Source: Lotus japonicus (taxonomy: Eukaryota > Streptophyta > Magnoliopsida > Fabales > Fabaceae). From it: DNA of 64,000 nt. Below, piece by piece: positions 1 to 64,000 of this stretch. How positions within the stretch are numbered: position 1 is the first letter of the stretch; each line of letters starts with the position of its first letter. The notes beneath the pieces are model-generated. The model saw only the letters and a list, made by a program, of their open reading frames with translations, made no database searches and had not been told where the DNA came from. Where the stretch lies: positions 32,853,021 through 32,917,020 of the forward strand of contig NC_080044.1 in NCBI RefSeq assembly GCF_012489685.1, in the 5' to 3' direction. The position numbers and the translations under genes are program-made.

Positions 1-905
1 CTAAAAGTTCATTGAAATGCTTAAAATCCAAGCAAAAGTGACTAATAGAAAATTCAGAATTCTTGAGTATGTATTATGCAAAACTTATGCAAATTTAGTA
101 CCAGTTTGTCACTTGTTCTTGTTTGATTTTTACTTTTTACTTCATAGCAACATTTTATACTTTATTCCTTTGATAAGAACTTAAATTTGAGCAAATTAGT
201 TTTGGTTAAAAAACCTAAAAATTATCTAAATCCAGTCTGGTCATCATGATTTAGATTTCTTAATGTTTACTAAAAACTTGAATAAACATCCATGTGGTAA
301 GGTTATTAGACCATTACCTTTTGCACCAAAATTGAGTAGTTTCCCAAAAACTAGGGACTAAATCCAAATTTTACTCGGATGAAAAAACATTTTTAAATTC
401 TCCTATTACCCATCTTAGATTACCCATTTAAAAATTCATACCCTGACCCAATTACAATGACATCCGGACAATAATGTAAGGGTGTGCTCTGCTCGACTGC
501 TATCTGTTAATGGATGTGGACCCAGATTGTAACTCCCATTCAATTAAGGTTTCGCAGAATTCAACATCACTCAAGATCAATGGCATTTTCAATGGGATGA
601 AAACTGAAAAAAATATAATTTTACACTATGAGGATTGCATAATTATAGACAGATTATTAGGCTGCTGTCTAGCTAGATATTCACTGAAAATTGTAACATT
701 GCTAATTCAATGGATACAAACTGCCTAGAAAAAAACATATTCCACATTTTTTATTGTTTTGTTTGTACATACTTTTATTGGTTTTTAAATTAAAGGGAAC
801 CTTTATTGGTTATATGCAAATAGTATAAAATATATTAGAATTAAAATACTCCCCTTATACCTCACTTATCTCATTTATCCTTCTGCTTTCCTACAAGAGT
901 GATAC
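1..905. other. AT-rich intergenic stretch, no gene seen
   Basis: No open reading frame with recognisable protein content is seen on either strand. The one 72-codon ORF (510-728, +) has low-complexity content and no domain. No tRNA, rRNA or repeat with clear ends was found. It lies downstream of the minus-strand ATL gene. Confidence 0.5.
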
Positions 906-1364
906 TACTCTCTTTCTGTTCTAATTTATAAGAATCAAACTACTATTTCACGCCTCTTAAAAAATGTAGTTAAAGTAGTTGATAAAATTAAATTTGTTCT
1001 AAATTTATTTCAACTTTTCAAAATTACCCTAATTTACTTTTTTTTAATTTCTATTCATAATTGATGAGTTCTATAATGCAAAGAGAGAAAAAATCCAATT
1101 AAATGAGAAGAACTGAGACTTTAAGGTTGTTGCACAAGTATTAAGAAATAACAATTAATGTTATTGTTTTATTAAAATTACTATCTAACTTCTTATTATA
1201 CCCTTTATCTCACTTATTAATTCTAACTTTTCAATTTTCTTACCATGAAGAGTACAATTGGTAAAGTATAATTAATGCTCTCTCTCTCAATTGTAAAAGT
1301 GTCAAATAAAAAGGAACAAAAAAAATGATCAATATAGTGTCAGTTATATAGGAACGGGGGAGTA
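906..1364. mobile_element. Stowaway-like MITE (tentative)
   Basis: The left end reads TACTCTCTTTCTGTTC followed by an AT-rich stretch. The right end reads GGAACGGGGGAGTA, its approximate inverse complement. This matches the terminal consensus of Tc1/mariner Stowaway elements (TACTCCCTCCGTTCC...), which duplicate TA. The inside is AT-rich and non-coding. At about 460 bp it is long for the family, and the left terminus is degraded, so the element is probably old. Confidence 0.5.
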
Positions 1365-1762
1365 CTAAACTCTCACAAGAAACCTACGTTATTTACTATT
1401 TAGTGAGTTTTGAAGCAAAATATGGGACTTAATGGTGAATTTGATTGGATGAGAGACATTCTTGTGTTTCTTATTCTTATCTTTGGAAACATTTCTTTAC
1501 CTGTAATCAACCAACACGAAATGAGGGTACATATTAAGAAAAAAAATTGATTACGAAAAAAAAATTAATGAAACAAGTTTTACATTTCTAAAACAACCAA
1601 AGTTTGAAATAATTAAAAAATTAAAAAAAAAAATCGTTATGGAGTGGAGGAGTATACCATAGCAGAGTATACAATTTTCACACAAAAAAATTCGTCAATT
1701 TCATCTTCTTCCTTTAATTAATCTTCTTAATCATACTTAGAAAATAAACAAAATGGAAATTC
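1365..1762. other. 3' flank of the ATL gene
   Basis: AT-rich sequence with poly(A)/(T) runs downstream of the ATL stop codon (read on the minus strand). It should contain the 3' UTR and polyadenylation signals, but none can be assigned with confidence. Confidence 0.4.
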
Positions 1763-2818
1763 TCAAACAGGAATATCTCCCTCCCTTCCTTTGTCACTTT
1801 TTCTATGTGAGAATCTTCCACTGGAAAATGACCTCTTCATTGAAATTGGCCTCAATACACAATGCAACTTCTTTCCTTTATAGTTGATCTTGCTACTTTC
1901 TCCTAATGATTTTTTTGATGGACTAGCACCAGAAGAGCACCCTTCATCTTCTTCCTCTTGATTCATATGCAGCATATTAGCAACTGAAACACCACTTTGA
2001 CAAGAATGGTCCATAGACATCGACCTTCTAAACGATTCACACACTTCATCTCTAATCTCAATTATTCTATGCCATCCCAAATCACTAAAAGCACGCAATT
2101 CAGCCTTTGAATCAGTTCCACCATGATTCATGATGCTTCCAAATTCATTGCCACTTGCATCAACATTTTGATTTTCTGAATTAGCTTCATTATTCATTGA
2201 AGGAATCTCCACTACCATTGGTGTTGCAACCTCAAGTGCTGAAGCATTATTGGAAGGGAATATGCAAGAACGACATAGTGGACAGGTAGAGTGAGATTTG
2301 AGCCAAGTGTCAATACATGGAAGATGGAAAGCATGGTTGCATTTTGGCAAGAGTCTAACACTTTCACCATCTTCAAACTCACTAAGACAAACAGAACAGT
2401 CCATTATTCCTCCAATAAAGCCATCTCCTTTGTTGAATTTATAAACTGCAATGGACTTGATTAGAGCTTCATGTAAGCCTGTGTTTGTAACTTGCCATGG
2501 TTCATGATTTTGAATGTCTTGCAATTCATCATTCTGTTCAGTGTTCTCTCTTCCCCTAGATTCTCTATGGCCACAGTACTTGGATATGATGACATAGTAA
2601 CTTAGAAGTATAAAAGCAGTGGCTAAAATCCCAACGATTGCAATAACCACAGGGGAGAAATTTGGGCTTGAATCAACATCGCTAGGGTATTCAAAGGGTG
2701 GAGGAGGAGGATAGATTATGTAACACCATTGTGGACAGTACACGCTACAAATTCCTTGAGAACAGTCTCTGCTGTTCACATAAGGAATCCAGGTTTTAGG
2801 GTAGCCAAGGGAAGCCAT
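1763..2818 (-). CDS. RING-H2 finger protein of the ATL family (E3 ubiquitin ligase)
   Basis: Intact intronless ORF of 351 residues. ATL proteins are membrane-anchored E3 ubiquitin ligases that pass ubiquitin from an E2 to substrates, often in defence or stress responses. Visible parts are a Cys-rich N-terminus ([14 protein letters not shown]) followed by a run of five prolines, one hydrophobic membrane segment at about residues 55-79, the ATL GLD-type motif at about 114-128 (starting GLHEALIKS), and a RING-H2 domain at about 141-182 with spacing C-x2-C, C-x-H-x2-H-x2-C and C-x2-C, ending CPLC. The start is placed at the ninth codon of the longer ORF ([10 protein letters not shown]) because the ATL51/ATL52-type N-terminus begins with that pattern, and the eight upstream codons look like 5' UTR. 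A Ser/Arg-rich tail follows the RING. The N-terminal Cys/Pro pattern resembles the ATL51/ATL52 subgroup, but the exact orthologue cannot be fixed here. It is the only gene in the window that looks functional. Confidence 0.93.
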
Positions 2819-3082
2819 GGGGACAATAATTTGAACACACAAGAGGTTTTAAATTGCGGTTGCGCTATCTGTGGTGGTTGGATTGGGTTTCTTTGTACTG
2901 CGAAAAATTGTGAATAAATTAGGTTGCCGTGGCCGAAATCACGGTCGCATTGCAGTTCCGGAAACCTCCAAAACCTTGACGTGGCCGAATTCAATAATCA
3001 TGGTTCAAATTTAGTTTTCCTTCTTCGCCTTCAGAGAAAAGAGAGAAATTTTGATAATTAGTGCACTACAATAGAACTGGAC

Positions 3083-3093
3083 TTATATATAAC
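3083..3093 (-). promoter_or_regulatory. Possible TATA box of the ATL gene
   Basis: On the minus strand the sequence reads TTATATATAAG, about 265 bp upstream of the chosen ATL start codon. The position fits a plant core promoter with a 5' UTR of roughly 230 bp. The motif is common in AT-rich DNA, so this is an inference. Confidence 0.4.
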
Positions 3094-3784
3094 TTTGCAG
3101 GGAGCAGAAATGTTATAGATAAGCTTGTGCAATAAGCTAACATTCAAAAGAATTGTATCTGACATTATATCCTGGAAATTAATGTGAGAACCAAAATTTG
3201 ATAAGAAGCATGGGTGCAAGAAAAAGAGGATTTCTATTTTTATAGATTATCCTTGAAAGAGAAAGGAGTAAGAAGAGGAAGAAGACAAACTTGGCAGAAC
3301 ACAAGTAGAAGGGAAGATAGAAAACGTGAGAAAAGGGCCTAAAAATAAAGCAGGACAAAGACCAGGAAAAATGAAGTTCTTACTCTAAATATTCTTTTCT
3401 ATTCTCTAGCTAGCTACATCTTTCTTGTGCTTTGTTAAAATTATTTGATGACTAAGGAGGTGGTTGATTGGTGTTGAAGTTGGTTGGGAATTTATTAAAA
3501 TGATCAATGCTTTTCTTGCTTTAATTTTTCTTGTCCTATCGGCCAATTGCATGAAGTTCAAGTTCTTCATGAAGAACTTAATAATAGCCATACAGTATGT
3601 GTGGAGCTAATTTTGCCGTCAAGTTGGTTGTACCTCACAGATCAAGTGGCGTTACGCTAAAAGATATTTCTGGCCTTTTTGCTATCAATGCATTACTTAG
3701 GCTATCGTTGGATCAACATACTCTCGTGTAAATTTTATTATTCTTTTGTGCTAAGATTTTGTGTCTATTTCTTTCTTTATTGAT
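3094..3784. other. Upstream region of the ATL gene
   Basis: Presumed promoter-proximal DNA for the minus-strand ATL gene. There is a purine-rich stretch at about 3230-3370. No coding sequence or clear repeat was found. Confidence 0.35.
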
Positions 3785-3951
3785 CCATGATAAAGTTTGG
3801 GTTAAATAATTCATCATCCAATCACATTTGAGATAAATGAGTTGGAAATAGATTAATAAATAAAATATAGAAATTTCAACTCACTTATCTCCAATGTGAT
3901 TGGATGATGGGTTATTTAACCCAAACTTTATCATGGGTCATTTAGACAACC
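3785..3951. mobile_element. Foldback MITE, copy A
   Basis: The left arm (CCATGATAAAGTTTGGGTTA..., 3785-3845) is the inverse complement of the right arm (CAACTCACTTATC... to TTTATCATGGG, about 3878-3937), so the stretch can fold into a long hairpin. The right end closes with TTTAGACAACC, the terminus also seen in copy B. The matching left terminus is missing, so this copy is slightly truncated. Confidence 0.65.
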
Positions 3952-3963
3952 TCACAGACAAAT

Positions 3964-4146
3964 GAGTTGTCTAAATGACCCATAATAAAGTTTGAGTTAA
4001 ATAACCCATCATCCAATCACATTGGAGATAAATGAGTTGAAAATAAATTAATAAATAAAATATTGAAATTTCAACTCACTTATCTCCAATGTATTTGGAT
4101 GATGAATTATTTAACCTAAATTTTATCATGGGTTATTTAGACAACC
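3964..4146. mobile_element. Foldback MITE, copy B
   Basis: 183 bp with terminal inverted repeats: it starts AGTTGTCTAAATGACCCA (from 3965) and ends with TTATTTAGACAACCC. The arms are about 75 bp long and complementary with some mismatches. It lies next to copy A, separated by a few bases. It is non-coding. Superfamily not assigned. Confidence 0.7.
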
Positions 4147-4527
4147 CTATACGAATTTAATAACTCACTTATCCATATTTAATACATACCTAAAAAAGCA
4201 TATGTAGACGAATTTTTTTAACTTGAGATGACTTAAAAAGAATTTTTACATGAGAGAATCCCGATGAAAATGCATCAATTAACAAACTCTTAAAAAATTC
4301 GACAAGATGGAATGAAAACTTGTGCAGTATGGTGAACTCTTGAGTGTAAATAGTTCACAATGTTCGTTGGCAAGGTAGCACTTTTGCTATTTATAATAAG
4401 ATGAGTTGGAAATAGATTAATAAATAAAATATAGAAATTTCAACTCACTTATCTCCAATGTGATTGGATGATGGGTTATTTAATCCAAACTTTATCATGG
4501 GTCATTTAGACAACCTCACAGACAAAT

Positions 4528-4710
4528 GAGTTGTCTAAATGACCCATAATAAAGTTTGAGTTAAATAACCCATCATCCAATCACATTGGAGATAAATGAG
4601 TTGAAAATAAATTAATAAATAAAATATTGAAATTTCAACTCACTTATCTCCAATGTATTTAGATGATGAATTATTTAACCTAAATTTTATCATGGATTAT
4701 TTAGACAACC
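4528..4710. mobile_element. Foldback MITE, copy B' (duplicated with its flanks)
   Basis: Second copy of MITE B, offset by exactly 564 bp. It arose from the tandem duplication and not from a separate transposition, because its flanks are duplicated too. The right half of MITE A is likewise repeated at 4401-4515. Confidence 0.75.
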
Positions 4711-4963
4711 CTATACGAATTTAATAACTCACTTATCCATATTTAATACATACCTAAAAAAGCATATGTAGATGAATTTTTTTAACTTGAGATGACTTAA
4801 AAGAATTTTTACATGAGAGAATCCCGGTGAAAATGCATCAATTAACAAACTCTTAAAAAATTCGACAAGATGGAATGAAAACTTGTGCAGTATGGTGAAC
4901 TCTTGAGTGTAAATAGTTCACAATGTTCGTTGGCAAGGTAGCACTTTTGCTATTTATAATAAG

Positions 4964-5693
4964 ATATGGTGCTTCGTTGTCTCTCCTCAATGCAACCTAT
5001 CGATCTGTATGGGACTGTAGCCCACTAGAACAGCCATATTTGCATGTCCCAATTGTTACTAGTTAGTATACTTCTCATCTACAACCTTTGTTAAAGAAAT
5101 TGTTACTGTATATTATATAAATTTTAAATATAATAAAGTTTCATTTAATTGAATACAACTTTTTATTATTTTATAGTATTAAATTTATCTATTATTGTAT
5201 CAACAATAAATTTTTAAGCAATTAACTAGTAATTTTTTTTTTCAAAAAAAATAAACTAGTAATTTTTTGAGAATGTCATCTTCAATCTTGCTACGAAACC
5301 GTGTCTTAACAACTCCCATTAGAGAAAAAAGTCTACGGAAATATTGTTGTTTTTCAATTTTTAACTAAAGTCTGATAAAACTCAAATAAACTAGACATTT
5401 ATTTATTTATAGACTATATAAAGTGAGAGTTTTTGCAGCCTTGGGGGTAAATCTGTCAATCAACAAATAATTTCAAAGACTATGAAACTTGACAATGGAT
5501 ATTTTGGTAAAGATGCATTTTATTTCACTTGGATTGAACCTCAGCCGTCCATTTCATAGCAATCTCATTGTCTTTCTACATTCTCTTTTTTCTTTGTTTT
5601 TGAAAGTGTCTTTCTACATTATCAAATGCATTCACTAAATTTAATTGTAAAAATCAATGTGCATTCATTCATATGGGGTCCTAAAAAACCTTT
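4964..5693. other. AT-rich intergenic stretch, no gene seen
   Basis: Nothing recognisable in either strand. It ends at the target-site duplication of the hAT element at 5694-5701. Confidence 0.45.
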
Positions 5694-5986
5694 GTAAAAA
5701 CCATGGTTATTAAAACCGGATCGGACCGGCCGGTTTGACCGTTGTAACCGGAAACCGGACCTGTGACCGGTCCGGAACAACCACAGAACCGGGCGTCTTG
5801 AAAACCGGTGGGGAACCGGAAAACCGGGCAAAAACCGGTCAACCCGGTCAAAACCGGCGGTTTGGACGGTTCTGGCGGTTCAGGAAAAATTTTGTTTTTT
5901 TCAGTTTTTTTTTATCACGATAAACGCAGGCACGGAAATAAAAAGAACTTGGAAAAAGATGGAATGCAGATATGAAAGTATGAAAA

Positions 5987-6120
5987 CAAAATCTTGTGCA
6001 AGAAAGAACCCAAAAGATGAGAGAAGGTTGATTTCTATGTTGTTCACTTTTCTCTCTACTCAAAATCTTGTGCAAGAAAAAACCCAAAAGATGAAAGTAT
6101 GAAAACAAAATCTTGTGCAA
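5987..6120. repeat. Short direct repeats inside the hAT element
   Basis: The phrase CAAAATCTTGTGCAAG occurs three times (about 5987, 6060 and 6106). The first two copies are followed by AACCCAAAAGATGA. They are probably replication slippage products. No known function. Confidence 0.6.
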
Positions 6121-6302
6121 GGTGGGAGACTGTTTGGACGGTTCTGGTGTTTTGTGGCTGCAGCAAGGTGTTGGCAGTTAACACTTGAAATTAGAAATAA
6201 TAGGCATTAGGGTTTTGTTGTGTCTTTTAAAACACATTGGCCTTTTTTATTAGATGTGAGAGCATTTATTGGGCTGCATCTTTTTTTTTTTGACGTTTTT
6301 GC

Positions 6303-7270
6303 TTTTTTTTTGTTACATCGGAAAATAAACAACAACAAGAACAACTACAACGCAGCCAAACGATCCCTCATAATGAGGGTTTCAAGCTCCATAGGCGGAG
6401 TATCTAGCAGACAAAAAGGCAGTTCTGGGTTCGAAGCTCCTCTTTTGGCTAACCAGTCAGCAGGCATGTTACAATCACGGCTGAAGGCACTCAAAGAGAC
6501 TCTCCACGGTCTATCTAATAACTGAATAATATCATCCAAGATAGGGAGGAAACGTCTGCTGTCAACCTCTCCCAAGGATTTTAGAAGCTCACCACAATCC
6601 AAATTGCAAATCACATCTCTGAAGCCTGCATCCCAAGTTATCTGTAATCCTATTTTCAAGGCCCAAGCTTCTGATAACAGTGGGTTCCCTCCTGCTTGGA
6701 AAGCCTGGAAACCTCTCACCCACTGCCCTAGCTCATCCCGCAGCAACCCTCCTGCCCCCATACAATGCTCATGGCTTCGATAGCTACCATCCACACACAG
6801 ACTAACATAACCCGTTGGTGGCAGCTTCCATCTACTGCAGAGCCACCCTACTTCCGTCGGTTGAAGGCCTCTATCCATGGCTTTTACGGTATCATCATGC
6901 TCATGGCAAATGCGCCGCCATGCTTCTTGGAGGGGCCAAGGAGATGGTTCAAAAACCATGTTGTTTCTCCACTTCCAGATTCCCCAGAGGCAGAGCATGA
7001 ATTCCACGCCGTGCACCCCCTGAGCTTGACGCCGCACCCAATGTCTGTAGTCTTGAGCTAGAAAACCCGGCCACCTCAGGGCTCCTGCCATTCTCCAAAT
7101 TTCCCTGGAGTGTGGGCAGTCTCTAAGACAGTGGATAATGTCTTCCTCCATCGCTGAGCACCTTCCGCAGGCCGGTGAGTCCGTCAAATTGCACTTGAAG
7201 CGATATTGGTTCACTTGAATAGAGTTATGCATCACCAACCAGATAAAAAGACGCACTTTCTTTTGGGTTC
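6303..7270 (-). mobile_element. 5'-truncated LINE inserted in the hAT element
   Basis: The insert is flanked by direct repeats TTTTGACGTTTTTGC (6288-6302 and 7271-7285). At its left edge it has a T-run (6303-6311), which is the poly(A) tail of a minus-strand retroposon. A 15-bp TSD, a poly(A) tail and loss of the 5' part are the marks of target-primed reverse transcription. Coding content is the C-terminal end of LINE ORF2. Confidence 0.85.
6345..7270 (-). pseudogene. LINE ORF2 C-terminus: zf-RVT and RNase H-like domain
   Basis: One uninterrupted frame of about 308 codons inside the LINE insert. It runs 17 codons further into flanking DNA, which are not part of the protein. It starts with the Cys/His module after reverse transcriptase (CGRC...HCLRDCPH, zf-RVT) and continues into an RNase H fold of the RVT_3 type with acidic residues in VDGSY, SEAWALK and NLDCGE and the late motif ADWLAKRG. 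It ends at a stop 42 bp before the poly(A) tail. Reverse transcriptase and endonuclease are missing because of 5' truncation, so it is a dead fragment. Such pieces are often mis-annotated as 'ribonuclease H protein' genes. Confidence 0.85.
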
Positions 7271-7815
7271 TTTTGACGTTTTTGCTGCACCTCTTTTTTT
7301 CTTGACAGGTTTTTTGCTGCACCTCTCCAATAAAGTGATTAACAAAAAATAAGTATATTCTTAGTTATTGAATATATTAATATATTATACCTTAATTTTG
7401 AAATCAATCCTACAAAACAATTAGAAATCAATTTGAACGTACTGTTCAAAAAAAAATTGAACGTAAGGTGTTTAAAGTAAACATAAATTAAATTTCTCAA
7501 TCAAGACATATAAATCAATTTAGTTGTTGTGGTTGGAAAGTTAAATGTTGATGCACTAAGTTATCTAGTGTTATTTTTAACCTACTATTTGGATTGTGTA
7601 TTTTAATTATGTTATGTAGTTTTTTTTTTATGAAGTTATGGATATTGTCTTTTTCTTCAATATTATCTTATATATTTATTTTAAAATGATATTATTTAAT
7701 TTATTGCGGTTACACCGGTTGGACCACGGTTCAACTGCGGTTGAACCAATGAACCTTGAACCAGTGTTCTCACCGGTTTGATCACCGGTCCGGTTTTAAT
7801 AACCTTGGTAAAAAC

Positions 7816-8787
7816 CTTCAATATTCTTCAGTTTTTTTAAACCTTTCATCTTCTTCAAAGCTTAAACTACATGTATAAATAGCTCTTTGCTCCATACTTT
7901 TTTTTGCCAGTTTTCTTACCTTTATCTTTGCTTTTTATTTGGTTTATTGTATATTCGGTCATAGGCATTTCAAGCTTGATCAAACTCCCAAATGGTGAAT
8001 GACTTTTCATTGTAGTTTTTACTTTTTCTTCTATTATATCATTTCTTGGTCTTTTGCCAATTTTTTATTAGATTTGATCGATGATTAGTCAAGTTGGTAG
8101 GTAAGTTATGTTAAGCACTTGATTGTAGAGGATTAAGATTTAAATCTTTGGAAGTTGATGATTGTTGTATAGTCATTAATTGGTTAGTTCGCGTGACTAC
8201 TCCAAGTAGAGGTAGACTAAGTCAATAGATTCAATATTGGAGAGTCTTAAGTATTCTTTCGGAAGTTATGAAGTTATGTGATTTCGTGCTAATTGCACTA
8301 AGAGACTAGACTTGATGGATTATCGCCTAGTTAGACTCTAGAGGTATAAGTGTTGATCAAGCAAAGATTTCGGATTTCAGAGAAACATGTTAAGTTTGAC
8401 AACTAAAAGTTACTAAGTTGAATTGAAACCTTAGGGATTAAGATTGACCTTGAGAGTTGAGAATTTAGTGTGAATACGGGATTTAATGGTTTTAGTTGTG
8501 ACCATCGCAGCTAAACCTTTGAAGATTGGAGATTTGGGTATGAGTTTTGGGTTAAGTCCATCAAGGTATAGTATAAGAGTGATCTTGAAGTAAATGAATT
8601 TTGAGTTGTGTAGAGTGTTAAGATTTGTGATAAGTTGATGATTTGATTTGTAACTAAGAGAAAGATTGGTTTGATGGTTAGAATGGAGATAGTGACGAAA
8701 AAGAGATGACGTTAATGGATAGTTAGATTTTAAGATGATCATTTGCTTATAAGTTGTTGATCGATTGATGTTGATTATGAGGTTGTT
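7816..8787. other. Unassigned DNA, perhaps internal part of a gypsy remnant
   Basis: No ORF of note. The base composition and phrases such as 'aaatctttggaagtt' resemble parts of the LTR at 13.1-18.3 kb, which suggests degraded gypsy DNA. That is only an impression from reading. It ends at the TSD (TTGTT) of the solo LTR. Confidence 0.3.
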
Positions 8788-9499
8788 TGTAAGGCCCAAG
8801 TTTTTAAACTTATGCTAAGTGAATAAACTTCTTATTCACGATTAGGGTTGATGTAATGAGAAGGGAAACCTGAACAAAAGTTTATTAAATGAAATAAATA
8901 TATGAAGGAGAAAGTTCAGGAAAAGTCTGAGGATTGTATCGAAGTCGATTTAAGTTATAGCACGACTAATATTCGCTTTAAAACCTAGGACAAGAATCTT
9001 AGGAAATAACACTATGTTCCACCCTTGGAACATTGTAGGATTTTAGTCCAAAAATCTTCAGAGAAATGTTAGAACTTCTCTTTTTCCATATATCAAAATC
9101 GTTTCGAGGCGAAACTCTAGGATCTACGAACGTCCGATTCCAATCATCGGAAGTTTGCCGAAACCGAATCCCTGGTATTTCAAAACCCTAGAATCAACCG
9201 ACAATGAAGACTTTTTCTATTCAGAGCTTCAAATGAAGATTCTACACGCGTACACCCATTTCTCTTGATGATTTCAATCTTTCTTCAGAAGGAAGTTTTC
9301 TATTCCGACATCCGATGCAAAAAGCAACTTATCGGGTAAAATAGTTTTATACCGACCATGCATTAGTTGCCAAAAATACAAGGAGACCTCTTTATAGTTT
9401 TGGAATTCTTTTGCCAAAACATATCTTAGAATTCACGGAGAATGACGCCGGAAAAATCAGATTCGCGAAACTTTCATTTTCCCGCGAATTTCCATCTTC

Positions 9500-9508
9500 T
9501 ATATATAG
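9500..9508 (+). promoter_or_regulatory. TATA box of the solo LTR (copy 1)
   Basis: TATATATAG in a context conserved with the other copy (CTATATATAGC). It is a good candidate for the U3 promoter of the retroelement. Confidence 0.55.
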
Positions 9509-11050
9509 CAAGCAAGTGAGAAAAAAACACAAAACTCCTCCATTTTTCTCTCCAAGGCCGCGAGCTTCAACAAGGAAGAAGGAAGAAGAGTTTTTCTTCA
9601 TTACTTGCTTGATCGTTGATCCGTTAGTTGCTGCTTCAAGGTTTCGAGGTATAGTCGCTAATCCTTACCTCTGATCGCTTTTTCCATTGCTTTTCTGTAG
9701 ACTTTTCTTAGCTGATAGTTTTGAGGTTTTTTGCAAAACTATCCTGAATATTTCATTTCTGATTCTAAACCTCTTCCTTATGTGCCCAAGATCACTTCTG
9801 CCGGATTAGATTTTCCGTTATGCCGCCGGATTTCCGCCGGAATCAATTTTAGCCTTAAATACCCATTTTTGGAGTTTTTGGAGTAAAGCTTCAACCTTTA
9901 GGCTGAAAACTATCGCCTTAGCTTAGTGCTAGTAGGATTAGTTGTCATAAACGTCGTTGGTGACGTCCCTGCAAAATTTGGTTTTTGGGATTTCAGTTTT
10001 GAAATTTCTAAGTTAAAAATCATGACCAAAATACCCCTGCGACAGTTTTTGATCCGATAATTTTTCCGAGTTCAGAATACCCTTAGTTACGGCTAATGAA
10101 AGCATAGGAACCAAGTTTGATCGAAGAAAAATCGAGTTCCCCAATTACCAAAAGTGGCCGAACCTATTAGGGGGGGAGGAGGAAAATTTCCTTTTCCGAA
10201 AACTTGTCCTTTCGCGCTAGATTATCGTACCTCGGAGTATGAACTACTTCGAGTAACCTTAGTAAGTATCGATAGCTTAGTTTTCGATAGATTCTGATAG
10301 TATTTCTGTGATTTTGCTTTAAAGGAGCTTTTGAGGAATTTCCTAAGGAGCAACGCTTTGCTTGTGGAAGAGTTTGAAGTTCACCCTGGAGAATCTACAG
10401 GTGAGGGCTTCTCACTGAATCTCTAGATAATGCTTAGGGTCGATGCTTCGACATTGTTTACTGTTTATGCACTTGTTTGTGTTTGATTGGAAAAACGTTT
10501 TCTGAGGCTTCGGCTGACAATGTAGATGATTCATCTACTGAATTCTTTTGAGATTGAATTTCATGCTAAGTGCTAATTGGGTAATTTAGGATGTGTGGTG
10601 CATGCCTTATATGCTAAGTGCTATGTGGTTATTGCTTAATATATTGATATATGACATGTTGATTGATTGTGCTGAGTTATTTATACTTTTGCAATGAAAT
10701 CTGAGTTTCTGAACGGTGAGAATAGCGGGCAGGTCATGCCGATTTTATTTTGAGAGTCTTGAGAAAGTTTGATAGGACGAATGAGATTCGGACCTTGTTA
10801 TAATGTTTATGGATCGAGACATTCTCTGGAGTCATTTGGGGATTAGGAGATCCCGAGAACTGATAGGATTTGCGATAAGACTAAAAAGATACTATTTTGT
10901 AAAGAAAACTCATAAGACATTAAACAACCTCTAAATCTTTAAGTAATGATAACAAACTCGAAAGGAAGCTTCGGATGCAAAATCTTAGTTTTGGAAAACG
11001 AGAAGTGTCGTCGAATCCGAGTGTTGAGAAAATTGAGAGGCGTTGAGCAT

Positions 11051-11106
11051 GTGTTGTTGTTGTGCTGTTGGAGCAGCGTTTGTTGTTGTGCTGTTGGAGC
11101 AGCTAT
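11051..11106 (+). repeat. Two copies of a GTTGTTGTGCTGTTGGAGCA minisatellite
   Basis: Two adjacent copies here, against three in the related LTR at 25563-25648. This is length variation by slippage. Confidence 0.7.
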
Positions 11107-11537
11107 GTTGTTGGGCTATCCTGGGGATAAGTCCGGGAAACCGTTAGTTTCCGAGAGTGTGATACTCTTTGCTCGTTGAGCAGTTGTGACCATCGGATTG
11201 AGATGAGTCGGATGATTTGGAGATCATCATGAGTTACTATGTTGTTGTGAAGAAGTGTCTTTTGTCGCAGAATCGACTTTACCTTAGGGTAAGCTTTTAG
11301 AGACATTAATTTAGCTAGAACACGTGGCGACATGTCGAGTGAGGTCGGAGACGTTGTTTGGCTAATCACTGCATTGCATGCACTCATTAAGTGGTTTAAA
11401 CACGGCGAGATACCGGACCACGGCGGATTCCAAAATTGGTTATAAGACCAGGATTTCCGCGTAAGAGCGCTGCTAGGTGACTCTTAGTAGCAGACCGAAA
11501 TGGCAGACCTACGGGTTATGGCTGATCTGGCTACCTT

Positions 11538-11760
11538 GGTTTGGTGTAAGAGACACGCGGGCAGAATGGTCCCACCGTTGCTGGTGCTAGGATTGATCCG
11601 GTTGATGTCCATCCCAGAGGCACGCGAGCAGAATGGTCCCACCGTTGCTGGTGCTAGGATTGACTCGTTTGATGTCCATACCTATGTTTGGTGTAAGAGG
11701 CACGCGGGCAGAATGGTCCCACCGTTGCTGGTGCTAGGATTGATCCGTTTGATGTCCATC
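11538..11760 (+). repeat. Three tandem copies of a ~70-bp LTR repeat
   Basis: Units around 11538-11611, 11615-11686 and 11687-11760 share GCAGAATGGTCCCACCGTTG and the following CTGGTGCTAGGATTGA. The sister LTR has one copy only (about 26090-26155), so the expansion is specific to this copy. Confidence 0.8.
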
Positions 11761-12703
11761 CGTTCCGGATTGCATGTTGGTTGACTGGGTTAACCTGCAT
11801 ATCATTTCATGCAACATGCATACTGACTTAGTTGAAGAGTGTGATTGATATTTGATAATCTTACTTGGAACATGTTAAATGTTATTGTTGTTGTTATGTT
11901 TTGTGGAATATGCAACCCTAGGATGTTATCCCTAGTTATAAGCCTAAGCGGCTATTTATTATCTGTACCTATTGGGTTTAATATTTACATAATTCTTTGG
12001 AGTTGACCCTCGCGTCTTCTGTGTGTGCTTTGGCGAACAAACGCCCTTTGTCAGTTGTCTTTGGCGGGCTGATTCATGATGGTTCATCCTTCGGGAGGAA
12101 CTAGGGTTGAGATGCGGGCACTGGAGCGCATCGCGGTTGCGAGAGGAGGACGGATGGTGTACATAGACTAGGTCGTTCTGGATTTCGAATTCGGACGACG
12201 ATCATGCTAGCATGTAGGTTTTAGTGCTGGTGTGAGCTCCTCAAGATGGGATTAGTGTAGGAGTAGAGTCTTAGCTCTGAACATCATTTGTTTCTTTTGG
12301 GACAGGGTAGTTTCCCACCTATAGCTTTTTGTGTGGTTTCTTTACAGGAATCACAGAGAGTTGGTTGGACTTAGGAGGTCTTGCTTCAGGCCGATGGGCC
12401 AGCTGATTCTCAGTTTTGAGGGATGGTGTTGCGGACACTTCACCTTTACTTTCAGTCTGTACATATTGCCTTCGGGCGCTACACTTTTCTTTCCGTCACT
12501 GGAGGTTACTCGTGACGAGGTTGTTACTTACAGCGGGGGCTGTATTATATATTGTACATTAGTTCTGTTGCTTGTCGCTTTTGGGTTTGATTTAATTCAG
12601 TCTTGTCTTAGTTATTATCGAAAAAAAATATTCACGTTTTTCCGCATTAAGTTTACTTTTGGTTACTAAAGTGACGCCACCGAAATCGGGGTGTTACATT
12701 GTT

Positions 12704-13039
12704 GGCAGAAGAAGCCAACTGATGAGAGTTAATTGGTTATAGCGTGATTTCTGAGTGTGTATATTATGGTCGAACTGTTAGTGTGAGAGCATGACGATAC
12801 CTATCAGGTCGTTCATCTAGCGATTGAGTTAGGATTTGGATTTCGGTGCCTAGCACACTAGCATGAGCGTGATATTTAGGTTATTTGAAGCTTGATTGCT
12901 AGATAGTTAAGTGTTGCTTTTGTCTTGTATGTCACCTTCGAGGTGAATTTGTTTGACGTTTCCCAGGTTTTGGGATGCATGCTGACGCTACTTTTGAGTT
13001 TGGAGAAAAAGTGAGGGAATGGTATTCCCGAACCTTCTC
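12704..13039 (+). other. Decayed internal region of a gypsy element
   Basis: Sequence between the inserted solo LTR and the recognisable pol terminus. No clear domain could be read. It probably belongs to the element whose 3' LTR starts at 13086. Confidence 0.35.
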
Positions 13040-13085
13040 TGACTTCGAGTTTCGAGGACGAAACTCCGTTTTAGGAGGGTAGTAT
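13040..13085 (+). pseudogene. Last codons of a Tekay-like polyprotein plus polypurine tract
   Basis: The frame reads DFEFRGRNSVLGG then stop (TAG at 13080-13082), overlapping a purine-rich run TTTTAGGAGGGTAG just before the LTR. In plant chromoviruses the polyprotein typically ends in a 'FRGRN/FRDERF' type motif encoded right at the polypurine tract. The abrupt switch to TGTAAGACCC at 13086 marks the 3' LTR start. Confidence 0.65.
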
Positions 13086-16000
13086 TGTAAGACCCGAAAT
13101 TTAATAGACCGCTTATTTACTTATTTCCTTTAATTTACGACAACGCGTATTATTAATTAATTAATTGTGATTGAATATTATTCATGCTAGACGGCGGGAA
13201 ATACCTTAAGGAATATTTTCCTTATAGTTAATTAATTGTGTGTTTATATTTATTATTTTTATATTATTTTCTTAACTCGAATCTAATCGCGATTCGGGGA
13301 AATTAATTAAGTCATAATTAATTTCAATATTTTGATTTTATAGGGTTTTATTTAAATAAAAGAATAAACTTAAATTATTTTTGTGTGTACTATTTTATTT
13401 TAATCTTAGAAATTTCTACTCTTTATTTATCTATTTCTTTTATGAGGAGATAACCTGCTCTAACATGTCACATTTGTTATTAACATGTGATAGCCTATCA
13501 AGTATCACAGAATATTCCTTATTCCAATTCTCCCTCAACCACACCTTTTTCTCATTCTTATCCATCCACCTCTTCATCTCTCATCCTCACCATACATTTA
13601 AATTTTCTGATCACACTCTCTCCACGTGGGTCCCACCCCACCCAATCAGAATTCAACTTAGTCTCTCTCACCCATTCACTCCCTCATTCACGCTCTCTCT
13701 CCCTCACTCTCGACATCTCTCTTTCTCTCTTCTCCCTCACTACCTTCTTCTTCATTCTCCTCTGAAACCCTAGACCAAACACAACCCCATCTCCTTTCCT
13801 TCTTGGCCGCCGCCACCCAAGGCCAAGCCGCCACCACCGCGAGCCTCTTCCTCTCACGCGCATGCTGCCACCTCCATGTCTCCTTCACGCGAACACGCCG
13901 CCACCATGGGCAACAACCGCCGCCTCTCCCCCTTCGTTCTCTCTGGCCAGCCGCGAGCACCATCGCGTCTTCATCACCATCAGACGGCCATGAACGCGCC
14001 GCCAAAGCCACCACCACAAAACCCTAAAACCGCCATCTTTCTTCCCCGATCTCCGGCGAACCACTGAGTTTTTGGAGAAACCGACACCGTCGTTGGACTC
14101 CCCTTGATGTCCGCAACAAAACCCCCCAATCAATTTGAGGTTTCGCCGCCGAGCTCCGCCGGAGGCGATTCCCGGCGAGTCATCAACCTGCAACTACTCG
14201 TTTCTCCCTCCTCAGACCTCCGTTGACGATAAAACCACCACCATCGTGCTCCACTCCAAGAGGAGGTCACGACCATCCTCTCCTTTTGTCTCCGGCGACA
14301 TCGCCGCTGCCAGCCACCGTCAACCACCGTCTTTTCCGGCGAGGGCTCGCCGGAGGACTTACTCAGTTCAGAACCAGAAAGCCCTTTCTCTCCTCTGCTC
14401 GATTTGATGATCAATTTTCGGTAAGGAACTATAATTTCTTCCAATTTTGGTGTGCCCCTTTCAAAACCCTAATTCTAATCCTCTTATTCATCTGCTGAGT
14501 CCTTGCTTGAACTGTGCCAGTGTTTTTCAACATTGATGGTCCTCAGAGGAAGGCAAAAGCTGCTGTTAGAGAAAATGAAGAAGCAAATTCAGAACCTTAG
14601 CCATGAGGCTTAAGGTAGAAAAGGAAATATTTTTCTGTTTTGGGTATTGTTTTAATTCTTGTAGGGGCTGAAAATGTTTTTGAAAATGTAAGGGCATTTG
14701 AGATTGTTAATCTCTAGTTAGTTTTGTTGTTTATGTATTGATTATCTCTGGATGAGCATGGGTTTGATATTAGATTAGGAAAAGTTTATGCTGCTTCTGT
14801 CTTGAGATTATAGTAGCTTCTGTTATGTACAATATCTAGGTTTAATGACCGAATTTGAAGAAGTAATATTCATAAGAATTGTAGCATTTTCTGTTAGCAA
14901 ACTTTTACCGCTGGTTTCATGTCATTATGATTTCTCTAGCTCAGGTTATATGCATTTTAGTGAGCACGGGTTAAGCTGTCCCGTTTCTCACGAACTGCTG
15001 TAGTATTTGATTTTTCCTGATATTTGTACTTTGAATTTGAACTTGGAAATTTATGAGGATTTACAAAACCGGTAGATGAAGCCAGGATAAAAATATTAGA
15101 TTTTTCGGAGTTTATTTGATGTATTTAAAAATTAGCTAAAGTCGTTGTACAGTTGATGTTCGTTTTGACAAAATCAGTTATTTCAAGTGAAAGTAGTTGT
15201 TTTGGAAAAAGATGAGAAAACCTTTTATTTTAATTGATATTGCAATGCTTTGGAGTAGGAAAACATATTTGAAATTTACTTACGTATGTTGTTTATTCGT
15301 TTATGAAAATCAAGAACGTTTGAATCTTTAAGCCCATTTATTCGTTAAAAAGCGATTGCGAAAAGTTTTGAAAGTAGAACAAGTTTTTGGAGGGTTAGAG
15401 AATAAGTGTTCAAATATTACCTCTTTGTTAATGGATGTTTAGGAATTACATGATTGGATAGAGATAGGGCAATTAAGTTTGGATTTTTGAGTGAGGAATT
15501 AGACTTTGAAAGGTATTAATTAGAATGTATTAAGTTGTGATGACAATCTTGATGTTGGAAGATATGACTTAGGTTTGAATCTTGAATTTCAAGAAGTTTA
15601 TGAGCTTTTCTATAAATACTTGATTTTAGAAGGTCTAGATTTGAAACTTTGGAAGTTCGAGGACTTAGAAGTAATTAAGGGTTTAATTGAGGACTAGAAC
15701 CCGTTTCTTAGAGATTGAGGACCTATCTATAAGTTTGGGATTTTTGTAGAATCAAAGTGGAGTTTCAAAGAGACTAAGGTTTAGTGTCTAACGAGATATC
15801 ACGAGTTTAGGTTTAAGAGAAATGATTCGATCGTTTTGAAGGAGCTTATGAGTATTGAATAAGTACATAATCATTAGATAAGAAGAGTTGTTTGTCTTGG
15901 AAGTTAACTATGGTTTATGGATTACTTGATAAGAGTTAGTGGATTTGATAAGAATTGATAATGATACAACGTTGGCTTGAGGAATAGATTGTGAGAGCGA

Positions 16001-18275
16001 GTTGAGACATTAAGTCGTTGTAAGTGACTCGATAAGTAAGTATTCTTTATTTGCTCTTTCTATTTTGGCAAGCATTGTTATTGTTTTGTTGTCATTATGA
16101 TGACTTGTCTTAATTTCGGTGATTGACCCTAATGGTTTATAACCATTGCGAATATTCAGTTTAACTTGTGTTTTCTTCGAGTCATTTGCTTGAGGTTGTA
16201 GCTCTAGACTTAAGTAGTAAGTAGCGCGATTAGTGATTTCGTTAAGTATGCTTATGAAAGGTACGAAGAACGGAAGCACCTTGCATCGAAGCTACACGAT
16301 GGAATAAAGCGAGTCTACACGGCAAAGCAAAGATGTGATTGGATTGGAGTTGTAGCTTAGTAAGGGAGTTGGCTAAGGTTAGGGCAACTTACTTACTAGC
16401 TATTGATTTATAGGCATCGATAAATTCGACTTGAATATTGCTTGATGTTGAACATTACATTGAATATTGTTTATCGCTTTATGGGAAAATGTTTTCTGGA
16501 GGCTTCGACCGAGTGAACTGATACGAGACGTGTGTCTCCGTTTTCTGAGAGACTTCGACCGTTTACTGGTTTCTGTCTTATGATATTCGCACTGAGTTAT
16601 TGATGCATTGCTCTTTAGAGCTTATTATTGTTGAATTGATATCGAACTGTGCGTATTGACGCGATTGCGGAGTGTGAGACATTTGAATTGATCCTTAGTG
16701 TCGAAATAATGACCCTAGGCAGGTTCTGACGGGGGTCTAAGACCTAGCCCTTCTTTTGAACGCTTAGACTTTTCCCGGGGATTATATTTGGGGGATTCGG
16801 GAAACTTTGATTAGTTAGAACATGGAACTTGATAATTCATGAAACTTAGATTTTGACAATAAACATCATAATTGAATTAACTCAACTTGAAACGCTTTAA
16901 TTAATTAATGATGACCTTAGGGAAACTTAGGAAATGGAAATGATTGTGAAATACGGGAATAAGTCGACAAGCCATGATTTGAGCAAAAAACTGAGCGTGG
17001 GTCCTTCGCGCTCGTTGAGTCGTTTGCTTGACCGTCACGTGGATGAGTCAACATGACTAATAAGGGAAATAAGTGCTTCCTTGCACTTCTTGAATAATTT
17101 GGTGAACGCCACGGGGGTGATCCACTGTGACGAGAGGAGGTCACCGAGTACTCTAGTACTCTTCTGTTGGGGTTTATGTCGTCAGGGTCGACATTAAACA
17201 CTTGGGCTTTTATATTGGGATTTGTAGTCAAAACACGTACGTGCGGAACGATTCGATGTTTGGCTAACCATATTTCATCATGAATACATTCGAGGTTGGG
17301 ACGACCGAAAGATCGAGCCTCGATGGAGTTGGGACGGCTTCGGTCGGCTTCACGAAGGTTGGGACGGTCGAAAGACTAGGCCTTCATCGAAGAACACCTA
17401 GAGTGTATCTTCGACATAGCGGGCGGAAATGGTTCAACCTAGGGTGGTTAGAATTGATCCGACTATGCATGGGTTGTAAGCGACACCCGAGCGGAAAAGG
17501 TTACACACTAGGTCAGTGGTGACTGACTCGATGGTGCCCATCCCAATTGAACTATCCGGATCATTTTGAATTGCATTGCAAGCATACATGCACCCTAACT
17601 GGAATTGTGTGATATCGTCGATTGAATTGTTGATTAGAGCCTTGATAACATGCTAAGTATACCTTATGATAGGCAACTGAGAACCTATATAAGTATATAC
17701 CCCCCTTATCGCATGTTGTTTGTATATCTATTGTATTCTGTAAGTTGACCTTAGCGCCTTGGCTTTGTTTGTATGTTTGTGTTTGGGCGGTCGCCTGCTG
17801 CCAGACAACGAAAGCTTGCGATGTGAGCAGATGCTACTCCATGTGGAAGAACTATAAAAGACTCGAGGAATAGAGTCGGGTGTAAGGCTAGAACCTTTGG
17901 GTAGAAAAGCTTACCGTTATTGGTTTAAGCTTGCAGGATCATTTTATGAGTTGTATTTGAGGTTTTGGGTAGATTCCGGTGCATTGCTTTCCTATGGTTA
18001 CCCAGTTTGGAAAACATAGGGAGTATATCGGATCTATGGAGTCAGTACATAGTGGGTCCGTTGTTGGATCTTATTTTATTTGTCATGTCTTTTATGTTGT
18101 GCCTTGGTCAAGGTCAGATGTAAATTATTTACGGTTGGGAGTATGCATTACATGTTTTACAAATGCTTCGAAAAAGAAAAAAAAATACTCGCATTTATAA
18201 ATCTCTTAAAAAAAAAATACTGCATATTTACTTTAACAGGTTACCTAAGTGACTCATGGAAATCGGGGTGTTACA
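13086..18275 (+). mobile_element. 3' LTR (about 5.2 kb) of a Tekay-like gypsy element
   Basis: Starts TGTAAGACCC directly after the polypurine tract and ends ATCGGGGTGTTACA. It shares the order of landmarks with the two solo LTRs (a conserved 'ttttctg-aggcttcg' region, a G-rich segment, the same 3' terminus) but is diverged, so it is a different subfamily. The 5-mers outside it (AGTAT and GGTTT) do not match, as expected for the 3' member of an LTR pair whose 5' LTR has been lost. A CT-rich then GC-rich tract at 13.5-14.4 kb gives spurious ORFs on both strands. No genuine coding sequence is seen. Confidence 0.75.
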
Positions 18276-18523
18276 GGTTTCCTCGGTTTTTATTCAGTAC
18301 AACTGAAATTTAATAGTAAAATTAATCAATGCTTTTCTTCTTGGATTGTTCTTTTAACAGAGACCAAAAGGCTCAATGAAATCCTTTGCTTTTGGCTAAT
18401 GTGGCCATTAGCTATTTACATAAGTTCTTCTAAACAGAGCTTTTATCTACTTTCTGCAATTTTAGCTTCCTTGCACTTTTTGATAGACATAGAACAATAC
18501 TAAATTCAACTTGCTGCTACCAA
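18276..18523. other. Single-copy-like DNA between an LTR and a hAT element
   Basis: Carries one member of a ~100-bp direct repeat (18418-18520). No coding sequence. It may be intron or flank of the broken pathogen-related gene whose exon lies at 19914-20046. Confidence 0.35.
18418..18520. repeat. Direct repeat, copy 1 (second copy at about 20767-20868)
   Basis: Both copies share TTCTTCTAAAC/CTCTTCTAAAC, then GAGCTTTTATCTACTTT, and GATAGACATAGAACAATAC. The copies are about 2.35 kb apart and flank the second hAT element, the orphan exon and a LINE tail. They point to a segmental duplication or a repeat with unknown ends. Confidence 0.75.
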
Positions 18524-18531
18524 GGTGCAGT

Positions 18532-19798
18532 CATTGTTATCAGACTCGGACCGGACCGGCCGGTTCGACCGGTTGAACCGCGAATCAGATCCCTGACCAG
18601 TTCGAGTCGAGTATCGGATCGGCCATGCAATCGGCCCGTTGTGAACCGGAAAGAACCAGCCGGTTCGGTCAAAAAACCGGTGACCCGGAACTACGGTTGG
18701 ACCGGTAAATTTTTTTATAAAAAAACTTCAAAACATATTTGATTTTTTTTGAAAAAAATAAAAGAAAGAATTGTCTAAAAAATGTTACAATGCCAAAACG
18801 GAAATACTGATACAAATTTTCAATTCAGATATCATGCTTTTCCACATTATCAAAAACCAATTCACAACTTAAAACTAAATTTAATAAGCAAAACCAAATC
18901 CAATCTTCATGCCATTTGCTCTACTCTTTTGCTATCCCATCCTTAGATTTCCTGGTGCCAGACCATACATTAGTAATTATACTCCATAGCTTGAAAAAGC
19001 AGCATCCCTAAATCCAGCAACGATTCAAAACCACCGTAACACCATCATTTGATGAAACAATCAACAGGGAAATCAATCTATTTTTCCTTCTTCAACATCA
19101 TTTGATGGCCCTGTAACACCATCGCTAGCATCCCATCGGCGGAGCTCACCATCGTTGTCGCCATGATCGCAGCCTCGCAGAGATTCAACGGCGCCACCGT
19201 CAAGCTCCGCGAGATTCGCCCTTCAGGTCCTCGATTTGGTATGCTACCACCATGGAGCCATCATGGCTGCTCATGTTTGAAAGGGAAATATCTATTAACA
19301 TACTGGAATCAATGAATCAACTATTAAGTTGATGGAAACATAAAAAATTCAGAGAGATTTAGAATTGACAGAGGAGACAGCGAACAACGTTGGCCACTTA
19401 CTTTTTGAGTGTGTGACGGCTGCTGTGTGAGGGGGAGAGAATTCTAGGGTTGTGTTATTACTTTTTGAGTGTGTGACGGCTGCTGTGTGAGGGAGAGAGA
19501 ATTCTAGGGTTGTGTTATGTTTTAGGCAGTTGTAAGGGAATTCTAGTGAGTTTTTATTTATTTATTTTAGTGTATTGGTCCAAGCCCAGCTTAATTTTTC
19601 TTTCTCTCAGCCCGACTTAGTATGTGATAAAGCTTCATGTTTTTTTTTGTACAGGCCCAGCTTTATGTTATGAATTTTTTAAATTTTTTTAATGTCAACC
19701 GAGTCAAACGATTTAACCATGACCCAGTGGTTGAACCAATGACCCATTGACCCAATGCCCTGACTGAGTCGATCTCTGGGTCGAGTCTGATAACACTG
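18532..19798. mobile_element. Second non-autonomous hAT element
   Basis: Ends CATTGTTATCAGACTCG and, inverted, CAGTGTTATCAGACTCG (16/17 match). The flanking 8-mers are GGTGCAGT (18524-18531) and GTTGCAGT (19799-19806), which match at 7 of 8 positions. Subterminal parts are rich in CCGGTT-type and GACCC-type motifs. There is no transposase. The middle holds a GC-richer segment (about 19120-19260) unlike the rest. Confidence 0.82.
19398..19517. repeat. 60-bp exact-type tandem duplication
   Basis: 19398-19457 and 19458-19517 differ by one base (GGGGGAGAG against GGGAGAGAG). A recent local duplication inside the hAT element. Confidence 0.9.
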
Positions 19799-19913
19799 GT
19801 TGCAGTATATACCATAGTCCCACATGAATCCACTATTATTTATTTTCTCTCTATATTAGATCTATGGTTGCTCATGATTCATGAGTTTCTATTTTTATTC
19901 ATTTATTTTGAAG

Positions 19914-20046
19914 GAATGGCCAAAAGTTTCATTAGACGAGACTGTGCAAAACGCCATAAAATCATGGGAGATGGAGCTTTCACACAAAACCCGCTTGAAG
20001 GATTTCAGAACCATAAATCCTGAAAAGTTCAAGCTCTTTGTTAATG
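19914..20046 (+). pseudogene. Orphan exon of a pathogen-related-protein gene
   Basis: An open 133-bp exon is bounded by an AG acceptor (ttttgaag before GAATGG) and a GT donor (gtaatt after AATG). Its translation begins EWPKVSLDETVQ, contains SWEMELSHKT and ends KFKLFVN. This matches the second-exon region of plant 'pathogen-related protein' (the barley Prp/At1g78780 type), where KEW...EEKVQ...TWEMEL-HK is typical. No first exon is found upstream and no third exon (normally beginning GRK-L) downstream within this window, while hAT, LTR and LINE insertions lie all around. It is most likely a gene relic. A functional gene with very long introns is not formally excluded. Confidence 0.65.
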
Positions 20047-20342
20047 GTAATTAATTAACCACATGTTGTCTCAGATTATTTGATTTTTTTTCATGAGTTA
20101 ATTTAGTACATTTTACTCGGACTACTTTGATTGTCCTCTATATTTACATGATTTTGGATATCATAGGATCAAAGTTTCAGAACTCTTTGAGGTTCTGCTT
20201 TTTTCAATAAGAGATCACAAAAGACAAAGAGAACCTCCTCAATTTTTAATTTCTTTATGAATAAGAGTACAACCTCCTTAATATTTTAATTTCTTTAATT
20301 CAGAGTTGGAAGTTGATATTTGTTTACATAAGCTCTTCTAAA
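20047..20342. other. Former intron or flank, no further exon seen
   Basis: AT-rich. No coding similarity to the rest of the pathogen-related protein could be read. It ends in the TSD of the LINE tail (ATAAGCTCTTCTAAA, 20328-20342). Confidence 0.35.
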
Positions 20343-20766
20343 TGCTTTGAAAAGTTTCAATGGTGGTGGCGAGGAGGTGTCAACTGGGGTTCTCTGGGTT
20401 TGTAGTGTTTTTCAGGGTCTTCTGCAGCGGTTTTGTGCCGGCAGTGGCAGAGTTGGGTCCTTCAGGTGTCGTCGCGCGGTTGTAGGGGTGGTTTTAGGTG
20501 TCTTCGCTTGATGGTCGATGTATGTGCTGTTTTGCGTCTCCTCCAATATGGTTGTGGCTCTACTTTTGTTGGGTTAATGTGACTTTTGTCACGCCTAGGT
20601 CCCCGGTAGTTGCCCTTCTCGTAGGTATTTATTTGGTATGGAATGATCCTTCTAGGGTCGGCTTTGTAATATTGGAGGATTATGCACACCTTAGTGTGTG
20701 TTGTGTGTACTATCGATTATTATATATAACATCATATATCTTTTGTTTTCAAAAAAAAAAAATCAA
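20343..20766 (+). mobile_element. LINE 3' tail (severely 5'-truncated retroposon)
   Basis: Flanked by perfect 15-bp direct repeats ATAAGCTCTTCTAAA (20328-20342 and 20767-20781) and ending in a 12-bp A-run followed by TCAA. G/T-rich non-coding sequence like a plant LINE 3' UTR. The right TSD lies inside the duplicated ~100-bp repeat. Confidence 0.8.
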
Positions 20767-20781
20767 ATAAGCTCTTCTAAA

Positions 20782-21429
20782 CGGAGCTTTTATCTACTTT
20801 ATGCAATTTTACCTTCCTTGCACTTTTTTGATAGACATAGAACAATACAAATTCAATTTGTTGCCATCTTCGGGCAAGCTAAACATTTTTATAATAGGAA
20901 AGATCTGCAGCTTAAAGATCTGCAAACGGTAAAGGGCAAGATCGTTCTCTCCAACTGTTGTAAGAACCCTTCTTCTAATTTTTTTTTCTATCATTTGTTT
21001 TGTCGAAAACAAAGCGAGAGGGAAGAAATCCACAAAGAGCAAAATCGTTCTCTCCAACTGTGGTAAGAACCTTTCCTTTTTTTTTTCCTTCTTTCTGCGT
21101 TTTGACTTCAGAGTACAGACTTTTAATTTTTCAACAATTTATTTTTCACATTAGGTTATTGTCTTATTTATTCTCATTTCTCCTCTTCCACTCCAGTAAG
21201 ATACAACCTTTATTCCTCAATTAATTTTTTTGTTCACATTAGGTTGTTGTCTTCTTTATTTAATTCCTCATATGGGTGCATGATTTCAAAAATGACATCT
21301 TATGACGTATCCCCTGGCTTAAGAAGTTCCCCAATACTATAATTCATTTTATTCTCTCCTCATACTGTTATCTCAATTGATTATCTCCTAATTATTTACT
21401 AAACCTCTCTTCTACTTTCTATTAAAAAG
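20782..21429. other. AT-rich DNA with a small direct repeat
   Basis: Copies of 'aaatcgttctctccaactg' type sequence at 20935-20972 and 21038-21075, each followed by TAAGAACC and a T-rich run. No gene. Confidence 0.45.
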
Positions 21430-21800
21430 ATATTCTTTTTAATTTTTTAAGGCCAAGAATTTCCACTCATACATTTACAAGTTTCAATGCCCTCATTTTG
21501 GAAGAGCTCTCTTATAAGGTCAAATGTAACATCTTCTCTTTCATTTATATGTGCTTATTGTGGATTCGAAGAATTTAGTGGTTACATATTAGTAATTAAT
21601 ATCAGTTAGGAATTCCATAGGGCATGATTAGTTAGTTAGGATTTATACAAGACATTAATCCTAAAAAATAAAAGTTAACCGTTTAAACATTAAATTTGAT
21701 ATCAATGTCAATAAAAACTTTCCACTAACCCTTTCCACTACAACAATTACAAGTACTAACTTTCCACTAACTCTCTTATAAGTCTAACTATTTTTCTTCT
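21430..21800. repeat. Degenerate AT-rich repeat unit(s), left of the LINE
   Basis: Contains TTAGGAATTCCATAGGGCAT and ACATTAAATTTGATATCAAT, the two anchor phrases of the array found at 37.5-41.6 kb. The array therefore seems to lie on both sides of the LINE insertion. Confidence 0.55.
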
Positions 21801-22115
21801 CTATTTGTGGTCATTCAATACACAAGTTGATTTATTGTTGAATGCATATATTGACAAGAGTGGGAAAGGGAAAGGCCTAAGCCAGGTGGTACAACTCCCA
21901 TTGAAGAGGACAAAGAGGGGGGAAGAGAAAGAAGAGGAAGAAGAAAAGGATGATTTTGAGAAGCAGGACAACAATAGTATGCTATAAACATCATGTTATT
22001 GCATCAGAAAGTTTGAGCTTTCTTTGTTTATCTAGGCACCATTACAATGTATCAAACATATTCAATATTAATTGAGTTATTCATGGTGAATTGACAAAGA
22101 TACAACTTTATTATT
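21801..22115. other. Left flank of the full-length LINE
   Basis: Contains a 60-codon Glu/Lys-rich ORF (21805-21987, +) with no recognisable family, judged random. It ends at the LINE target-site duplication (22116-22131). Confidence 0.4.
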
Positions 22116-22133
22116 GAAGAGAGATTTTTTTTT

Positions 22134-22503
22134 AGAAAATAGAAATCTGATATAAATAAGAGGAAATCAAGGGAACATAACTCTCCCTTGTGAGTACTGA
22201 AGTTCAAAACAGCAGGAAAAAAGCAAGGAACACAACAAAGAAAAAGGAAAAAAACAAAAGAGAAACATAGCAGAAAACAACCAGGCCCAACACGACAGAA
22301 GCAGCAACAGAATGAGGAGCCAGACTCAAAGCATCCAAGTCACAGCAAAAACCCCAGCAAAAAACAGAAGAAACTATGGTGTGGGGTAACAAGGAGAAAT
22401 ATCAACCGCGCTCACAAAGGAGGGACAACCTGCAAATGCAGCGCAAACAGCAGCAATGTCGCGCAAATTTGGAGAAGGCCATAGACAGGAAATACAACGC
22501 AGC
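22134..22503 (-). other. 3' UTR of the LINE
   Basis: About 370 bp between the ORF2 stop and the poly(A) tail, T/G-rich in sense orientation, as usual for plant LINE 3' UTRs. Confidence 0.6.
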
Positions 22504-23217
22504 TCAGAGCTTACCCCAAAGAGGGGTCATTCTATGGCAACCCGATTTTGCTAAGTGATCAGCGTGACCGATCGCTTCTCTGTAGATGTGGGAAACACTT
22601 AGACAATTCACTTCCGTGCATAAGAGATCAATCTGCAATAAATCTTGACATAGTTTCCATGGTCTCTTTTTTTTTGAAGCAATCCATCATACCGCAAGAG
22701 AGGAATCAGATTCAATAAGAATGTCTCTAAACATGAATTGTTTGCAAAATTCTAGAGCCTTGCAGATCGCTTTCACTCCTGCCTCGTACGCCCACAGAGT
22801 ACCAACAGCTTCAGAGAACACCCCCAAAATCTGTCTAGTAGAATTTCTCAACACCCCACCAACGCCACTCTTGCCCGGATTTCCCAAAGAAGAGCCGTCT
22901 ACATTGAATTTCATAATGTTTTCCGGAGGGGGGAACCAAACAGCAGTACGCGGATTTGACTCTGTAATCTTGAGAGAGATTGCTTCAAAATTTAGAAGGA
23001 AATCAATCATAGCATAGGGGCAGTCTTTTCTCCATGCTTTAATCCACCAGGCGATTCTTGATAAATGCATATCCCAGACATTTACACTGTTGAAATTAGT
23101 GCTTTGAAAGATAAGACTGTTCCTATCCAGCCAAATGCTGCAACAGAGAGAAAATGGGATCAGCTCCCATAGAACCTGATCGGAGACGCGTCTGAGAGAG
23201 TTCCACTCCAGCAGCAA
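22504..23217 (-). pseudogene. LINE ORF2 C-terminus: RNase H domain
   Basis: Reads FNVDGSSLGNPGKSGVGGVLRN, a canonical RNase H start with its first Asp, then EAGVKAICKALEF and IESDSS carrying the next acidic residues. An in-frame TGA follows SSLAV at 22687-22689. The frame then continues with WIASKKKRPWKLC and the late HADHLAKSG motif to a stop at 22504. The TGA is best read as a point mutation. This part is cut off from the reverse transcriptase by the solo LTR. Confidence 0.8.
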
Positions 23218-24049
23218 GCTTTCTAATCTGTTCGGTTAGCACCAGTTGAGCCCTTCACGGTTCATGATGTCACACCACAGTTTCCATATCGCATCACATA
23301 ATAGCATGAGATGGCAGGTGGATTCCACAGCTAGGCCACATATGTAAGGCCCGAGTTTTTAAGTTCATGCTAAGTGAATAAACTTCTTATTCACGATTAG
23401 GGTTGATGTAATGTGAAGGGAAACCTGAACGAAAGTTTATTAAATGAAATATATTTATGAAGGAGAAAGTTCAGGAAAAGTTCAAGGATTGCATTATGAT
23501 CGATAAAAGTTATAGCACGATCGTTACACGCTTAAACCTAGGTCAGAAACCCTAGTATATAGCTAATTTTCACTTTTAGGCACGACGGAAGTTAATTCCA
23601 AAAATCTTCAGAGAAATGTTAGAACTTCTCTTATTCCATATATAACAATCGTTTCGAGGCGAAACTCTAGGATCTACGAACGTCCGATTCCAATCATCGG
23701 AAGTTTGCCGAAACCGAAACCCTGGTATTTCAAAACCCTAGAATCACCCGACTATGAAGACTTTTTCTATTCGGAACATCAAATGAAGATTCTACACGCG
23801 TACACCCATTTCTCTTGATGATTTCAATCTTTCTTCAGAAGGAAGTTTTCTATTCCGACATCCGATGCAAAAAGCAACTTATCGGGTAAAATAGTTTTGT
23901 ACCGACTATGCATTAGTTGCCAAAAATACAAGGAGACCTCATTTTAGTTTTGGAATTCTTTCGCCAAAACATATCTTAGAATTCATGGAGAATGACGCCG
24001 GAAAAATCAGATTCGCGAAACTTTCATTTTACCGCGTTTTGCCAACCTC

Positions 24050-24058
24050 TATATATAG
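24050..24058 (+). promoter_or_regulatory. TATA box of the solo LTR (copy 2)
   Basis: TATATATAG in the same place as in copy 1, conserved while neighbouring bases differ. Confidence 0.55.
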
Positions 24059-25562
24059 CCAAGAAATGAGAAAAAACAAATATCTTACCCATTTCATCCA
24101 AGGAGGCCGCGAGTTTGAGAGGAGAGGAGGAGAAGAAGATTTTGTTCAATCCTTGCTTGATCGTTGATTAATCAGTTGCTGCTTCAAGGTTTCGAGGTAT
24201 AGTCGCTAATCCTTACCTCTGATCGCTTTTTCCATAGCTTTTCTGTAGAGTTTTCTGAGCGGATAGTTTATGGGTTTTTGCAAAACTATCCTGAATCTTT
24301 CATTTCTGATTCTAAACCTCTTCTATATGTGCCCAAGATCACTTCTGCCGGATTAGATTTTCCGTTATGTCGCCGGAATCAATTTTAGCCTTAAATACCC
24401 ATTTTTGGAGTTTTTGAGGTAAAGCTTCAACCTTTAGGCTAAAAACTATCGCCTTAGCTTAGTGTTAGTAGGATTAGTTGTCATAAACGTCGTTAGTAAC
24501 GTCCCTGCAAAATTTTATTTTTGAGATTTCAGTTTTGAAAATCCTAAGTTAAAAATCATGACCAAAATACCCCTGCGACAGTTTTTGATCCGATAATTTT
24601 TCCGAGTTCAGAATACCCTTAGTTACGGCTTATGATAGCATAGGAACCAAGTTTGATCGAAGAAAAATCGAACCCCACAATTAACCAAAGTGGCCGAGCC
24701 CTATAGGGGGGAGGAGGAAAATTTCCTTTTTCCGAAAACTTGTCCTTTCGCGCTAGATTATCGTACCTCGGAGTATGTATTGCTTCGTGTAACCCTAGTA
24801 AGTATTGATAGTTTAGTTTCCGATAGATTCTGATAGTATTTCTGTGGTTTTGCTCTAAAGGTGACTTTGAGGAATTCCCTGAGGAACAAGGCTTTGAGTG
24901 CGAGGAAGCACTAGTTGATCATTCTGGAGAACTTTCAGGTGAGGGCTTCTCACTGAATCTCTAGTTAATGCTTAGGGTCGATGTTTCGACATTGTTTACT
25001 GTTTATGCACTGGATTGTGTGTGATTGGAAAATGTTTTCTGAGGCTTCGGCTGACAATGTAGATGATTCATCTACTGAATGTTTTTGAGATTGACTTACA
25101 TGCTATGTGCTATGTGGGTAATCTAGGATGTGTGGTGCATGCTTTATATGCTAAGTGCTAAGTGTTAATGTTGAGATTTCTTGATATATGACATGTTGTT
25201 GATTGTGATGATTTAAATATGCTTTACACTGGAAATCTGAGATTCTGAATGGTGAGAATAGCGGGCAGGTCATGCCGATTTTATTTTGAGAGTTTTGAGA
25301 AAGTTTGATAGGACGAATGAGATTCGGGCCTTGTATAGGGTTTATGGATCGAGACATTCTCTGGAGTCATTTGGGGATTCGGAGATCCCGAGAACTTATA
25401 GGATTCGCGATAAGACTAAAGGGATAATTATTTTGTAAAGAAAACTCATAAGACATTAAACAACCTCTAAATCTTTAAGTAATGGTATAAATCTCGAAAG
25501 GAGGCTTTGGATGCAAATCATAGTTTTGGAAAACGAGAAGTGTCGTCGGATCCAAGTGTTGA

Positions 25563-25648
25563 GTTTGTTGTTGATGTGCTGTTGGAGCAGCGTTTGTTGT
25601 TGTGCTGTTGGAGCAGCGTTGGTTGTTGTGCTGTTGGAGCAGCGATGT
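25563..25648 (+). repeat. Three copies of a ~30-bp minisatellite
   Basis: TGCTGTTGGAGCAGCG repeated three times at about 28-30 bp spacing. The sister LTR has two copies. Confidence 0.75.
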
Positions 25649-26416
25649 TGTTGGGCTATCCTGGGGATAAGTCCGGGAAACCGTTAGTTTCCGAGAGTAT
25701 GATACTCTGTGCTCGCTGAGCAGTTGTGACCATCGGATTGAGATGAGTCGGATGATTTGGAGATCATCGTGGGTTATGTGTTGGCGTGAAGTGTGTCTTT
25801 TGTCGCAGAATCGACTTTACCTTAGGGTAAGCTTTTAGAAACTTTAATTTACCTAGAACACGTGGCGACGTGTCGAGTGAGATCAGAGACGTTGGTTGAC
25901 TAATCATCCTGCATTCATGCAACATTAATGGGGTATTAACACAGGACGTACTCTGGACCTCGTCGGATTCCAAAATGGTCATAAGACCCGGATTTCCGTG
26001 AAAGAGCGTTTGTAAACGTCTCTTGTAGCAGACCGAAATGGCAGACCTACGGGTTACGGCTGATCTGACTACCGCTGTCGTTGGAGTAAGAGGCACGCGG
26101 GCCGAAATGGTCCCACCGTGGCTGGTGCTAGGGCTGATCCGTTGATGTCCATCCGTTCCGGATTGCATATTGGTTGACTGGGTTAACCTGCATACATATC
26201 ATGCAACATGCATACTAATTTAGTTGTTGAGTGTGATTGGTAATTGTTAAACCTATTTGGAACATGCTAATTGCTATTATTGCGTTTATGTTATTGTGGA
26301 ACATGCAACCCTAGGAATGACATCTCTAGCTATAAGCCTAAGTGGCTATCTATTACTTGTACCTATTGGGTTTATTATCTACATAGTTCTTTAGAGTTGA
26401 CCCTCGCGTCTTCTGT

Positions 26417-26887
26417 GTGTGTTTTGGCGGACAACGCCTTTTGTCAGATGAATATTGCGGATTGGTTCACCATGGTCCACCCTTCGGGTCGTGGGTGGTT
26501 GACCCCGCGAGCCATCAAGCGACGTATTCGGGGCGCATCATGGAGGATCACGTGGATAGCGGAGGACTTCTGAGGTCAGGAGTGTTGAGGCGATGCTCTA
26601 TCAGCTTCAACTCGCCACCGGGCGTTCATTGTGGACCAGGACTTGGAGGACCACCACCACCACCATTGTCTTCAGACGAGGAGGATCCCTCAGAGGAGAT
26701 TCCAGTGGGAGTGCCTTCGGCAGGGTCTAGTGCACCCACCGTTGCGATCATCGATGATCAGGGTTCGGGCCCTAAGCCCGTGAGTCCAGCATCGGAGCGC
26801 ACTGCGGTTGCGAGGGGAGGACGGATAGGGTTAGTAGACTTGGTCGTTCTGGATTCTGATTCAGACGACGATCATGCTAGCACATAG
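26417..26887 (+). other. Acidic ORF inside the solo LTR (coding status unknown)
   Basis: A 156-codon ORF whose second half is of low complexity and acidic (SDEEDPSEEIPVG, then DSDSDDDHAST). The sister LTR keeps the end of this region but lacks roughly 250 bp of it and has a stop in this frame. The segment could be leftover coding DNA captured by the LTR or chance. No family is recognised. Confidence 0.25.
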
Positions 26888-27376
26888 TTTTGAGTGTTGG
26901 TATGAGCTCCTCGAGTTAGGATTAGTGTAGGAGTAGAGTTTTAGCTCTGACAGTCTTGCTTCATTTGTTACTTAGGGGACAGGGTAGATCCGCCTATAGC
27001 TTTTTGTGTGGTTTCCTTACGGGAATCACAGAGAGTTGGTTGGACTTAGGAGGTCTTATTTTCAGGCCATTGGGTCAGCTGATTCTCAGTTTTGAGGGAT
27101 GGTGTTGCGGGCACTTCACCCTTTTCATTTGGTTTGTATATATTGCCTACGGGCGTTGCACTTTTCTTTCCGTCACTGGAGGTTACTCGTGACGAGGTTG
27201 TTACTTACAGCGGGGGCTGTTTATATTTTGTATATTAGTTCTATTGCTTTTCGCTTTTGGGTTTTATTTAATTCAGTCTTGTCTTAGTTATTATCGAAAA
27301 AAAAATATTTCACGTTTTTCCGCATTAAGTTTACTTTTGGTTACTAAAGTGACGCCACCGAAATCGGGGTGTTACA

Positions 27377-27658
27377 ACATATGCTACAAAGCCCTGCATT
27401 TTCCACGGCTACCCCTCGTTTCAATAGGTTTTCTTTGACAGCGATCTTGTTCAACACGGCTTGCCATAAAAAAATGACAACTTTTGGTGGGGAAATTTTC
27501 CGGATTTTCTTTGATATGATAAAGGGGTCGGTTTCCAGCACTTTTATTTCCACAAGATTGTAGATCGCCTTCACTGAGAACATTCTCATTTGATCTCCAA
27601 GCCACAAATTCGTGTCTTCTCCTTGACATGGTAAAACTGAGTTGATAAAGAGGTACAA
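27377..27658 (-). pseudogene. LINE ORF2: zf-RVT module
   Basis: The frame reads LWLGDQMRMFSVKAIYNL, then KISPPKVVIFLWQAVLNKIAV and CSICC, the standard region after reverse transcriptase in plant LINEs. It is interrupted by the solo LTR after CSICCN. A shifted frame connects it to the reverse transcriptase ORF that ends at 27818. Confidence 0.7.
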
Positions 27659-27817
27659 CCTTTTCTTTTCTTCTAATTCCCAGCCAAAGCATTGCCTTCG
27701 GAACTCTAGGGACCAACACTATTTACTACCAATGAAACTGCAAAGTTCATGAACCATTGCATTTTTCTCAGTGGCAAGAGCAAAAAGTCTCGGGAACATT
27801 TGGTTTAGTGGTAACAT

Positions 27818-28873
27818 CTATACCCAGGGGTCCAGCCAGAAGCGTATTGCATTTCCTGATGCAAGCTTGCAGAAGAGTGCATCCCTAAGAGATTTAGCCA
27901 TTACCGTGTCCTCAAGAAGGTTTTTCAGGATGTCTTGTGACAAAATAGAACAATTCGTGAAGCTCTCAACCACAAGATGTAAAACCAGAAGCTTTGGGTC
28001 CCAATTGTACTTTGAAGACATGATTCTCCGCCATAATGCGTTCTTCTCCTTCCCGTATCTCCATGCCCATTTTAGTAGCAAAGCGCGGTTCTTCCAGCCT
28101 AAGAAACCGAGGCCTAAACCTCCTGGCTGTGAGCTTTTACAGACTTGTTCCCAAGCCACCCAAGAGATCTTTTTCCTACCTTGAGAGCTGCCCCATAGGA
28201 AACCCCGCATCAGTTTTTCAAACTCTCCTATCACACCATTTGGCGCCTTGAAAACACACATGTAATACACCGGAATAGAAGCAATTGCACCTTTCAAGAG
28301 GACTAGTCTTCCACTCACGGATAGGAAATTTGAGCTCCAAGAAGCTAGTTTCTTTCTCATCTTCTCTATGATGGGCTCCCAAAAAATTCTCCTTCTAGGG
28401 TTATCCCCCAATGGAGCACCAAGGTACTGCATTGGTAGAGATCCACTGCTCACTTGGATTCTGTTTGCAACCTCAAGTACTCTCTCATCAGCTATATTGC
28501 AGCCTATTAATTGAGATTTATCAAAGTTAACCTTCAAGCCCGAGGCCCACAAGAAGGCTTCCAAGGCAGCATAAATCCTCTCTAATTGGATCGCATTATT
28601 CTCACAAAATATGAGTGTATCATCAGCAAACTGTAGGTGGTTAATAATGAGACCGTTTCCCATGTTGAAGCCACATGGCGCTTGATCCACTGCCAGTAAA
28701 TTCAGCATACAAGACAATGCATTTGCTACAATGTTAAAGAGTAAGGGTGAGAGCGGATCACCTTGTCTTAGCCCCTTTTCAATTTGAAGAAAATCTCTGG
28801 GAGAGTTGTTCACCAAAACAGCCAATGTAGCGGAGGAAATGCATCCCTCAACCCAAGTTCGCCTTATCCCCAA
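27818..28873 (-). pseudogene. LINE ORF2: reverse transcriptase, C-terminal half
   Basis: Open frame of 351 codons. It contains GLRQGDPLSPLLFNIV, the catalytic FADD motif (LQFADDTLIF) and GLKVNFDKSQ, then the thumb/connection region (YLGAPLG) typical of RVT_1 in plant L1 elements. It is frameshifted relative to the N-terminal half upstream (28848-29489). Confidence 0.88.
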
Positions 28874-29489
28874 ATCCCATCTCTTTCATCATGTTGAGAA
28901 GAAAGTTCCAGTCAACATTATCATAGGCCTTGGCAAAGTCTAGTTTTATCACAAAGCCACCCTCACTCGACTTATTCATAGAATCCACCACTTCATTCGC
29001 AATGATTATACAATCCGCAATTTGACGATCACTAGTAAAGGCAAATTGATTCTGGGTAATTAGTGATGGCATGATGCTTTGCAGTCTTGTGGCAAGGACC
29101 TTTGCTATCAATTTATAAACGCTTCCTATGAGACTAATAGGTCTATAGTCTGTGAGAGCTGTCGGGTTAGCATTCTTGGGGATTAGTGTGATGAATGCCG
29201 CATTTAGCCCACGGACTAGTTTTCCATGCTCAAAGAATTCTTCAAACACTTTTACTATGTCACCTTTGATTAAGCTCCAGAACTCCTTGAAGAAATTAAG
29301 GTTGAAACCATCGGGACCGAGGGCTTTGTTGCCATCACAAGTTTTAATAGCATCCCAAATCTCTTCCTCTGAAAATCTTCTCTCAAGAAAGGCTCTCTTG
29401 TCATCTCCCAGCTGAGCAAGATTTTGGCATTTGAATGTTGCGTTTACCCGCTGCCCTTTCTTGTAAAAACTGTTAAAATGATTGAACAC
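28848..29489 (-). pseudogene. LINE ORF2: reverse transcriptase, N-terminal half
   Basis: Shows KALGPDGFNLNFFKEFW, FITLIPK, DYRPISLIGSVYKLIAKVLA, QNQFAFTSDRQIAD and KLDFAKAYDNVDW, the classic first blocks of non-LTR reverse transcriptase, including the first catalytic Asp. The frame ends by a frameshift just before the FADD half. Confidence 0.88.
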
Positions 29490-30102
29490 AGCTTTTTTTT
29501 ATCTCCCTAGGGTCATGAATTTGAGCACCATCAACCTGAATCTGGCTCATCTCTTTCTTTGACTCCCGGAGTTTGCAAACTATGTGGAAGTACTTCGAAT
29601 TTTTGTCCCCTTCTTTGAGCCAACGAGTTCTAGATTTCTGGATCCACTTGCTTTCCTCGAACCTGTACAACCTCCATAAGTTGTTTAAAATTTCAAGTTT
29701 GTTCTTCCGCAGCTCCTCACGGACCCCCTCACTCTCCATACGGCTCATAATAGATTGAAGTTCCTCTTCTAATGCTTTTAAGCTTTCCACACCCCACACA
29801 CCCTTGTTGCTTCTCCATTCACAGATTCTTGAGCGGAGTCCCTTTAATTTTTGCATTAGAGGATAGCTGGACCAGCCCTCCACCACAGCTGAGCACCACC
29901 ACTCTTCAACCATTTCTTTGAAGCCCTCTTCCAGAAGCCAGTGGTTAAAGAAGCAAAAAGGTTTAAGGCTAAAATCTTTTGATCCAACTGTAAGAGTCAC
30001 AGTCCGATGATCCGATACATTCCAATCCTCTGCCGCCTGAGATGCCCCATTTAAACTCAGAATCAACATATCATTGACAATCCATCCGTCAGTTTGCTCC
30101 AT
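29473..30102 (-). pseudogene. LINE ORF2: linker between endonuclease and reverse transcriptase
   Basis: Contains VSDHRTVTLT, the conserved SDH end of the endonuclease fold, followed by the helical linker (WIQKSRTRWLKEGDKNSKYFH) seen in plant L1 ORF2 proteins. It is in the same frame as the endonuclease start. A short segment in another frame (30063-30266, EFTWTSSRNGG) sits between them, so two compensating frameshifts are present. Confidence 0.8.
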
Positions 30103-30690
30103 AATCCCCCATTTCTCGAGCTAGTCCATGTAAATTCTCCATTGCGCATGGGTAAGTCAAGCAACATGTATTTCTCTATGAAGAGTTTAAAAAATTGATC
30201 ACCAACACTGGTATTCCATGGACCTTTTCTCTCCGACTCATGGAGTGTCATTGAAGTCACCGCCAATCGCTATGGGTCCATGATGATTATTCAGAAGTAA
30301 ACCGAGGTCGGAGAAGAAATCACCCCTCTCATCCTCTGAATTAGGACCATAGACGTTTATCAACAAGCATTGTTCAGAGATGTTGGGGAACTTCACAGTC
30401 AGGCCAAGGAATCTTGGATTCTTGGTCGTGCTTATCAAGTCAAAGTAGCCGTGCCTCCACATTGAAATCAACCCTCCAGCAGACCCATTTGCTGGAACCG
30501 TTTCAGCTTTAAAATCCATGCCTCTTGCCCATCCTTCCAGGATATTCACATTATTTTCATTAATCTTCGTCTCTTGAAGAAAAATCGCCACAGGTTTCAG
30601 TTTATTGAGGGCCATCTTTGTTGCGTGTCTCTTTGAGGCTTTCCCAAGACCTCTAACATTCCAGCAAGCCCACAATTTTTCCATGATCAA
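30063..30690 (-). pseudogene. LINE ORF2: apurinic-like endonuclease domain
   Basis: The ORF2 start at 30690 is followed by WNVRGLG (residues 11-16 region), QETK (39-42), NVYGP (112-116) and GGDFN (143-147), the exonuclease/endonuclease/phosphatase motifs that nick target DNA. After GGDFNDTP the frame shifts, and the fold continues in another frame with GEFTWTS. It lies 72 bp downstream of the ORF1 stop. Confidence 0.85.
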
Positions 30691-30762
30691 AAATCAGCCT
30701 CAATGGTAGTAATCGTACTTGTTAATAAGCTTAATCCTGTCTCCTGGCACCAATCTGGTCAA

Positions 30763-31321
30763 TCAGACCTTGAATTGCCACTTCGTCAGAACAGTCATAC
30801 ACCATACCAAGGTAGCCCCCATCCTCCAGGCGCTGCGGCCTCTAGTAGTGGCACCAAGAGGCTCCTCCTCCGTATGAGGAATGATCATCAATTGATTATT
30901 TTCCGTTGGACACTCCACCTGGGAAGCCTCCAGGGAGGTACTCGGCGCGGCCTTTCTTAGTCTTCCCCTGCGTGAGGAAGAGACAGGGGTGGCAGACGCT
31001 GGAAGGGTCAAGTTTGAGGGAACATCGACGGTAATGGATAGGGTAGGGGAAGGAGTCTGTGGTTCTGAGGGGAGATTCACCTTAGAAGATCCAGACCTTA
31101 ATGATTGAGCTCGGGTCCTGGGTTGTGGGGATGGAACACGACCCGAACCAGCTATCGCATGGCATTTTCTTGGTCTCCCTCGACCCCTTTTTGGTGTTAT
31201 GGGGTTGCTTGTTGCTTGGGATGGATAAGCTTCTATCCTTGACTCCATAATAGTGAGGATGGGCTGGGTCTCACCAGTAAAGCCCACCTCACCAGCTAAG
31301 GGTTTGGAAACTCGGGGGGGG
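30763..31321 (-). pseudogene. LINE ORF1, C-terminal part
   Basis: Low-complexity Ser/Pro-rich tail with two AT-hook-like basic stretches (PKRGRGRPRKCH and SSRRGRLRKA), common in plant LINE ORF1 proteins. It is separated from the N-terminal part by the LTR element. Across that junction the frame is off by one within a G-run. Confidence 0.7.
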
Positions 31322-32698
31322 TGTTGGTAAATCTGCAAGTGCACGAATCCACCCGGTTTTAAATATCGAACCACAGGGATTGTGAGTGAATAGATTCGGT
31401 TCAAGCTTTGAGTTTGAAGGTTTGTTTTATTGAGGCAAACATATGTCGAAGTAGTAATAAGGAAAAAGAAAATATAAATTTAGAAATGAAACAGAAAATG
31501 AAAAGAAAGAGTGATTTACTTTGGGTTCTTGCTCAACTAATCAATTCAAGCACATCATTCTAAGCACATGTTCTCATGAATCTCTCCTTGATGTTATAGC
31601 CTAAGCAACTACCTATCGATGCCTCGCATAGATAATTCTTTCAAACCAAAAGATAAGCCCAATTCCTTGCGTACTTAAACATTTGTTTGAAGCATAAAGA
31701 TTATAAAGTTCAGGCCAACAAACCCCAACCCTTCCTCTATTCCTAGCAGCAAGTAAAGAAGGGGTAATCCCACAACAAGTCCCTAATCTATAATAAACTT
31801 CCGTTCTATTATAGAAAAGCATAAAGCTAGCACAAGTTCTAACTTGAAACATAAAGCATAGATATGGGATTCAAGGAAAGAAGAAGAACATGTGGGAAAG
31901 AACTTAAGATTATAACTCAAATACAAAAAGTCTTACAAAGAAATCCAAAGCAAAAGAAGATAGATTAGCCAAGCATGGCTCTTGGCTAAGAACCTGAATT
32001 ACAAGCTTGGAAGCCCTCTCTCACTCTCCTAGATGATCCTCTCCTTCTAAACTTATGTAAAAATGGAATAGATATCAAAGATTACAAAAGAAAATGACTA
32101 AAATCCTATTTATAGGCAAAAATCCCGAGTTTGGGCTGTTCCCGGCGCTCAGGCGCCAATTCAGAGCGCCTGAGCGCCAATTCCATCCTGAAAATGAGCC
32201 TCTGGAAGGTAATTGGCGCCTAGGCGCCAATTAAGCACGCCTAGGCGCCAATTCCAGAACCCTAGAAAAAGCAATTGGCGCCTAGGCGCCAATGGAGCAC
32301 GCCTAGGCGCTCTGACTCGCTGGAAAACCTTTTGATCTTCATTTTAACTCCTCTTTACTCCTCTTTAAGCCTCTCTTCAACTCTCCAAACCTCTAGACAC
32401 TCCATCTTCAGCTGTTACAACCTGAAAACTTGATGACAAAACTAGGAAAATATCTAGAAATTCAAAGGTTAGTTTTGCACAAAGGCTCCAAAACAAGTGG
32501 AAATTGCCTATGACTCTTAAACTCTAATCAAATGCAACTAAATCCCTTATAAAACTACAAAATTACTAAACTAATGCAAATGCACAAATAAAAGTAAAAA
32601 TGCATGAGAATGCATGAAACACTACATGAGACACAAGAAAAAGACTCAAAACCTACAAAGGAAAAACCCTAAAAACATCATATAAACCCGGGTCATCA
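31322..32698 (-). repeat. 3' LTR of the LARD-like element
   Basis: 1377 bp, 20 bp longer than the other LTR because of an extra GCGCCTAGGCGCC-type unit near 32232. TG...CA ends. Confidence 0.88.
32212..32293. repeat. Perfect 20-bp palindromes in the LTR
   Basis: ATTGGCGCCTAGGCGCCAAT occurs at 32212-32231 and 32274-32293, and again in the other LTR (35191-35210 and 35232-35251). It is its own inverse complement. Related GGCGCC/AGGCGC half-sites surround it. Confidence 0.92.
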
Positions 32699-34300
32699 CA
32701 CCACGATACTCAACGACAGCTCGCCCTCGAGCGTCACTAAGATTAGCTTGCCCTCAAGCACAAAGAATTGCTCCCAGCACACATGCCAAAAGAGGGATAC
32801 ATTTTTAGAAAACCGGGGGATCAAGTAAATGCAGTTAGTTCCAAGAGAAAGATTCAACAATCAACTTCATGCTACTCTTAGATAAAGAAGAATTAGAGTC
32901 CACTATGAGAAGCATTTAGAGCTAACATCCTAGCATGAGACAATTGTTTAGTGCACTGAGCACACAAGCAAGTTCATAGGTTCTGAGAATCATTCCCTCA
33001 AGAGCAAATAAAGTTGACAATGCATTATTCATTGAGACTTCAAAAGGGTTGTAATGTTGGCTAGGTAAAGCACATGGTAGGTGGTCCCTAAGGAAGACTA
33101 AGGTTGCACAAGATTTTGAGTGTGGTCCAATTTGGAATTTCGGAGCTTTCAAGCTATTGATACTTAGCACTCAAGTCTCTTAACCCCTTTTTGTTTCATA
33201 TTTTTTCTTTTTTTTTTTGGAACTCCACCACACCATGGAGTTCATTTTCTCTTTCGACTTTTTTCGATTCTTTTTCTTTGGGGCAAGAGACAATTGCACT
33301 TTTTATAAACTAGCTCCATCAAGAGTTAAGAACCACAACTCCCCATTGAATCCTCCAAACAACCAGCCCATTAAACATAGATACCAAGGAAATCTCCATA
33401 AGGCTCAAAAGGGTCAACTAGGGACAAAGATGTTATAAAACAATTTCTGAAGTACAAGAAAACCTACCAGTCTCAAGAATGCAAGTCTCCTAAAGCTACA
33501 CTCAAGGATGCATGAAATGAAACACAGAACCAAGAAGTGCAAGTGAGTCAGGATCCTCCAGGGAAATTATATAGTGAAGGGTCAAAGATGGACCCTTGTG
33601 GACTCACATCAACTCTATCCTCAAGATAACACTTAGAAGACCGAAGTCTCTCCCTCTCTTTTCCAAACATACAATCGCTCCCCAAAAGAAAGCACAAAGT
33701 ATCCACTAAAAAACATTTTCAAAACCAGCATCATGTGAGTGAGCAAGACTTGGGAACATGTCATTTGAGTATAAGGAATAAAGACCAAGGTATAAAATAC
33801 TCTATATAACAATGCATGATAAAATTGGATAAACAAAATCTATAAAAGAAAAAATATGCAAAAATGCATGGACTAAAACTCAGGGTAAGAAAAGAACCTC
33901 CTTCAAAGTGATTGAGTGCTCCAAGTGTTCTCCACTTTGGCTTTTATTTCCTGAAAAACTAGAAGAAGAAACGTTAAACACAAAAAGAAGATCCTATGTA
34001 TCAACTTATCAACTCATGACCAATGAATCTAATTAAAATTAAATTCACTAGCTGATCCATTCTAGGTCAGGTTCATGGAATTCCAAACCTCAAATCATGT
34101 TATAATTGATCAAGTCACAACAAGCACTAAGAACAAGAACGAATCAGTTAAATTGATACATAGGAACAAAACAGAAAAAAAAAAAAAAACATGGGTTGTC
34201 TCCCATTCAGCCCTAAGTTATAGTCTTAGGTAGACTAAACTTCAAACTCGTAACTCAAACCAAAAATCACAAACAATCCCCGGCAACGGCGCCAAAAACT
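32699..34300 (-). other. Non-coding internal region of the LARD-like element
   Basis: No gag or pol motif in any frame. There is an A-run at about 34170-34188 and phrases like 'agctcgccctcgagcg' typical of Athila-related leaders. Confidence 0.6.
34277..34294 (-). other. Primer-binding site for tRNA-Asp
   Basis: On the minus strand, TGGCGCCGTTGCCGGGGA, complementary to the 3' 18 nt of plant tRNA-Asp, six bases inside the 5' LTR. This is the ordinary Athila-type length, in contrast to the extended one at 51302. Confidence 0.85.
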
Positions 34301-35657
34301 TGTTGGTAAATCCGCAAGTGCACGAATCCACCCGGTTTTAAATATCGAACCACAGGGATTGTGAGTGAATAGATTCGGTTCAAGCTTTGAGTTTGAAGGT
34401 TTGTTTTATTGAGGCAAACATATGTCGAAGTAGTAATAAGGAAAAAGAAAATATAAATTCAGAAATGAAACAGAAAATGAAAAGAAAGAGTGATTTACTT
34501 TGGGTTCTTGCTCAACTAATCAATTCAAGCACATCATTCTAAGCACATGTTCTCATGAATCTCTCCTTGATGTTATAGCCTAAGCAACTACCTATCGATG
34601 CCTCGCATAGATAATTCTTTCAGACCAAAAGATAAGCCAAATTCCTTGCGTACTTAAACATTTGTTTGAAGCGTAAAGATTATAAAGTTCAGGCCAACAA
34701 ACCCCAACCCTTCCTCTATTCCAAGCAGCAAGTAAAGAAGGGGTAATCCCACAACAAGTCCCTAATCTATAATAAACTTCCGTTCTATTATAGAAAAGCA
34801 TAAAGCTAGCACATGTTCTAACTTGAAACATAAAGCATAGATATGGGATTCAAGGAAAGAAGAAGAACATGTGGGAAAGAACTTAAGATTATAACTCAAA
34901 TACAAAAAGTCTTACAAAGAAATCCAAAGCAAAAAAAGATAGATTAGCCAAGCATGGCTCTTGGCTAAGAACCTGAATTACAAGCTTGGAAGCCCTCTCT
35001 CACTCTCCTAGATGATCCTCTCCTTGTAAACTTATGTAAAAATGGAATAGATATCAAAGATTACAAAAGAAAATGACTAAAATCCTATTTATAGGCAAAA
35101 ATCCCGAGTTTGGGCTGTTCCGGGCGCTCAGGCGCCAATTCAGAGCGCCTGAGCGCCAATTCCATCCTGAAAATGAGCCTCTGGAAGGTAATTGGCGCCT
35201 AGGCGCCAATTCCAGAACCCTGGAAAAAGCAATTGGCGCCTAGGCGCCAATGGAGCACGCCTAGGCGCTCTGACTCGCTGGAGAAAACCTTTTGATCTTC
35301 ATTTTAACTCCTCTTTACTCCTCTTTAAGCCTCTCTTCAATTCTCCAAACCTCTAGACACTCCATCTTCAGCTGTTACAACCTGTAAACTTGATGACAAA
35401 ACTAGGAAAATATCTAGAAATTCAGAGGTTAGTTTTGCACAAAGGCTCCAAAACAAGTGGAAATTGCCTATGACTCTTAAACTCTAATCAAATGCAACTA
35501 AAGCCCTTATAAAACTACAAAATTACTAAACTAATGCAAATGCACAAATAAAAGTAAAAATGCATGAGAATGCATGAAACACTACATGAGACACAAGAAA
35601 AAGACTCAAAACCTACAAGGAAAAACCCTAAAAACATCATATAAACCCGGGTCATCA
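34301..35657 (-). repeat. 5' LTR of the LARD-like element
   Basis: 1357 bp, about 99% like the other LTR outside indels. Confidence 0.88.
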
Positions 35658-35662
35658 GGGGG

Positions 35663-37253
35663 TGTCACCCTTCAATTCAACCATCACCCCAACGGAATCT
35701 TGGAAGCACTGGGTCCTACTCACTTGGAAAAGAGTTGACTCCCATATCCTGTTAAAACGACTCTGAAAAAATCTGCTAGGGGTTGGTGGGATATCAACAG
35801 AAATAACCTTAAATATGCATTGGGTCAGTCTGTGAATTATAGGTTGATCAGCTTTGTCCCATACTAATGCAAGGGCTCCGTTGACGGTGGCTTTGCTGAG
35901 GTATTTTCCCGTGTTAGTGCAGAAAATTTCCCCATCCTTAGAGACATTCTTGTCACATTCCTCTCTCGGCACCAATGCACAGTCATCCCTAGTTTTGTCT
36001 TCTCCTTCTATCAAACTCGCTGGCAACTCCGGCGAGGCGGCCACCATCGAGCTGGAATCTGCATCAGTTGATAGCGATTCTTCATCGGTCTTAGAGGTGA
36101 AGCCGGAGACCTCAGTGCACTCAACGAAGGGGTCTAGAGTCGACGCTTTAATTTATGCTTCAATCGCCACTCGTATGGTCTCCTCTCCCACCTTTGCATC
36201 TACCCAACTCGAAGATATCCATGGCATCACGGAAGAGACAAGGACCCTCGCCACATCTAATCTTTGACACGTTTTTGTCTCCTCATCAAGGCATACAAGT
36301 TCACCGAAGGATCCCACTATCTTGCTAAAGAAGGATTCACTCCAGGCCGCCAGTGGGATATTTCTCAGAAGCATCCACATCAGATGTCTGATTGGTGTTG
36401 AGTGTTCCATCGCTGAGGAGAAGAGTGCAAATTTTTGATGTAAGCTAACACCTCCAATGGCCAAGAAATTTAACATCCTTTCCTTATCAGGGAATTCTAG
36501 AGCGACTTCAAGGGCCCCAAATTTCTTGACTAAGATATCACTGAAAACTTTGGCATCCATATAATCTCGAACCTCCTCTGTTTTTTGAAATTTTCGCAGA
36601 GTGCCAATTACAGTTCTTCTTACTCGCTCGGAATCCTCCTCCCTTGGTTGAAAAATGAGCTCTTCCTTTATCTTTGAATTCCGATCCTTTCTTTTCCAGA
36701 CCTTGTTGATCTTCTTCTCCTTCATTGTGGTGAAGGGAATTGATTTCTCATCGGGGTTTTGAGTCCGCTTCTGCCACTTCGTAGGCAAGTTCCCTGTCTT
36801 CGAGCTGGGGTACATGGACCACTCCACCTTTATTTGCCATCCTCTGAATACACGTCCGTTCATACTTCTTCTGGCTTGCTCAGCTTCTGTTTTAGAGCTG
36901 AAACGGATGAACCCAAATTTGGTTTGTCTAAATCGTTTCAACTTCCGCTGCACCAAGATGCTGACCACTGAATTGTATTCCCGGAACATATCTCTGATAT
37001 GATTATAATCTGTAAATTCTGGCAATCCATCGATAAACAGAGTGTGTCTTTCTATGTGTGATGCTCTGTAAGGACTTGATTTTGCACCAACTCCAACCGA
37101 AGTACCCCTAAAGTCTCCGTCAACAGATAAACTACCTTTCCGACGAGACCAACGCTTCTCCTGTAACCGGTGGCCGTCATCTCTCGACTGTTTGGCCCTC
37201 ACCGTTGAAGCCACCCGACCTAGAGAGAAGCTGGAGCCCTTCTCTCTAGCCAT
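35663..37253 (-). pseudogene. LINE ORF1, N-terminal part with RRM domain
   Basis: The start codon is at 37253. An RNA-recognition motif lies at about residues 70-146 with RNP2 LFIDGL (72-77) and RNP1 KFGFIRFS (112-119). Plant L1-like ORF1 proteins of this kind bind the element's RNA. The frame runs 366 codons to a TAA at 36153, and the same frame then stays open to 35658 (MVAASPELPASL...), so the TAA looks like a single mutation. The LARD-like element cuts the ORF shortly after. Confidence 0.85.
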
Positions 37254-37330
37254 AATTTTTTTTGGTGGTGCTAATTAATTAAAACAACAATTTAGAGTTT
37301 GGAATGGACTGCGGGAAGAGAGATTTTTTT

Positions 37331-37560
37331 GATAAATTGAAAGACAGATTTTATCATACATAGAGGGTAACGGTAAATTATATCATTTTTCGTAAGTGGT
37401 TAGTTGGTTAAATGATATTAGTTTGTGGTTAATTATATGGATAAAGTGGTTAAATTAATTTGATGTTTGAAGAAAAAATAAACTTTTTTTTTCTTTATCA
37501 GAAAACAAGAAAAATACACCCTAATACAAATTTAGTATTTTCTATTGGAACATGACGAAT
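37331..37560. other. Right flank of the LINE
   Basis: AT-rich, no gene. It starts right after the LINE TSD. Confidence 0.4.
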
Positions 37561-38411
37561 TTTCAGAATTCTTAATTTTTTGTCATCTAGTTTCTAAATA
37601 ATTATTTTTGTAACAATACAAATACCATTCTAGGATTCTTAATGTTTTGAAATAAAAAAAAAGTTATTAGTTATAAAATTCCTTAAGACATGATCATTTA
37701 ATTTAGATTTCTAGAATATAATAACTAATATTTATTTAAAAATAAAGGTGGATGTTATAACATTATACTTTATAAGAATGCAAAAAGTACTCATCAAAAT
37801 AAATGGCTAATATGAGATAGTATTCCATAGGTTAATATGACTTACGATTTTTTTTATTTAGTTTTAATTAAATTATTTACACAATAAATCAAAATTTATA
37901 ATATTAATTAAAAAATTAATTAATATTAATCTTTAAAAATTAAAGGTAGGGTTTTTTTGGGTGCAAAAGGTAGGGGTTTAAACATTAAATCTAATATGAA
38001 TGCCAAAATAAATGTTAGACTAATCCTTCCAGCTGCACCAAATTTATAGTTAATATTAGTTACATATCAAATAATTAGGTTTTTCTTAGGGGAAATAATT
38101 AGGTAAATATCAGTAATAGAATTACATAGGACATATTAATATTAATCTAAAAAAACTTATTATCAGTTACGAAATTCCATAAGACATCATAAATCATTTC
38201 AGTCTTATATTATAAATTAATTCATGTTAATACTAATATTAAAAAAAACCAATATGATTTATGGAATTCCTTGATAATTTTTTATTTATTTATATAATAT
38301 ATTAATTAATATTCATATTAATATTCAGCAATTCAAGCTTGTGATTTTACTATTAAATTTGTTATAAATGTCAACTTAAACTTTCTAATAACCTAGTATT
38401 CATCCCTATAT

Positions 38412-40725
38412 TTTGTTTCCATATATATATATATATACATATATATCACGAAGAAATAGAGCTTCTGCTAGGGTTTCGTTGCCTCCAACCCTGCGCCTCC
38501 CCTCCTTGCCTTCACCGGCGGCGGCGCGCCGCTCTGCACCCCTGGCCGGTCTCTTCTCTGCTCGTGTTCTATCCCATTGTTCGAGACCGCCGCTGCTTCT
38601 TTCTCTCTTGGTCGTGCCCTTGTGCTTCTTCTCCCTCACGAGGCTTTCTGGGCGTGAGGGGTTTCTTCAAGTCGGGGTCTGTCTTCTCTGCCTCCGATTG
38701 TCTCCGTGACCACCTCTCTGCCTCTGGTTTCGTGGCCCTGCAACTTCCAGTTCGTGGGTCTCACCAGCTTCCTTCTCGTGGTGTTTCTGGGTCGGCAAAG
38801 ACGTCGACTCGTTTGGTCTTTTCCGCTGGTGCTCTACCTCTTTTTGTCCTCTGACCCTGCTCCTCTTGTCTGTTATGCTGTGAGTGGGGTCTGGTTTTGG
38901 GGAAACCAGCGATTGTGGTGATGGGGACGAGGGTGGAAATGATGAAGAAGATGGTGGGTTTAGGACTGTTGCTGGTTCGGGTCGACTCGGGTCTTCTAAG
39001 GCTCGTGTGGCTCTTTTTGTGGATGGCATCTCTGACTCGATTTCCTATCATCAGATTAGAGATTTGTTCGCTCAATTTGGTTGCTTGATGAACGTTTTCG
39101 TCCAGCGCTCTAAGAGGCCAGGGCGACGTTTTTGCTTTGCATTTGTCCGTTTCTCGTCGTTGAAGGCTGCTACTACGGTGATTAAACGTTTGGATGGGTT
39201 TCGATTGGGTAAAGCATGTCTCTATGTGTCTTTGGCTAAGTCCCCCAATAAGTTTGTGATGGATGTCGATTCCAAAATCTATGCTAATCGACTTGCCTCT
39301 AGGGTTTCGGCTTCTGGTCTTGGTGCTCCCTCTTGGAGGGGTGTTGTTGTGGGTTTAAAGAAGGATTCTCAGGCGACGTTTTGCTCCGTCGGGGATGATG
39401 TGGTGGTTCGTCCTGCTTTTGATAGGGATGTTGTTATCGTTCCGTGGTTGTAAAATATGGAGGGTTTTTCTGTTGCTGGCATTTGCGGCGAGTTGGGGTT
39501 GAGCATCCCAGATGAGGTTCTTTTCCCTGAGGCTTTTGGATCAATTTCGCAAGGTGGTTCGACCTTTGTTGTCGGAGGGAGGGATGATTCTCTTTTCCCG
39601 GAAATTGGTTGTTCCTTTGGAGTGGCAGTAGATGTTGAAGGTGTTGTTGCTTCTTCTTTGGCTGAGGTGCTTGATGACTCGCCTCTTCTAGTTGATGCCC
39701 CTTCGAACGCTTGTAGTGAGTTGGTAGTCGATTCTTCGCAGGACTTGTCGGTGTTTTCTTCTAGTATTAATCGGCTTGGTATTAGAGGTATCATCTTTGA
39801 TGATAACTCGGTGGGTGTTGTTTTGGTAACCCTTGTGCGTAGCCTTGTCTTCAGAGCAGGGAAGGTTGTTATGGCTTTGCCTTTCGACTTGCGGGTTCCT
39901 TTATCTTTTCTGAGATCTTCCCCTGATGTCTTCTTGATGGATTCTTTTCTTGGTCGTTGTCTCCTTGATTTGCTACCTTTTCGATCACTTCTACCGCTAA
40001 CTGAGACGATTGTTGAGGGAGACGACAGGCTTGGCCCGACTCTTCCTAGTGTTGCGGATGATGTACTTGTTTTTCTTCCTCCTAGGCCCGAGTGTTTGGT
40101 GTCGTTTGAAGATGGTGGGGTCGCCCATCATCAGCGCCTTGACTCGGCAGTCGGTGTGGTTGCGCCGTCTTTGGATGCCTCTGTTCCTGTTGTTCTCTCT
40201 CGTAAGAGAGGGCGTCAAAAAAAGGTTAAGAGGGGTCGTAAGCCCTGTCAAATGCCTCCGGCGACTTGTGTGGTTCCGGCTGTGGTTGATGGTGGTGGTC
40301 CTTCCTCGAGTGTGACCTTGCCCTTGGTTCGTCTTGCTCCATTGGTTTCGGGCAGCGCTCCAGGTGGTTCTTACTGGACGCGTGCTACGAAGGCGTGGAT
40401 GGTTGGTAAACTTCTCGGTTGTACTTTTGACGGTGGTGACGAGATGGCTATTCGCGGCCTGGCACTAGAAATGGAGGAGTGATGACCGCCTTGAGTGTTG
40501 TTTCAGCTCTTGGTGTTGCCTTTGATTCTGTTTTAGGTCTTTGGTTTGGCTTTTCTCTTTTGTTTAGACAGGTTATTGTTGTTTATACCTTAGATGGTGG
40601 CTAGGCGATTGTGCATTCTAGGGATGTTTGAGGTTTTGGTTTGTTGTATCCTCATTATCCTATTTGAGCTTAGCCTCTTCCTCTTTATTATATATAATAT
40701 ATATATATTTGGTTTTCCAAAAAAA
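38412..40725 (+). mobile_element. ORF1-only LINE derivative
   Basis: A (TA)-rich stretch and a GC-rich leader are followed by one ORF1-type frame, a G/T-rich 3' UTR (about 240 bp) and an A-run at 40719-40725. No ORF2 sequence lies between ORF1 and the tail. The flanks belong to the AT-rich array. A clear TSD was not found, so the 5' boundary is approximate. Confidence 0.7.
38884..40482 (+). pseudogene. LINE ORF1-like RRM protein with one in-frame stop
   Basis: Two ORFs (38884-39453 and 39457-40482) share one frame, split only by TAA at 39451-39453, giving 532 codon positions in total. An RRM lies at about residues 42-118, with RNP2 LFVDGI (44-49) and RNP1 RFCFAFVRF (82-90). A basic, AT-hook-like stretch (RKRGRQKKVKRGRKP) sits near residue 440, and an acidic end follows (GDEMAIRGLALEMEE). 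The fold order matches plant LINE ORF1. A host RNA-binding retrocopy is the alternative, but the low-complexity middle and the tail fit LINE better. Confidence 0.7.
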
Positions 40726-41620
40726 TAATCCTTTGACCTACACCTAAATTTCTTATTATTAGAGTTTAATTAATATTAGTAACAAATCAAATAAAAATAA
40801 AATCATATACGGAATTCCAAAGGACATTAAAATTATTTTTAATTTATATAAAATTAATATTTAATATTAATCTTGAAAAAATGTGATAAAATTATGGAAC
40901 TCTCTTTAGGACATTGTAAATTATTTCAAATTTATAAATTATCTAAATCAATATTGATATTTTTAGAATTAAATTTTGGGATTTTTACATTAAATATGAT
41001 CTGAATGCGATAGTAAAATTTCTACTAACCGTTGCGCCTCCACTTAGTTTTTTGTTAATTGTGTATTTGATATTACTCACAAATTAAATAAAAGTAAAAT
41101 ATAAGTTACGAAATTCAAAAGAAAAAATAATTTTTCTAAGGAATTATAACATCAATTACGGAATTTCACGAGACATAGAAAATTATTATCAAATTTATAC
41201 AATATATAAGTAAATATTAATATTATTATTTCGCAATTAATTTTGAAATTTTAACATTAAATTTGATATGAATGCCACAATAAACCTTTAACTAACCTTT
41301 TCGCTTACACTTTGATATTTTATTGGTGTTTAGTTAATATTATTTACACACTAATTAAAAAGTTTAATATTAGTTACGGAAATCGATAGGACATGCATGA
41401 TTATATTATTAGGATTATAATTATATAATATAATAAATAATATATTATTATTAATCTTTAAAATTTGAATATCATTTACAAAATTGCATAGGACATAGTA
41501 AATTAATTTGGATTTAAAAAAATTATATAAATATAAAACTATGGATAAGATGTGTATTGTGATTATGATTTTATTAAATGGTTGAATCAAATTATAGTAA
41601 TGAGAATTTTATCATGATTT

Positions 41621-41970
41621 TCTAATTTGCACAAAATTTGTTAATTAATATATTCAATCATTTTTTAGATGCCAAAAAAAATTTGTCACAACAAAAAGAG
41701 TTGTAACCTTCCTGCTCCATGTAGTTAACGAATGGGAAAATTAAATTAAGAAATATAAAACAATTCCAAACATATTTATCCCATTATACTAACTATTGTC
41801 TTCTATTTTTTACTTATATATCGTGAAAGCCAGTAGGTCAACCAAAATGTCAAGTTACATTCTCAATGTAATAATCATTCTATTTTCTATGTGTAACAAA
41901 ATATTTTTATAATCATTACTTACTTAATGTCTTTTATCAGCTCATATATAATATGAGAAAAGGTAATATA
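41621..41970. other. AT-rich stretch, no gene seen
   Basis: No ORF or repeat with ends recognised. Confidence 0.4.
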
Positions 41971-42136
41971 AAGTGTCGGTGTAAATTGTTTTTACACAGA
42001 CGTCTAATTGATTTCCGTCACATCAGAAACTATAATTGTAAGTTAATTAAAATAAATGAGCAATATTATAATTTATCCCACATGACATACAATAATTGGA
42101 TAACATTGTAAAATATCTTTACACTGATAGTACACA
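41971..42136. mobile_element. Small foldback element (MITE-like)
   Basis: The left end (AGTGTCGGTGTAAATTGTTTTTAC) and the inverted right end (TATCAGTGTAAAGATATTTTAC) resemble each other in the GTGTAAA core. It is non-coding. TSD unclear. Confidence 0.4.
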
Positions 42137-42139
42137 TCC

Positions 42140-42940
42140 ATTAAACTCATATAATATTTCATCTTACTAAAATAAAAAATTAAATTTTTATATAAAGGAC
42201 CGAATTAAATAGTTCAACGTTGAAATAAACGTAAAAAATACAAATTAGTATAATTATTATGTCACTACAAAATAAAAACAAACACATACGACCCACTAAA
42301 AAACACTAAAAAATTTAAGTTAACTTTCATGTAAAATTAATTTTAATTTTATTCATAACTTTGTTTTCATAAACCTAATAGGATAAATTACTTTATTAAA
42401 CTTTAGCTTAATAAACATAATACCCCGTGTAACGCACGAGTAACAAAATATGTTTTTTCCTCTATAACAAACTAAATTAAATAGTGCAACATTAAACACA
42501 AAACCCAATAATAAATAAAATAGTTTTTTTTTTTTTGAAAGCGAAATGAATATTATTAATTGATAACTTGAGCCAAAATAGCCCAAGGCCAAAACAAAAT
42601 ACAATCTGAACCAGACAAGTTCCTGGAGACACTTTGTGCATAAAAGTGCACCAAACCCACCACTAACCCGCAGGATAGCATCAAACGTATTCCCGAGAAG
42701 GAGCCTCATTAAAACCTTACTGAGAAAAACCCATTGGAAAAATAGTTGTGCTTCTACAAAATAAAAGCAAACACATTTTGCACGGAAAAAATTTACAAAT
42801 TCGTTTTTCTTATATTCAAAATTAGTTTTGTCCTTTTAACTCAAACTATTTTTAAATAAACATAACACAAATTTAAATTTTTTTTATACTATAAACAAAA
42901 ATTAAAATCCCTCGTGCATCGCACGGTTAAAAGGATTAGT
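42140..42940. repeat. Two tandem AT-rich units, each ending in a CCCGTG-hairpin (Helitron-like?)
   Basis: Unit 1 (about 42140-42450) and unit 2 (about 42451-42940) share AATTAAATAGT-CAAC-TT and CTACAAAATAAAA-CAAACACAT. They close with CCCCGTGTAACGCACGAG (42424-42441) and CCCTCGTGCATCGCACGG (about 42909-42926), short GTGC...GCAC stem-loops near the 3' end. After the second, TTAAAAGGATTAGT resembles a mutated Helitron CTAGT end. The identification is tentative. Confidence 0.35.
42524..42738 (-). mobile_element. Short minus-strand retroposon tail
   Basis: Begins with a 13-bp T-run (a poly(A) tail on the minus strand) and is flanked by AAAATAG on both sides (42517-42523 and 42739-42745). It interrupts unit 2 of the tandem repeat. 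The sense strand has no coding content I can name. Confidence 0.55.
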
Positions 42941-43099
42941 TTTTCCTTAAATAAGATCTCTGAAAACATCACAATGATAAGTTCTAAATAAAATATCAAA
43001 TTTCTGTTTTCCATCTCAGAAGAATTACCTGCATTAAATTTCTCAACAAGCATAAAAAAGTTCTCATCATCAAATGAGTTAAAATATTTAGAGAAGACG

Positions 43100-43490
43100 T
43101 GTATCCTACGATTCGATCGAAATCTTTGGCGAACGACGCGGAGGTGACGAAATGAAAAGAGCTGATGGTTCTACCTATGGAACTGTCAAATCCTTACGGC
43201 GATTGCGGCTCAAATTTAGTATCGTAGGCCTCCTTAGCTTATTGGTTTTTTGGTTTCTTGTTGGCCTTGGGTGGGCTTTTTCGTGGGCTTTTGCAGGTTT
43301 TGCGGGCTTGTTAGGCTTTGTGGTCTGGTTGGGTTTGTTGTAGACTTTGGGGGCGGTTTTTTGGGTCTTCCCGGACGGGTTTTCTTTCTCTAGGTGTGGG
43401 TTTTTGAGTGGGATTCTTTTTTATCCCTTTGAAGAGGTGTATATCTTTGTTCTATCTCCTCCCTTTTATATCAATATATTTTTACTATAA
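43100..43490 (+). mobile_element. Possible LINE 3' tail
   Basis: G/T-rich non-coding sequence ending TTTTTACTATAAAAATAAG, like a plant LINE 3' UTR. The hydrophobic 63-codon ORF at 43152 is a by-product of T/G richness. No TSD found. Confidence 0.35.
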
Positions 43491-43715
43491 AAATAAGAAG
43501 TTTCGTTCATTGCATTTAATGTTAAGTGTTATATTTAATTCAGATAGTTGCAAATCAATTGCAGAATAAAATATATTTATTTTATAATGTCGTTCTATAT
43601 CTTCATCTTGTTTCCTATGAAGACTATTTCCTACAAATTAAGGGGCTTTTGTGAAAAGAATTTTCAACTTGATGAGGATCACAAAACATCTAATAGTTGT
43701 TCACTTGCTTTTAAC

Positions 43716-43808
43716 CAAGGTTATTAAAACCGAACCGGTGATCAAACCGGTGAGGGCACTAGTTCAAGATTCATTGGTTCAACCGTAATTGAACCGTGGT
43801 CCAACCGA
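43716..43808. mobile_element. One end of the hAT family seen at 5.7-7.8 kb
   Basis: Starts CAAGGTTATTAAAACCGAAC, the same terminus as the element at 5702-7807. It continues through its subterminal part (ACCGGTGATCAAACCGGTGA, then GGTTCAACCG) in inverted orientation. Similarity stops near 43808 and no other end follows, so it is a truncated copy. Confidence 0.7.
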
Positions 43809-44106
43809 AATTACAGCTATTTTAAAATAAGTAAAATTTCTGCATCAAATTCTCATATACAAGAGTCACACAGTGAAAAGAAGATAAAAACAAAGAGAGA
43901 ATAATAGACCAGCAAAAAAAAATGACCTAATTCCCTTGACCAGAAAACAACCCAAACTAACAAGCCTAGGCCACTACAATATCCATCCAACGAGAGGCTC
44001 TCTCTTCTACCAATTCTTCTACCAAGGCAAAAAGTTGTATTCGAAAAAGCAAAAAGTTGTATTTGAAAAAGAAAGAAGCTTTCAGAACAAACCAGTGACA
44101 AACCCC

Positions 44107-44137
<31 letters not shown>

Positions 44138-44336
44138 GGTGTGTGTACTGTGCTGTGCAAGAGGAAAACGCAGCAGAACCAGATCAGGGACAACTCACAC
44201 GAGCGGTTTTGGAACTCCATGCCGCCGCGCTCCACTAGCCACTGCGCTCAGCCCCTTGCTGTCGACGACGCCACGCTAAACCTTCAGTTTAAGTTTTTGT
44301 TTACGGTGTGTTTTTTTACAAAACGTTCAGGGTTTC
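43809..44336. other. Unassigned DNA with a (GA)14 microsatellite
   Basis: The microsatellite is at 44107-44134. The GC-richer part at 44140-44280 opens short frames on both strands without a known motif. It ends where the Athila-like LTR begins. Confidence 0.4.
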
Positions 44337-46929
44337 TGATGACCCAGAATTTAAGGCTATTTTCCTAGTTTATTTGCATGCATTTTACTATATTATTTAA
44401 TATATTTTAGGACACTTTAGGCTTATTTCATGCATTTTAATGTTTTTATTTAATTTAACATTTTTCTACATTTTATATTATTTTCTAGATATTATTAGGA
44501 TTTATTTACTTTAATTTAGTATTGAATAAGTTTATTTTAAGGTGTTATCTTATTTTTATCTCTTATCTATTTTTATTTGCTTTATTTTAGCAGAAGATTT
44601 GGAGAAAAAAATGAGAAATCATTAAAAAAACGGAAATTCAAAGAATTATGGACGCTGGGATCCTGTGTATCGCATGTGCACGATGTTACCACGCACCTCC
44701 GGCGTGATTGCGACGCATGTTAGAGGCTGGAAGTAGATGTACGAGATCCATGAGGTTCTATTAAGGTGTGTCGCTGTACACCATAAGCCATACGCCAGAA
44801 ACACCAGATTCAATAGAATCTTGTCCAATGCTCCTGATTCTCGATGGTGCATCGTTTTACAGGGGGCGTGACTACGCCAGATCATTTTCTGCTTCAGATA
44901 GGACAAAAAACGCACAGAACACGAAAATCACTATAAATTCCGTTTTGACCTATTTTTTGGGGATCTTTTCATCTTTTCTTTTCTCTTAAACCTAATAAAC
45001 ACTTTTGGGAGATTCTTGGAGGCCTGGTGGAGAGCAAGGTTAGGCCCTTGAGGGCCGGTGTCAGGGCCATGGAGGAGGTGACAACTTCTCTGGACGTTTA
45101 TGACTTCGTTCTATTTTGGGTTTTGCTTTTCTCTTTACCTATTTTTGTGTTGACTCTCTTTTAGTATTTGGGATGAAAAAACTTGATTTGTCTCTTATTC
45201 AATATACTATTTTGCAATTATAAGTATGAATTTTCATTATTTGGTGTTTCTCTCTATGCTAAATGTTTCAATTGGTCAATTGGTGATTTTAAGGGTTTAT
45301 ATTAATTCGTAAATAGATTGGGAAATTGATATGGATTGATGTAGGCTTAGTTCATAGAAATGGGAAAATTTCCTATGTCTTAGGTTATTGATTCTCTTTG
45401 CGCGTTCATGTATCATTTGTCAATATGATGTTTTTTTAGGATTTGCATGACAATTGAGAAGTTGGTGTGAATTTAGTTAATGAGAGGAACCACCCTTGCT
45501 TTAGTCATCTTAAGAAAGACATGTCTTAGGTAGGGTTTAGGTTTTCCAGGTGACAATAAGAGACATTAACTCTTAGGTATGAATATCATGAGTTGGGAAA
45601 GAAATCTATACCGAGTGACAAGTCGGGATACTCACCTCTCTAGGATAGGATTATCTAGTAGGAACTATTAGGATTTGTTGAGTGACAGTAAGAGATTCTA
45701 TCCACTAGGACATGAACTTTTTGGGTTAGGAACAGAGCTTGGGAGTGTCTTATCGAGTAGGTATGTGCTATAATGCTCCTTTTATGATTACCAGGGCTTA
45801 AGGAATTAAGGCTCGGTTCTTAATTGGTAGATTCACTTATCTAAGGAATTAGTAGGTGAATAACTCTTATCGGCATCTTAAATGTTAATTTCATCTTATA
45901 AAAGTATATTGGTTGAGAATAAGTTGTTGTTCCGTGCTAGAACATAGAGAGGAAATGTAGTACCCAAAGTATAAGGAAGGTGATGAGAATGCTTAGAGGG
46001 AGAAGCTCTAACCACTTAGAGAGAGAAAATGTAACTGAATTTCAATGCTATTATTACTCAAATGAGTCAAGAGTCCCATACAATTGGTATTTCCCCCTAT
46101 TTATTGAAGTGGGGTTAGGCTTTGGCGCCTTTAACCTGCGTAAATGGGCCAGTTGGGACTCGGGAAGGGTAGCCCAATGTCATGGCGCATTCCGTGCCAA
46201 AGGTCAAGTTCCCTGGGCGAGGGACCCTGGGGTCTCGCCCAGTCCACAAGTCCACAAGACACCGAGCTCAAAACATGAGAGCTAAGTGTGTCTTTAAGTA
46301 AGAAATAAGGCGAAATCCCTAAGAATACTGAATAGGACCTAAAAAACCTTAAAAATCTAGAAGTGAAAAACAATGGTCAACATGGCTTGATAAATAAAGC
46401 CTTTACAACCAACACATTGGGTCTCCAGCCGTGCCCTCCTCTTCCGGGCGATCCAAGTCCACAAGCAGGCTTGTGGCGAAGGCTTCTAGTCCGCCCGCCT
46501 CAACATAGTTACGCACGTGCCTTGAATCGTAATACTCTATCGCGTGTTGCGTCCATCCCACGCGTCAAGCCTTGAAATGACGCCAGGGTCAGTGAATCCC
46601 CAAAATCTCAACCGCTACCTTTGACATGTCCTTTCCAGTCACATCACAACTTTGACAACTTGAATTTCAACCAATCGGCAGCAACCGTTGCGACTTTCAT
46701 TTGATGCGGCACCCCCGTTTCCCCAAAATCCGTGTCACGTCTCCTGAGGTAATCATTCCACCTTTTCCATGATGAGGCACGTTCTCCCAACCGTCTCTTA
46801 TCCTAACCTTTAAATTCAACTCCTTTCTCTCACTTGCCACTTTTAAAATCCTCCACAGCCTTGCAAAGTTAACCAAACTATTACCTCAGCATCTTCCCCT
46901 CTTCCGTCTCAGTTCCTTTCTGTAAAAAG

Positions 46930-47859
46930 ATGACTCCTCAACGCCGCACCAAAAGATCCTCACGACTCCAAAGCCCCGCCCAAACATCCCGTGCCCCGGC
47001 TATTCCTCCTCCTGCCGGGGGGCATCCCCTTCATGAAAATGAAAAGAATGCCTTCTGGCACAAAATTCTTTCTACCCTCCCTTCGTCCGCTACCAGAGAA
47101 CCCGTTCTGAAAGCCATCTGCCAACCCTCCGAGTTATCCACCGACAAATCCATCGCCGAGCTGGCCCGCCGAGTCGGAGGGTTATGCCATGAAAAATCTC
47201 TCGAACATGTCCTTATTACCAGCCGGGGCTTGAGCATCCGTCGCCCCTGGAAGTGCCGCACACTTGAGCAAGGCGCGGAAGAGCCCCACTTCTTCTACGT
47301 TTATGAGTACTTCTTTCTCGACCTGGGGCTCAAACTAAACTTCTCCCCCTTTCTTTGCCAGGTTTTGAGAGAAATCAACGTGGCCCCAAGCCAACTTCAT
47401 TTGAACGCCTGGGCCTTCGCTCGATGCTATGAGATCCTGTGTGATGCCATCAACCTTGAAGCCAAAACCTCCTATTTCTTTTACTTCTATGGCGTGGAGC
47501 CAAGATCCTTGAAAGCTGAGGCTCCCGGGTGGGTATCCCTGAAGTCTCGAACGGGTCGACAACGTCTTCATCCTTATAAGAGTAATATCAAGATGGGGCC
47601 CGAGCGCCAATATTTTCGCGTAATCGTGCACCCCTCCTATCCTGAAGCTTTCACACGCCGGGATGGGACTGCTTCATTTCCTCTTTACTGGACCGAGGAT
47701 CCCTGCGATGTTCCTCCGCCACCGGACAAATCACTGGATAATGAAGACAAAGCCATCCTCGGCTTCCTCGCTGGGTTCCGCATCCTAGAATGCTCCAAGT
47801 TGCTCGAAGCCGCTCGCGAAAACACACTCCACATTGGTATGAACTTCAGGAAGAGGTGA
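46930..47859 (+). pseudogene. Antisense additional ORF (putative gypsy-type transposon domain)
   Basis: 309-codon frame on the strand opposite to gag. The centre (about residues 120-190, including FFYVYEYFFLDLGLKLNF and FLCQVLREINVAPSQLHLNA) matches the plant-specific 'putative gypsy type transposon' domain (PF04195). The N-terminus is basic and Pro/Ser-rich (start ATG with AAAAAG before it). The frame ends early, and the C-terminal coiled-coil part continues in another frame (47790-48266), so there is one frameshift. Function is unknown for the family. Confidence 0.78.
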
Positions 47860-48266
47860 AGGCAAAAACGGAGTCAATCAACGCCGGGAAGGCCACTTGC
47901 ATCATTCAAGGCCAAGAGATCGCTTTCCTTCAGAGCGAGTTGGGAGCGACGAATGAGGCCCTGGCTGACGTGAGGTCGCAACTTGAGGCAGAAAACCCGG
48001 CCCTCGCAGATATGGACTACAAGACCAAGACCTCTCAAGCCAGGTTGGTAGCTGACGTGACTGCTGAGGTTGTGGAAGAACGTGGCCGCGACTTCTTTCT
48101 TGCCAAGGCTCAAGTTCAACATCTTTATCAAGGAATTAACCTTGATGGAATGAGAGCTTTCAAGAAGATTACCCCACGTGGGCTTGTTGGCCCTGACGAT
48201 CCTCCGGGCTTCACTGCCGAGCATTTCGCTGCTGCTGAAATCGTGAGGGAAAAATCGTCAATATAA
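47790..48266 (+). pseudogene. C-terminal coiled-coil part of the additional ORF
   Basis: Continues the additional ORF after a frameshift. Heptad-like stretches (FLQSELGATNEALADVRSQL) predict a coiled coil, then LDGMRAFKKITPRGLVGP and an end at VREKSSI. This matches the usual C-terminal layout of plant gypsy-type ORFs of this kind. Confidence 0.65.
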
Positions 48267-48362
48267 AGATAACTATGTTTTGTCATCTTTTGTAAATATC
48301 ATCTTTTGTAATGGATTAATGTTGTTATATTTTTCTTTATTTTGACTTCCTCTTACGTCTTT

Positions 48363-48471
48363 CCGTCGCCATTTAGGCAATTTTTCGCTCGCCCGTCGCT
48401 ACTTAGGCAATTTTTTGTTCGCCCGTCGCCATTTAGGTAATTTTTTGTTCGCCATTTAGGCAATTTTTAGG
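48363..48471. repeat. About 3.7 copies of a 30-bp tandem repeat
   Basis: CCGTCGCCATTTAGGCAATT type units at 48363, 48392 and 48422, plus a shortened one at 48452. They lie between the additional ORF and gag, where Tat-lineage elements often hold tandem repeats. Confidence 0.85.
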
Positions 48472-48797
48472 AATTTTCGCCTTGCGTTCGTGTAGCGATT
48501 TGAAGGTGTGCCGAAGAAACTATGACTTTTGCTCATTTTGAGGCTTTCTTTCACACCAATATTTCCCGTAAGAGCAGGTGTGGCCTTGGCGGTTACATCC
48601 CGCCAAGGGCTTACACTGCTGGGGGCCCATTGACCATATGGGTTTACCCAGACTTATGCCTAGTTTATTTTCTCGCCCATATTTCGGGGAGGCCTCGTAT
48701 TCCCAGATTTCAGGGAGACTAAGGGGATAAGGGACCCGTCCCATTTTGGGGATGAGTCGCTTTCCCTCACACCTCGCCAACGAGAGGTCAGCGTTTC

Positions 48798-49010
48798 GCG
48801 CCGGACTTTTCTAGAGCAATCCCCAGACATCAAGGTCATTTTGGGATTGCCAACTTCGGGGAATTTTTCCCACCGAGCGAACGTGACGTGTTAGTTGAGT
48901 TGCTATTTGGATCGCATCAATTCGCGCCGGACTTTCCCGGAGCAATACTCAGACATCAAGGTCGTGTTAGGATTGCCACCTTCGGGGAATTTTTCCCACC
49001 GGGCGACCGT
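48798..49010. repeat. Direct duplication of ~90 bp
   Basis: CGCGCCGGACTTT, CAGACATCAAGGTC and CTTCGGGGAATTTTTCCCACC occur in the same order at 48798-48880 and 48922-49003. They diverge at about 10% of positions. Confidence 0.82.
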
Positions 49011-49080
49011 ATCTTTTGAATTAGGAGTATTTCTGGTGAATATCCTTTTTGTCAGTAGTCGGCGTTTGGCGACGATCCTC

Positions 49081-49455
49081 TCACCGGCGTTCGTCTTGTT
49101 GGCGAGACCCCCTGTACCTGTTCCCCTGCTGTCGCTCTCCGTTCCAGCGGTCGCCACGTTCACTCAGCTGCGACCGGCCTACTCGGATGAGCCTCTCGAT
49201 TTCATTCTTCAGAGTAAAGCAATCCCCTGTGTCATGTCCTGCTGAACGGTGGTACTCACACCACTTGGTCTTGTCCGTCGTTGCCCGCGGCGGGTCTTTC
49301 CTTCTTTCGCCCTCCTCAACTACATGCGTCGCCTTAACTTCACGTAGCAGCTCTTTTAGGTGGGCGTTCAAGCTTTTTCCTGCCTCCTCTCGGCGACGAG
49401 GGTCAGTCTGATGCCAGGGCCGGCGTCGCTCAAAATTTTCCTTTTTGGGATACAA
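49081..49455 (-). pseudogene. Tat-like gag C-terminus with zinc-knuckle-like motif
   Basis: Reads WCEYHRSAGHDTGDCFTLKNEIERL, the variant knuckle C-x2-H-x4-H-x4-C typical of Tat/Athila gag proteins, in a Lys/Arg-rich context. It is in a different frame from the upstream gag part (frameshift). Confidence 0.75.
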
Positions 49456-49829
49456 AGATTCCCTCGGTGCCTTTTCCTGTCCCGTCTTCTGCTTCCCTCT
49501 GCTTTCTCCTTGCTCGGCTTGTCCTCTGGTGACACGTACCTCTGTTCGCCATCCTTCTCTACCTTCGCGCGCCTCTGCTTAAAAGCGTCATCCTCCTCGT
49601 CAAGTATGTATGTGTTCGCCTGGGCTCGCACCTTCGCCATTGACTTGGCTGGCTTTCAGCTCAATTTACTATTTAGCTTTCTTGGCTGCAATCCGTTTTT
49701 AAAGGTGCGGGCGCAGGCATTTGGCTCGGATTCCTCTATCTTTACTGACGCAGCGCTGAACCGCTTCACGTACTGCTTCAAAGTCTTGCCCTCGGATTGA
49801 CGCACATTGTACAAATCTTCAATCGTCAC
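49368..49829 (-). pseudogene. Tat-like gag, middle part
   Basis: In the same frame as the upstream gag. After the stop at 49830 it continues VTIEDLYNVRQSEGKTLKQYV, then a second stop (about 49658), then MAKVRAQANTYI. The pattern LYNVRQ-EGETLKQYV-RF is standard for Retrotrans_gag. Confidence 0.7.
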
Positions 49830-50507
49830 CTACTTAGTTTTGCTCGCCGAGAACTGGACAAGGAATTTGGACGAGAAGTCACGAAAGTTCGTGATGGATC
49901 CTCGGGGTAGAGTCGTGAACCATGCCATTGCTGTTCCTTTGAATGTGGCTGGAAACATCCTACACTTGACCGCATCAGAAGCGGCGCTGATCACCATCTT
50001 CGTGTTTAAATACAACAAGTGCTCCTTGGGATCAGCCTTTCCACTGTAGGTTTCCAGCACTATATTCTTCATATTGTGTGGAATGGCAACTTCTCTCACT
50101 GCCGCTGAAAACGGTTCGAACTCCGCCACAGCCTCTACCTCGCGCTCTCCCTCATCTTGCTGCTCAATGCGGTAATACTCTAGCTGCTCTTGGAGATACT
50201 CGTTTCGCTGTTTTATATCGTCAATACTACTAATCAGACGCCTCCAATCTTGACTGGAGATCGGTGCCTGAGGTGCCTGAGTCTCTTCTCCTGACGTCGT
50301 TGGTGACCTCTGCTGCTCTGGCGAGGACGGCGGTGAGGGCAACGTGGGTGTTGGAGAAGGAGGAGGTGGAGGCGGAGCAGGAGGAGTCACCTGATCCGTC
50401 TCCTCACGTTGAACCTGCGCACGTCGTGGCTTGCCTCTGACGCGGCGCATCGGCAAAACATGCCGATGCTCTGGATCGTCATCATGTCGTCTACGGCGTG
50501 TTTCCAT
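49830..50507 (-). pseudogene. Tat-like gag, N-terminal part
   Basis: The start is placed at METRRRRHDDD (50507), 20 codons inside the longer ORF. A basic N-terminus and proline-run linker are followed by IVLETYSGKADPKEHLLYLN and AMAWFTTLPRGSITNFRDFS, the conserved Retrotrans_gag core. It ends at an in-frame TAG. Gag would package element RNA into particles. Confidence 0.85.
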
Positions 50508-50688
50508 CGGAATTGGAGAATCTCTCTCGAAAAACTCGAAAACGGAAGAAACTGTATGGCAAGTCAAAGAATCTTCCTCTGGATCACAATCTCTAAAAAA
50601 CTCGAGAACAATCGCTTAGAAGAACAAGCTCCACTTTTCTGAATCACAATTCACGTAGTCCGGGAATAGAAATCTACCGATCCCCACA

Positions 50689-50700
50689 GACGGCGCCAAA
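50689..50700 (-). other. Primer-binding site of the Tat-like element
   Basis: On the minus strand TTTGGCGCCGTC starts at the LTR edge. TGGCGCCGT pairs with the tRNA-Asp 3' end and the match is lost after nine bases. Confidence 0.6.
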
Positions 50701-51301
50701 TGTCCCGTGCTAGAACATAGAGAGGGAAGGTAGTACCCAAAGTATGAGGAAGGTGATGAGAATGCTTAGAGAGAGAAGCTCTAACCACTTAGAGAGAGAA
50801 AATGTAACTGAATTTCAATGCTATTATTACTCAAATGAGTCAAGAGTCCCATACAATTGGTATTTCCCCTATTTATAGAAGTGGGGTTGGGCTTTGGCGC
50901 CTTTAACCTGCGTAAATGGGCCAATTAGGCCTCGCGAAGGGAAGCCCAATGTCATGGCGCGTTCCCTGCCAAAGGTCAAGTTCCCTGGGCGAGGGACCCT
51001 GGGGTCTCGCCCAGTCCAGTTGTAAATCAAGTGAACTCATTTTTCAAATACGTTTTCTTCTTTATTTGCCTTTGTGAACTTCTTTTATCTTTTCATTTAT
51101 CGTTTTCCTTTATTTAAGTTAAATAAAAAGCATCTCATGTTTAAACTTTTCAAACAATGTCTAGCTAGTGAGATTAATACGTAGTAAAACAATCCCTGTG
51201 GAGACGACAAAACCCGATACTATACTACGATTGAGTCTTGAAAGGGATTTGATAGTAGTTAGTGGAGGAAAACCTCTTCATTAAATATCCTTTCATCAAA
51301 A

Positions 51302-51319
51302 TGGCGCCGTTGCCGGGGA
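51302..51319 (+). other. Primer-binding site of the Athila-like element (18 nt, tRNA-Asp)
   Basis: TGGCGCCGTTGCCGGGGA, complementary to nt 76-59 of plant tRNA-Asp(GUC), three bases after the LTR. This is the standard Athila primer site. It is followed by 29 more tRNA-complementary bases. Confidence 0.9.
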
Positions 51320-51348
51320 CCGAACCCGGGTCACCCGCGTGACAGGCG
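51302..51348 (-). other. 47-nt cDNA-like copy of tRNA-Asp(GUC) 3' part
   Basis: The inverse complement of 51302-51348 starts CGCCTGTCACGCGGGTGACC and ends CCCCGGCAACGGCGCCA. It covers the anticodon loop (CTGTCAC with anticodon GTC), the 3' anticodon stem, the variable region, the T arm, the acceptor strand and CCA of plant tRNA-Asp. Compared with the Arabidopsis tRNA as I remember it, the only difference is at 51320. That base maps to tRNA position 58 (76 minus 18), normally 1-methyladenosine, where the copy implies G. Similarity ends at 51348, inside the 5' anticodon stem. It is not a tRNA gene (no 5' half, CCA encoded). Confidence 0.88.
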
Positions 51349-51351
51349 AAC

Positions 51352-51903
51352 AATGGAGTTGCAGATCATCTATCCAGAATTGAAGGCGGAGAATCTTCCA
51401 TAACTCCTATTTCTGAGGAGTTCCCAGAGGAGAATTTTTTTTCTCTTTCTTGTACTTTGCCATGGTATTCAAATTTTGCTAATTATAAGGCTGTTGGTGT
51501 GTTACCCCAAGAGATGAATTGGCAACAAAAGAAGAAATTTTTGCATGATGTGAAATTTTATTTGTGGGATGAACCCTTTTTATATAAATGTTGCTCAGAT
51601 GGCATGATTAGGAAGTGTGTGCCTGAAGAAGAAGTAGAAAACATATTATGGCACTATCATAGTTCTGATTATGGAGGTCATTTTAGTGGTGAAAGGACGG
51701 CTGCGAAAGTCCTACAAAGTGGTTTTTACTTATCCTCACTATTTAAGGATAGTCGCTCATTTGTTGAGAGATGTGATCGCTGTCAACGAACTAGTAACAT
51801 ATCTAGGAAGAATGAGATGCCCCTAAATAATATTTTAGAAGTTGAAATTTTTTACGTATGCGGCATTGATTTCATGGGACCTTGTAAGACCAAGATTTGG
51901 TCA
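51352..51903 (+). pseudogene. Athila-like pol fragment: RNase H end and integrase zinc finger
   Basis: Frame starting NGVADHLSRIEGGESS, the standard end of gypsy RNase H. It continues through the linker to the integrase HHCC finger (HYHSSDYGGHF with two His, ERCDRCQR with two Cys) and the first core residues GIDFMGP with the first catalytic Asp. The copia LTR inserted at 51904 cuts it off. Gag, protease and reverse transcriptase are missing between the primer site and here. Confidence 0.85.
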
Positions 51904-52156
51904 TGTAGTACAACTCTATGTTTGGATGATTACATGTTAACTATTGTGTATGAACAATTGTGGTACTCTAACATTGTTTTTCTGAGTGTTTAAATGACAA
52001 GCTCTGACTCTGGTCAATACTCACACATATCAGAAGCATTATGCCCAAAGAGTAACCAACGCAACGCTTTCGCACTCACTATGTTCTGATTGAACAGTAG
52101 TATATGCTTCAGAAGTTCTGAAGATGACAAGCTCTGATGTGGATTCAGATCACTTG

Positions 52157-52255
52157 AAGTTCTGAAGACAGAAGTACTGAAGGTCCAGAAGCTCTGAAGG
52201 TCCAGAAGTTTTGAAGGTCCAGAAGCTGAGAAGTGAAGATTCTGAAGTCCAAAAG
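52157..52255 (+). repeat. Minisatellite of CTGAAGGTCCAGAAG units in the LTR
   Basis: About five imperfect 15-18 bp units (TCTGAAG-TCCAGAAG). The second LTR has a shorter, altered version near 58965-59070. Confidence 0.75.
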
Positions 52256-52555
52256 TAATCTAGCTCTGAAGACCAAGTACTTCCAACTCTGAGGTCTAGA
52301 AGCAGAAGATACGAAGGTCAGAGGATCCAAGCTTCCCTCTGACTCTGATCAACAAGCTTCACAAGTTCCAAAATGAAGAGTCACGTGATCAGAAGTCAAT
52401 TAGGATAAGGCTCACGTTGCTATCCAAGTACAAAAGCAATTGTACAATTCTGACGACCTTACCTAAGACGTTCAGCCATAGCAGAATCTGGAAGTTATAG
52501 ATTTTCCCTCCAACGGTAGCATTCCATGCAACAGATACAACCCTAATACTTGGAG

Positions 52556-52564
52556 TATAAATAG
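52556..52564 (+). promoter_or_regulatory. TATA box in copia LTR 1
   Basis: TATAAATAG in the context CTTGGAGTATAAATAGAGG, identical in the second LTR. Confidence 0.7.
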
Positions 52565-53094
52565 AGGATGAAGATGGAAGATGCCGCTAAGAAACTTTGT
52601 GCAAGCTTAAGCAACCATTCAATATTCTCTTAGCAATCTTTCTTCAATCGTTCTTATTGTGTTTACCTTAGCTTTCTGAGAAGCATTCAATGTAAACCTA
52701 AACCTTCAAACAGTTAGTTTGTTTTTCCTTAAGGGACCAAGGTTGGTCAGCTCCTTGAGAAGACTAAGAGTGTGAATCTTAGTGTTTACTAGTTTATCAT
52801 ATTGTTAGTCACTGAGCAGGTTGCTAGTGAAGTTGTAACAAACTCTGAATAGTGGATTGCCTTCATTTTAAGAAGGAAGAAATCACCTTCACGGGTGGAC
52901 TGGACTAGCTTGAGCGATTATCAAGTGAACCAGGATAAAATCCTTGTGTGCTTCTCTTGATCTCTTATCTTTGCACCTTGTGTTATTTGTTCGAGAGATT
53001 TGCCTAAATCTCAAGTGGGAAAGTTTTTGATTTGAAAACGCTATTCAAACCCCCCCTTTTTTTATCGTTTTTCATACCTTCAATTGGTATCAGA

Positions 53095-53106
53095 GCGCAA
53101 GTTCTG
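53095..53106 (+). other. Primer-binding site, initiator tRNA-Met
   Basis: TGGTATCAGAGC two bases after the LTR, complementary to the 3' end of plant initiator tRNA-Met, the usual copia primer. Confidence 0.88.
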
Positions 53107-53157
53107 ATTACCACACCTAATAGTGTTCAGTAATCCGGGCTGGTGTGAAAAACTGAG

Positions 53158-53821
53158 ATGACTACCACCAGTGATGCGCATAAAGATGTTTATAGTGCAA
53201 AGCCTCCTGTCTTTGATGGTCAAAAGTTTGAGTACTGGAAAGATAGAATCGAAAGCTTCTTTCTGGGTTTCGATGCTGATCTCTGGGATATTATCGTGGA
53301 TGGCTACACGCGTCCAGTTGATGCTGATGGCCAGAAGATCTCAAGAGAGAGCATGACGGCTGAGCAGAAGAAGAAATACTCAGAACATCACAAAGCTAGA
53401 ACCATTCTTCTCAACGCTATCTCTTATGAAGAATACCAGAAGATAGCACATCGTGAGTATGCTAAGTCTATCGTTGATTCTTTGAAGATGACACATGAAG
53501 GAAAAAAAGAAGTGAAAGAGACAAAGGCGTTGTCTTTGATCAGGAAGTATGAATCCTTCCAAATGGAACCCCGCGAATCTATTGAGGATATGTTTTCCAG
53601 ATTCCAGTTGATTATTGCTGGAATAAGACCCCTCAACAAAAGCTACACCACTGCTGATCATGTTATGAGGATCCTTAGAGGTCTTCCTGAAAACTGCGTG
53701 CCTTTGTTAACTTCTTTGAAGTTTTCAAGAGACATTGAACAGTTGGGTCTGGAAGAACTCATAAGTATGCTGAAGTGTCATGAGTTAGATCGTGCTGAGC
53801 ATCAGAATCACAGGAAGAAGT
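53158..53821 (+). pseudogene. Copia copy 1 gag, N-terminal part
   Basis: Starts MTTTSDAHKD. It contains KPPVFDGQKFEYWKDRIESF, then SLKMTHEGKKEVKETKALSL and MFSRFQLIIAGIRPLNKSY, the UBN2/copia gag core. It stops at an inserted sequence (53822 onward), so the nucleic-acid-binding part lies 2.7 kb further on. Confidence 0.85.
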
Positions 53822-56158
53822 TGTAACACCCCCTTTTTCATATTGTTTTATTTAATAAAATTTATCAGAGTTTAAAAACATATCAAGGGAGTATTACACT
53901 TCTTCACGAAAACTCATTAAAATTAACACTGATTGTGTTTGAAAATTTATAAGTTCATATGCTTTTCAAAGAATGAATTATTTCTGCCAATAAAATTTCT
54001 AAACCAGTTAGATAATCCTAAGGTGCATAAAATCACTTATTTAAATAGGTTTATCTTCCATGATATTCCAATAAAATTCATCATACTCATAACTGAATTT
54101 CATAAGCACTTCGGCCATCAACAGTACGACATCGCCATAATTTAGAAAATCATTCAACAACTTCCATAAGGAGAGGTTATAAAATCCTCTCAACAGAAAA
54201 GTAAAAGTAACGTAAAATATCTACCCAGTGTTACATTACAGAGCAAGACACTTATTTTATAATAATAATAATAATAACATAAACTAAGACTCTCCGAAGC
54301 TACTCCTCATGAGCCACATCTCTACCTCCAGTACCTGTACGATATCGCATAGAACATCATTCCAACAGAAGGGTGAGAACTTACATTGTATAAAATATAG
54401 CATAACAAAGAGCAAGTAAACAATTCAGATTCTGCTTTATAAACTCTTCACCTTTTCTTTAAAATTTGAGTGATTATAATATTTGCGCTCAAGACAGTTT
54501 CACAATTCTTATTAATGTTTCGGAAGATTATAAGCTTTAAGAAGAATAATAATTTGACTTTACCACAACAGCAAAACAATTCACCAACAAATCACCAAAC
54601 ACATAAAACCACTGAAAACGTGAAACTTAGTGTGTGAGACTCTAATGCATGCATGTGGTACCAATTGTTAACCTTAGCGGTATCACCGCGTCCACTCCAG
54701 ACAGTTAACCACCAATGAAGTCCACTCCAGACTTCCAGAACCACTCCAGTTTTGGGACAAGCCTCAATTTTCCGAGGAAAACCGACACGTTGCCTGTTGA
54801 CTAAATGAAGTGTATTTCGTGCAAAAACTCATAAATTAAAACATGCAATTTGAGACAACTCCAGCCCCAAATATATAACATATTTTCTCACCAAATTCCA
54901 TAACGGAAATCACACCAAAATTGCACAAAATAACATTTCAATATAATTATCAAATTATTCACTATTCCACCGAAAAACTAGCAACACAAAATCATCAAAT
55001 GTCTCACATCAATTACCAGAATCAGTTCCATAATCAATCCCAGAAATAAGCAGAAACATAGCAATCTTGCAGATAATTCTGGTACTAAACAAGCAGTCGA
55101 AAAATTATGAAACTTTTACCAAACATAGCCTTACACGTTAGCTTTCATATAAAATTGGTTTCACCCAATTTGGAATTCTGTAGAGAGAGTTATGCTCTCT
55201 ACAGCACATGCTATTAGGGTGTCTACGAGCAGAAACAGAGTGAGCTTGCAGATAATTATGGTATTGAACCAACAAGCCAAAAATTATGAAAATATAACCC
55301 TATGAGTTAGCTTTCATACAAAATTGGTTTCACTCAATTCGGAATTCTTTAGAGAGAGTTATGCTCTCTACAGCATAGCCTGCTAGGGTGTCTGCGGGAA
55401 AAAACAGAGTGAACATGCAGATAATTCTGGTACTGAACCAGCAATCCAAAAATTATGAAAATATTACCCAACATAGCCCTATGAGTTAGCTTTCATACAA
55501 AATTGGTTTCACGCAATTTAGAATTATGTAGAGAGAGTTATGCTCTCTACAGCACAGATTGTTAGGGTATCTGCGGGCAGAACAGAACCCAATTTTCCCC
55601 AGAACCTTAATTTCGCTCAAAATCAATTTTGCTCACCACTTGTAAATACTCGACACAGTCTCTCAGTTCTGAATTTTCAAAGAAGTTGGGGTTCCTTCAT
55701 GTTAAACTCAACCTCTGTTATTCTACAATTATACAAGGTAAATTCAAACCCTTACCTCTTGAAGATCAAAGTCTAGGTTTTCTTCTTTTTTCTCCTCTCC
55801 TTGCTTTTCACGTGTTCTCTTTGTCTGCTAACTTCTACAATTCTCAAATTCTGACTTTTCTCTTTCTAATTCACTCATAACCCTTAAATAGTCTCACAAT
55901 GGTCCCCACTCCCAACTACTCACTTAAAACCTAAAACCTTTATTGTCTATATCACATAATCACTTAATTATCTAATAAGATCACTTAATCACCTTATTAT
56001 ATAATGAAATATCATAATCACCTTATTATATAGCAAAATCATCTATTTATTCAAATAATTATATAACCTAATAATAATTAAAATAAATTAATAAATAACC
56101 TAATAATAATTAAAATAAATTAGTAAATAACCTAATAACGAAAAATGGGGTGTTTTTT
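53822..56158 (-). mobile_element. Inserted LTR-like sequence of a Tekay-related family
   Basis: The left edge is TGTAACACCCC, the inverse complement of the GGGGTGTTACA end shared by the other Tekay-like LTRs. The likely other end reads AATGGGGTGTT near 56146-56156 and is mutated. Inside are phrases typical of these LTRs. No matching TSD was found (left GAAGT). No ORF. Confidence 0.5.
55066..55582. repeat. Three tandem copies of a ~170-180-bp repeat
   Basis: Units 55066-55244, 55245-55413 and 55414-55582 share TGCAGATAATTCTGGTACT, AGTTAGCTTTCATACAAAAT and AGAGAGAGTTATGCTCTCTA. Identity is about 85-90% by eye. Confidence 0.88.
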
Positions 56159-56548
56159 TCTTAAAGTTTAAACACATTAATTAATCTTGTATTTAAAATA
56201 ATTTATAATCAGCATCTTGTGCAAGAAAAATTTGAGAAATACTAAAATTTAAACAAAACCAATCACGCCCTTATAATTTTAAGACATAATTTTAATTTTC
56301 AACCACATGTTAACAAATTATTCAACTGAACAAAGAAAATGAAATTGATATATAATCCACAAGAAAACTAACCGGCTATAACTAAGGCAACCAACCATAC
56401 CGCCTGTTAGGGTATTAGAAAACAGTCCCACATATATGAATTCGAGTTTATGATTCCACATATGAAGTTACTGTGTTCTCATAGAGCTATTTTCTGCTGC
56501 CCTAACCAGAGAGAAATATGGATGTTCCATTGCTTCTCTTGCCGTTAG
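56159..56548. other. Unassigned part of the insertion in copia copy 1
   Basis: AT-rich sequence between the LTR-like part and the point where gag resumes (TCTATAG...GAAATCCAAATCTG). No family recognised. It may belong to an older second insertion. Confidence 0.35.
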
Positions 56549-57783
56549 TCTATAGTCTTGAAATCCAAATCTGAAAAGGTTAAAACTCTCCAAGCAGCTG
56601 CAGAAGAGTCTAAAGAAACCTCTGAAGATTCTAATGAAGATGAGCTAACCTTGATCTCCAGAATGCTCAACTGCATCTGGAAGCACAGGAAGAGCACGAC
56701 AGAGGCTCAGCAAAGGCCAGAGGAAAGCATGAATCTTCATCTGGTCAGAAGAAGTCTTCATCAAAAGAAGTCACTTGTTTCGAATGCAAAGAATCAGGGC
56801 ACTACAAGAGTGATTGTCCAAAGTTGAAGAAAGACAAGAAGCCAAAGAAGCATTTCAAAGCAAAGAAATGTCTCGTGGTGACTTTTGATGACTCAGAGTC
56901 AGAAGAAGTTGATTCTGATGGTGAAATCGTTGAATGAGTCATGGCAGTTGTCAAGGACAAAGAAGCAGAGTCTAAAGATGCACCTAATGCTGAATCTACA
57001 TCAGAGGAAGATCTAAACTTTGATGATGAAAATGAGGTATTCGCTTCTTTCTCAACCTCTGAACTTAAAGATGCTTTGTCTGAAATTATGGATAAATATA
57101 ACTCTCTCTTAACTAAGCATAAAAAGTTGAAAAAGGATTTCTCTGCTGTCTCCAAAACTTATACTGAACATGAGAAAAGAATTTCTGAATTAAAAGAAAG
57201 TAATCATGCTTTAGTAAACTCTAACTCTGTGCTCAAAAATCAAATTCTCAAGTTAGAAGAAGTTGTTTCTTGTGATGCCTCTGATAGTAAGAATGAATCT
57301 AAATATGAAAAATCTTTTCAAAGATTCCTAGCTAAAAGCGTAGACAGAAGCTTAATGGCTTCAATGATCTATGGCGTAAGCAGAAATGGAATGTATGACA
57401 TTGGCTATTCTAGACCCAGTAGAAATGAGCCTCCTATGCCTAAGGCAAAATCTTTATATGAACATTTTGTACCCTCTGGTATTATATTGCCTGAACCATT
57501 GCCTGATAAAGTTGCTGATCCCCCTCTCAAAAAGGGAACTTTCTCTATGTCTAAAAATCATGCTCAAATTCCTTTACATTATCATGTTGAGAAACCCAAG
57601 GTTGTCAGAACCTCTGAGGTAACTAACAAGAAAGGACCCAGAAAGTGGGTACCTAAGGATAAGATTATCTATGTTGCAGATATCCTTGATCGCTCCACTG
57701 AAACACCAATCATGGTATCTGGACAGTGGATGCTCGCGACACATGACGGGAGAAAGAAGTATGTTCCAAGACCTAAAACTTAA
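56549..57783 (+). pseudogene. Copia copy 1 gag, C-terminal part
   Basis: Contains the zinc knuckle CFECKESGHYKSDC (about 56782-56823) after a frameshift, then a stop (TGA at 56936-56938) and an open 280-codon frame from 56941 with SELKDALSEIMDKYNSLL coiled-coil character. That frame ends WMLATHDGRKKYVPRPKT and overlaps the protease frame by 113 bp. Confidence 0.78.
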
Positions 57784-58716
57784 GCCTGGAGGCGAAATTG
57801 GTTTTGGTGGCAACGAGAAGGGTAAAATTGTTGGTTCTGGTACTATTGGTATTATTAATAGTCCATGCATTGATAATGTTCTGTTGGTAGATGGTTTAAC
57901 TCACAACTTATTGTCTATAAGTGAATTAGATGACAAGGGTTATGATGTTATTTTCAATCAAAAGTCTTGCAGGGCTGTAAGTCAGATCGATGGCTCTGTT
58001 CTGTTTAATAGCAAGAGGCGGAACAACACTTATAAGATCAGATTATCTGAGTTGGAAACTCAGAAAGTAAAGTGCCTTCTTTCTGGTAATGAGGAGCAAT
58101 GGGTATGGCATAGACGGTTAGGGCATGCCAGTATGAGAAAGATTTCTCAGCTGAGTAAGCTTGACCTTTTCAGGGGCTTACCCACTCTGAAGTTCTCTTC
58201 AGACGCTCTTTGTGAAGCATGTCAGAAAGGCAAATTTACAAAAGTCCCGTTCAAGGCAAAGAATGTTGAATGGAAGAATAGAACTCTTCAAGAGATGGCT
58301 AGAACCATGCTTCAAGAAACTGACATGGCAAAGCACTTCTGGGCAGAGGCAGTAAACACAACATGTTACATTCAGAACATGATCTCTATCAGACCAATTC
58401 TAAATAAGACTCCTTATGAATTGTGGAAGAATATAAAGCCCAACATTTCTTACTTTCATCCTTTTGGTTGTGTTTGCTATGTTCTGAATACTAAGGATAG
58501 ATTGCATAAATTTGATTCTAAATCTTCAAAATGTCTATTACTTGGTTACTCTGAGCGATCTGAAGGCTTTAGATTTTACAATACTGAATCTAAAACTATT
58601 GAGGAATCAATTCATGTTAGATTTGATGATAAGCTTGACTCTGACAAGTCAAAGCTAGCTGAAAAGTTTGCAGATATGAGCATAACTGTTTCTAATGTAA
58701 GATCAAGTTTTGATCG
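57671..58716 (+). pseudogene. Copia copy 1 pol: protease and deleted integrase
   Basis: Protease active site WYLDSGCSRHMTG, then the GAG-pre-integrase/HHCC region (VWHRRLGHASM with two His, CEACQKGKF with two Cys). After KNV the frame jumps to EWKNRTLQEMARTML. Compared with copy 2 exactly 111 codons (333 bp) are missing, including both catalytic aspartates, with no frame change. Reverse transcriptase and RNase H are absent, and LTR sequence begins soon after SITVSNV. Confidence 0.85.
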
Positions 58717-59904
58717 AGTAGTACAACTCTATGTTTTGATGATTACAAGTTACCATTTTAGTATGAACAATTATGGTACTCTAACGTGTTTTTCTGAGTG
58801 TGCTTTTTACAGGCTCTGACCTTAATATTATCTCACACAAATCAGAAGCACTGTGCTTAAAGAGTGACCCAAGCAACGCTTTCGCAAACTCTATGTTCAA
58901 TCTTAACAGTAGAAAAGCTTCAGAAGATCTGAAGTCAAACAAGCTCTGATATGGACTCAGTCACTTGAAGTTCTGAAGATCCAGACGTTCTGACAACCCA
59001 GACACTCTGAAGGTTCAGATGTTCTGATGGTGTAGAAGACTCTGAAGATCCAGAAGCTGAAAAGTGGAGACTCTGAAGTCCAGAAGCAAAATGGCTCTGA
59101 AGACCAAGTACTTCCCTCTGAGTTCAGAATCAGAAGGTACAACGGTCAGAGGATCCATGCTTCCCTCTGACTCTGATCAACAAGCTTCACAAGTTCCAAC
59201 ACGAAGCTCTCCTCTGATCAGAAGTCAAACAAGGTTAAAGGTCAAGTCACTATCCAAAGTACAAAAGCAAATGTACTATCCTGACGACCTACCTAACATT
59301 CTCAGCCACAGCAGAAGCTGGAAATTCCAGATCTGCCCTCCAACGGTAGCATTCCCATGCAGCGTTCAAACCCTAATCCTTGGAGTATAAATAGAGGCTG
59401 AAGATTGAAAGATGCGGTTGGAAGAATCTCTCACGCGCAAGCTATATTAAAACTTTCTAAGCATTCTTTCATCTTGAATTCATTGTGTTTACTACAAGCT
59501 TTTTAGAAGCAATCTCTTTGTAAACAATCTTTCTTAAACAGTTGTTTAGTTTACCTTTAGGAGATCAAGGTTCATCGGATCCTAGAGAAGACTAAGAGAG
59601 TGAATCTTAGTGTGAGCTAAGTCAGTGTATTGTAAGTCACTTGTAGGTTTCAAGTGCAGTTGTAACAATTACCTGATTAGTGGATTGCCTTCATTCTAAG
59701 AAGGAAGAAATCACCTTAACGGGTGGACTGGACTAGCTTGAGTGATTCATCAAGTGAACCAGGATAAAATCCTTGTGTGCTTTTCTATCTCTTATCTTAA
59801 GCACTTTATTTGTTCTCGAAAGATTTGCTAAAATCTTTAAGGTGGAAGTTTTATTCTGAAAACGTTATTCAAACCCCCCATTTCTACCGTTTTTCATACC
59901 TTCA
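58717..59904 (+). repeat. Second copia LTR (shared between copies 1 and 2)
   Basis: 1188 bp. It begins AGTAGTACAACTCTATG (AG instead of the expected TG) and ends TTCATACCTTCA. It is followed by a complete primer site and gag, so it is the 5' LTR of copy 2, and it sits where copy 1 should have its 3' LTR. Confidence 0.82.
59386..59394 (+). promoter_or_regulatory. TATA box in copia LTR 2
   Basis: TATAAATAG in the same conserved context as in LTR 1. Confidence 0.7.
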
Positions 59905-59906
59905 AT

Positions 59907-59918
59907 TGGTATCAGAGC
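59907..59918 (+). other. Primer-binding site of copia copy 2
   Basis: TGGTATCAGAGC, complementary to initiator tRNA-Met, two bases after the LTR. Confidence 0.88.
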
Positions 59919-59977
59919 GCAAGTTCTGATTACCACACCTAACAGTGTTCAGTGATCCGGGCCGGTGTGAAAAACAA

Positions 59978-60631
59978 ATGGCTACCACCAGTGAGATGCA
60001 AAAAGATGGTTACAATGCAAAGCCTCCCATGTTCGATGGTCAAAGATTCGAATATTGGAAAGACAGAATAGAAAGTTTCTTTCTGGGCTTCGATGCAGAT
60101 CTCTGGGATATCATTGTGGATGGCTATGAGCGTCCAGTTTATGCAGATGGCAAGAAGATCTCCAGATCAGAGATGGCTGCTGAGCAAAAGAAGCTCTACT
60201 CACAGCACCACAAAGCTAGAGCAATTCTTCTGAGTGCTATTTCCTATGAAGAGTACCAGAAGATTACAGATCGTGAGTTTGCCAAGGTCATCTTTGAATC
60301 TTTAAAGATGTCTCATGAAGGAAACAAGAAAGTGAAAGAATCAAAGACGCTGTCTTTGATCCAGAAGTATGAATCCTTCATCATGGAGCCAAATGAGTCC
60401 ATTGAAGATATGTTTTCCAGATTTCAGTTGTTGGTAGCTGGAATAAGACCTCTCAACAAAAGCTACACTACAAAAGATCATGTCATAAGGGTCATCAGAA
60501 GTCTTCCTGAAAGCTGGATGCTTTTGGTGACCTCAATAGAGCTTACAAGAGATGTTGAGCGTATGAGTTTAGAAGAACTCATCAGCATACTGAAATGTCA
60601 TGAGCTGAGTGCTCAGAGATGCAAGATCTGA
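59978..60631 (+). pseudogene. Copia copy 2 gag, N-terminal part
   Basis: The start is placed at MATTSEMQKDG (59978), aligned with copy 1, rather than at the ATG 11 codons earlier in leader sequence. It contains PPMFDGQRFEYWKDRIESF and MFSRFQLLVAGIRPLNKSY. It ends by frameshift after SAQRCKI, and the next frame continues with MQDLRKKSIAMKSKSEK. Confidence 0.85.
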
Positions 60632-60987
60632 GGAAGAAATCTATAGCCATGAAATCCAAATCTGAGAAGGCTAAATCTGAGAAGTCAAAAGCTCTCCAAG
60701 TTGAAGCAGAAGAATCTGACGAAGCATCAGGAGATTCTGATGAAGATGAGCTGACTCTGATCTCCAAAAGACTCAACCGCATCTGGAAGCACAGGCAGAG
60801 CAAGTACAAAGGCTCTGGAAAGGCCAAAGGAAAGTCTGAATCCTCATCAGGCCAGAAGAAGTCCTCAATCAAGGAAGTCACGTGTTTCGAGTGCAAAGAA
60901 TCAGGGCACTACAAGAGTGACTGTCCAAAGCTGAAAAAGGACAAAAAGCCAAAGAAGCACTTCAAGACAAAAAAATTGTTATGGTGA
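60619..60987 (+). pseudogene. Copia copy 2 gag, zinc-knuckle part
   Basis: Lys/Ser-rich with the CCHC knuckle CFECKESGHYKSDC that binds RNA. It ends by a second frameshift in an A-run (ACAAAAAAATTG); copy 1 has a shorter A-run there. Confidence 0.82.
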
Positions 60988-61886
60988 CTTTTGATGAATC
61001 AGAGTCAGAGGATGTTGACTCTGATGGTGAAGTTCAAGGACTCATGGCTATTGTCAAAGACAAAGGAGCAGAGTCAAAGGATGCAACTGACTCTGACTCA
61101 GCATCAGAAGAAGATCCTAACTCAGACGATGAAAATGAGGTATTCGCTTCTTTCTCAACCTCTGAACTAAAACATGCTTTGTCTGATATTATGGATAAGT
61201 ATAACTCTTTATTGTCTAAGCATAAAAAGTTGAAAAAGGATTTATCTGCTGCTTCTAAGACTTCTTCTGAACATGAGAAAATTATTTCTGATTTGAAAAA
61301 TGATAATCATGCTTTAGTGAATTCTAACTCTGTGCTTAAGAACCAAATTGCCAAGTTAGAAGAAGTAATTGCTTGTGATGCCTCTGATAGTAAACATGAA
61401 TCTAAATATGAAAAATCCTTTCAAAGATTCCTGGAAAAAAGCGTAGACAGAAGCTTAATGGCTTCAATGATCTATGGCGTAAGCAGAAATGGAATGCATG
61501 GCATTGACTATTGTAAACCTAATAGAAATGAGCCTTCTATGCCTAAGGCTAAATCCTTATATGAATGCGTTGTTCCCTCTGGTACTATATTGCCTGAACC
61601 TTTACCTGTTAAAGTTGCTAACCTCCCTCTCAAAAAGGGATCCTTCTCCATGTCTAAATATCATGCAAAAATTCCTTTACATTATCATGTTGAGAAACCC
61701 AAGGTGATCAGAACCTCTGGGGTAACTAACAAGAGAGGACTTAGAAAGTGGGTACCTAAGGATAAGATTATCTATGTTGCAGATATCCTTGATACCTCCA
61801 CTGAAACACCAATCATGGTATCTGGACAGTGGATGCTTGCGTCACATGATGGGAGAAAGGCGTATGTTCCAAGAGCTAAAACTTAA
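60981..61886 (+). pseudogene. Copia copy 2 gag, C-terminal acidic/coiled-coil part
   Basis: Acidic start (DESESEDVDSDGE), then a coiled-coil region (SELKHALSDIMDKYNSLLSK) and a conserved tail RKWVPKDKIIYVADIL. It ends VPRAKT and overlaps the pol frame by 113 bp, exactly as in copy 1. Confidence 0.75.
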
Positions 61887-64000
61887 GCCTGGAGGCGAAG
61901 TTGGCTTTGGTGGCAACGAGAAGGGTAAAATTGTTGGTACTGGTACTATTTGTGTAGATAGTAGTCCATGCATTGACAATGTTTTATTGGTAGACGGCTT
62001 AACTCATAACTTATTGTCTATAAGTCAATTAGCTGACAAGGGTTATGATGTTATTTTCAATCAAATGTCCTGTCGGGCTGTAAGTCAGATCGATGGCTCT
62101 GTTCTGTTTAACAGCAAGAGGAAGAACAACATTTATAAGATCAGATTATCTGAGTTGGAAGCTCAGAATGTGAAGTGCCTTCTTTCTGTTAATGAGGAGC
62201 AATGGGTATGGCATAGACGGTTAGGGCATGCCAGTATGAGAAAGATTTCTCAGCTGAGTAAGCTCAACCTTGTCAGGGGCTTACCCACTCTGAAGTTCTC
62301 TTCAGACGCTCTTTGTGAAGCATGTCAGAAAAGCAAATTCACAAAAGTCCCTTTCAAGGCAAAGAATGTTGTCTCAACCTCAAGGCCGTTGGAACTTCTG
62401 CATATCGACCTGTTTGGACCAGTGAAAACTGAGTCTATAGGTGGCAAGAGATATGGGATGGTCATTGTTGACGACTATAGCCGCTGGACATGGGTAAAAT
62501 TTCTAACCCGCAAGGATGAGTCTCATGCTGTGTTCTCTACCTTCATAGCCCAAGTGCAAAACGAGAAGGTTTGTAGGATTGTGCGTGTCAGAAGTGACCA
62601 TGGTGGAGAGTTTGAGAATGACAAGTTTGAGAGTCTGTTTGATTCCTATGGAATTGCACATGATTTCTCTTGTCCCAGAACTCCTCAACAAAATGGGGTT
62701 GTTGAGAGGAAGAACAGAACTCTTCAGGAGATGGCTAGAACCATGCTCCAAGAAACTGGCATGGCTAAGCACTTTTGGGCAGAGGCAGTAAACACAGCGT
62801 GTTACATTCAGAACAGAATCTCTGTGAGACCAATTCTGAATAAGATTCCTTATGATTTTTGGAAGAATATAAAACAAAACATTTCTTATTTTCATCCTTT
62901 TGGTTGTGTTTGTTATGTTCTTAACACTAAGGATAGATTGCATAAGTTTGATGCTAAGGCTTCTAAATGTCTATTACTTGGTTATTCTGATCGATCTAAA
63001 GGTTTCAGATTTTATAATACTGATGCTAAAACAATTGAAGAATCTATTCATGTTAGATTTGATGATAAGCTTGACTCTGATCAGTCAAAGCTAGTTGAGA
63101 AGTTTGCAGATTTAAATATAAACGTTTCTGACAAAGGCAAAGCTTCAGAGGAAGCTGAGCCAGAAGAAGAAGAACCAGAAGAAGAAGCTGGTCCCTCTGA
63201 TTCATAATCTCAGAAGAAGAGTAGAATCACTGCGGCTCATCCTAAGGAATTGATTCTGGGCAACAAAGATGAACCAGTCAGAACCAGATCAGCCTTCAGA
63301 CCCTCTGAAGAGACCGTGCTCAGTCTGAAAGGATTAGTGTCCTTAATTGAACCCCAGTCAATTGATGAAGCTCTTTAGGACAAGGACTGGATTCTGGCTA
63401 TGGAAGAAGAACTGAATCAATTTTCCAAGAATGATGTTTGGAGCTTAGTGAAGAAACCTCAGAGTGTTCATGTTATTGGAACCAAATGGGTGTTCAGAAA
63501 CAAGCTAAATGAGAAAGGAGATGTAGTCAGAAACAAGGCAAGGCTAGTTGCTCAAGGCTACAGTCAGCAGGAAGGAATAGACTACACTGAAACATTTGCT
63601 CCAGTAGCAAGACTAGAAGCAATTAGACTGCTGATCTCTTTCTCAGTGAATCACAACATAATTCTTCATCAGATGGATGTTAAGAGTGCCTTCCTGAATG
63701 GTTACATTTCAGAGGAAGTCTATGTTCATCAACCCCCAGGTTTTGAGGATGAGAAGAACCCAGACCATGTTTTTAAGTTGAAGAAATGTCTCTATGGTCT
63801 GAAGCAAGCTCCCAGAGCATGGTATGAGAGACTCAGCTCATTCCTTCTGGAGAATGAGTTTGTGAGGGGTAAAGTAGATACAACTCTCTTTTGCAAAACT
63901 TACAAAGATGATATCTTAATTGTGCAAATTTATGTTGATGATATTATATTTGGTTCCGCTAATCAATCTCTATGCAAAGAATTTTCTGAGATTATGCAGG
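61774..64000 (+). pseudogene. Copia copy 2 pol: protease, integrase, reverse transcriptase (runs off the window)
   Basis: Protease DSG (residues 18-20). HHCC finger H147, H152, C181, C184. Integrase core D212 (HIDLFGP), D275 (RSDHGGEF) and E311 (QQNGVVERKNRTL). After a TAA at 63205-63207 the same frame goes on, has a TAG at 63376-63378 (DEAL-stop-DKDW), and continues into reverse transcriptase: GTKWVFRNKLNEKG, RLVAQGYSQQEGIDY, MDVKSAFLNGYI, CLYGLKQAPRAWY and the catalytic YVDD at 63931-63942. RNase H and the 3' LTR lie beyond the right edge. Both stops fit C-to-T changes of CAA/CAG. The lineage looks SIRE/Maximus-like. Confidence 0.88.

Follow-up and report, generated by a model that had tools for sequence, protein, structure and literature searches.

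Apparent read-through of primer tRNA-Asp at the switch point of a hybrid LTR retrotransposon in Lotus japonicus

Within the window analysed here (the whole 64,000-nucleotide stretch, C4:32853021-32917020), the complement of tRNA-Asp(GUC) continues from the 18-nt primer binding site (PBS) of an LTR retrotransposon past tRNA position 58 to nt 29, and the tail of this copy is fused to the pol gene of a different element family. We consider it likely, at a probability of roughly 0.87, that plus-strand strong-stop DNA read through 1-methyladenosine 58 (m1A58) of the primer, switched to the minus strand of another element, was completed and was then integrated. The components of this reading that can be read in the DNA itself are the tRNA copy, the mismatch at position 58, the switch from family A to family B, the B-type right end and a 5-bp target-site duplication.

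The extended primer site and the host tRNA-Asp genes

The tRNA complement occupies 51302-51348, spanning the 3' CCA to nt 29 at 46 of 47 identical positions. By sequence match it comprises the 18-nt PBS (51302-51319, forward strand; complement of tRNA-Asp nt 76-59) and a copy of nt 57-29 in 28 exact bases (51321-51348, forward), separated by the sole mismatch, a C at 51320 (forward) where T is expected opposite A58. It is followed by a junction A at 51349 (forward), a position at which the tRNA complement and the displayed family B pol copies both read G. The reference was a host gene with CCA added (75 letters), and a plant tRNA-Asp 3' fragment printed in the cited passage of PMC7510087, GTTCGATCCCCGGCAACGGCGCCA, is concordant with it. 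Both the 47-nt complement with its single mismatch at 58 and the arrangement of a usual PBS followed by tRNA complement down to about nt 29 had been described in an earlier note made from the letters of this DNA, and comparison with the host gene bears them out; that note overlooked the fusion of the tail to another family's pol. A chance origin is excluded by the 28 matches in an unbroken row together with a backward-read control pattern that had 0 matches in the genome. An Rfam search on the 51302-51348 site gave 0 matches for this partial tRNA copy, and collections of plasmids, viral contigs and prokaryote contigs, which hold no plant DNA, returned nothing useful for tRNA-extended primer sites, the four viral contigs that matched the 18-mer continuing in sequence without tRNA extension.

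A second element in the window served as a control, its tRNA-Asp PBS (34277-34294, reverse strand) having no extension. This element (31322-35657, reverse) has LTRs of about 1.37 kb that are 97% identical and an interior of about 1.6 kb without an ORF of 150 aa, and is probably non-autonomous. Elsewhere in the window, repeats in direct and inverted orientation, about 165-570 bp long and up to 99% identical, are densely packed at 3781-4965.

The genome (G000; 553.7 Mb in 65 contigs) was searched for tRNA-Asp with a 35-base core pattern, allowing up to three mismatches and leaving position 58 open. The 31 places returned consisted of 23 tRNA genes, six extended primer sites including that of the window, and two doubtful twins. 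All 23 gene copies carry A58, lack an encoded CCA and were called tRNA-Asp(gtc) by ARAGORN. A host gene with G58, which the earlier note had named as grounds for abandoning its interpretation, was therefore absent among the genes returned, and such a gene was rejected on these 23 copies as the source of the C at 51320. The genes show the letter A58, and this residue was presumably methylated in the primer tRNA.

A family A left end joined to family B pol

The left side of the element begins with GTTTC (44332-44336), the left copy of the 5-bp target-site duplication, and continues into the first part of a family A 5' LTR (TGATGACCC..., 44337-45927, forward), aligned pieces of which are 82-91% identical to L006-L008. 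The element is Athila-like and putatively of the Athila lineage (Ty3/gypsy). Its LTR is split by an unrelated nested LTR element (45928-51018), whose terminal repeats (45928-46246 and 50701-51018) are 95% identical and whose target duplication, GTTGT at 45923-45927 and 51019-51023, was read from the sequence. The remainder of the LTR (51024-51298, forward; U5 end ...TTTCATCA) is separated from the PBS by an AAA spacer (51299-51301, forward). Among the 446 candidate relatives of 51200-51400, 40 were scored, one being the window itself; for each of the other 39 the match runs out where the PBS does, at query 118-121, and in all seven whose leader was read it runs (T/C)TGTG(C/A)TT..., unrelated to tRNA. 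Related copies carrying the 47 bases as ordinary ancestral leader, the other outcome that had been said to overturn the interpretation, thus did not appear among the 39 scored.

Directly after the junction base lies family B pol (51350-51882, forward), which is entered where RNase H meets integrase (NGVADHLSRIE...) and has an Integrase_H2C2 domain, then interrupted by nested copia-type elements (51883-64000, forward) and resuming outside the window at about C4:32926333 (93%). This remnant begins only at the end of RNase H and includes the integrase zinc domain, and nearly invariant residues are altered in the pol adjoining the tRNA copy. The four nearest genomic pol copies are 93-94% identical and match from 51350 onward; upstream of the junction, the displayed family B copies read ...AAGGGGAAGG or ...AAAGGGAAGG, unrelated to tRNA. 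Of five pol relatives examined upstream (87-94% identical, the fifth at 87%), three had a PBS about 4.1 kb before pol, with an LTR end ...GGAGTTATCA-AGTTT(T/C) and the leader TTGCGCTTTAG. No similarity was found between window 51019-51319 and these three family B LTR ends beyond the 18-nt PBS (E limit 1e-3). One A-type LTR end could be paired with pol by position (C1:72721477 / C1:72717083), and its pol is only 79% identical to that of the window. Because pol belongs to another family than the LTR, an A-to-B switch is placed, on sequence comparison, at the end of the tRNA copy, one base on, and two parent families are joined there at one point in the manner of a template-switch hybrid.

The right copy of GTTTC, the same five bases that precede the left A-type LTR, lies outside the window at C4:32934045-32934049. 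In the 20 kb past the window there are two sense B-type LTR pieces in order (both in L086), the last of which terminates ...GCCTAGGAGTTATCA and is followed by GTTTC, the junction reading TTATCA|GTTTC; no A-type LTR was detected in these 20 kb (L085/L086). A B-type right end had been anticipated from the hybrid model, though this anticipation was not recorded in advance. A single target duplication hence flanks the hybrid, whose right interior is rearranged, and since GTTTC flanks LTRs of both types, the hybrid would have formed before integration; against this, a 5-bp match at one site is expected by chance about once in 1000. Between the two LTR pieces lies inverted family B sequence, consisting of pol (L086 2889-1646), a short inverted LTR piece and an inverted leader that adjoins the final U5 piece with CGCAA common to both, and a second short inverted B-type LTR piece precedes the first sense piece. 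Inverted family B internal sequence in this right part was observed across L086 939-6963. The right side therefore appears to hold further switches or a nested insertion, and pol apparently does not connect with the right end in the simple way, which counts against the explanation we favour.

Over-extended primer sites and errors at position 58

The earlier note had also proposed looking through the genome for tRNA complement beyond 18 nt, and patterns with the CCA complement and an open position 58 recovered seven further cases with LTR context. Together with the window copy (tRNA-Asp, 47 nt, C58), the eight carry complements of tRNA-Asp or tRNA-iMet of 28-75 nt that end at differing tRNA nucleotides. 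L052 (C3:16852110; tRNA-Asp, 59 nt, A58) has the reciprocal switch, from a B-type LTR (93% to L033) to a point inside an A-type LTR, where 138 nt are 93% identical to window 45621-45757, and its landing site GGGATACTCACC is similar to the tRNA tail GGGAATACTTACC. L045 (C2:49716202; tRNA-Asp, 52 nt, T58) continues into sequence leading to another PBS, and L064 (C1:44511269; tRNA-Asp, 65 nt, T58) into coding-looking sequence that has a 95% identical counterpart further downstream in L045; up to the PBS the two are 92% identical over 1.28 kb. Two loci are palindromic. In L063 (C6:4076269; T58), a complete 75-nt tRNA-Asp copy sits between inverted LTR arms that are 98.5% identical over 1.32 kb, the whole measuring 2722 bp, with GATGC directly duplicated outside the arms as the insertion's own target duplication. 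In L061 (C5:10462514; T58), a complete tRNA-Asp copy is followed by partial tRNA again, a whole 5.8S rRNA (146.9 bits in Rfam, covering all of the model, 1-154 of 154) and an inverted arm that is 93.5% identical over 1.5 kb, the sequence read stopping short of the outer ends; its right arm reads LTR-AGTTTT-TGG and then the 5.8S rRNA complement from its 3' end.

The remaining two cases involve tRNA-iMet. For L088 (C4:47100860; 50 nt, A58), 40 of 473 candidate upstream relatives were scored, and none of the other 39 matches beyond query 188, which is no more than a base away from the 15-nt primer site. A pattern for this family gave 281 matches; in most among the matches listed, TGATGGGG succeeds the initial 13 bases of the PBS, and most of those listed continue TGATGGGGAAGT, so that PBS nt 16-18 of L088 are of tRNA type. 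L089 (C1:123681274; 28 nt, C58) is a short element flanked, as judged by eye, by a direct repeat of about 75 nt; the final six letters of its LTR together with 13 of its PBS occur at 14 places, and the other 13 of these have no extension. Separately, the tRNA-iMet family gave 11 zero-mismatch pattern matches, L088 included, and several copies (e.g. C1:44763595 and C5:31572091) have unrelated sequence immediately after the 13 PBS bases, C1:44763595 reading AGGTTT as in another tRNA-iMet isodecoder. Such copies may be aberrant plus-strand transfers without read-through.

Further candidates were left out of the main count. L067 and its twin L078 hold a complete tRNA-Asp complement with TGG, T58 and two other mismatches, which ARAGORN calls tRNA-Asp with CCA, and have no demonstrated LTR; L091 (tRNA-iMet, 41 nt, T58, two C-to-T differences) likewise has no demonstrated LTR; and L081 is a 25-nt pattern match apparently to another tRNA. 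L081 (C3:36834186) is a variant of a 25-mer, TGGCGCCGTTTGTGGGGATCGAACC, that is identical at C1:21784660, C1:134226250, C4:26844557, C4:52723119 and C5:37106517 and has a PBS-like start running into a T-loop-like complement of a candidate tRNA; these five places are possibly an inherited read-through leader. A looser search (up to three mismatches, 43 places) yielded no further clear tRNA-Asp case.

Across 304 extension positions in the eight copies, six mismatches were counted, four of them at position 58 (A, A, C and C) and two elsewhere. If each copy keeps its own number of mismatches, at least four of eight at 58 has a probability of about 1e-5, which becomes about 1e-4 without L089 and 0.003 without both L089 and the window copy that prompted the search. 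In this main count L052 was cut at 59 nt and L061 at 72 nt, with one junction-near mismatch omitted in each; when these mismatches, L067 (counted once) and L091 are included, the proportion is 4 of 10 (P = 1.7e-4). Mismatches within the 18-nt PBS were uncounted (two in L063 and one each in L067 and L091), and the search patterns capped the overall number of mismatches within stretches of 25-35 bases while leaving 58 free, a mild bias. Errors are thus concentrated at 58 on few copies, as expected of products of read-through.

The alternative that survives best, which we nonetheless regard as unlikely, accepts the same read-through and explains the C at 51320 as a later T-to-C mutation or a random polymerase error, with no mark of m1A58. 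Half of the over-extended copies (4/8) keep an unmutated T at 58, and the altered near-invariant residues in the adjoining pol indicate that later mutations exist. The base itself is also awkward: in the cited part of an in vitro study, m1A followed by U mostly received dATP, with low G and C signals (PMC4787781), and as tRNA-Asp has A58-U59, the A of L052 fits while the C of the window does not. Random changes would, however, have had to strike 58 here and in three other copies, the coincidence valued above at about 1e-5. According to the passages cited, misincorporation signatures at m1A vary widely by enzyme (PMC7144921) and correct insertion opposite m1A is also reported (PMC4787781); the T58 copies may derive from unmethylated tRNA or from correct insertion. 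We infer that the C at 51320 was misinserted at m1A58 and did not arise by mutation afterwards. Read-through past m1A58 as proposed in the earlier note is accordingly supported, with the reservation that C is not the favoured base in that one study.

Far less probable is that the 47 bases are inherited family leader, joined to pol by a later chromosomal deletion. The identical 25-mer at five places makes an inherited extension conceivable, yet this reading was rejected, as none of the 39 scored relatives has the extension, pol and LTR come from different families, and the same 5-bp duplication stands at both ends despite LTRs of two families. Marginally weaker still is recombination at the PBS between an LTR element and a host tRNA-Asp gene or a retrocopy of mature tRNA. 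Genes for tRNA are present in the genome, recombination at shared bases is conceivable and ARAGORN calls the complete copies of L061 and L063 tRNA-Asp genes; this too was rejected, as the 23 gene copies without encoded CCA are all A58, and copy ends vary, the complete ones entering an inverted LTR or 5.8S rRNA, which better fits copying of RNA. A functional extended primer site under selection, akin to the primer over-extension sequence (POS) adjoining the PBS in lentiviruses and spumaviruses (cited passages of PMC13191261), is the least credible and was rejected, as all 39 scored relatives lack an extension and none has the same exact one, extension lengths differ among the eight copies (28 to 75 nt), and the window copy has pol only from the border between RNase H and integrase onward, interrupted by nested elements.

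Proposed mechanism, precedents and meaning

Under the read-through explanation, plus-strand strong-stop DNA of family A would have copied U3-R-U5, the spacer and 18 nt of the attached tRNA-Asp, passed m1A58 with a C placed opposite, and continued to nt 29. The unpaired tRNA-derived 3' tail would block normal transfer at the PBS, so the strand would have restarted within pol, templated by the minus strand of another element, one of family B and presumably packaged alongside; synthesis would then have run to the family B right end, and insertion by integrase would have made the GTTTC duplication, presumably in this order. More generally, a tail might be rescued on a second minus strand to which it has some homology or little (window element, L045, L052 and L064), while palindromes could arise when two over-long strands prime each other and so acquire two U3 ends (L063, and L061, whose outer ends lie outside the sequence read). 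In L061, reverse transcriptase would also have moved across from the end of the tRNA to 5.8S rRNA, the hops presumably following in that order.

Parts of this scheme have been observed in HIV-1. In passages of PMC1785368 and PMC13191261, m1A58 is a partial stop in vitro, minor products extend as far as A37, and plus strands that grow too long should impair transfer; the HIV complementation study in cells that sought extra tRNA sequence in proviruses found none according to its cited passage (PMC1785368), which counts against our reading. Plus-strand copying past m1A58 of tRNA-Lys3, in vitro and in methyltransferase-mutant cells, resembles what we propose, but as described in those passages the HIV-1 products are intermediates, whereas the plant copies are integrated and involve tRNA-Asp and tRNA-iMet. 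The lentivirus and spumavirus POS is likewise a primer-tRNA complement immediately after the PBS, described in the cited part of PMC13191261 as a consensus portion of the viral genome, with room for stops at nt 55 or 54; the plant extensions, in contrast, span 10-57 nt, occur as single copies and are missing from scored relatives. Passages of PMC12220202 recount HITME recombination in HIV-1, with 63 nt of tRNA-Asp and 65 nt of tRNA-Glu, and tRNA-Gly between MMLV LTRs, in which reverse-transcribed tRNA was similarly joined to retroviral DNA with deletion or rearrangement. Those inserts lay in an engineered hairpin in nef or between the LTRs of a cloned circle, unlike the plant copies, which are continuous with the PBS in genomic elements and have mismatches concentrated at 58.

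Among plant elements, complex LTR retrotransposons of Triticeae offer a likeness in that hybrids with target duplications were proposed to form by template switching before integration (passages of PMC1950507), in a main text that does not contain the terms tRNA or PBS. For Diaspora and Calypso, soybean relatives of Athila, 18 bases are given and the cited portion of PMC1142308 mentions no extension. A review of endogenous retroviruses considered PBS errors caused by modification and, in the passage cited, judged known modifications not to match the mutated positions (PMC7472051), and yeast Ty1/Ty3 reportedly do not inherit primer-tRNA sequence (cited part of PMC5371799). Copying of tRNA into retroelement DNA is thus already known from retroviruses, the retroviral over-extensions and tRNA insertions in the passages cited being the closest precedents. 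Among the matches listed by full-text searches of open-licence papers, none described tRNA over-extension in integrated plant elements or genomic copies whose mismatches peak at 58; what we regard as new is that apparent tRNA read-through at m1A58 is recorded in integrated DNA, and repeatedly.

The eight sites suggest that copying slips of this kind produce hybrid and mirror-image insertions. With somewhat better than even confidence, we propose that over-extended strong-stop DNA regularly yields hybrid, deleted and palindromic plant LTR insertions, that the error at 58 is a heritable record of m1A58 from the time of insertion, and that mutual priming gives mirror molecules with two U3 ends that integrase accepts. 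Complete read-through copies receive tRNA-gene calls from ARAGORN, a warning for annotation. The stop and its failure at m1A58, a phenomenon of in vitro and cell-culture work, become countable in genomes, and the replacement of family letters by tRNA letters at PBS nt 16-18 of L088 bears on the inheritance of primer-tRNA sequence by plant LTR elements. Ultimately, read-through of this kind offers a mechanism for LTR hybrids, leader-to-pol deletions and LTR insertions in palindromic form, and such fossils in DNA might allow an RNA modification to be read.
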